Assembly (NCBI GenBank): GCA_017302295.1
Contig: JAFLDS010000028.1
Coordinates: 1-36,826, forward strand
Origin: Thauera sp.
Lineage (GTDB): Bacteria; Pseudomonadota; Gammaproteobacteria; Burkholderiales; Rhodocyclaceae
DNA: 36,826 nt
Direction: 5' to 3'
Position 1 is the first letter of the stretch. The number at the start of each line of letters is the position of its first letter. This document shows, piece after piece, positions 1 through 36,826 of the stretch. Below the pieces are notes generated by a model. It saw only the letters and a program-made list of their open reading frames with translations, was not told the origin of the DNA and searched no databases. A program made the position numbers and the translations under genes.

Positions 1-1
1 G

Positions 2-1243
2 TTTGCCAAGCCGACCGTGGATGTCGATGCGCTCAGGAAGCACAAGGACGGCGTGATCGGCAAGCTCACCGGCGGCCTGTCGGGCATGGCCAAGGCGCGC
101 AAGGTCGATGTGATCCGCGGCTACGGCAGCTTCCTCGATCCGCATCATCTGGAAGTCGAGGAGACCACCGGCAGCGCCCAGGACAAGACCGGCGCGAAGA
201 AGGTGGTGAAGTTCAGGCACTGCATCATCGCCGCCGGGAGCGCCGCGGTGCACCTGCCCTTCATCCCGAAGGACCCGCGTATCGTCGATTCCACCGGCGC
301 GCTCGAGCTGCGCCAGGTGCCGCAAAAGATGCTGGTGATTGGCGGCGGCATCATCGGCCTGGAGATGGCCACGGTGTACTCGACGCTCGGTGCGCGCATC
401 GACGTGGTCGAGATGCTCGACGGCCTGATGCAGGGCCCGGATCGCGACGCCGTGAAGGTGTGGGAGAAGCAGAACGCCCACCGCTTCGACAAGATCATGC
501 TGAAGACCAAGACCGTCGGCGTCGAAGCCCGGGACGATGGCCTGTACGTGAAGTTCGAAGGCGAAGGCGCCCCTGCCGAGCCGGTGAAGTACGACATGAT
601 CCTGCAGTCGGCGGGCCGTTCGCCCAACGGCAAGAAGATCGGCGCGGAGAAGGCGGGCGTGATCGTCGGCGAGCGCGGCTTCATTCCGGTGGACGCGCAG
701 ATGCGCACCAACGTGGCGCACATCTTTGCGATCGGCGACATCGTCGGCCAGCCCATGCTCGCCCACAAGGCGGTGCATGAGGCGCACGTGGCGGCCGAAG
801 TCGCGGCCGGGGAGGCACAAGGCAAGGCGGAGCTTGCCCGGGCGGCCTTCGACGCCACCGTGATCCCGGGCGTGGCCTACACGCATCCGGAAGTGGCCTG
901 GGTCGGCTACACCGAGGCGCAGGCCAAGGCCGAGGGCAAGAAAGTCGAGACCGCCAAGTTCCCGTGGGCCGCCAGCGGGCGCGCGATCGCCAACGGCGCC
1001 GACTACGGCTTCACCAAGCTGATCTTCGATGCCGAGACCCACCGCGTGATTGGCGGCACCATCGTCGGGCCGTCGGCCGGCGACATGATCGGCGAAGTGT
1101 GCCTGGCCATCGAGATGGGCGCGGACGCGGTCGACATCGGCAAGACCATCCACCCGCACCCGACCCTGGGCGAGACCGTGGGCATGGCTGCCGAAGTCGC
1201 CCACGGCAGTTGCACCGACCTGCCGCCGATGCGCAAGAAGTAA
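2..1243 (+). CDS. lpdA: Dihydrolipoamide dehydrogenase (E3), 5'-truncated by window edge
   Basis: This FAD-dependent enzyme reoxidises dihydrolipoyl groups of 2-oxoacid dehydrogenase complexes using NAD+. The reading frame is open from base 2, so the start, the FAD GxGxxG motif and the CxxxxC redox disulfide lie upstream of the window; the GTG at 17 is only an internal codon. About 413 residues are visible. They include the NAD-binding Rossmann motif (VIGGGIIGLEMA, coded near 337-369), the second FAD motif (IFAIGDIVG, near 722-748) and the C-terminal dimer-interface active-site signature HPHPTLGETV (near 1152-1181), whose His acts as base. The family is confident. Which complex it serves (pyruvate or 2-oxoglutarate dehydrogenase) cannot be told, because its upstream partners are outside the window. 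Confidence 0.93.
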   Translation, partial: FAKPTVDVDALRKHKDGVIGKLTGGLSGMAKARKVDVIRGYGSFLDPHHLEVEETTGSAQDKTGAKKVVKFRHCIIAAGSAAVHLPFIPKDPRIVDSTGALELRQVPQKMLVIGGGIIGLEMATVYSTLGARIDVVEMLDGLMQGPDRDAVKVWEKQNAHRFDKIMLKTKTVGVEARDDGLYVKFEGEGAPAEPVKYDMILQSAGRSPNGKKIGAEKAGVIVGERGFIPVDAQMRTNVAHIFAIGDIVGQPMLAHKAVHEAHVAAEVAAGEAQGKAELARAAFDATVIPGVAYTHPEVAWVGYTEAQAKAEGKKVETAKFPWAASGRAIANGADYGFTKLIFDAETHRVIGGTIVGPSAGDMIGEVCLAIEMGADAVDIGKTIHPHPTLGETVGMAAEVAHGSCTDLPPMRKK

Positions 1244-1252
1244 GGCTCCGCC

Positions 1253-1276
1253 CCCCAACCCCAACCCCAACCCCAA
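1253..1276. repeat. Hexamer tandem repeat, four CCCCAA units
   Basis: Four perfect CCCCAA units follow one another just after the lpdA stop, flanked by further C runs on both sides. The complementary strand carries runs of four G separated by TT, a pattern able to form a G-quadruplex. It lies in the 117-bp gap before phaA. Length variation by slippage is plausible but not shown by one sequence. Confidence 0.85.
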
Positions 1277-1360
1277 CCCTCCGATACCAGACCGGCATCT
1301 GCCACTCATAACAAGGGGGGCGAAGGTCAGATTGTCATTCAACGAGAAAGGAAACGGACC

Positions 1361-2536
<1,176 letters not shown>

Positions 2537-2571
2537 ATCCAATCCTGAACGACGCGACTGAGGAGACGAAC

Positions 2572-3318
2572 ATGAGCAATGCACGTGTGGTGCTGGTTAC
2601 GGGTGGCATGGGTGGCCTGGGTGAGGTCATCTCCACCAAGATGTCCGCGGCAGGTTACCGGGTGGCCGTTACGTATTCGCCCGGAAATACGAAACATGCG
2701 GAGTGGGTCGCCGACATGAAGGCAAGGGGGCACGACATTCTCGCTGTGCCTTGCGACGTCGCCGATCTCGAATCATGTACCAAGGCCGTGGCCGAGGTGC
2801 GGGAGAAGGTCGGCGAGGTCGATGTGCTGGTTAACAACGCGGGTATCACGCGCGACATGACCTTCAAGAAGATGGACAAGGTCAACTGGGACGCGGTGCT
2901 GCGTACCAACCTCGACAGCCTGTTCAACATGAGCAAGCAGGTGGTCGACGGCATGACCGAGCGCGGCTGGGGCCGCGTCATCAACGTGTCCTCGGTCAAT
3001 GGCAGCAAGGGTGCGTTTGGGCAGACCAACTACTCGGCAGCCAAGTCCGGCGTGCATGGTTTCACCAAGGCGCTGGCGCTCGAGGTGGCGAAGAAGAACG
3101 TCACGGTCAACACCATCTCCCCCGGCTATATCGGCACGAAGATGGTCATGGCCATCCCGAAGGAAGTGCTGGACAGCAAGATCCTGCCGCAGATTCCGCT
3201 GGGGCGCCTCGGCAAACCGGAGGAGGTGGCCGGCCTGATCATCTACCTGGCATCAGAGGAGGCCGCCTTCGTCACCGGCGCCAACATCGCCATCAACGGC
3301 GGACAGCACATGCAGTGA
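2572..3318 (+). CDS. phaB: Acetoacetyl-CoA reductase (SDR family)
   Basis: This enzyme reduces acetoacetyl-CoA to (R)-3-hydroxybutyryl-CoA, normally with NADPH. The 248-residue protein is a classical short-chain dehydrogenase. It has a cofactor-binding glycine motif TGGMGGLG (residues 10-17), NNAG (88-91) and the catalytic Ser140, Tyr154 and Lys158 (YSAAK). The start was set at ATG 2572, behind a GAGGAGA ribosome site. The reading frame is open upstream inside phaA, but that extension is a shadow. The pntAB genes immediately downstream make NADPH, so local supply of its cofactor is a reasonable inference. Confidence 0.93.
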   Translation: MSNARVVLVTGGMGGLGEVISTKMSAAGYRVAVTYSPGNTKHAEWVADMKARGHDILAVPCDVADLESCTKAVAEVREKVGEVDVLVNNAGITRDMTFKKMDKVNWDAVLRTNLDSLFNMSKQVVDGMTERGWGRVINVSSVNGSKGAFGQTNYSAAKSGVHGFTKALALEVAKKNVTVNTISPGYIGTKMVMAIPKEVLDSKILPQIPLGRLGKPEEVAGLIIYLASEEAAFVTGANIAINGGQHMQ

Positions 3319-3622
3319 GGTATGTGGGCCCGGGCTTCGCCAGCACACGCGCCACGTCTGCGAGTGCGATTGGCCATGGCGTCTGTCGGAGCTCATTCGG
3401 CTTGCTCGGCTTGAACGCACGCACTGCTTCGCCAAAAAAACAGAACAGGGAGAACCCGATGCAAACATCCATGGCTCATGGAACCACGCTTTGTGGAACC
3501 CGCGTGACGCCCAAGTTCGCGAGAGCGCCGATACCGACAGCTCGAAGCCGCGGGCTGCGCAGCGAGGCTTGCCGCTCGGCGCAGCCGCCCCTGCAAGGTC
3601 AATCGATTGAGGAGTCGAAGCC
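3319..3622. other. Intergenic region phaB-pntA
   Basis: This 304-bp gap probably holds the pntAB promoter, but I see no convincing -35/-10 pair or terminator. A 55-codon ORF (3459-3626) has an AGGGAG-like site and its TGA overlaps the pntA ATG. Its Arg-rich composition and ordinary third-position bias argue against a real protein. Confidence 0.5.
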
Positions 3623-5212
3623 ATGAGTTTGTTGATCGGAATTCCAAAGGAAACCTTCGCTGGTGAAAAACGCGTGGCGACCGTTCCCGAGGTCGTGGTG
3701 AAGCTCGTCAAGCTGGGTTTTGCCGTCGCGGTCGAAAGCAGCGCCGGAGAAGCGGCGAACTTTGCCGACGAGGACTACCGCGCCGCGGGCGCCGAGGTAT
3801 TTCCCGGCGCCGCCGACGTCTGGGCACGGGCCGACATCGTATTCAAGGTGCGCCCGCCTACGCTGGAGGAAGTCGCCATGCTGCGCGAAGGCGCGACGCT
3901 GGTTGGCTTCGTGTGGCCGGCGCAGAACCCCGAGCTGATGCAGGCGCTGCAGGCCAGACGCGCCACGGTGCTCGCCATCGACTGTCTGCCGCGGCAACTG
4001 AGTCGCGCGCAGAAGATGGACGCGCTGACCTCGATGGCCGGCATCAGCGGCTACCGTGCGGTGATCGAGGCCGCGAACGCCTTCGGCCGCTTCTTCAACG
4101 GTCAGGTCACCGCCGCCGGCAAGATCCCGCCGGCCAAGGTCTTCATCGCCGGCGTGGGCGTGGCGGGTCTCGCTGCCATCGGCACGGCTGCCAACCTGGG
4201 CGCGATCGTGCGCGCCAACGATACCCGCGCCGAGGTCGCCGATCAGGTCGTGTCGCTGGGTGGCACCTTCGTCAAGGTCGACTACGAAGAGGAAGGCTCG
4301 GGCGGTGGCGGCTACGCCAAGGTGATGAGCGAAGGTTTCCAGGCCGCGCAGCGCGACATGTACGCGCGCGAGGTGAAGGATGCCGACATCGTCATCACCA
4401 CCGCGCTGATCCCGGGCAAGCCGGCGCCCAAGCTGATCACCGCCGACATGGTCAAGACCATGAAGCCAGGCAGCGTGATCGTCGACCTGGCGGGCGAACA
4501 GGGCGGCAACTGTGAACTCACCGTGCCCGGCGAGGCGGTGGTGCGCCACGGCGTCACCATCGTCGGCTACACCGATCTGGTCAGCCGCCTGGCGAAGCAA
4601 TCCTCTACCCTGTATTCGAACAACCTGCTGCGCCTCACCGAGGAGCTGTGCAAGGCCAAGGACGGCAACATCGTCATCAACTTCGAGGACGATGCGATCC
4701 GTGGTCTCACCGTCATCAAGGCCGGCGAACTGACTTGGCCCGCCCCGCCGCCAAAGCTGCCGGCCGCCGCGGCCAAGCCGAAGGCCGACGCCACGCCCAT
4801 CACCGCCCCCAAAGGGCACGGCCACGGCGCCAGCGAGCCGATGTCGGTCAAGTCGCTGGCGATCGTGTTCGGCGTCGGTGCGCTGCTGTTCCTGCTGGTC
4901 GGGATGTACGCGCCGGCCAGCTTCCTGTCGCACTTCACGGTGTTCGTGCTGGCCTGCTTCGTCGGCTACATGGTGGTGTGGAACGTCACGCCTTCGCTGC
5001 ACACACCGCTGATGAGCGTGACCAACGCGATCTCGTCGATCATCGCGATCGGTGCGCTGGTGCAGGTGGCGCCGCCGCTGGCCGACAGCGTGACAGACCG
5101 ACCCGACACCCTGATCCTGTTCCTGGCCTTCTTCGCGCTCGCACTCACGGCCGTCAACATGTTCGGCGGCTTCGCGGTAACGCGTCGCATGCTGGCGATG
5201 TTCCGCAAATAA
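3623..5212 (+). CDS. pntA: NAD(P) transhydrogenase subunit alpha
   Basis: This is one subunit of the inner-membrane, proton-translocating transhydrogenase, which transfers hydride from NADH to NADP+. The 529-residue protein is the fused E. coli-type subunit. It begins with the AlaDH/PNT N-terminal domain ([14 protein letters not shown]), followed by the NAD(H)-binding Rossmann domain (GVGVAGLAA, about residues 173-181). A Pro/Ala/His linker (about 375-405) then leads to about four C-terminal membrane helices. Many bacteria split this gene into PntAA and PntAB; here it is one chain. A GGAG ribosome site precedes the ATG, and pntB follows after 10 bp. The pair likely supplies NADPH for phaB and biosynthesis. 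Confidence 0.95.
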
Positions 5213-5222
5213 GGAGTCGACA

Positions 5223-6635
5223 ATGACCTCAAGCATGGCCACTGTCTCGTACATCGGCGCCACCATCCTCTTCATCCTCAGCCTGGGCGGCCTCGCCCAC
5301 CCCGAAAGCGCGCGCCGCGGCAACCTGTTCGGCATGATCGGCATGGCGCTGGCGGTGACCGCCACCGTCCTCGGGCCGCAGGTCACCGCCGGCGGCGTCC
5401 CCTGGATCATCATCGCGCTCCTCATCGGCGCCGGCGTCGGCCTTTACGCCGCCAAGAAGGTGCAGATGACGCAGATGCCGGAGCTCGTCGCGCTGATGCA
5501 CAGCCTGGTGGGCCTGGCCGCCTGCCTGGTGGGTTTTGCGAGCTATGTGGACACCGCGACCGTGTTCCCCACCGCGGCCGAGAAGACGATCCACGAGGTA
5601 GAGATCTACATCGGCATCTTCATCGGTGCGCTCACGTTCTCCGGTTCGCTGGTCGCCTTCGGCAAGCTCTCCGGCAAGATCGGCGGCAAGCCGCTGCTGC
5701 TGCCGGCGCGCCACATGCTCAACCTGTTCGGCGTGGTAATGGTGGTCCTGCTCGGACGCTGGTTCCTGAACACGCACTCGATCGGCATCGGCATGGCGCT
5801 GCTGCTGGTGATGACCGTGATCGCGCTGCTGCTGGGCATCCACATGGTGATGGCGATCGGCGGTGCCGACATGCCGGTGGTGGTCTCGATGCTCAACAGC
5901 TACTCGGGCTGGGCGGCCGCGGCCACCGGCTTCATGCTCAGCAACGACCTGCTCATCGTGGTGGGCGCGCTGGTCGGCTCTTCGGGTGCGATCCTGTCCT
6001 ACATCATGTGCCGGGCGATGAACCGCAACTTCATCAGCGTCATCGCCGGCGGCTTCGGCTCCGGCGGCGGGACGCCGGCAGCGGCGGGTGCGGCGGAGCC
6101 GCAAGGTGAGGTCCAGCCGATCAGCGCGGTGGATACAGCGGAGCTGCTGCGCGACGCGAAGAACGTCGTCATCGTGCCCGGTTACGGCATGGCGGTGGCG
6201 CAGGCGCAGCACGTGGTGTGCGAGATCGTCAAGATCCTGCGCGACAAGGGCGTGACCGTGCGCTTCGCCATCCACCCCGTGGCCGGTCGCATGCCCGGGC
6301 ACATGAACGTGCTGCTGGCCGAAGCGAAAGTGCCCTACGACATCGTGCTCGAGATGGACGAGATCAACGCGGACTTCCCGGACACCGACGTCGCCATTGT
6401 GATCGGCGCGAACGACATCGTGAACCCGGCCGCCCAGGAAGACCCGGGCAGCCCGATCGCCGGCATGCCGGTGCTGGAAGTATGGAAGGCGAGGACCTCG
6501 ATCGTGATGAAGCGCAGCATGGCGTCGGGCTACGCCGGGGTGGACAACCCGCTGTTCTACAAGGAGAACAACCGCATGCTGTTCGGCGACGCCAGGAAGA
6601 TGCTCGACGAGGTGCTGGGTGCGCTGAGCGCCTGA
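5223..6635 (+). CDS. pntB: NAD(P) transhydrogenase subunit beta
   Basis: This is the membrane and NADP(H)-binding partner of PntA. The 470-residue protein has a largely hydrophobic first half, the proton channel, with family motifs such as [12 protein letters not shown] and [16 protein letters not shown] short Gly/Ala linker follows near residue 280. The soluble domain III carries the NADP motif [13 protein letters not shown] and the signatures [18 protein letters not shown] and [16 protein letters not shown]. Its length matches the family (about 460). It begins 10 bp after pntA with a GGAG site, so the two are co-translated or at least co-transcribed. Confidence 0.96.
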
Positions 6636-6742
6636 TCGACAAGCCGTACCGACGCTGGAAGCGTCCGAATCGTCGCCCTGTGCACGCCGATCCGGACGAC
6701 CGATTCACAACAACTCAAAGAGATTGCGAAGGGAGACAAATC

Positions 6743-8443
6743 ATGACGCTCGGCCTGCAAGCACTGTTGGCATTCATACCGATATGCCTCTCCGGCCTCC
6801 TTCTCATCGGACTCGGGTGGTCGGCCAAGCGTGCCATGCCCCTGGTCTACTTCGTGACCGCGGCGATCGCGTTGCTCGCCTGGGGCGTGAGCCTCAACCG
6901 TATCGCGGCGGCCACGCTCGAGGGGCTGATCATCACGGTCCAGGTGCTGTGGATCATCTTCGGCGCGCTGCTGCTGCTGAACACCCTGAAGCACTCGGGC
7001 GGCATCGCCAGCATCCGCAGCGGGTTCGCGCGCATCAGTCCTGATCGACGCGTGCAGGTCATCCTCATCGCGTGGTTGTTCGGATCGTTCATCGAGGGTG
7101 CGTCCGGCTTCGGGACACCGGCCGCCGTGGCCGGCCCGCTGATGGTGGCGGTCGGCTTTCCGGCGCTGTCGGCGGTGATGTTCGGGATGATCATCCAGTC
7201 GACGCCGGTCTCCTTCGGCGCCGTCGGTACGCCATTGATCGTCGGCGTGCAGGGCGGCCTTCAGCGCGAGGCGATGACCGCGGCACTGCAGGCGCAGGGG
7301 CAGGACTGGACGGCCTTCTTCAATCTGATCGTCGAGCGCGTCTCCTTGGGCCATGCCATCTGCGGCACGCTGATCCCCGTGTTCTTGGTAATGTTCATGA
7401 CGCGATTCTTCGGTCGCAACAAGTCGTGGGCCGAGGCCTTGCCGATCGTGCCGTTCGCGCTCTTCTCCGCATTCGCCTTCACCGTCCCGTATGCCCTGGC
7501 CGGCCGCTTTCTCGGGCCTGAGTTCCCGTCCTTGCTCGGAGGTCTGCTCGGCCTTACCGTGGTATCCCTCGCGGCGCGGGCCGGGTTCCTGGTGCCGAAG
7601 AAGAGTTGGGACTTCGCCGAGCCGAAGGAGTGGCCGGCCGAATGGATGGGCACCTTCGAAATGAAGATCGACCAGAACACGAGGAAAATCCCCATCTTCG
7701 TCGCCTGGCTGCCTTACCTGTTGCTTGCCCTGGTGCTGGTGCTCAGCCGCACGGTGGCACCCTTTAAGCAAGCGCTGCTGTCGGTGAGTTGGAGCGTACG
7801 CGACATCCTCGGCGAGCCGGGCATCAGCGGCAATTTCCAGCCCCTGTACCTCCCCGGCGGCGTACTGGTCGCCGTGTGCTTGGTGACGATCATTTTGCAC
7901 AAGATGTACCTCCCTTCCTTCGGGAGGGCGGTCAAGGAATCCTCCTCCACGCTGCTGAGCGCCGGCTTCGTACTGGTGTTCACCGTGCCGATGGTCCGCA
8001 TCATGATCCAGTCCGGCGTGAACGCGAACGAGTTCGCGAGCATGCCGATCTCGATGGCACTCTGGGTGGCATCAGCGGTCGGGGACATCTACCCGATATT
8101 CGCCCCGACGGTCGGCGCTCTCGGGGCCTTTCTTGCCGGTTCGAACACTGTGTCGAACCTGATGCTGAGCCAGTACCAGTACAGCGTTGCGCAGGCACTG
8201 GGCGTCAGCGGCGCAACAATGGTCGCAGCGCAGTCCATCGGAGCGGCGGCGGGCAACATGATCGCGATCCACAACGTGGTGGCCGCGTCGGCGACCGTGG
8301 GGGTCATGGGGCGCGAGGGGCAGATCCTGCGGCGCACCATCATCCCGACGATCTACTACGTGGCTCTTGCCGGAATACTGGCGATGCTGTCTATGCATGT
8401 ATTGAACTTGGGCGACCCCTTGCTGAGCGTGAAATTGCCGTGA
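6743..8443 (+). CDS. lldP: L-lactate permease
   Basis: This is an inner-membrane lactate/proton symporter of the LctP family, able to import L-lactate and often D-lactate or glycolate. The 566-residue protein is highly hydrophobic. It carries the family signatures [19 protein letters not shown] (near residues 113-131) and [16 protein letters not shown]. The start was set at ATG 6743 behind GGGAGA; the same frame is open far upstream inside pntB, but as a shadow. The lactate-oxidising lldEFG genes follow after 143 bp, which fixes the physiological substrate with fair certainty. No GntR-type regulator (LldR/LutR) is present in the window. Confidence 0.92.
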
Positions 8444-8586
8444 GTAACTGATCGTTGTAAGCACTATTACCCGAACTCGGCAATATTGACCGTAGCTGTG
8501 TGATCGCGCTTTGTCGGCAAGAGCCCAGCGCGGGCAGGGCGTCACGACTGCGCTGGGTTCTGATCGAATGTATGGAGCGTACGACT

Positions 8587-9378
8587 ATGACCACTACCCT
8601 CAAACAGATAGGTGCCTTCTCGTCGCCACCGCGTGTCGGCCTCTTCGTCACCTGCCTGGTCGATGCGATGCGCCCCAGCGTCGGCTTCGCCACGCTCAAG
8701 CTGCTGCGCGATGCCGGATGCCGTGTCGAGGTACCGGACGCGCAGACCTGCTGCGGCCAGCCGGCTTTCAACAGCGGCGACACCGCCGACGCGGCAGTGC
8801 TCGCCCGCCATTTCATCGAGACCTTCGAGGGCTACGACTACGTCGTCGCGCCCTCCGGCTCGTGCGTCGGCATGACGCGGGCGCACTATGCCGAGGCCCT
8901 GGCGGACGATCCCGCCTGGGCAGAACGCGCCCGCCGGCTCGGCGAACGCACTTACGAACTCATGAGCTTCCTGGTGGACGTGATGCACTTCGCGCCCGCC
9001 GATGTGAAGCTCGACACCAGCTTCACCTACCACGACAGTTGCTCGGGCCTGCGCGAGCTCGGTGTGCACGACCAGCCGCGCGCCCTGCTCGACAAGGTGT
9101 CCGGGCTCACGCTGAAGCCGCTGGAAGGCAACGACGTGTGCTGCGGTTTCGGCGGCACCTTCTGCGTCAAGTATCCGGCGATCTCGAACGCGGTCGTCGG
9201 CGAGAAGGCCGACGCCATCGACCGCAGCGGCGCGAGCCTTCTGCTCGGTGGCGACCTCGGCTGCCTGATGAACATGGCCGGCAAGCTCAAGCGCAAGGGC
9301 TCGAGCGTGCGCAGCTTCCACGCCGCCGAGGTGCTGGCCGGCATGGCCGGCGGTCCGGCCATCGGCGAGGAGCGCTGA
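8587..9378 (+). CDS. lldE: L-lactate oxidation complex protein LldE/LutA (CCG-domain)
   Basis: This is the first of three proteins of the flavin-independent L-lactate dehydrogenase (LldEFG in Shewanella, LutABC in Bacillus) that convert L-lactate to pyruvate in the cytoplasm. The 263-residue protein has two cysteine-rich CCG repeats: TCCGQP (near residue 57) and VCCGFGGTFC (near 182). Such repeats typically bind an iron-sulfur cluster. A further HDSCSGLRELG motif lies between them. ATG 8587 was chosen because GGAG at 8573-8576 is well spaced; an upstream ATG at 8572 would overlap that site. lldF begins 3 bp after the stop. Confidence 0.92.
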   Translation: MTTTLKQIGAFSSPPRVGLFVTCLVDAMRPSVGFATLKLLRDAGCRVEVPDAQTCCGQPAFNSGDTADAAVLARHFIETFEGYDYVVAPSGSCVGMTRAHYAEALADDPAWAERARRLGERTYELMSFLVDVMHFAPADVKLDTSFTYHDSCSGLRELGVHDQPRALLDKVSGLTLKPLEGNDVCCGFGGTFCVKYPAISNAVVGEKADAIDRSGASLLLGGDLGCLMNMAGKLKRKGSSVRSFHAAEVLAGMAGGPAIGEER

Positions 9379-9381
9379 GCC

Positions 9382-10791
9382 ATGCAGGAAGCAACCCTCT
9401 CCTTCAAGGCGCGCGCCAAGGAAGCACTGGCGGACCCGACGCTCAAGATCGCGATCGATCGCACCACCGGCACGGCCGAGCGCAAGCGCGCCGTGGCGAT
9501 GACGCAGTTCCCGCAGTTCGAGGCCGCTCGCGAGCGCGGCAAGCGCATCAAGGACCACGTCATCGCGAACCTCGACCACTACCTGCTCGAGTTCGAACGC
9601 AACGCGATCGCCTCCGGCGCCAAGGTGCACTGGGCGAGGACGGCGGAAGAGGCCTCGCAGATCGTCGTGCGTCTGTGCAAGGAAGCCGGCGCCAAGCGTG
9701 TCACCCGCGTCAAGTCGATGCTCGGCGAAGAAATTGGCCTGCCGCATGCGCTCGACGAAGCGGGCATCGAGCGCGTCGAGACCGACCTCGCCGAACACAT
9801 CGTGCAGCTCGGCGGCGACCGCCCCTCGCACATCGTGTGGCCGTCGATGCACCGCACGCGCGAGCAGGTCTCCGAGATGTTCAAGCGCCTGCACCGCGCA
9901 CCGCACCAGGAAGAGACCATCGAGGCGATGGTTGACAGCGCGCGCCGCGAGCTGCGCGACAAGTTCCTGACCGCCGACGTGTCGATCTCGGGCGCGAACT
10001 TCCTCCTCGCCGACACCGGCGCCACCTGCACGGTGACCAACGAGGGCAACGCCGAACTCACCACCACCCCGCCGCGGGTGCACATCGTCACCGCCGGCAT
10101 CGAGAAGCTCGTCCCCAGCATGGGCCACGCGATCGCCATGCTGCGCCTACTGGTGCGTTCGGCGACCGGGGCGGACGTCACCCAATACACCACCTTCCAC
10201 TGCGGACCGAAGCAGACCGGTGATCGCGACGGGCCGGAAGAATTCCACATCGTGCTGGTCGACAACGGCCGCACCCGCATGCTGCGCGAAGGCATGAAGG
10301 ACATGCTGCGCTGCATCCGCTGCGGCGCCTGCATGAACCACTGCGTGGTGTTCCGCCAGTTGGGCGGCCACGTTTATGGCGGCACCTACCCCGGCCCCAT
10401 GGGCGCGGTGCTGACACCGATGTTCGATGGCCTGGAGCAATCACGCGACCTGCCGCACGCGTGCACGATGAACGGCAAGTGCCAGGAGGTGTGCCCGGTG
10501 GCGATCCCGCTGCCCACCCTGCTGCGCGGCTGGCGCGACCGCTCGTGGCGCGAGGGCCTGGAGCCCACCGCCGTCCGCTTCGGGCTGGGCATCCACACCT
10601 TCGTCGCGTCGCGCCCCCGGTTGTACCGGCTCGGCACGGCGATCGCGGTGCGCGTCATGCGCCTGTTCAATCGCGGTGGCCTCGTGAAGGGAATGCCCGG
10701 CCTGGGCGCATGGACCGCTTATCGCGAGTTTCCCGCACCAGCAAAGCGCACCTTCATGGAGATGTACAAGGATCAGGAGAAAGGCCAATGA
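9382..10791 (+). CDS. lldF: L-lactate oxidation iron-sulfur protein LldF/LutB
   Basis: This is the central iron-sulfur subunit of the LldEFG lactate dehydrogenase. The 469-residue protein has an N-terminal LUD-type domain (ANFLLADTGATCTVTNEGNA near residues 206-225). It then has two ferredoxin-like 4Fe-4S motifs: CIRCGACMNHC (near residues 310-320) and CTMNGKCQEVCP (near 361-372). A conserved C-terminal tail follows (RTFMEMYKDQ). It starts 3 bp after lldE, and its TGA overlaps the ATG of lldG, so translation is coupled. Confidence 0.94.
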   Translation: MQEATLSFKARAKEALADPTLKIAIDRTTGTAERKRAVAMTQFPQFEAARERGKRIKDHVIANLDHYLLEFERNAIASGAKVHWARTAEEASQIVVRLCKEAGAKRVTRVKSMLGEEIGLPHALDEAGIERVETDLAEHIVQLGGDRPSHIVWPSMHRTREQVSEMFKRLHRAPHQEETIEAMVDSARRELRDKFLTADVSISGANFLLADTGATCTVTNEGNAELTTTPPRVHIVTAGIEKLVPSMGHAIAMLRLLVRSATGADVTQYTTFHCGPKQTGDRDGPEEFHIVLVDNGRTRMLREGMKDMLRCIRCGACMNHCVVFRQLGGHVYGGTYPGPMGAVLTPMFDGLEQSRDLPHACTMNGKCQEVCPVAIPLPTLLRGWRDRSWREGLEPTAVRFGLGIHTFVASRPRLYRLGTAIAVRVMRLFNRGGLVKGMPGLGAWTAYREFPAPAKRTFMEMYKDQEKGQ

Positions 10792-11450
10792 GCGCACGCG
10801 ACACCATTCTCAACGCCATCCGCGGCGGCCTCGGCAACACCGAGATCCATCCCATGGCCGTGCGCCGCGAGGCTGACGCGCTGTTGCAGGGCCTGCCGTC
10901 CATCCGCCCGCCGCTGCTGGAAGATGGCTTGGTGGACGCCTTCATCGCCCGTGTCACCAGCCCGAAGGTGGCCGCGACCGCCGAGCGCATCGCCAGCGCA
11001 AGCGAGTTGCCGGCGGCGGTCGGACGCTACCTCGAGGCGCGCGGACTGCCCGCTGTGGTCGCGCTGCAGCCCGCGGCGCCGCTGCAGGACCTGGACTGGT
11101 CGGGATTCGAGCTCCACGACGAGGTGGCGCCCGACGAGACGATCGCGATCGGCGTCGCGCGCTGGGGCATCGCCGAGACCGGCTCGCTGGTGTTTCACTC
11201 GGGCGCCGATACGCCGATCCTCGCCAACTTCCTGCCCCTGCATCACCTCGTCATGGTGCGGGCGGACACGATCCTCCCGTTCCTCGACGACTACGCCGCG
11301 GCCACCGCCGGCCAGCGCCCGCCGCGCAACGTCAACATCGTCACGGGGGCCAGCGGCACCACGGACATCGAGGGCAGCCTCGTGCTGGGGGCGCATGGCC
11401 CGCGTTTCCTGCACGTGGTGATCGTCGGAACGCCCGACAGCAGCGAATAA
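10788..11450 (+). CDS. lldG: L-lactate oxidation protein LldG/LutC (LUD domain)
   Basis: This is the third component of the LldEFG/LutABC system. The 220-residue protein is a LUD-domain member with the typical motifs VARWGIAETGSLVFHSG and LPLHHLVMV, and the C-terminal GASGTTDIEGSLVLGAHGP. Start and previous stop overlap as ATGA, with a GGAGAAAGG-like ribosome site inside the end of lldF. It ends the metabolic block. The next genes belong to an unrelated mobile element, so this stop is close to an island boundary. Confidence 0.93.
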   Translation: MSARDTILNAIRGGLGNTEIHPMAVRREADALLQGLPSIRPPLLEDGLVDAFIARVTSPKVAATAERIASASELPAAVGRYLEARGLPAVVALQPAAPLQDLDWSGFELHDEVAPDETIAIGVARWGIAETGSLVFHSGADTPILANFLPLHHLVMVRADTILPFLDDYAAATAGQRPPRNVNIVTGASGTTDIEGSLVLGAHGPRFLHVVIVGTPDSSE

Positions 11451-12017
11451 GTGAAGGCGTCGCACCAAGTCAGCTCTGTGCTGGTGCGGCATCAAGACGT
11501 CTCCACCCCAGTTTCATCGGCTCCCTCCTCCGGCCGGTGAAAACGAGGCGGCGCCGATGGGCTCCCCCCCCATGCAACAGGCGCCGCCTCACCTCTCCCC
11601 CGACAAATCCGATTGAAGGCGTAGCGATCGATCAAGACCGGAGCCGTCCCGTGTGTTTGCATCCGCAAGATGCGGGCGCGCCGCCAACCTTTCCTTTTCC
11701 CGAAGAGCGATGGGGGGACGAATCGGGTCAAACCTCGATGCTGATTTCCTCTCGCCCGTCACGCCGAGGAATGGCAGGTTGATGCCATGTTCTGCTGACT
11801 CCCCTCAGCAACATGCCCAGGTAGCCATGATCCCCGAGGCTACGGTGCGGTTCCGGCCGCGTTGATCACACCAGTTCGCACCGACATCCAAGCGCGAACG
11901 GCCATCGCCTGTCGATGGCGATGTCACCAAGCTGTTCCATCAACCCACCCGGGGGTTCCACACCTCCCGCGCCTGGGTCCGGTGTGTCTCCGCCTCATTG
12001 TTCTCAGGAGATTCACC
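11451..12017. other. Structured non-coding region at lactate operon/ICE boundary
   Basis: No convincing gene is seen in these 567 bp. It holds several inverted repeats: a 7-bp pair CGCACCA/TGGTGCG (11461-11467 and 11482-11488) just after lldG, a perfect 11-bp pair (11545-11555 and 11580-11590), and a 6-bp pair GTAGCC/GGCTAC (11821-11826 and 11838-11843). The 5' part may hold the lldEFG terminator; the 3' part is the leader of the ICE genes. No tRNA end or attachment site was recognised. Confidence 0.5.
11545..11590. repeat. Long inverted repeat (11-bp perfect arms, nested hairpin)
   Basis: GAGGCGGCGCC at 11545-11555 is perfectly complementary to 11580-11590. Inside the loop, ATGGG (11557-11561) pairs with CCCAT (11569-11573). 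No T-tract follows, so a simple intrinsic terminator is unlikely. It lies between the lactate operon and the ICE genes. Confidence 0.75.
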
Positions 12018-12572
12018 ATGACCACTTCCAACGAAAAGTCCTACTTCGATCTGCACATCACCGGCCTCGGGTATCTCAATCGCATCCGCGAAGTGAAGCC
12101 CAAGAAAGGCGATTCCTTCCTGGCCTGCGACATTGCAGCGCTCAATGGTCCCAGCGACGACGTCTCATATGTGCGTTTCGACGCACGTGTATCTGGATCG
12201 GAAGCGCAGCACCTGGTGCGCCGTTGCATCCAGGCAGTCGATGCCGAGAAGAAGGTGATGATCGGGTTCCGCCTCGGCGACCTGTGGACCGATACCTTCA
12301 CCTACTCCAAGGGCAAGCGTGCTGGCGAGCAGGGGGTGAGCCTCAAGGCCCGCCTGCTGTTCGTCAGTTGGATCAAGGTCGACGGCAAGCTCGTCTACAA
12401 GGCCGAACCCAAGCCGACCGAGACCGACGAGCGGGACCTGGAGGAAAGTCTGACATCCGACGTAGCCGCCTCGCAGCAAGGCGCGGCTCCGGCGTCATCC
12501 GAGCCTGTCACCGAAGCTGCCGACGGCAACGCTGCCGACGCTCCTGCATGGGTCGTTGCCGAGTCGTTCTGA
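12018..12572 (+). CDS. DUF3577 protein, STY4534-type ICE replication-associated protein
   Basis: This 184-residue protein resembles the STY4534/DUF3577 family carried by PAPI-1/ICEclc-like integrative elements. Such proteins are often encoded near ssb and topoisomerase genes and annotated as ICE replication proteins; the biochemical role is unknown. The conserved core covers about residues 7-135 (SYFDLHITGLGYLNRIREV, FRLGDLWTDTF, KARLLFVSWIKVDG). It is followed by an acidic, Ala-rich, probably disordered tail, the layout of many ssDNA-binding accessory proteins. The ATG at 12018 sits behind CAGGAGA. The two following genes share this ribosome-site pattern and belong to the same ICE gene set. 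Confidence 0.8.
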   Translation: MTTSNEKSYFDLHITGLGYLNRIREVKPKKGDSFLACDIAALNGPSDDVSYVRFDARVSGSEAQHLVRRCIQAVDAEKKVMIGFRLGDLWTDTFTYSKGKRAGEQGVSLKARLLFVSWIKVDGKLVYKAEPKPTETDERDLEESLTSDVAASQQGAAPASSEPVTEAADGNAADAPAWVVAESF

Positions 12573-12627
12573 TCCGCAAGGCACCATCCGCGGGGCCTCG
12601 TCCTCTCTTCGTCAGCAGGAGACCTTC

Positions 12628-13239
12628 ATGATCACCATCCCTGGCCAACTGGCCATCAAGACCATCCACGGCCGCAACGGCGACTTCAACGTCGGCCGCC
12701 TGGCGACTTCGATCGGCGAGTTCGTCGTGAAGAACGCCGAACTCGATCAGTACCGCGAGGGCAAGTACGACGGTGATTTCGTCATCGTCGAGATTCGCCC
12801 CTCCACGTACAACGCCAACGGTCGCATGGTCATCGAGATCCGCGCCCACCTGGGCGGGATGGCGCTGTCCAACATCGACGCCCTGAGCTGCGACGAAGCT
12901 CGCCAGCTGAGTCCGCAGGAAGTCGATCCGATCGACGAGGAAGCGCCGCCGCCCGCGCCGACCTCGCCTCCGGCCAAGGCGAAGGCGAAGCAGCGAAGCG
13001 CGCGCGATCCTCTGGTCGATACCACGCCGTTCGGCAACGAACCGGCCGTCGCATCCCCCGAAGCATCTGTCGAGGTGGATGACATGGTGCTGTTCAGTGC
13101 GCTCTGGCCGCTGGGCAAGATCGTCAAGCTCGATGCCACCGTGGATCGCCGCGTCCTGCGTCAGCAACGCGACCGTCTCGGTGCGTTGGGCTACGAGTTC
13201 GCTCCGCTGTCCCAGGACTGGCATCTCGCCAAGGCCTGA
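12628..13239 (+). CDS. DUF3275 family ICE protein
   Basis: This 203-residue protein matches the DUF3275 family of integrative elements, of unknown function. An N-terminal conserved domain (about residues 1-95) contains GRNGDFNVGRLATSIGEF and YDGDFVIVEIRPSTY. A Pro/Ala/Lys-rich linker (about 108-130) leads to a C-terminal conserved segment with LGALGYEFAPLSQDWHLAKA. The start at ATG 12628 is behind CAGGAGA; the frame is open slightly further upstream without a good site. It lies 55 bp after the DUF3577 gene and 90 bp before the DUF932 gene, the usual order in these islands. Confidence 0.8.
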   Translation: MITIPGQLAIKTIHGRNGDFNVGRLATSIGEFVVKNAELDQYREGKYDGDFVIVEIRPSTYNANGRMVIEIRAHLGGMALSNIDALSCDEARQLSPQEVDPIDEEAPPPAPTSPPAKAKAKQRSARDPLVDTTPFGNEPAVASPEASVEVDDMVLFSALWPLGKIVKLDATVDRRVLRQQRDRLGALGYEFAPLSQDWHLAKA

Positions 13240-13270
13240 TCCCAACCGTCGCGTGAGCGGCGCTACACCA

Positions 13271-13295
13271 CCCGCCGGGGTTCTTCCCCGGTGGG
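13271..13295. repeat. Hairpin in leader of the DUF932 gene
   Basis: CCCGCCGGGG (13271-13280) pairs with CCCCGGTGGG (13286-13295) around a TTCTT loop, giving a 10-bp stem with one G-T wobble. It lies 34 bp before the DUF932 ATG and has no T-tract. A related but weaker arrangement (AACCC/GGGTT around 11942-11957) precedes the DUF3577 gene. Confidence 0.7.
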
Positions 13296-13329
13296 GCGGG
13301 ACTCCGGTCTCTCATCCAAGGAGATCGCC

Positions 13330-14148
13330 ATGCAACTCGCGTCCCGCTTTTCTCATCGCTCCCCGGTGCTGCGGTCGAATCATCCGTTGTCGGATGATCA
13401 GATTCGTGCCGTCGCGCCCTCCATCTTCGCGGACACCCCGCACGAAAGTCGCTCCGAGCGGTACAGCTACATCCCGACGGCGACTGTGCTGACCGAACTG
13501 CGCAAGGAAGGCTTCCAGCCGTTCATGGTGTGCCAGACCCACGTGCGCAACGAGGATCGCCGCGACTACACCAAGCACATGCTGCGCCTTCGCCATGCGA
13601 GCCAGATCAACGGCGACGAGGCGAACGAAGTCGTCCTGATCAACTCGCACGATGGCACGAGCAGCTACCAGATGCTGGCAGGCATGTTCCGCTTCGTCTG
13701 CCAGAACGGCTTGGTGTGCGGCGACACGTTCGCCGACGTGCGCGTGCATCACAAGGGCAACGTCATCGATCACGTGATCGAAGGGGCCTACGAAGTGCTA
13801 CGTGGCTTCGAGCTGGTGCAGGACTCACGTGACGGCATGCGTGCCATCGCGCTCGATGACGGCGAGGCCGAAGTCTTCGCCAGATCGGCCCTGGTTCTCA
13901 AGTACGACGAACCCGGCAAAACCCTGCCGATTACCGAAAGCCAGATCCTGCGCCCCCGTCGTTTCGACGACAACCGTAAGGACCTTTGGTCTACGTTCAA
14001 CCGGGTGCAGGAAAATCTCATCAAAGGAGGCCTGGCCGGCCGCAGCGGCAATGGGCGACAACAGCGCACACGGCCTGTCCAGGGCATTGACCAGATGTCC
14101 GGCTCAACCGGGCACTCTGGCTGCTTGCGGAGGGTCTGCGCAAGCTGA
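13330..14148 (+). CDS. DUF932 domain protein of ICE, C-terminus probably frameshifted
   Basis: The 272-residue ORF belongs to the DUF932 family common in ICEs and phages, of unknown function. Conserved segments include SNHPLSDDQIRAVAPSIFA, HMLRLRH, VVLINSHDGTSSYQMLAGMFR and FVCQNGLVCGDTF. Up to GIDQ (coded to 14094) it follows the family. The last 20 residues do not. Reading one frame over from GTC at 14097 gives a family-like end, VRLNRALWLLAEGLRKLKA, stopping at TGA 14154-14156. The simplest explanation is loss of one A near 14095 (AAT to AT), which would restore N-V-R-L-N. The gene is thus likely decaying, unless this is a sequencing error. ATG 13330 lies behind AAGGAGA. Confidence 0.78.
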   Translation: MQLASRFSHRSPVLRSNHPLSDDQIRAVAPSIFADTPHESRSERYSYIPTATVLTELRKEGFQPFMVCQTHVRNEDRRDYTKHMLRLRHASQINGDEANEVVLINSHDGTSSYQMLAGMFRFVCQNGLVCGDTFADVRVHHKGNVIDHVIEGAYEVLRGFELVQDSRDGMRAIALDDGEAEVFARSALVLKYDEPGKTLPITESQILRPRRFDDNRKDLWSTFNRVQENLIKGGLAGRSGNGRQQRTRPVQGIDQMSGSTGHSGCLRRVCAS

Positions 14149-14156
14149 AAGCCTGA

Positions 14157-14556
14157 CGTCCGAGCGGATCGTGTCCATCGCGGCATGGTCCGCTTTTTCT
14201 TTGCCGATCTGCGAGGTGGGCTTACGGCTTCGACCTTGGCGTGCCAGATGACGTCTGCAAAGTCGCGGTCTACTCACCGATCGTCAAGCTGCCAGCCGCT
14301 TCCTTTCCGACTGACAGCCTCGTGCTCGGCCCGACCCGACACCCACCGTCTCTCTCGATCGACGATCAACGGCCGCTATCGGAACGCGTTTCCCAATAGC
14401 GGCGTGCGGCCATTTGCTGCCACACATGGTAGTAGCAGAATCGTCATTCCAGCGACCGGTGAGCTCCGGAACCAGCCATAGAGCGAGCTGAGGCCAACGT
14501 GGCTCGTAAGTTGGCCGGCACTGCGCTCTTGAAGCCGATGCTCACCAGCTCTGCCG
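14157..14556. other. Intergenic region between ICE remnant and copper island
   Basis: Nothing coding is convincing in these 400 bp. An open frame (14185-14481, +) has no ribosome site or recognisable domain. An imperfect palindrome of 24 bp with CTAT/ATAG ends lies at 14376-14399. The region probably marks the junction between the mobile-element remnant and the copper genes. Confidence 0.5.
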
Positions 14557-15000
14557 TCAGTGTCGGGCAAAAACCGCCGCGCTTCCGTCAAGCCCGACCA
14601 GGAGTGTCTCATAGGGTTGCGGGGTCGACGTCTCCATCCCCGGCGACCCCTGCGGCATGCCCGGCGTAGCCAGTCCGATGGCCTTTGGGGACTCGGAGAG
14701 AAGCCGTCGGATGTCGTCCGCAGGGACGTGCCCCTCGACGGAGTAGGAACCGACCTTGGCCGTGTGACACGAGCCGTATTGGTCCGGCATGCCCAGTGCC
14801 TCGCGGGCTGCGGGGACATTGTCGACGTCTTTCGTCACGACATCGAAGCCGTTCTTTCTCAGGTGCTCGACCCATTTCCCGCAGCACCCGCAGTAAGCGC
14901 TCTTGTAGACCTCTACACGTACGGGCCCCTGCGCAAACCCTGCGCCGCTCATGATCATCAGGCTTGCTAAGAGTCCACCGAGCAAAGTTTTCGTCTTCAT
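14557..15000 (-). CDS. DUF411 periplasmic metal-binding protein
   Basis: This 147-residue protein has an N-terminal signal peptide (about residues 1-23, ending GAGFAQ) and the DUF411 domain. The key motif is YCGCCGKW (two closely spaced Cys pairs, near residues 36-43). HLRKNGFDVV, SCHTAKVG and YSVEGHVPADDIRRLL follow. Members occur in copper and silver resistance clusters and are proposed periplasmic metal-binding proteins; direct biochemistry is limited. The start at 15000 has a GGAAGA site; the longer frame (to 15117) runs through the promoter and is rejected. A copper-box element at 15060-15086 with a -10-like hexamer lies directly upstream. Confidence 0.85.
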   Translation of the reverse strand: MKTKTLLGGLLASLMIMSGAGFAQGPVRVEVYKSAYCGCCGKWVEHLRKNGFDVVTKDVDNVPAAREALGMPDQYGSCHTAKVGSYSVEGHVPADDIRRLLSESPKAIGLATPGMPQGSPGMETSTPQPYETLLVGLDGSAAVFARH

Positions 15001-15031
15001 GTTCGTCTTCCGGTTGATGGCGTCGAGGCAT

Positions 15032-15086
15032 AGTTTGGCGTTTCGAGCCCAACGGGAAGCTGACCTCAAAATTACATTTCCGTCAG
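15032..15086 (-). promoter_or_regulatory. Copper-box element A with -10, for the DUF411 gene
   Basis: Read on the - strand, CTGAC (15086-15082) is followed by GGAAATGTAAT and six more bases, then GTCAG (15064-15060). Exactly 22 bases on is CAAACT (15037-15032), a -10-like hexamer, with the ATG at 15000. The same layout occurs at three other copper promoters in the island. It resembles binding sites of CopR/CusR-type regulators with a TGTAAT half site. CopR binding is inferred. Confidence 0.75.
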
Positions 15087-15116
15087 ACAGCCGGGACTCC
15101 GGTCGACTTTGCAGCA

Positions 15117-16520
15117 TCAGGAAGGCGATGAGGCTTCATTGCGAGGCAAGGTGATCGTGAAGCAGGTGACACCTTCAGCGGAGCGCGCAGTGATGTGACC
15201 CCCGTGGGCCTGCACGATGGAACGCGTGATCGCAAGTCCGAGCCCTGCGCCTTCACCGCGAGACTCGCGCTGGGCGCTACCGCGATGGAAGCGTTCGAAA
15301 ATCCGTTCGATCTGATCGGCGGGTATCGGGTCGCCGACATTGCAAACGGCGAGACGGACGCCGGCTGCGTCCGCGTCGACCCTGATCGTGATCTGTCCAT
15401 TTTTCGGTGTGTGACGAAGCGCATTCGAAATCAGGTTCGACAAGGCGCGCCGCAGCATCAGGCGATCACCCTGAACGCTCGCTTGGCCTTGGCGCACGAT
15501 GCGGACTTGGCCCTCTTCGGCCAAGGCTTCGTAGAAATCGATCAGCGCATCCGCCTCGCGGGCCAGGTCGATCGCCTCGCCCGCGTGCGCGAGGGTGTTC
15601 TCCTCGGCCTTGGCGAGGAACAGCATGTCGCTGACCATGCGTGCGATGCGCTCGTATTCCTCGAGGTTCGACGCCAGAATGTCCTGATATTCGTCGAGCG
15701 TGCGTGGCCGCGACAGCGCGACCTGGGTCTGGGTCATCAGGTTCGAGATCGGCGTACGCAGTTCGTGGGCAATGTCCGCCGAATAGTCACCGAGGCGCTG
15801 GAAAGCAGCCTCGAGCCGGGCGAGCATGCCATTGAAGGCTTCGATGTGGTCGCGTACCTCCAGCGGTGCATCATCGATGGCGAGACGCTCGGCCAGTTGC
15901 CGTGCAGACAGCTTGCGGGCGGTTTCGGTGACCTGGCGCAGCGGGGCGAGGCCACGGTGCGCAGCAAACCAGCCGAAGAGCGCCGCCGCCAATGCTGCGA
16001 CGACGACGCCCGCCCACGTCGCATTTCGCACCGACGCGAGGAAATGGACGTGATGCGACAGATCGAGTGCGACCAGCGCCTCGATCGACTGGTCCCTCGA
16101 TTCGAGGGGCGGTAGCGTGATGCTGACCTCAACCCCTCGATGTGGATGCCCGTCGACCGTCCAGTCAGTCAGCCCGCCCGAAAGTCGTTCTCCAGCCCGC
16201 TGGGCAGCGGTGAAGTGCTCGGGGTGGATAACGTGGATGACGCGTCCCTCGACGTCGCGAAGCAGGACACCCACACTCTCGTGTCCAACGAAAGAGCGAG
16301 CGAGTGCCTGGATGCGTTCCGATCGCCCCCCAGTCGCAGTGTCATCCTGCAGCGCGTTGCGTATGAGTGCGGCCTTGCCCTGCAATTCGTGCAGGTCTAG
16401 CTCCTGGAAATGCGCGTCCAGCATGCGGCCAAACAGTACCGCTACCAGCACCAGCAGGCTTGCGGTGAGGGCCGCAAAGAGCGTTGCCAATCGCGCCGTC
16501 AGCGAGTGAATACGGATCAT
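15117..16520 (-). CDS. copS: Heavy-metal sensor histidine kinase
   Basis: This is an inner-membrane kinase that senses periplasmic Cu/Ag and phosphorylates CopR. The 467-residue protein has TM1 at about 10-32, a periplasmic loop of about 135 residues, TM2 at about 168-187, and a HAMP linker (HRGLAPLRQVTETARKLS). The H-box is SADIAHELRTPISNL, with phospho-acceptor H252. The kinase domain has an N-box (NLISNALRHTP) and a G-box (GEGAGLGLAITRSI). The loop is rich in His (HVIHPEHF, HPHRG, SHHVHF), suitable for metal binding. The ATG lies 2 bp after the copR stop, so the two form one operon. Confidence 0.93.
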   Translation of the reverse strand: MIRIHSLTARLATLFAALTASLLVLVAVLFGRMLDAHFQELDLHELQGKAALIRNALQDDTATGGRSERIQALARSFVGHESVGVLLRDVEGRVIHVIHPEHFTAAQRAGERLSGGLTDWTVDGHPHRGVEVSITLPPLESRDQSIEALVALDLSHHVHFLASVRNATWAGVVVAALAAALFGWFAAHRGLAPLRQVTETARKLSARQLAERLAIDDAPLEVRDHIEAFNGMLARLEAAFQRLGDYSADIAHELRTPISNLMTQTQVALSRPRTLDEYQDILASNLEEYERIARMVSDMLFLAKAEENTLAHAGEAIDLAREADALIDFYEALAEEGQVRIVRQGQASVQGDRLMLRRALSNLISNALRHTPKNGQITIRVDADAAGVRLAVCNVGDPIPADQIERIFERFHRGSAQRESRGEGAGLGLAITRSIVQAHGGHITARSAEGVTCFTITLPRNEASSPS

Positions 16521-16522
16521 CG

Positions 16523-17203
16523 TTAGCTCGGCTCCATTGCTTCGAGCACGTAGCCCATGCCGCGCACGGTGCGGATCAGCTTGGGCTCGAAGGGGTCGTC
16601 GACTTTCACCCGTAGCCTGCGCACTGCGACCTCGATCACGTTGGTGTCACTGTCGAAGTTCATATCCCACACCTGCGAAGCGATCAGGGAGCGCGGCAAC
16701 ACTTCACCTTTGCGGCGCAGCAGCAGTTCCAGCAGGGCAAACTCCTTGGCGGTCAGATCGATACGCTGCCCGCATCGCGTCACCCTGCGGCGAAGCAGAT
16801 CGAGTTCCAGGTTTGCCGAGCGCAGGATCTCCGGTTCATGACCCCGTCCCCTGCGCAGCAGGGTGCGGACCCGCGCGAGGAATTCCGAGAACGCGAAGGG
16901 CTTGATCAGGTAATCATCGGCGCCGAGTTCGAGGCCACGAACCCGATCCTCAACTTGGTCACGGGCAGTCAGGAACAGCACGGGCGTCTCACGACCGCCG
17001 CGCCGAAGCGTCTGCAAGATGCCCCAGCCGTCGAGCGACGGCAGCATCACATCCAGCACGATGAGGTCGTAGTCGCCAGCAAGCGCGAGGTGAAGCCCAT
17101 CGAGGCCATCTCTTGCGAGGTCGACTACGAACCCGGCCTCGGTCAGCCCCTGGCGCAGATAGTCGCCGGTCTTCACTTCATCTTCGACGATCAGCATTTT
17201 CAT
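16523..17203 (-). CDS. copR: Heavy-metal response regulator (OmpR/PhoB family)
   Basis: This is the transcriptional activator partner of CopS. The 226-residue protein has a receiver domain with acidic residues E7/D8, phospho-acceptor D51 (LIVLDVMLP) and a conserved Lys in [10 protein letters not shown]. The C-terminal winged-helix DNA-binding domain includes [23 protein letters not shown]-type helices and the ending [12 protein letters not shown]-like turn. Family length (about 225) is normal. It is transcribed away from the copper operon starting at 17390. Element B lies in the shared 186-bp spacer, so autoregulation is likely. Confidence 0.94.
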
Positions 17204-17273
17204 TGTCTTGCTCCTACGTGCTTCGTGCTGCCTGTGGGCAATTTTGCCCCCGGGGTGCCAGGTAACGCCCGGG

Positions 17274-17328
17274 CTTACAGAAATGTAATTTCCAGGTCAG
17301 GCCAGTGACAGGCAGGCGGGCGCAAGAT
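17274..17328 (+). promoter_or_regulatory. Copper-box element B with -10, for the multicopper oxidase operon
   Basis: CTTAC (17274-17278), then AGAAATGTAAT plus six bases, then GTCAG (17296-17300). CAAGAT at 17323-17328 is 22 bases further and fits a -10. It lies between divergent copR and the Met-rich gene. On the - strand a CAAAAT hexamer (17246-17241) could serve copR, though its spacing differs (27 bases). A 6-bp inverted repeat GGGCAA/TTGCCC (17236-17249) lies on the copR side. Confidence 0.75.
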
Positions 17329-17389
17329 GCTCTGCGTGGCACAGCGTTCCGTACCACGACGGAACCCCGCAACCGATGGGAGATCGATC

Positions 17390-17839
17390 ATGAAACTGCG
17401 TGTGTACCGTCTCGCCGGGCTCATGCCCGTCGTCGCTCTGGCTGCAGCCCTGCATGGCAGTCCGGTCGTCGCTCAAACGACTGAGCAAGCGCAGGCTTGG
17501 CCGCCCGCAGCGAGTGTCCCCGCGCTTCAGGAACGTATGAAGTCGATCCGTGCCGAGACCAACCCGGAACGTCGCATGGCCCTGATGGAAGAGCAGGTCA
17601 AGGCCCTGGAGGCTGCATCGCAGGGCACCCCCGCTGGTTGCCCGATGATGGGGGGGCAGATGGGGGCTGGTCCGATGATGAAGGGTAGTGGCCCTGGACC
17701 CGGGGCTGGACCCATGGGCGGCATGATGATGGATCCCAAGCTCATGCAGGAGCACATGAAGATGATGCAAGAGCACATGGGCATGATGCAGAACATGATG
17801 AAGATGCACCCGGCCGCCAAGCCGGCGATGCCCAACTGA
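17390..17839 (+). CDS. Met-rich secreted protein of copper operon
   Basis: This 149-residue protein has a probable signal peptide (about 1-28, ending SPVVAQ). A short Glu/Arg-rich helix (MKSIRAETNPERRMALMEEQ) follows. The C-terminal 67-residue segment contains 20 methionines, many as MM or MxxM pairs (PMMGGQM, HMKMMQEHMGMMQNMMKM). Such Met clusters bind Cu(I)/Ag(I) in periplasmic copper proteins, so a copper-binding or buffering role is inferred. I do not recognise a named family. It is the first gene after element B, has a GGGAG site, and is followed by four codirectional copper genes. Confidence 0.8.
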   Translation: MKLRVYRLAGLMPVVALAAALHGSPVVAQTTEQAQAWPPAASVPALQERMKSIRAETNPERRMALMEEQVKALEAASQGTPAGCPMMGGQMGAGPMMKGSGPGPGAGPMGGMMMDPKLMQEHMKMMQEHMGMMQNMMKMHPAAKPAMPN

Positions 17840-17917
17840 GCATTGAGACGCGGAGCGGCGAGTTCGTCGGTCGCTCTGCGTCCGGTTCAACACAAGACCA
17901 ACAAAGAGACATTCCCC

Positions 17918-18226
17918 ATGCAGAGTCGAATCATCCACCTCGGTGGAGGATTGGCCGTCGCCGTGGCGCTAGTGTCGGGCGCGCAGGCCGAGTCCTCCTC
18001 GCCATCAAGCCCCGCTGACCCCGCGCTCGGCGCGACCCAGACTGCCCCAGCGAGTGAGCAACCCAAGCCTCAGCCCCTTCCGGTCTATCGCTCGCCCCTG
18101 AACGAATATCGGCCCTACCGTGTCGATGAGCCCCTGCGGTCGTGGAAGGATGCCAACGACGAGGCCAGACGCCTGGGCGGGCACATGGGCCACCTCGCGC
18201 CGTCGTCGAAAGGGGGCGAGCGATGA
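17918..18226 (+). CDS. Small secreted protein, unknown function
   Basis: This 102-residue protein has a signal peptide (about 1-24, ending SGAQAE) and a Pro/Ser/Ala-rich linker. A short C-terminal block contains PVYRSPLNEYRPYRVDEPL followed by SWKDANDEARRLGGHMGHL. No cysteines are present; His and Met are few. I do not recognise the family. Its TGA overlaps the ATG of the outer-membrane factor gene (ATGA), so it is translationally coupled to it and probably works with it or with the oxidase. The ATG at 17918 has only a weak AAGAGA ribosome site. Confidence 0.7.
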   Translation: MQSRIIHLGGGLAVAVALVSGAQAESSSPSSPADPALGATQTAPASEQPKPQPLPVYRSPLNEYRPYRVDEPLRSWKDANDEARRLGGHMGHLAPSSKGGER

Positions 18227-19635
18227 GAGGCAGTCTCCCCATATCCTTGCTGGCTGCTACCGTGCTGACCGGGTGTGCCAGCGTTGCGATCGATGAGAAC
18301 TTCGCCGAGGTTGAGCGCTTTGCGCGCGAGCAGACGGGCAGCGAGGTGCGCTGGCTGCGCTCGGACCCCGAGCGCGAGGCGATGCGCACCGAGGTCGATC
18401 GGCTGCTGGCCCAGCCGCTCGCAATTGACGACGCGGTGCGCATCGCGCTCGGCTACAGCCCGGCCTTCCAGTCCCTGCTGGCGGAAGCCGCCGTGGCCTC
18501 GGCGGATGCGACCGGTTCCGCTCGCATCGGCAATCCGGTGTTCACCTTCGAGCGGCTGTTTCGCTCGGGCGCCGAGGGGCGCGAAATCGACATCGGCCGT
18601 TCGCTCGGCATCTCGCTGTTCGACCTGCTGTTCCTGCCTGCACGGCTGGAGCAGGCCGAGTTCCGCCAGCAGCAGACCCGGCTGCAGTCTTCGATTACGC
18701 TGTTGAGCACCGTCACTGAAGTGCGCCAGGCCTGGGTCGATGCGATCGCGGCGCGACAGGTCGCGCGCTACCGCGAGGAGGTGGCCACGGCCGCCGGGAC
18801 CGCTGCCGAGCTCGCCCGTCGGATGCAGGCCACCGGCAACTTCAGCCGCCTGCAGCGCGCCCGCGAGCAGGCGCTGGCCGCCGAGGAGACGGCCAACCTG
18901 ATCCGCGCCCGTCAGAACGCCACCGCCGCGCGCGAGGCGCTGATCCAGCGCTTGGGGCTGACCCCGAGCCAGGCGCAGACGCTACGCCTACCGGATCAGT
19001 TGCCGGCCTTGCCCGAGGCGCCGATGGACGAAGCCACCGCCGGTGCGGCGTTGCTGGAGAACCGGCTCGACGTGCGCATCGCCCGCACCGATCTCGACCG
19101 GACGGCGAAGAGCCTGGGTCTGACGCGGGTCACCAGCGTCGTCAATGGCCTGCATGTGGCCGGCGTGCGCAACAGCGAGACCGGTGAATCGTCGCAGCGC
19201 GGCTTCGAGATCGAACTGCCGCTGCCCCTGTTCGACTTCGGCGATGCGGCGCGCGCCGGCGGCGAGGCCCGCTATCTCGCGGCCTTCAATCGCACGCTCG
19301 AACTTGCCAGTAACGCCAGCTCCCAGGTCCGGGTGGCCTACGAGGGCTACCGCAGTGCATACGATCTTGCGCGCCACTACCGCAACGAGGTGGTCCCGCT
19401 GCGTCAGAACATCACCGAAGAGTCGGTGCTCCAGTACAACGGGATGCTGATCGGCGTGTTCGAGCTGCTTGCCGCTGCGCGGTCCCAATCGGCCAGCGCG
19501 GTGCAGGCGATCGAGGCCGAGCGCGACTTTTGGCGCGCCGAGGCGGCGCTCAAGGCCAGCCTGCTCGGCCAGCCGATCGCACCGATCAGCCTTCAATCGG
19601 GCGCATCGCCGGCAGAAGCCGGCGCTGGCCACTGA
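18223..19635 (+). CDS. TolC-family outer membrane lipoprotein
   Basis: This is an outer-membrane factor, forming a trimeric export duct. The 470-residue protein has a lipoprotein signal with lipobox LTGC (acylated C18). Two OEP repeats follow, typical of TolC/CusC proteins, with long Ala/Glu/Arg-rich coiled coils (about 100-270 and 320-450) and the strand motif FEIELPLPLFDFGDA. No RND or adaptor gene adjoins it; the RND set further downstream has its own TolC-like gene. Its neighbours are a small secreted protein upstream (overlap ATGA) and a multicopper oxidase 17 bp downstream. Its role in this operon is therefore uncertain. Confidence 0.88.
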   Translation: MRGSLPISLLAATVLTGCASVAIDENFAEVERFAREQTGSEVRWLRSDPEREAMRTEVDRLLAQPLAIDDAVRIALGYSPAFQSLLAEAAVASADATGSARIGNPVFTFERLFRSGAEGREIDIGRSLGISLFDLLFLPARLEQAEFRQQQTRLQSSITLLSTVTEVRQAWVDAIAARQVARYREEVATAAGTAAELARRMQATGNFSRLQRAREQALAAEETANLIRARQNATAAREALIQRLGLTPSQAQTLRLPDQLPALPEAPMDEATAGAALLENRLDVRIARTDLDRTAKSLGLTRVTSVVNGLHVAGVRNSETGESSQRGFEIELPLPLFDFGDAARAGGEARYLAAFNRTLELASNASSQVRVAYEGYRSAYDLARHYRNEVVPLRQNITEESVLQYNGMLIGVFELLAAARSQSASAVQAIEAERDFWRAEAALKASLLGQPIAPISLQSGASPAEAGAGH

Positions 19636-19652
19636 CCTGTCCGGAGACGTTC

Positions 19653-21056
19653 ATGACCACCCGACGCAGCTTTCTCGCCGGGGCGGGCCTCTTGGCCGCC
19701 GCCGGAACCGTCAACCGCGCCGCGCTCGCGGCGCTGCCCGAACCCGTGATCCAGACCAGCGCCGCAACGGCCGCGCCCTTGATCCCGCCCACTGGCCGCC
19801 CGTACGACCCGGTCGTCACGCTCAACGGCTGGACGGCGCCCTGGCGCATGAACGCTGGGGTGAAGGAGTTCCACCTCGTCGCCGAACCCGTCGAGCGCGA
19901 GATCGCCCCCGGCATGGTGGCGCGGCTCTGGGGCTATAACGGCCAGTCGCCCGGGCCGACGATCGAGGTCGTCGAGGGCGACCGCGTGCGCATCTTCGTC
20001 ACCAACCGTCTGCCCGAGCACACCACCATCCACTGGCATGGCCAGCGCCTGCCCAACGGCATGGACGGGGTGGGCGGCCTCAACCAGCCGCAGATCCCGC
20101 CGGGCAAGACCTTCGTCTACGAATTCATCGCCCGCCGCCCCGGCACCTTCATGTACCACCCGCACGCCGACGAGATGGTGCAGATGGCGATGGGCATGAT
20201 GGGCTTCTGGGTCACGCACCCGCGCGAACCACATCCGCACATCGCGCGCGTGGATCGCGACTTTTGCTTCCTGCTCAACGCCTACGACATCGAGCCGGGC
20301 AGCTACGTGCCCAAGATCAACACCATGCTCGAGTTCAACCTGTGGACCTGGAACAGCCGCGCCTTCCCCGGCATCGACTCGCTCAATGTCCGGAAGGGCG
20401 ACCACGTGCGGGTGCGCATCGGCAACCTGACGATGACCAACCACCCGATCCACATCCACGGCCACGAGTTCGAGGTCACCGGCACCGACGGCGGGCCGAC
20501 GCGCCCCGAATCGCGCTGGCCCGAGGTCACCACCGACGTGGCGGTCGGCCAGATGCGCCAGATCGAGTTCATCGCCGACGAGGAGGGCGACTGGGCGATG
20601 CACTGCCACAAGTCGCACCACACCATGAACGCGATGGGCCACGACGTGCCGACCATGATCGGCGTCGACCACCGCGGCCTGGTCGAGGGCATCCAGAAGT
20701 TGGTGCCCGACTACATGCTGATGGGCGAGCGCGGCATGGCCGACATGGGCGAGATGGAGATGGCGCTGCCCGACAACACCCTGCCGATGATGACCGGGCA
20801 GGGGCCGTTCGGCGCCATCGAGATGGGCGGCATGTTCACCGTGCTCAAGGTACGGCGTGAGCAGAAACGGGGCGACTACCGCGATCCGGGCTGGTTCAAG
20901 CACCCGAAGGGGACGGTGGCCTACGAGTGGGCCGGCGCGGCGCTGCCCGAACCGGCGCGCAGCGATGCAGCCGGAGCTTCGAGCATGCCGCGCGCCGAGC
21001 CGGCGCGATCGGTCGAGATGACGGTTCGCAAGCCTACTGGCCATCAGGGGCATTGA
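19653..21056 (+). CDS. Multicopper oxidase, Tat-exported
   Basis: This is a periplasmic multicopper oxidase, expected to oxidise Cu(I) to the less toxic Cu(II). The 467-residue protein has a twin-arginine signal (TTRRSFLAGAG, residues 2-12). The four copper-binding His segments are present: HWHG (127-130), HPH (169-171), HPIHIHGH (264-271) and HCHKSHH (317-323). The type-1 site therefore has C318, H323 and axial M328. A Met-rich patch near the C-terminus (GMADMGEMEMAL, PMMTGQ) could hold substrate Cu(I). It is shorter than PcoA/CopA oxidases (about 600). GGAG precedes ATG 19653. A cupredoxin gene follows after 70 bp. Confidence 0.93.
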   Translation: MTTRRSFLAGAGLLAAAGTVNRAALAALPEPVIQTSAATAAPLIPPTGRPYDPVVTLNGWTAPWRMNAGVKEFHLVAEPVEREIAPGMVARLWGYNGQSPGPTIEVVEGDRVRIFVTNRLPEHTTIHWHGQRLPNGMDGVGGLNQPQIPPGKTFVYEFIARRPGTFMYHPHADEMVQMAMGMMGFWVTHPREPHPHIARVDRDFCFLLNAYDIEPGSYVPKINTMLEFNLWTWNSRAFPGIDSLNVRKGDHVRVRIGNLTMTNHPIHIHGHEFEVTGTDGGPTRPESRWPEVTTDVAVGQMRQIEFIADEEGDWAMHCHKSHHTMNAMGHDVPTMIGVDHRGLVEGIQKLVPDYMLMGERGMADMGEMEMALPDNTLPMMTGQGPFGAIEMGGMFTVLKVRREQKRGDYRDPGWFKHPKGTVAYEWAGAALPEPARSDAAGASSMPRAEPARSVEMTVRKPTGHQGH

Positions 21057-21126
21057 AGTCAATCGTCCGGTAATCAGCACCCATAACAACACCAGTGAGA
21101 TTCAATCAACAGAGATGGAGATTCCC

Positions 21127-21627
21127 ATGAAAAATCGTCGTCGTTTTCTCGCCAGCGGCCTTGCCGCCGGTGTGCTTGCCCTGCACCGCAGCGCGTTCGC
21201 CCATGGCAATGCCGCGCATGCAGCCAAAGCAGCCTCTGACACCCCCAAGGAGCAGCAGGCCTGGGGGATTGCCGGCACTGAGAAGGCCGTCTCACGAACG
21301 ATCCCGATCGTGATGACCGATGAAATGCGCTTCGTGCCTGACCGCATCGAGGTGCGCCTGGGCGAGACAATCCGCTTCACCCACGAGAACCGGGGCGCGG
21401 TGATGCACGAAATGGTGGTCGGTACGCCCGAGACACTGGCCGAGCACGCTGAGATGATGCAGCGCTTCCCCGAGATGGAGCATGACGAGCCGTGGATGGC
21501 TCACGTCCCGCCGGCCGGGCGAGGCGAGATGATCTGGGAGTTCAACCGTGCCGGCGATTTCCAGTTCGCCTGCCTGATTCCCGGTCACTTCCAGGCCGGC
21601 ATGATCGGCTCGATCAAGGTTGGCTGA
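21127..21627 (+). CDS. Periplasmic cupredoxin (type-1 copper protein)
   Basis: This 166-residue protein has an RR-containing signal (KNRRRFLASGL, possible Tat) ending near AFAHG. A plastocyanin/azurin-like domain carries the four expected type-1 copper ligands: H94 (VMHEMVV), C149 (FACLIPGH), H154 and M159. An insert with Met, His and Glu (residues 105-120, HAEMMQRFPEMEHDE) is typical of cupredoxins in copper-resistance clusters. It probably accepts electrons from, or carries copper for, the preceding oxidase. ATG 21127 has a GGAG site. The TGA stop (21625-21627) lies inside copper-box element C. Confidence 0.9.
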   Translation: MKNRRRFLASGLAAGVLALHRSAFAHGNAAHAAKAASDTPKEQQAWGIAGTEKAVSRTIPIVMTDEMRFVPDRIEVRLGETIRFTHENRGAVMHEMVVGTPETLAEHAEMMQRFPEMEHDEPWMAHVPPAGRGEMIWEFNRAGDFQFACLIPGHFQAGMIGSIKVG

Positions 21628-21678
21628 CAGAAATGTAATCCGTGCGTCAGCGTCCCGTTGGTGAGCCCTTCGCATAAT
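21624..21678 (+). promoter_or_regulatory. Copper-box element C with -10, for the cus operon
   Basis: CTGAC (21624-21628), AGAAATGTAAT plus six bases, then GTCAG (21646-21650). The best -10 of the set, CATAAT, is at 21673-21678, again 22 bases on. The left arm supplies the stop codon of the cupredoxin gene. After the right arm, CGTCCCGTTGG is close to CTTCCCGTTGG in element A, so sequence beyond the box is also shared. Confidence 0.8.
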
Positions 21679-21729
21679 CGTGCTGACTTTCGAATTCACC
21701 CAGACATGCAACCCTTGGAGAGAACCATC

Positions 21730-22077
21730 ATGAAGAAGACCCTCATCACCACTGCGCTCCTGGCCCTGCTGGGCGGTACGGCCCCGGTGGCGTTTGCGCA
21801 GGCCGATCACGACGCCCACCACGGCGGCGCGAGTGCCCCAGCCGAAGCCGATGCCAAGCTGGCCGAGGGCACGGTCAAGAAGATCGACAAGTCGGCGGGC
21901 AAGCTCACCATCGCGCACGGCCCGCTCGAATCGCTCGGCATGCCGGCGATGACCATGGTGTTCCGCGCGGCCGAGCCGGGCCTGCTCGATCAGGTCAAGG
22001 TGGGCGACAAGATCCGCTTCGCGGTCGAGCGCGTCGGTGGTGCGCTGACGGTGACGTCGCTCGAAGCTGCCCAGTGA
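21730..22077 (+). CDS. CusF-like periplasmic copper-binding protein
   Basis: This is a small periplasmic Cu(I)/Ag(I) chaperone of the CusF family, expected to hand metal to the CusCBA pump. The 115-residue protein has a signal peptide (about 1-24, PVAFAQ), a His-rich start of the mature protein (DHDAHHGG), and the OB-fold metal loop AHGPLESLGMPAMTM. CusF of E. coli uses His, Trp, Met and Met; here H63, M74 and M76 are present but the Trp position holds M71. GGAGAG precedes the ATG. It leads the second copper block and is followed by the TolC, adaptor and RND genes. Confidence 0.88.
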   Translation: MKKTLITTALLALLGGTAPVAFAQADHDAHHGGASAPAEADAKLAEGTVKKIDKSAGKLTIAHGPLESLGMPAMTMVFRAAEPGLLDQVKVGDKIRFAVERVGGALTVTSLEAAQ

Positions 22078-22116
22078 CGCCTACCCCGCAGGTGCGTCGC
22101 GCGCCACGCTGACCAT

Positions 22117-22145
22117 CCGCCCCGGGGCATGCGCTGCCGGGGTGG
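22117..22145. repeat. Hairpin between cusF-like and cusC-like genes
   Basis: CCGCCCCGG (22117-22125) pairs with CCGGGGTGG (22137-22145), a 9-bp stem with one G-T wobble and an 11-base loop. No T-tract follows. It may act as a processing or partial attenuation site that sets different levels of the small chaperone and the pump; this is only inference. Confidence 0.5.
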
Positions 22146-22212
22146 CTGAACGACGAGGCGGGTGGCGAAGGGCCTGCGCATGCACTTCACCGCCTGCCGG
22201 AATCGTTTCTCG

Positions 22213-23520
22213 ATGAAATCCCCGTTCGCAGTACCCTCATCTCACCGGCCACGTCCCGCAGCGTTTGCCCTGGTGCTCGCGCTGACGCTGGGCAGTGGCA
22301 GTGCCTGGACGCAGGGCGCGCCCGACACGCCGACGCTCGGCGCGAACCCCCAGGCGCTGATCGACCATGCGCGCCAGAGCAACCCCGGCTTTGCCGCTGC
22401 GCGCGCGGAAGCGTCTGCAGCGCAGGAGCGCGTGACGCCCGCCGGTGCGCTGCCCGACCCGACCTTCGAGCTCGAGCTGATGGACGCCACCAACACCATG
22501 AGCGGGCGCTCGGCGTCCCTGTTGCCCGGCCAGGTGGGCGAGACGCGCTACCGCATCACCCAGCCGCTGCCCGGGTGGGGCAAGCGTGAGCTGGCGGTGA
22601 AGGCCGCCCAAGCCCAGGCGACCCAGGCCGATGCGATGCGCGATGTCTCCTGGGCCGAGCTCGCGGCAAAGATCGAGACGCTGTGGTTGCGCTACTACTC
22701 GGCCGACCGCGAGCTTGCCCTCAACCGCGACGCGCTGACCCTGCTGCAAAGCCTGGAGGAACTGAGCCTCACCCGTTACGAGCTCGGTCTGCTGCCGCAG
22801 CAGGCGGTGTTGCGCATGCAGCGCGAGATCACCGCGCAGCGCCTCGCGCTCGTCGAGGTCGAACAGCGGCGCAAGGGGCTGGCAGCGGGGCTCAACGGCC
22901 TGCTCGGCCGGGCGCATGATGCGCCGCTCGCCACACCCGCAGATCCAGCCCCCTTGCCCGAGCAGCTGGAGGCGGGCGCCCTTTTTGAGTCGGCGGCCAG
23001 TGCCAACCCGGACGTGAATGCCGCCGCCTACGGCATCGACGTGGCACGTGCCGAGCGCGAACGAACGTATCAGGACCGCTTGCCGGACTTCGCCGTTGGC
23101 GTGCGCAACAACCGCCCGGATGAAGGCAAGGCGTCGTGGGACGTGATGTTCGAGGTGATGATCCCGCTGCAGCAGTCCAGCCGTCGCGCCAGGGAGCGCG
23201 AAGCCGAGTACATGCTGATGGCGGCCGAGGCGCGGCGGGAGGACGCCCGCGCGCGCGCGACCGGCGAGCTCGGTATTGCCTGGTCGATGTATGCGCAAGG
23301 CCGCGAGACCTTGCGCCTGCTCGAACATACGTTGCTGCCGCAGGCCCAGGCCACCCGGGATGCAAGTCAGGCCGCGCTCAGCAGCGGCAAGGTCGACTTC
23401 GACAGCGTGATCGAAGCCGAGCGCCAGCTCATCGACATCCGGACTCAACGCTTGAAGGCCGAGCTCGACACGCGCCTGGCGCTGACAGAAATCAAGAAAC
23501 TGACAGGGGATCTGAAGTGA
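22213..23520 (+). CDS. cusC: CusC-like outer membrane factor (TolC family)
   Basis: This is the outer-membrane duct of the tripartite Cu/Ag efflux pump. The predicted 435-residue protein has a signal peptide (about 1-33, ending SGSAWTQG) and the two OEP domains with long Gln/Ala/Glu-rich coiled coils. It has no lipobox, unlike the other TolC-like gene at 18223. The start is uncertain: ATG 22213 gives the best signal peptide, while ATG 22180 or GTG 22162 would add 11 or 17 residues; none has a strong ribosome site. The 3' end overlaps the start of the adaptor gene (GTGA). Confidence 0.85.
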   Translation: MKSPFAVPSSHRPRPAAFALVLALTLGSGSAWTQGAPDTPTLGANPQALIDHARQSNPGFAAARAEASAAQERVTPAGALPDPTFELELMDATNTMSGRSASLLPGQVGETRYRITQPLPGWGKRELAVKAAQAQATQADAMRDVSWAELAAKIETLWLRYYSADRELALNRDALTLLQSLEELSLTRYELGLLPQQAVLRMQREITAQRLALVEVEQRRKGLAAGLNGLLGRAHDAPLATPADPAPLPEQLEAGALFESAASANPDVNAAAYGIDVARAERERTYQDRLPDFAVGVRNNRPDEGKASWDVMFEVMIPLQQSSRRAREREAEYMLMAAEARREDARARATGELGIAWSMYAQGRETLRLLEHTLLPQAQATRDASQAALSSGKVDFDSVIEAERQLIDIRTQRLKAELDTRLALTEIKKLTGDLK

Positions 23521-25073
23521 GCTCAGCCGTTCGAATGACGGCGATCGCTGTGGGCGTGGCGATTGCCATAGGTGCGGGGTACTGGATTGCGCACCTGCAA
23601 AATGCTGGAAATCCAGTTCCGCTGATCACCGAAAGCCAGGCGCAAAGCGATAGCGCAGCCCCGGCCGACGGCGAACGCAAGATCCTCTACTACCGCAACC
23701 CGATGGGCCTGCCCGACACCTCGCCCGTGCCGAAGAAGGATTCGATGGGCATGGACTACATCCCCGTCTACGCCGACGACCAGCCCGACGACAGCGGCGC
23801 GGTGGTGGTCAGCCCTGCGCGCATCCAGACCCTGGGGGTGAAGACCGCAGAGGTTGAGCTGCGCACCGTGGATGCGGCGGTGCGCGCGAGCGGCCGTATC
23901 GAGTTCGACGAGCGCAGGCAGGTGGTGGTGGCGCCGCGCTTCGAGGGCTGGATCGAGCGCCTGCATGTGAATGCGGTCGGCGACCCGGTGAGGAAGGGCC
24001 AGCCGCTGTTCACCGCCTACAGTCCAGAGCTGCAATCCACTGGCGAGGAGTTGCGCATTGCCGAGCGTCTGGCCAGCCAGAGCGCGGCGCAGGATCCGAT
24101 CGCAAGCGAATCCGCCCGCCGCCTGGCGGAGGCGACGCGTGCGCGCCTGCGCAACCTGCAGGTGGCCGGCCAGGCCGGTGCGCGCCAGGTCTTCCACGCC
24201 CCGGCGAGCGGCGTGGTGCTGGAGAAGGAGGCCATCGAAGGCGGACGCTTTATGCCGGGAGACGCACTGTTCCGCATCGCCGACCTGTCGAAGGTGTGGA
24301 TCATTGCTGATGTGTATGAACAGGATCTCGCTCGCGTGCAGGTCGGTCAGAGCGCGCAGGTGGCGCTCGAGGCCTATCCCGGTCGCAGCTTCGCGGCGCG
24401 AGTCGATTATCTCTATCCGACGTTGGACGCCGCGACGCGCAGCACCCGCGTGCGCCTGGAACTGGACAACCCGGAGGGCCTGTTGCGCCCAGGCATGTTC
24501 GCCCAGATCGCGCTGGCGGCAGGTGATGCCACCCCGAGGGTCGCCGTGCCGAGCTCGGCGATCATCGACGATGGCGAACGGCGGGTCGTGCTGATTGCGC
24601 TCGGCGAAGGGCGCTTCAAGCCGCAGCCGGTGAAGCTCGGCCAGCGCGGTCGAGATGTGGTCGAGGTGCTCGACGGCGTGGCGGCGGGCGATCGCGTGGT
24701 GGTTTCGGCCAACTTCCTGATCGACTCGGAAAGCCAGCTCAAGGCGGCACTCTCCAACCTTGTCGAGCCCGATGCCGGCGATCAGCCCCAAGCGAGCCCT
24801 ACCCGTTACGAAGCGCAAGGGACGTTCGATGCACTCGACGCCGAAGGCGGCAGCGTGACGATGACGCATGGCGAGATCCCGGCCCTCCAGTGGCCGGCGA
24901 TGACCATGGACTTCATGATTGCCGATCCGGCGCTGGTGAAGAGCATCGCCCCAGGCTCGCCGGTGCGGTTCGTCTTCGAGGCGGGTGAGCCAGGCGAGTA
25001 CATCATCACAGGCATCGAGCCGGTTGCAGGCACTGCGCCTGCACCGAGCGCCGGCGGTCACGGGGGGCACTGA
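23517..25073 (+). CDS. cusB: CusB-type periplasmic adaptor with N-terminal metal domain and C-terminal CusF domain
   Basis: This is the membrane-fusion subunit linking CusA and CusC. The 518-residue chain has, in order: an N-terminal anchor (7-24); a heavy-metal-binding domain (YYRNPMGLPDTSPVPKKDSM, about 58-85); the HlyD-like barrel, lipoyl and hairpin core (about 95-410); and a fused CusF-like domain (about 429-505). The last carries H451, W459, M462 and M464 (ALQWPAMTM) and ends in a GGHGGH tail. The GTG at 23517 was chosen because AGGGGA is well spaced before it and it overlaps the previous stop; ATG 23535 is the alternative. The cusA ATG follows its TGA by one base. Confidence 0.92.
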   Translation: MSSAVRMTAIAVGVAIAIGAGYWIAHLQNAGNPVPLITESQAQSDSAAPADGERKILYYRNPMGLPDTSPVPKKDSMGMDYIPVYADDQPDDSGAVVVSPARIQTLGVKTAEVELRTVDAAVRASGRIEFDERRQVVVAPRFEGWIERLHVNAVGDPVRKGQPLFTAYSPELQSTGEELRIAERLASQSAAQDPIASESARRLAEATRARLRNLQVAGQAGARQVFHAPASGVVLEKEAIEGGRFMPGDALFRIADLSKVWIIADVYEQDLARVQVGQSAQVALEAYPGRSFAARVDYLYPTLDAATRSTRVRLELDNPEGLLRPGMFAQIALAAGDATPRVAVPSSAIIDDGERRVVLIALGEGRFKPQPVKLGQRGRDVVEVLDGVAAGDRVVVSANFLIDSESQLKAALSNLVEPDAGDQPQASPTRYEAQGTFDALDAEGGSVTMTHGEIPALQWPAMTMDFMIADPALVKSIAPGSPVRFVFEAGEPGEYIITGIEPVAGTAPAPSAGGHGGH

Positions 25074-25074
25074 G

Positions 25075-28000
25075 ATGCACGCCCCCGTGACAGACTCTTC
25101 GAACGTCGTGCCAACCGACGCGGCAGCCAGACCGGCAGCACCCGGCCTGCTCGACCGCGTCATCGACTGGTCGGCACGCAACGTCTTCCTCGTTCTGCTC
25201 GCCACGCTGTTCCTGATTGGCGGTGGCCTCTACGCGGTCAAGCACACGCCGCTCGACGCGCTGCCCGACCTCTCGGACGTGCAGGTCATCGTCTACACCG
25301 ACTACCCCGGCCAGGCGCCGCAGGTGGTCGAGGACCAGGTCACCTATCCGCTCACCACCTCGATGCTGGCGGTGCCGCGCGCCAAGGTGGTGCGCGGCTT
25401 CTCGATGTTCGGCGCGTCCTATGTGTATGTGATCTTCGAGGACGGCACCGACATCTACTGGGCGCGTTCGCGCGTGCTCGAATATCTGAGCACCGCCGCC
25501 AGCCGCCTGCCGCAGGGCGTGGCGCCGCAGATCGGGCCGGACGCGACCGGCGTGGGCTGGGTGTACCAGTACGCGGTGGTGGGCCGCGACATGAGCCTGG
25601 CCGACACGCGCAGCCTGCAGGACTGGTACGTGCGCTACCAGCTCACCAAGGCGCAAGGTGTGTCCGAGGTCGCCAGCATCGGCGGCTTTGTACGCGAATA
25701 CCAGGTCACAGTCGATCCGCTACGTTTGGCGGGCTACGGCATCACGCTCGACCAGGTGACGCAGGCGATCCGCGCCTCCAACCGCGACGTCGGCGGGCGG
25801 GTGGTGGAGCTCGCCGAGAAGGAATATATGGTGCGCGGTCGGGGCTACCTGCAAAGCGTGCAGGACATCGCCGACATCGTGCTCAAGGCCGAGCGTGGCA
25901 CGCCGGTGCGCGTGGGCGACGTCGCCCGCGTCGAGCTGGTGCCGGCCGAGCGGCGCGGCATCGCCGAGCTGAACGGCGAGGGCGAGGTGGCCTCGGGCAT
26001 CGTGATGGCCCGCTTCGGCCAGAACGCGCTCGACGTGATCGCCAACGTCAAGGCCAAGATCGCCGAGATCACCCCGGGCCTGCCGGCGGGGGCCGAGATC
26101 GTGCCGGTCTATGACCGCTCCGAACTAATCGAGCGCGCGATCGGCAACTTGAAATGGACGCTGCTCGAGGAGAGCCTGATCGTCGCCGCCGTGTGCGTGA
26201 TCTTCCTGCTCCATGTGCGCAGTGCGCTGGTGGCGATCATCACGCTGCCGCTTGGCATCCTGTTCGCCTTCATCGCCATGCGCTCGCTCGGCCTAGGTTC
26301 GAACATCATGAGCCTGGGTGGCATCGCGATCGCGATCGGGGCGATGGTGGACGCGGCGATCGTGATGATCGAGAACACGCACAAGCACATCGAGCGCCTG
26401 CCCGCAGGCGCGACCCAGAAGGTGCGCGGCGCTGCGATCGTGCTGGCGTGCAAGGAGGTCGGGCCGGCGCTGTTCTTCTCGCTGCTGATCATCACCGTGT
26501 CCTTCCTGCCGGTGTTCGCGCTCGAAGGCCAGGAGGGGCGGCTGTTCTCGCCGCTCGCCTTCACCAAGACCTTCGCCATGGCCGGCGCCGCGCTGCTGTC
26601 GGTGACCCTGGTGCCGGTGCTGATGCTGTTCTTCGTGCGCGGGCGCATCCTGCCCGAGGCGAAGAACCCGGTGAACCGGCTGCTGATCTGGCTGTACCGG
26701 CCGATCATCAAGGGCGTGCTGCGCTTCAAGGTCCTCACGCTCGTGCTCGCCGTGCTGGCGATGGCCGCCACCATCGTGCCCGCGCGCCAGATCGGCTCGG
26801 AGTTCATGCCGACGCTCAACGAAGGCACGCTGTTCTACATGCCGGCGGCGCTGCCGGGGATGTCGGTGACCGAGGCCGGGCGCCTGCTTGCCACCACCAA
26901 CCGCATCATCAAGACCTTCCCCGAGGTCGAGTCGGTGTACGGCAAGGCCGGCCGCGCCAACACCGCCACCGACCCGGCGCCGCTCGAGATGTTCGAGACC
27001 GTGATCAACCTCAAGCCGCAGGACCATTGGCGCCCCGGCATGACCACCGACAAGCTGATCGCCGAAATGGACGCCGCGCTCAAGTTCCCCGGCCTGGCCA
27101 ACTCGTGGACCATGCCGATCAAGGCGCGCATCGACATGCTCAGCACCGGCATCCGCACGCCGGTGGGGGTGAAGGTCTTCGGCAAGGATCTGGAAACGTT
27201 GGAGAAGGTGGCGCAGGCGGTGGAGGCGGCGGTGCGCAAGGTGCCGGGAGCGAGCAGTGCCTACGCCGAGCGCGTGGCCGGCGGCTACTACGTGGACATC
27301 GTGCCGCGCCGCGACCAGCTCGCGCGCTACGGGCTCACCATCGACATGGTGCAGGACGTGATCGCCACCGCGCTCGGCGGCGAGATGGTGACGACCACGG
27401 TCGAGGGCCTGGAGCGCTACGGCGTGTCGGTGCGCTACGCGCGCGGCCTGCGCGACGACCCGGCGCGGCTCGCCTCCGACGTGTTCGTGCCGACGATGAA
27501 CGGCCCGATCCCGCTCGGCCAGGTGGCCGAGGTCAAACTGACGCGCGGCGCACCCGCCATCCGCACCGAGAACGCGCTGCTGGCGGCCTATGTGTATGTC
27601 GACACGCGCGAGGCCGACCTCGGCGCCTTCGTCAAGCGCGCGCAGCAGGCGGTGGCCGAGGAGGTCGAGTTCCCGCAGGGCTATTACGCCACCTGGAGCG
27701 GCCAGTTCGAGAACATGGAGCGTGCCAAGGAGAAGATGAAGATCGTGGTGCCGGTGACGCTGGCGCTGATCTTCGTGCTGCTCTACCTCAACTTCCGGCG
27801 CCTGACCGAGACCCTGATCGTGATGCTGTCGGTGCCCTTCGCGCTGGTCGGCGGGGTGTGGCTGATGTGGTGGCTGGGCTACCAGATGAGCGTGGCGGTG
27901 GCGGTGGGCTTCATCGCGTTGGCGGGTGTTGCGGCGGAGACCGGGGTGATCATGCTGATCTACCTCGACCATGCCTGGCGCGAGGTGCGGGCGCGCTGCC

Positions 28001-28314
28001 AAGCCGAGGGCCGCGAGGCCGGCGTCACCGACCTGTACGAGGCGATCATGGAAGGCGCGGTCGAGCGTGTGCGCCCGAAGATGATGACCGTGGTGGCGAT
28101 CATGGCCGGCCTGCTGCCGATCATGTGGAGCACCGGCACCGGCAGCGAGGTCATGAGCCGCATCGCCGCGCCGATGGTGGGCGGCATGGTGTCGTCGACC
28201 GTGCTGACGCTGGCGGTGATTCCGGCGCTGTATGCGCTGGTGAAGCAGTGGGAGCTGCGCCGCAGCGCCCGGCCAGCGCCGGCGCAGGTTCCAGTGACGG
28301 TGTCTAACTTGTAA
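25075..28314 (+). CDS. cusA: CusA-type Cu(I)/Ag(I) RND efflux pump
   Basis: This is the inner-membrane, proton-driven RND transporter of a heavy-metal efflux (HME) pump. The 1079-residue protein has the family start (DALPDLSDVQVIVYTDYPGQ, about 62-81), the TM4 proton-relay segment (VDAAIVMIENTHKHIE) and about 12 membrane helices. The three substrate-binding methionines of CusA appear as M589 (FYMPAALPG), M639 (APLEMFET) and M688 (RIDMLSTG). Their spacings of 50 and 49 equal those of E. coli M573, M623 and M672. That favours monovalent Cu/Ag over Zn/Co/Cd export. The TAA stop lies inside element D. Confidence 0.95.
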   Translation: MHAPVTDSSNVVPTDAAARPAAPGLLDRVIDWSARNVFLVLLATLFLIGGGLYAVKHTPLDALPDLSDVQVIVYTDYPGQAPQVVEDQVTYPLTTSMLAVPRAKVVRGFSMFGASYVYVIFEDGTDIYWARSRVLEYLSTAASRLPQGVAPQIGPDATGVGWVYQYAVVGRDMSLADTRSLQDWYVRYQLTKAQGVSEVASIGGFVREYQVTVDPLRLAGYGITLDQVTQAIRASNRDVGGRVVELAEKEYMVRGRGYLQSVQDIADIVLKAERGTPVRVGDVARVELVPAERRGIAELNGEGEVASGIVMARFGQNALDVIANVKAKIAEITPGLPAGAEIVPVYDRSELIERAIGNLKWTLLEESLIVAAVCVIFLLHVRSALVAIITLPLGILFAFIAMRSLGLGSNIMSLGGIAIAIGAMVDAAIVMIENTHKHIERLPAGATQKVRGAAIVLACKEVGPALFFSLLIITVSFLPVFALEGQEGRLFSPLAFTKTFAMAGAALLSVTLVPVLMLFFVRGRILPEAKNPVNRLLIWLYRPIIKGVLRFKVLTLVLAVLAMAATIVPARQIGSEFMPTLNEGTLFYMPAALPGMSVTEAGRLLATTNRIIKTFPEVESVYGKAGRANTATDPAPLEMFETVINLKPQDHWRPGMTTDKLIAEMDAALKFPGLANSWTMPIKARIDMLSTGIRTPVGVKVFGKDLETLEKVAQAVEAAVRKVPGASSAYAERVAGGYYVDIVPRRDQLARYGLTIDMVQDVIATALGGEMVTTTVEGLERYGVSVRYARGLRDDPARLASDVFVPTMNGPIPLGQVAEVKLTRGAPAIRTENALLAAYVYVDTREADLGAFVKRAQQAVAEEVEFPQGYYATWSGQFENMERAKEKMKIVVPVTLALIFVLLYLNFRRLTETLIVMLSVPFALVGGVWLMWWLGYQMSVAVAVGFIALAGVAAETGVIMLIYLDHAWREVRARCQAEGREAGVTDLYEAIMEGAVERVRPKMMTVVAIMAGLLPIMWSTGTGSEVMSRIAAPMVGGMVSSTVLTLAVIPALYALVKQWELRRSARPAPAQVPVTVSNL

Positions 28315-28354
28315 TGCAGCGGTCAGCGGCGCGACAGCATCGGGGGCGTAGCCT
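28300..28354 (+). promoter_or_regulatory. Copper-box element D (degenerate) with -10
   Basis: GTGTC (28300-28304) stands in place of CTGAC. The TGTAAT core (28310-28315) and GTCAG (28322-28326) are intact and at the same spacing as in elements A to C. TAGCCT (28349-28354) is 22 bases downstream. The element spans the cusA stop codon and would start a separate transcript for the 28409-32598 genes. It is the weakest of the four copies. Confidence 0.6.
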
Positions 28355-28408
28355 GTTTCCAAGGCCCCGTTCCCGAGGCTGCCGCTGAACGTGACGAGGA
28401 GCATTGCG

Positions 28409-28552
28409 ATGCTTACCTGGATCAAATCCCTCTGGCAATCCTTCAAGAACTGGTGTCGCGAGAACGAGCGGGCCCACCGGGATGCCCCGCTCTCGCCGTG
28501 CTGCTCGAAGCCGCCCGCAGCCGTTCGCCATTCGCCGACCCGCAAGGTATGA
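28409..28552 (+). CDS. 47-aa protein of copper operon, unknown
   Basis: This short gene starts at ATG 28409 with a strong GAGGAG site at 28396-28401. The 47-residue product has an amphipathic Trp-rich N-terminus (LTWIKSLWQSFKNWCRENE), a CC pair (SPCCSKPP) and a basic tail. It has no signal peptide. It is the first gene after element D, and the next ATG comes 4 bp after its stop, which supports translation. No family is recognised. Three Cys residues (C16, C32, C33) could bind metal, but this is speculative. Confidence 0.65.
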   Translation: MLTWIKSLWQSFKNWCRENERAHRDAPLSPCCSKPPAAVRHSPTRKV

Positions 28553-28556
28553 AGCC

Positions 28557-28805
28557 ATGAACACAAAGCCTGCTCATGATCCTGGACTCCCTCGATCTGT
28601 CGCCTGGTATCGCTCTCCCGGCGTCATCGCTGGCCTGATGCTGGCTGCAATCGCACTGTTCTTCCTGCTGCGCGAACACTGGGCGCATGTGTCGGGCAAC
28701 TGGGTGTATCTGATCCTGTTGCTGTGCCCGCTGATGCACCTGTTTGGCCATGGAGGACATCACGGCGGGCACCGCAGCAACGACACCGATTCGGCGGAGC
28801 GGTGA
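28557..28805 (+). CDS. DUF2933 small membrane protein (copy 1)
   Basis: This 82-residue protein has two hydrophobic segments (about 20-39 and 49-62) and a His-rich C-terminal tail (HLFGHGGHHGGH). The block HWAHVSG, LILLLCPLMH and HGGH is the DUF2933 signature found in small membrane proteins of metal-resistance loci. Function is unknown; metal binding by the Cys/Met/His cluster is inferred. A second copy lies at 31697 in the same operon. It starts 4 bp after the 47-aa gene, and the cytochrome ATG follows its stop by one base. Confidence 0.82.
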   Translation: MNTKPAHDPGLPRSVAWYRSPGVIAGLMLAAIALFFLLREHWAHVSGNWVYLILLLCPLMHLFGHGGHHGGHRSNDTDSAER

Positions 28806-28806
28806 G

Positions 28807-29205
28807 ATGCCTATGACACGGGCACGCATTGGCCGTGGCGCCGTCATTGCGGCGCTTTCGGGCGCCATGATTTCGAGCGCAGCGGCGCAAGGCTGGACGA
28901 TCCCGCAGCCCTCGCCGGGATTGATGCCCAATCCGGCTCAAGGAAAGGCACTTTATGCACAGCACTGTGCCGCATGCCACGGGACCGACCTCAAGGGTTC
29001 GGACAAGGGGCCACCCATGCTCCACAAGGTCTACGAGCCCAGTCATCACGCCAATATGGCCTTTCAGTTGGCGGTGGCGAACGGCGTGCGCGCTCACCAT
29101 TGGCAGTTCGGCGACATGGCACCCGTTCCCGAACTGACGCCGGACGACGTCGCGCACATCACGGCATTCGTGCGCGGTGAACAGCGCAAGATGGGCATTC
29201 GATAA
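28807..29205 (+). CDS. c-type cytochrome (monohaem)
   Basis: This 132-residue protein has a signal peptide (about 1-27, SSAAAQ) and a single class-I cytochrome c domain. The haem motif is CAACH (C54, C57, H58); M104 in FGDMAPVPELTPDDV is the likely axial ligand. It would be periplasmic. It lies in a copper-efflux operon, directly before the P-type ATPase. It might carry electrons in periplasmic Cu(I) oxidation, but no partner is proven. GGAG precedes ATG 28807; an in-frame ATG at 28813 is an alternative start. Confidence 0.88.
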   Translation: MPMTRARIGRGAVIAALSGAMISSAAAQGWTIPQPSPGLMPNPAQGKALYAQHCAACHGTDLKGSDKGPPMLHKVYEPSHHANMAFQLAVANGVRAHHWQFGDMAPVPELTPDDVAHITAFVRGEQRKMGIR

Positions 29206-29229
29206 CAATAATCGACGGGGAGAAGTCTC

Positions 29230-31578
29230 ATGACCCACGAACATTCGCAGGGCGGCCATTCCGGCCACACGCATCGCCACGAGCATGCCTCGACAGGCAA
29301 GGACACCGATCCGGTCTGCGGCATGACCGTGAAGCCCGACTCACCGTACCGGGCGATTCACGCCGGGCACGAATACCGGTTTTGCAGTGCGAAGTGCCAA
29401 GGCAAGTTCGAGACCGATCCGGCGCGGTATCTGGCACCGCAGACAAGCCAGGCTTCGGCCGAGAGCGCTCCGGCGCCCGGCACCGAATACACCTGCCCGA
29501 TGCATCCCGAGATTCGCCAGATCGGACCGGGCACCTGCCCGAAATGCGGCATGGCGCTCGAGCCGGTGATGCCGGGGCTCGAGGACGACGACAATCCCGA
29601 ACTCGCCGACTTCCGCCGCCGCTTCTGGTGGACGCTGCCGTTGACGGTGATCGTGACGGTGATCGCCATGTCCGGCGGTTTCTTCGATCCGATGTTGGGG
29701 GCCGCACGCCCCTGGGTCGAGCTGGCCCTGTCGACACCGGTCGTGCTGTGGTCAGGCTGGCCGTTCTTCGTGCGCTGCGCACAGTCGATCGGCAACCGCA
29801 GCCCGAACATGTGGACGCTGATTGGACTGGGGGTTGGCGCCGCCTATGTGTACAGCGTCGTCGCCACCGTTGCGCCGGGGGTATTTCCGGCCTCGTTTCG
29901 CATGGGCGAACACGTCGCGGTGTATTTCGAAGCGGCAGCGGTGATCATCTCGCTGACGCTGTTGGGGCAGGTGCTGGAGCTCAAGGCGCGCTCGGAGACC
30001 GGCGCCGCGATCAAGGCGCTGCTCGGCCTCGCGCCCAAGACCGCGCGCCGCATTCGTGCGGATGGCACGGAAGAGGACATCCCGTTGACGCACGTCCACC
30101 CCGGCGACCGGCTGCGCATTCGTCCGGGCGAAAAGGTGCCCGTCGATGGTTCCGTTGCCGAAGGCGAAAGCGCTGTCGATGAATCGATGCTGACCGGCGA
30201 ACCGATCCCGGTGACCAAACGCCCCGGGGACAAGGTGATTGGCGCCACGCTCAACACCAGTGGAGCGCTGGTCATGGTCGCCGAGAAGATCGGCGCACAG
30301 ACCATGCTGTCGCAGATCGTGCAGATGGTCGCGCAGGCCCAGCGCTCGCGCGCGCCGATGCAACGCCTGGCCGATGTCGTCGCGGGCTGGTTCGTCATCG
30401 TCGTTGTGCTCATTGCCCTCACCACGTTCGTCGTTTGGGGACTCTTCGGGCCCCAGCCGAGCTGGGCCTACGGCCTCATCAACGCGGTGGCGGTGCTGAT
30501 CATCGCCTGCCCCTGCGCACTGGGCCTGGCTACGCCGATGTCGGTGATGGTCGCGACCGGCAAGGCCGCCACCCAGGGCGTGCTGTTCCGCGATGCGGCG
30601 GCGATCGAGTCGCTGCGCAAGGTCGACACCCTGATCGTCGACAAGACCGGCACCCTGACCGAAGGACGCCCTGCCTTCCATAGTGTGGTGGCCGCGCCGG
30701 GCGGGACGGAGGCCGACGTGCTTCGCATCGCAGCCAGCCTCGATCAGGGCAGCGAGCACCCACTCGCCCACGCCATCGTGACCGAGGCCCGCGAGCGCGG
30801 TCTCGCGCTCAGCACACCGGAGACTTTCGAGTCCTCGTCCGGCATCGGCGTGCGCGGCACGGTCGATGGCCGCCGCGTGACCTTGGGCAACACCGCGTTG
30901 ATGGACGATGAGCGCATCGACTGGCGCGGGCTCGCCGAGCGTGCCGAGGCGCTGCGGCTCGAGGGCGCGAGCGTGATGTATCTGGCGGTCGACGGCGTGC
31001 TCGCCGGCCTGATCGCGGTTGCCGATCCGATCAAATCCACGACCCTTGAAGCGCTCGATGCGCTGCGCGCAAGCGGGCTCCGGATCATCATGGCCACGGG
31101 CGATGGGCTCACCACGGCGCGTGCGGTCGGCGCCCGTCTGGGCATCGACGAGGTGTATGGCGAAGTGAAGCCCGCCGACAAGAACGATCTGGTCGGAAGA
31201 CTCCAGGCCGAAGGTCGCATCGTCGCCATGGCTGGCGACGGCATCAATGACGCCCCGGCGCTGGCGCGGGCGAACGTGGGTATCGCGATGGGCACCGGGA
31301 CCGACGTCGCGATGAACAGCGCTCACCTGACGCTGGTCAAGGGCGATCTCCGGGGCATCGCCACCGCACGCAGCATCTCCGTCGCCACCGTGCGCAACAT
31401 GCATCAGAACCTCGTGTTCGCCTTCCTGTACAACGCAGCGGGCGTACCGATCGCGGCCGGGGTGCTCTATCCAGCGTTCGGGCTGCTGCTGTCACCGCTG
31501 ATTGCGGCCCTGGCGATGAGCTTGAGTTCCGTGTCGGTGGTCGGTAACGCGTTGCGCCTCGGACGGAAAAGGATTTGA
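29230..31578 (+). CDS. P1B-type copper-translocating ATPase with YHS and metal-binding N-domains
   Basis: This inner-membrane ATPase exports Cu(I), possibly Ag(I), from the cytoplasm. The 782-residue protein starts with a His-rich tail (about 3-19). It then has a YHS domain ([16 protein letters not shown] to [18 protein letters not shown], about 27-70) and a heavy-metal-binding domain ([22 protein letters not shown], about 87-110), instead of the usual CxxC HMA domain. The ATPase core has a TGE loop ([10 protein letters not shown]), the membrane CPC motif (C427-P-C429), phosphorylated D471 in DKTGTLTEG and [10 protein letters not shown]. CopF of Cupriavidus-like islands is the nearest remembered type. 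A GGGGAGAAG site precedes the ATG. Confidence 0.94.
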
Positions 31579-31696
31579 TCGTCCTCGATTCGCCAGCCCG
31601 GAAAGCTGGGCAGACGAACCGCGTCTCGCGTTGTCTCGTTCGTTGGAAGCCATCCCGACCCCGGCATGTCGATGTTTGCTCACAAGGAGCTGTCTC

Positions 31697-31951
31697 ATGA
31701 AAGCCGAGACTGAAGTCGAGCCCCGTCCATCCGGTCGGGCTGCATCAAACCTAAGGGTTCGCCGTGTTTTTCTGGTCTTCGTCGGGCTAGCGGCCGTTCT
31801 CCTCATCGTCGAGCATCGGCTCCATGTGCTCGGCTACCTACCGTGGCTCATCTTGCTTGCGTGCCCCCTGATGCACGTCTTCATGCATGGTGGTCACGGC
31901 CACAAGGGAAAACACACGCCGACTGAAGACCAAGGTAGCCATGATGCGTAA
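31697..31951 (+). CDS. DUF2933 small membrane protein (copy 2)
   Basis: This 84-residue paralogue of the protein at 28557 has a polar N-terminus, two hydrophobic segments (about 25-41 and 48-60), and the shared block HRLHVLG, LILLACPLMH and MHGGHGHKGKH. It starts behind AAGGAG, 118 bp after the ATPase gene. Its last base overlaps an ATG at 31951, but the next gene more likely starts at 31969. Function is unknown. Two copies in one operon suggest either a heteromer or adaptation to two partners. Confidence 0.82.
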   Translation: MKAETEVEPRPSGRAASNLRVRRVFLVFVGLAAVLLIVEHRLHVLGYLPWLILLACPLMHVFMHGGHGHKGKHTPTEDQGSHDA

Positions 31952-31968
31952 TGCCACGGGAGATCGAG

Positions 31969-32598
31969 ATGAGTGAGACGTCGAGTTACGGCTTGTGGTC
32001 ACTGGTCATCATCAACTCGCTGTTCTTCATCGCCTTCGCATTCAGCTTCACGCGTCCCCGCACGAGCCGGGACTGGCGATCCTTGGGCGCTTACTCGGCC
32101 TTCATCCTGGCGCTCTTCACCGAGATGTACGGCTTTCCGTTGACGATCTACCTGCTCTCGGGGTGGCTATCGTCAAAGTTTCCCGGGATCGATTTTCTTG
32201 CCCACGACTCGGGACACCTCCTGGAGGTCATGTTCGGGTGGAGCAGTAACCCGCATTTCGGCCCATTCCATCTGTTGAGCACAGTATTCATCGTCGGTGG
32301 CTTCTGGCTCCTGGCAAAGGCATGGCCTGTGCTCCTCGAGGCTCAGCGCACCCGCCGTGTCGCCGACAGCGGCCCCTACGCACGCATTCGCCACCCGCAA
32401 TACGTCGCGTTCGTTCTGGTCATGTTCGGCTTCTTGCTGCAGTGGCCGACCTTGATCACGCTGATCATGTTCCCGGTTCTATTGATCGTGTACGCCAGGC
32501 TCGCCCGCCGGGAAGAGCTCGACGCGATCGAGGCGTTCGGGGACGCCTATCGCTCATACCGCGAGCGCACGCCGGCGTTCATTCCTCGCCTGCGGTAG
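31969..32598 (+). CDS. Isoprenylcysteine carboxyl methyltransferase (ICMT)-like membrane protein
   Basis: This 209-residue polytopic membrane protein has five or so hydrophobic segments. The C-terminal region carries the PEMT/ICMT-type signature GPYARIRHPQYVAFVLVMFG and the ending ARLARREELDAIEAFGDAYRSY, where a SAM methyltransferase binds its cofactor. Bacterial members occur in metal-resistance operons under the name methyltransferase family protein; substrate unknown. ATG 31969 is preferred because GGGAG lies six bases upstream; ATG 31951 would add six residues. It is the last gene of the copper island, 43 bp before the transposon end. Confidence 0.85.
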   Translation: MSETSSYGLWSLVIINSLFFIAFAFSFTRPRTSRDWRSLGAYSAFILALFTEMYGFPLTIYLLSGWLSSKFPGIDFLAHDSGHLLEVMFGWSSNPHFGPFHLLSTVFIVGGFWLLAKAWPVLLEAQRTRRVADSGPYARIRHPQYVAFVLVMFGFLLQWPTLITLIMFPVLLIVYARLARREELDAIEAFGDAYRSYRERTPAFIPRLR

Positions 32599-32641
32599 TT
32601 CGACGGACCGTTTGGTGCCGAGCGCCGCTTGCGAAGTAGAA

Positions 32642-32679
32642 GGGGTCAGCTCACGAAACGGAAAAAATCGTACGCTAAG
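32642..32679 (+). repeat. Terminal inverted repeat of Tn3-family transposon
   Basis: This 38-bp sequence starts GGGGTCAGCTCACGAAACGG and ends ACGCTAAG, matching the Tn21-type 38-bp ends (GGGGTC start, ACGGAAAA middle, ACGCTAAG end). It marks the boundary between the copper island and the transposon. The 5 bp outside it are TAGAA (32637-32641), the expected target duplication to look for at the other end, which lies beyond the window. Confidence 0.88.
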
Positions 32680-33007
32680 CCTTGTCGTGCCAGCCCAGCA
32701 CAATGATTGACATGCCAAGTAGCGCGACTCCAGCCCCAGCCCAATCCAGCGTGGACAGCTTCACGCCATCGACGACCCGAAGCCAAACCAGCGCGGTAGC
32801 CACATAAACGCCGCCATAGGCGGCGTAGACGCGGCCACTGGCGGCTGGGTGTAACGTGAGCAGCCAAACGAACAGCGCCAAGCTCATCGCTGCCGGAATC
32901 AGCAGCCACATTGGCCCGCCTTTGCGCAGCCACAGGTAAGGCAGAAAGCAGCCGACGATCTCCGCAAGCGCTGTTGCGATGAACAGTCCGGTCGTTTTCA
33001 GAATCAA
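32675..33007 (-). CDS. ynfA: YnfA family (UPF0060) small membrane protein
   Basis: This 110-residue protein has four hydrophobic segments and the family motifs [17 protein letters not shown] (about 14-30), [19 protein letters not shown] (about 59-77) and a C-terminal hydrophobic helix. YnfA proteins are SMR-like; a small-molecule efflux role has been reported for some enterobacterial members. The start is TTG at 33007, supported by family alignment ([15 protein letters not shown]) and a CGGAG site. It begins 27 bp after tnpA. Its TAG stop lies inside the transposon end repeat, so it belongs to the transposon rather than the host chromosome. Confidence 0.88.
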
Positions 33008-33034
33008 GATCAGCAGCTCCGCAGTTGATAGACC

Positions 33035-36022
33035 TTACGAAGACATTGCCAGTGGTGCCCCTTCAAGCAAACGCAGCGGCCGGAACTTGCCCTGCTCGAC
33101 GTGTTTGTTCTGCCGCCAGATGTAGTCGCCGGTCAGGTTGATGTGCTCCCAACCGAGCGGCGAGAGGTGCGGTAACAGCTTTTCGTCGATGTCCTTGCCC
33201 GGGTCCCGCAGCGCCTGGACCGCCCGCTCCAGATAGACCGTGTTCCACAGTACGATGGCGGCCACCACCAGGTTGAGGCCGCTGGCGCGGTAGCGCTGGT
33301 TCTCGAAACTGCGGTCGCGGATTTCGCCGAGGCGGTTCAGGAACACGGCGCGGGCCAGCGCGTTCTTGGCCTCGCCCTTGTTCAAGCCGATCTGCACGCG
33401 GCGGCGCAGCTCGACGTTCTGCATCCAATCGAGCGCGAACAAGGTTCGCTCGATGCGCCCCAGCTCGCGCAAGGCCACGGCGAGGCCGTTCTGGCGCGGG
33501 TAGCTACCGAGCTTCCTGAGCATCAGCGAGGCCGTCACCGTGCCCTGCTTGATCGACGCCGCAAGGCGCAGGATTTCGTCCCAATGGGCGCGGATGTGCT
33601 TCACGTTGACGCTGCCGCCGATCAGGCCGGCGAGCGTCGGGTACTGCTTGGCGTCGCCGTGGATATACAGACGCTTGTCGGTCAGATCGCGGATGCGCGG
33701 GGCAAAGCGGAAACCCAGCAGGTGCATCAGCGCGAACAGGTGATCGGTGAAGCCGGCCGTGTCAGTGTAGTGTTCTTCGATGCGCAGGTCGGATTCGTGG
33801 TACAGCAGCCCGTCCAGGACGTGGGTGGCGTCGCGCACCGTGGCGTTGATGACCTTGGTGTGGAACGGCGCGTACTGGTCGGAGATATGGGTGTAGAACT
33901 GCACGCCCGGTTCCTGGCCGTACTTCAGATTCACTTGGCCGGCGGCGTGCCCCCGGCCACCGGCCTTGAAGTTCTGGCCGTCCGACGACGACGTGGTGCC
34001 GTCGCCCCAATAGGCGGCGAACGGCTGACGGAACTGCGCGTTGACCAGCTCGGCCAGCCCCGCCGAATAGGTCTCGTCGCGGATGTGCCACGCCTGCAAC
34101 CAGGTCAGCTTGGCATAGGTCACGCCCGGGCAGGATTCGGCCATCTTGGAGAGCCCCAGGTTGATGGCGTCGGCCAGGATGGTCGTCAGCAGCAGGTGTT
34201 GATCGTCGGCCGCCGCGTCGCTCTTGAGGTGCTTGAAGTGGCGGCTGAACCCCGTCCAGCCATTGACTTCCAGCAGCAGCTCGGTGATCTTCAGGTGCGG
34301 CAGCAGGCTGTACGCCTGCTGCATCAGCGCTTCGGCCTCGTCGGGCACGCCGTTGTCCAGCGGCGAAATCTTGAGCCGGCCGGTGCTGGTGATGGCGGCG
34401 TCGGGCAGCTCGTTGGCGGCGGCTAGCCGCTCGACGGTTGCTAGTTGCTCTTGCAGCACCGCGAGCCGCGCCTCCAGGAAGCGCTCGCAGTCGGTTGCGA
34501 CGGCCAGGCCCAATTCCCGTTGGTCGCGCTGCGCCGCGAAACGCGGCGGCGGCAGCAGGTAGTCCTCGAAGTCCTTGAACTGGCGCGAGCCCTGCACCCA
34601 GATGTCGCCGGAGCGCAGCGAGTTTTTCAGCTCGGACAGCACGCACAGCTCGTAGAAGCGCCGATCCAACCCGTCTTCGTTGCGCACCAGGCTTTCCCAG
34701 CGCTTGCGCACGAACGACGTGGGCGCATCGTCCGGCACCTTGCGCGCCTGGCGCTCGTTCATCCCTTTGAGCACATCTACGGCCGCGAGCAGCTCGCGTG
34801 CCGCCGGCGCGGCCTTCATGGTCAGCGCTTCCAGCAGGGCCGGCGTGTAGCGCCGGAGCTGGTTGAAGCCGTCGCCGACCAGCGCGAGGAAGTCGAAGCC
34901 TTCCGGCTGGGCCAGCAGCTCGGCCTCGGTGATGCTCTCGGTGAACACCCCCCACGGGATGATGGCCTCGATGGCGGCGAACGGATCGCCGCCCGACTGC
35001 TTGGCTTCCAGCAGGGCGCGGCCGATGCGCGAGTAGAGCCGCACCTTGTCGTTGATCGCCTTGCCGGACTGCTGGAAGCGGTCGGCGTGGTTGCGCTTGG
35101 CCTTGCTGAACAGCGCGCCCATAAAACGGTCGTGCAGGTCGATGATCTCGTCGATCAGGGTGGCGCGGGTATCGAGAATCACCGCGGACAGTGTCGCATA
35201 GCGGCGGCTCGGCTCCAGGTCGCGCAGGTGCTGGGCCGTCATCTGTCCTCCTTCGCGGGCGAGCTTCAGCAGGCGGTTTTGGTGGACGGTGTGCTCCAGC
35301 CCATCCGGCAACGCCAGGTCACGGAGGGTCTTCAGCCGCTCCAGGTGGGCCAGCACATGCTTGGGCTTGGGCGGGCCGGGCGGCTGGCGCAGCCAGATTA
35401 GCCCGCTGCCCTTGGTGCCCTCGCGGATCGCCAGCAGACCGTCGAGCGCACGGCGATGGTGATCGGCCAGCGGCGCGGTCAGCGCCGCGTACACCTGGCG
35501 CGTGCCGCGCGTGAGCGCCTCGCTACATACACGCTCGATGACATCGATGGCCGGCAGGATGATACGTTGCTGCCGCAGCAGCTCGACCAGCGCTTCGGCC
35601 AGCACGATACCCCGGTCGGTCTGCTGGGCCAGCTCGGCGAGCTGGTGGACGAAGCGCCGGTAGTCGGCGGCCGCGAACGGCGTCAGCTTCAGCCACGCCT
35701 GTAACTCCAGCAGGTGCTCGCGCCGGGTTTCTGGCCGCTGTGCGTACTGCGGCCAGATGTCCGGCGCGATGCGCAATTGCCGGCCGACGATGTTCAGCAA
35801 GGATGCGGGAGGCTCCGCGTCCGGCGGCAGAGCGAAGCCGGGATAGCGCAGGTAGCACAACTGCACCGCGAAGCCGAGCCGGTTGTGATTGCCGCGCCGC
35901 TGTCGGATCACCGATAGGTCGGGTTCGGAGAAGGTGTAATGCTGGATGAGTTCGTCGTCAGTGGCCGGGAAGGCGAGCAGGCCGGTGCGCTCGGCGGGCG
36001 TCAGCAAACTGCGACGGGGCAT
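33035..36022 (-). CDS. tnpA: Tn3-family transposase TnpA
   Basis: This is a replicative DDE transposase that binds the 38-bp ends and forms cointegrates. The 995-residue length is full for the family. The N-terminal DNA-binding part starts [17 protein letters not shown]. Catalytic residues are D681 ([11 protein letters not shown]), D754 ([10 protein letters not shown]) and E884 ([10 protein letters not shown]), with spacings of 73 and 130 that fit other Tn3-family enzymes. It has no frameshift and looks intact. The ATG lies 2 bp after the tnpR stop and has no clear ribosome site of its own, so it is probably translated by coupling. Confidence 0.96.
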
Positions 36023-36024
36023 GG

Positions 36025-36585
36025 TCAGTCATCCGTTCTCAGGTATTGGTACAGGGTTTCGCGGCTGATGCCGAACTCGCGGGCGAGCTTGGCTTTCTGC
36101 TCGCCGGCGGCAGCCCGCCGGCGCAGCTCGGCCCCCCGTTCCGGCGACAGCGCCTTCTTGCGGCCCCGGTAGGCCCCGCGCTGCTTGGCGAGCGCGATCC
36201 CCTCGCGCTGCCGCTCGCGGATCAGGGCGCGCTCGAACTCGGCGAACGCGCCCATCACCGACAGCATCAGGTTCGCCATCGGCGAGTCCTCGCCGGTGAA
36301 GGTCAGGCTCTCCTTGACGAACTCGATGCGCACGCTGCGCCGGGTGAGCTTCTGCACCAGGCGGCGCAGGTCGTCGAGGTTGCGCGCCAGGCGGTCCATG
36401 CTGTGCACCACCACGGTGTCACCCTCGCGCACGAAGGCGAGCAGCCGTTCCAGCTCAGGGCGCTGGGTGTCCTTGCCCGACGCCTTGTCGGTGAACAGCC
36501 TGTCCACCGGCACATGCTCAAGCTGGCGTTCCGGGTTCTGATCGAAACTGCTGACGCGGACGTAGCCGATGCGCTGACCGTGCAA
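36025..36585 (-). CDS. tnpR: Serine resolvase TnpR
   Basis: This serine recombinase resolves cointegrates at res. The 186-residue protein is Tn21-like. It has an N-terminal catalytic domain with S12 in [31 protein letters not shown] (about 62-76), the long helix ([20 protein letters not shown]) and a C-terminal helix-turn-helix ([19 protein letters not shown]). The start is TTG at 36585, preceded by an almost perfect AGGAGGT site; no in-frame ATG gives a full N-terminus. It forms an operon with tnpA. Confidence 0.94.
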
Positions 36586-36599
36586 GGTGACCTCCTGAA

Positions 36600-36730
36600 T
36601 GGAAAGTGTCAGGAAGAAATCTATAACCCTTGACGGGGCGTGTCAATCAATTCTGAATGTGACTCTATTCTGACGCTTTCGCGCGGGATGGTCTGACGCT
36701 AGGTTAGGGTATGCTTCAAATTGACACAAA
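36600..36730. promoter_or_regulatory. Probable res site and divergent promoters
   Basis: The 161-bp gap between tnpR and the next gene is AT-richer than its surroundings. It has repeated TGTCA/TGAC half-sites: TGTCA 36607, TGACG 36631, TGTCA 36641, TGAC 36660, TGACG 36671, TGACG 36694 and TTGACA 36721. This is the position and style of the three-subsite res of Tn21-like elements. Exact subsite limits and the crossover cannot be set by eye. It must also contain promoters for tnpR (-) and the transporter (+). Confidence 0.6.
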
Positions 36731-36746
36731 GGAGCGAAATACAGAC

Positions 36747-36826
36747 ATGCAAGACATCCGGGAAATATTCGAGAGGCACCAAGTCGGCATTTACTTCGCG
36801 GCCGTTGTGTTGGCTGCGCTTGTCGC
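36747..36826 (+). CDS. Probable arsenic-resistance/bile-acid:sodium symporter-type transporter, 3'-truncated by window
   Basis: Only 26 codons are visible, starting ATG 36747 behind AGGAG (36730-36734). The peptide begins MQDIREIFERHQVGIYF and turns into a hydrophobic segment (AAVVLAALV). This resembles the starts of transporters annotated as arsenic resistance proteins of the BASS/Acr3-like group carried by Tn3-type transposons. The assignment rests on recall of the N-terminus alone and is tentative. It is transcribed divergently from tnpR, across the res region. Confidence 0.45.
   Translation, partial: MQDIREIFERHQVGIYFAAVVLAALV

Follow-up and report, generated by a model that had tools for sequence, protein, structure and literature searches.

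How could four copper transcription blocks in a Thauera sp. be switched on from promoters that carry a −10-like hexamer and, in the place of a −35, a shared upstream element? The blocks lie in the window analysed here (the whole stretch of 36,826 nucleotides, contig JAFLDS010000028.1), where a sequence-only reading had described four copies of a 27 bp copper operator (sites A–D). Each copy is most likely a copper-regulator binding site that replaces part of the normal promoter.

Search sets and definitions

Both strands of the genome (4.11 Mb) were searched for TGTAATN6GTCAG, exactly and with one mismatch, and the genome was searched for TKACAN4TGTMATN6GTCAG with up to three mismatches. The expected number of exact matches was computed with the GC content of the window (65.6%) standing in for that of the genome. 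The hexamer rule was derived from the four window sites and then applied to three held-out genome sites.

For relatives, a GTDB scan gave at least 118 stretches; the 80 listed loci that were used (L013–L092) contained 84 sites (83 at the first count), of which 79 were left once edges had been trimmed and duplicates removed. The family set consisted of 30 tool-chosen loci and 48 picked by hand among the matches listed, in most cases the place listed first for a genome; L230–L232 were picked for holding several sites, and two of these three are the window's own island. After trimming it held 93 sites, selected irrespective of left arm or hexamer, or 87 without L230 and L231. A site was called island-linked if a tblastn match (E 1e-5) to at least one of 26 proteins, drawn from three copper islands, lay within 1.5 kb; the 26 include generic proteins (CopR, CopS, TolC, cytochrome c). 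The Pseudomonas shirazensis locus L047 was dropped as an anchor because, as judged by eye, it precedes a different gene. For positions 1–14,500 of the window the analysis covered a list of ORFs and two proteins.

The copper island and its probable operators

Sites A–D stand in the sequence with the coordinates, arms, cores and hexamers that had been read from it, one ahead of each of the four copper blocks (Table 1). Each is longer than one pair of half-sites, as proposed. The pairing of CTKAC and GTCAG as arms 17 bp apart is replaced here, since the units that recur are half-sites at 11 bp steps. The operator is a CopR/CusR inverted repeat, TKACA-N4-TGTAAT, followed 11 bp further on by an in-phase half-site, GTCAG, and after another 11 bp by a fourth half-site, GTYRG, which had been overlooked. 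The core inverted repeat in the form TKACA-N4-TGTMAT is present at all four sites and perfect at B and C; GTCAG occurs at 4/4 window sites, as does GTTGG or GACAG in the fourth position. The two direct half-sites lie 11 bp apart at about −39 to −24, over the −35 region, and the −10-like hexamer begins 22 bp past GTCAG at 4/4 sites. No array scoring at least 15/21 faces copR from site B. At site A the predicted start is about 25 bp ahead of the ATG of the DUF411 gene (15000). The distal half of site D is degenerate, reading TGTCT here and TGTCC in the copy of a relative (L231).

The cognate OmpR-family regulator and its sensor kinase adjoin the operators in the island. The prediction of a CopR-type operator at a fixed spacing to a −10-like hexamer agrees with this, copR lying in the island and its product being 68% identical to Escherichia coli CusR. 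In the site B block, the CopA-like multicopper oxidase and the CopI-like cupredoxin both score under their family cut-offs.

Table 1. Features of the copper island in the window. Start sites (+1) are predicted from the hexamers; mismatches are to TKACAN4TGTMATN6GTCAG.
Feature	Position	Strand	Sequence or remark
Site A gene, glutaredoxin-like/DUF411 protein	14557-15000	-	
Site A, −10-like hexamer	15032-15037	-	CAAACT; +1 at about 15025
Site A, fourth half-site	15049-15053	-	GTTGG, 11 bp past GTCAG
Site A, 27 bp element	15060-15086	-	CTGACGGAAATGTAATTTTGAGGTCAG
Site A, half-sites	15060-15085	-	TGACG (15085-15081), TGTAAT (15076-15071), GTCAG (15064-15060); 1 mismatch
copS, heavy-metal sensor kinase	15117-16520	-	TIGR01386, E 4.6e-143, over cut-off
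copR, heavy-metal response regulator, presumed binder	16523-17203	-	TIGR01387, E 1.9e-106, over cut-off
Site B, 27 bp element	17274-17300	+	CTTACAGAAATGTAATTTCCAGGTCAG
Site B, half-sites	17275-17300	+	TTACA, TGTAAT, GTCAG; 0 mismatches
Site B, fourth half-site	17307-17311	+	GACAG
Site B, −10-like hexamer	17323-17328	+	CAAGAT; +1 at about 17335; ATG 17390
Site B block	17390-21627	+	short unknown ORF(s), TolC-type outer membrane protein, multicopper oxidase, CopI-like cupredoxin
Site C, 27 bp element	21624-21650	+	CTGACAGAAATGTAATCCGTGCGTCAG
Site C, half-sites	21625-21650	+	TGACA, TGTAAT, GTCAG; 0 mismatches
Site C, fourth half-site	21657-21661	+	GTTGG
Site C, −10-like hexamer	21673-21678	+	CATAAT; +1 at about 21685; cusF-like ATG 21730
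Site C block	21730-28314	+	CusF-like protein, TolC-type channel, CusB-like adaptor, CusA-type pump (over cut-off)
Site D, 27 bp element	28300-28326	+	GTGTCTAACTTGTAATGCAGCGGTCAG
Site D, half-sites	28301-28326	+	degenerate TGTCT, TGTAAT, GTCAG; 2 mismatches, distal half only
Site D, fourth half-site	28333-28337	+	GACAG
Site D, −10-like hexamer	28349-28354	+	TAGCCT; +1 at about 28361
Site D block	28404-31578	+	DUF2933 protein, cytochrome c, copper P-type ATPase (TIGR01511, over cut-off)

Occurrence in the genome and in relatives

The exact search returned seven sites, namely A–D and three in a second copper island. About 0.4 were expected and all seven lie within the two islands, so the layout is more than chance. 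At the three held-out sites of the second island the hexamer again begins exactly 22 bp past GTCAG (3/3; chance about 3e-5). Allowing one mismatch added only two places (reversed control, 1 + 1), both of which were set aside: one (C12) looks by eye like a tRNA gene, and the other (C52) lacks a hexamer at +22 as well as a proper left half. With up to three mismatches the longer pattern occurs at 21 places, the seven copper sites having 0–2 and the other 14 having three. One of these 14 (C33:12922-12947, minus strand) overlaps site E.

In the family set, among the matches listed, the hexamer lies at +22 in 76/93 sites (70/87 without L230 and L231); the mean over 59 other offsets is 3.1. The spacing had been called invariant; among the matches listed it is exactly 22 bp in 125 of the 140 island-linked sites, and the remaining 15 have no hexamer at +22, five of them fitting one base to either side. 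Among these listed linked sites the hexamer has A at position 2 in 126/140 and T at position 6 in 127/140, as in TATAAT; after clustering at 70% identity the −10 is kept in 106 of 135 listed sites.

Among the matches listed, an island-gene homologue lies within 1.5 kb of 80/93 family and 60/79 GTDB sites, and a copper-specific homologue within the same distance of 55/93 and 42/79, respectively. The hexamer accompanies this linkage among the matches listed (family, 70/80 linked versus 6/13 unlinked sites, Fisher p 0.002; GTDB, 55/60 versus 9/19, p 0.0001), and with linkage by copper-specific genes only it is found in 51/55 family and 40/42 GTDB sites of the same listed matches. A check on scatter had been proposed, and neither in the genome nor among the matches listed from relatives was random scatter relative to copper genes seen. 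Three arrays at 19–20/21 were found on a Pseudomonas syringae cop plasmid; an Acidovorax copper plasmid gave none above 16/21.

Start sites

Transcription had been predicted to start about 7 bp past the hexamer, and on the one relative's promoter that was compared, Cupriavidus metallidurans pMOL30 copA, the prediction fell 2 bp from the mapped start. The copA array (16/21) predicts +1 at 191,245 (converted by hand), and a copper-only start at 191,243 is given in the text of PMC7563307. In the pMOL30 stretch that was scanned only copA has a usable array, though copC, copI, copK, copM, copR and copT are also there. Footprints from Pseudomonas putida, converted to the mapped 5′ ends, agree with the layout at copA1 (−69 to −23) and in part at copR2 (−73 to −35), and do not fit it at copR1 (about −131 to −97) and copA2 (about −158 to −122).

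Proposed mechanism and alternatives

We hold with high confidence that each element is a CopR operator-promoter of the CusR/AgrR/LciR type with a four-half-site array and no −35. CopS would sense periplasmic copper and CopR would then fill the array: a CopR dimer would load on the inverted pair TKACA-N4-TGTAAT (about −60 to −46), and GTCAG (−39 to −35) and GTYRG (−28 to −24) would extend the array one way, covering the place of the missing −35 and stopping 11 bp short of the −10. Array-bound CopR would hold sigma-70 RNA polymerase on an otherwise defective promoter, and the four copper blocks would be switched on together. It is by analogy with relatives that we expect CopR to bind here, copper to induce and transcription to start at the predicted positions; we infer only that a CopR protomer occupies each of the downstream half-sites and that sigma-70 is the sigma factor.

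The fourth half-site is the weakest part of the array. Its first base is G in 135/140 island-linked sites among the matches listed. GxYxG stands at this place in 55/93 family sites (other offsets, mean 3.7 and maximum 15) and is complete in 52/80 linked family and 48/60 linked GTDB sites, again among the matches listed. The incompleteness suits a reading in which CopR sits on the inverted repeat only, perhaps with GTCAG, and in which it is sigma region 4 or RNA polymerase that contacts the fourth element or both downstream ones. The fourth element is indeed where polymerase would be, and the AgrR footprints given in passages of PMC7380067 (−65 to −35 and −63 to −32) end at −40 to −32 and so do not reach it. 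Nevertheless, both downstream elements resemble the TGTMA half-site and keep exact 11 bp steps, and they are unlike a −35: a −35 element was sought and found absent, at least four matches to TTGACA occurring in only 2 of 135 sites clustered at 70% identity among the matches listed. Mutants of the downstream elements also lose activation: at AgrR, mutation of the promoter-proximal direct repeat largely affected it (text of PMC7380067), and among four LciR element mutants described in the text of PMC6989116 copper induction was abolished in three and almost abolished in one. We regard the polymerase-contact reading as unlikely.

Whether CopR itself is the reader can be asked separately, since in the text of PMC11195947 a GTAAT half-site is common to CopR, CusR and CzcR, and IrlR, MmnR and CzcR target the same pcoA2–cusR DNA as CusR in Pseudomonas. 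Another OmpR-family regulator, such as a zinc or silver paralogue, might thus read the element alone or with CopR. Only two regulators in this genome exceed the TIGR01387 cut-off, however, and they are the CopR proteins of the two copper islands; the best of the others reaches 176 bits where the cut-off is 279, and we consider a paralogue very improbable.

An alternative sigma factor, with the fixed hexamer as its −10, is suggested by PMC12428095, which reports finding no major-sigma −10/−35 in P. putida cop promoters. In passages of PMC9045368, C. metallidurans copR1S1 is attributed to a sigma factor other than RpoD, and the cop region to RpoD together with another, which speaks against a pure sigma-70 reading. 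An activator site that replaces the −35 could, however, make RpoD scoring fail; the A2/T6 bias of the hexamer among the listed linked sites resembles TATAAT, its register with the operator is fixed, and E. coli cusC has TAAAGT in its place. This explanation, too, is highly doubtful.

Chance likeness among four AT-rich intergenic patches, for which the poor distal half of site D (two mismatches) might speak, has a negligible probability and was rejected, together with composition, on the expectation (about 0.4 against seven), on the genome search with its held-out hexamers (3/3) and on the family offsets (76/93 among the matches listed).

Significance and comparison with known systems

The layout of the operator-promoter array gives a sharp rule for locating copper-inducible promoters and their starts from sequence alone, accurate to within 2 bp on the one relative's promoter compared. 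It also offers a plain answer to the puzzle raised in P. putida in 2025, where no sigma elements were recognizable: a −10 at a fixed distance and regulator half-sites in the place of the −35. A broader generalization is tentative, with our judgement leaning slightly against it: many CopR-family promoters of Beta- and Gammaproteobacteria may share a mixed-symmetry operator, in which an inverted-repeat dimer site and a PhoB-like tandem dimer site stand in the same 11 bp register, the latter replacing the −35, and four CopR protomers are placed by one rule (11 bp steps, 11 bp to the −10). If true, this would explain both the cop promoters that seem to have no sigma-70 elements and one-way activation from a symmetric core.

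The array and its spacing recur at E. coli cusC (TGACA-N4-TGTCAT-N6-GTCAC-N6-ATCAG-N11-TAAAGT; 19/21 positions), which differs in having TGTCAT instead of TGTAAT and ATCAG as the fourth element; cusR, on the opposite side of the core, has no hexamer at +22. The pho box of PhoB at E. coli pstS likewise has a pair of TGTCAT repeats, 11 bp from each other, ahead of the −10, but these are direct repeats without an upstream inverted pair. From the last repeat to TATAAC, which we take to be the −10, pstS has 10 bp, whereas the spacing here is 11 bp, so pstS does not share it. At phoA, PhoB sites overlap the −35 (text of PMC3348028). In function the copper operator may resemble a pho box, though we do not class it as one. 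Passages of PMC7763554, PMC10141476, PMC9725139 and PMC10127602 contain nothing that bears on the layout.

In C. metallidurans pMOL30, a 37 bp motif is proposed as a CopR1 site (text of PMC7563307); it lies about 50 bp ahead of every cop primary start apart from those of copG, copK and copO. The likeness lies in the shared motif position and in the copA start at most 2 bp from prediction; the difference is that the text of that paper does not break the motif down into half-sites. The AgrR box of C. metallidurans NA4 has an in-phase direct repeat as well, but serves silver resistance, with direct repeats reported at some operators, upstream and/or downstream, and passages of PMC7380067 give no second downstream half-site. 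The LciR element of Legionella lciE is described in the text of PMC6989116 as an inverted repeat (ATTACAAnnTTGTAAT) and two short conserved elements at a precise distance ahead of the −10. It adjoins homologous two-component systems in many bacteria and is directional, serving lciE but not lciR. It is a single site in the Legionella genome, against seven here. Its downstream elements, compared here by description, are given as 4 bp conserved sequences, the terms 'half-site' and 'direct repeat' being absent from the main text. The main features of the layout are already described in earlier work and the system itself is known, so that the gain is in precision and not in a new kind of switch: sites A–D, expected from their relatives to bind CopR and to respond to copper, are further examples of the known CopR/CusR/AgrR/LciR-type operators.

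Architecture of the element

The window holds a copper-resistance island of four gene blocks (see table), and the sequence-only reading, which placed one element ahead of each block, was exact in all four cases. It had also paired CTKAC with GTCAG as the arms of the element; the comparative data instead favour a simpler unit, the half-site GTMAT/GTCAG. The first two half-sites form an inverted repeat, TKACA-N4-TGTAAT, and GTCAG comes next, 11 bp on from GTAAT and in unchanged orientation. A fourth half-site, overlooked in that reading, lies 11 bp beyond GTCAG; it reads GTTGG at sites A and C and GACAG at the other two. At 140 linked sites, defined by a homologue of any of 26 copper-island proteins within 1.5 kb, its first base was G in 135 and its last base G in 112; with copper-specific neighbours the first base was G in 92 of 97. 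GxYxG occupied this place in 55 of the 93 family sites described below, against 3.7 on average, and 15 at most, at other places. At the sites on C33, another contig of the source genome, the fourth half-site is imperfect (GACGC, GACAG and GTCGC). The distal half of site D is degenerate, as is its copy in the island of a relative (TGTCC, locus L231). We infer that the fourth half-site contacts CopR.

A −35 element is absent; with a spacer of 16-18 bp, just two of 135 clustered sites agree with TTGACA at four or more of six positions, the shuffled rate (4%) being higher. By promoter convention the −10-like hexamer is set at −12 to −7, and in these coordinates the half-sites span approximately −60 to −24.

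Features of the copper islands
Feature	Position	Strand	Remarks
Site A	15060-15086	-	operator copy
Site B	17274-17300		operator copy
Site C	21624-21650		operator copy
Site D	28300-28326		operator copy
DUF411 gene, copS, copR		-	gene block
TolC/multicopper oxidase/CopI-like		+	gene block
CusF-TolC-CusB-CusA		+	gene block
DUF2933-cytochrome c-Cu ATPase		+	gene block
First gene behind site B	17390-17839	+	149 residues; ORF from 17327, probable start at 17390; unmatched in Pfam and NCBIfam at E 0.001
CusB-like adaptor	23136-25073	+	C-terminal CusF-like stretch (ORF residues 555-614); looks like a CusB-CusF fusion
Predicted 53-residue ORF	28391-28552	+	between site D and DUF2933 domain
Island border	33035-36585	-	Tn3-family transposase (over cut-off), serine resolvase-like gene (below cut-offs)
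Second island (G000, contig C33)	12191-22993		three operators of same layout

Occurrence in the genome

The 4.11-Mb genome contains TGTAATN6GTCAG seven times without mismatch, at the four window sites and at three places on C33, against about 0.4 copies per genome expected from the base composition of the window. The C33 sites belong to a second copper island, which includes genes for Cu ATPase, TolC, multicopper oxidase, DUF411 and CusF. Their hexamers (CAGCAT, CACGAT and CACACT), all with A at position 2 and T at position 6, begin exactly 22 bp after GTCAG (+22), so that the spacing rule proposed from the window held at all three sites unseen when it was made. When three mismatches to the longer pattern TKACAN4TGTMATN6GTCAG were allowed, 21 places were found (reversed control, 4+3); the seven copper sites have 0-2 mismatches and the other 14 have three, one of which overlaps site E, a C33 operator, on the opposite strand. 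The CopR proteins of the two islands are 89% identical and are the only regulators in the genome over the TIGR01387 cut-off (279 bits; next best 176 bits); they may cross-regulate.

Conservation in relatives

The GTDB was scanned with TKACAN4TGTAATN6GTCAG, giving at least 118 stretches; the analysis took in the 80 that were listed. Among the matches listed, a hexamer with A at position 2 and T at position 6 stood at +22 in 67 of 83 sites, other offsets from 10 to 44 giving 0 to 17. The shorter pattern TGTAATN6GTCAG was searched in 150 genomes of the window's family and was present in 89 (reversed-control matches in 19, by hand count). The 93 sites read from these genomes were conditioned neither on the left half nor on anything downstream; 76 carried the hexamer at +22, compared with a mean of 3.1 and a maximum of 11 at 59 other offsets. 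Without the two loci carrying the window's own island the count was 70 of 87.

A homologue of at least one of the 26 proteins lay within 1.5 kb of 80 of the 93 family sites. The hexamer is far commoner at linked than at other sites: 70/80 versus 6/13 in the family and, among the GTDB matches listed, 55/60 versus 9/19. The 26 include generic proteins; with copper-specific proteins only, it was kept in 51/55 family sites and in 40/42 of the GTDB matches listed. Sites neighboured solely by CopR/CopS homologues had it in 6/12 (family) and 6/8 (GTDB, among the matches listed). Clustering of sites at 70% identity left 135, and 106 of these retained the hexamer. Fifteen linked sites lacked the hexamer at +22, five of which fit one base to either side.

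Two genomes of the same family, G086 (L231) and G103 (L230), apparently carry the same island as the window. The four sites of G086 are spaced by 2224, 4350 and 6675 bp (2224, 4350 and 6676 bp in the window). G086 has a different genus label, and the near-identity suggests horizontal transfer.

Proposed mechanism and its range

CopS would activate CopR (OmpR family), which would then bind the inverted pair; the in-phase half-sites would lengthen the CopR complex towards the −10 and substitute for a −35, and polymerase would start solely with CopR bound. Directional downstream half-sites would also account for a symmetric core serving a single gene. In the window, site B has no comparable array directed towards copR, and on the cusR side of the Escherichia coli core the hexamer at +22 is absent.

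Published positions were converted to this frame. The Cupriavidus metallidurans pMOL30 copA array (16/21 consensus positions) predicts +1 at 191,245; the available text of PMC7563307 gives a copper-only, RACE-checked start at 191,243. The footprint of Pseudomonas putida copA1, published as −89 to −43 relative to the ATG with the start 20 bp ahead of it, becomes −69 to −23 from the start and covers the array region; that of copR2 becomes −73 to −35. For copR1 and copA2 the converted footprints, −131 to −97 and −158 to −122, misfit the layout; these account for the two misfits among the four 5′ ends mapped in PMC12428095. That paper infers unidentified sigma factors for the P. putida cop promoters, for which a fixed-register −10 offers a simpler explanation.

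The strict layout is common, not universal, because the pMOL30 stretch examined has a usable array at copA alone, though several other cop promoters are present, and an Acidovorax copper plasmid has no array above 16/21. In the portion of PMC9045368 available, C. metallidurans copR1S1 is assigned to a non-RpoD sigma factor; in that of PMC7380067, AgrR footprints stop at −40 to −32, before the fourth half-site. The element is very probably a CopR-type operator-promoter laid out as proposed, with binding, induction and start sites being predictions for this organism. That an inverted-repeat dimer site with in-phase tandem half-sites replacing the −35 is one rule for many CopR-family promoters is a tentative proposal, somewhat nearer to doubt than to belief. 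The pMOL30, Acidovorax and sigma-factor results slightly lower confidence in both readings.

Comparison with known systems

The accessible parts of PMC7380067 define the AgrR box with an in-phase direct repeat, and those of PMC7563307 a 37-bp motif upstream of the pMOL30 cop primary starts, three excepted. The main architecture is thus already known, and the contribution of the window is new members. In open-access main text, the reading of both downstream elements as half-sites of a single 11-bp register in place of the −35 was not encountered; it may already be in print elsewhere. The E. coli K-12 cusC promoter has the sequence TGACA-attt-TGTCAT-ttttct-GTCAC-cggaaa-ATCAG-agcctggcgag-TAAAGT and matches 19/21 consensus positions, and a Pseudomonas syringae cop plasmid has three arrays with 19 or 20/21. 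The E. coli pho box has a similar geometry, with an 11-bp step between its TGTCAT repeats and 10 bp from there to TATAAC; the CopR element differs in its upstream inverted pair and in having 11 bp to the −10.
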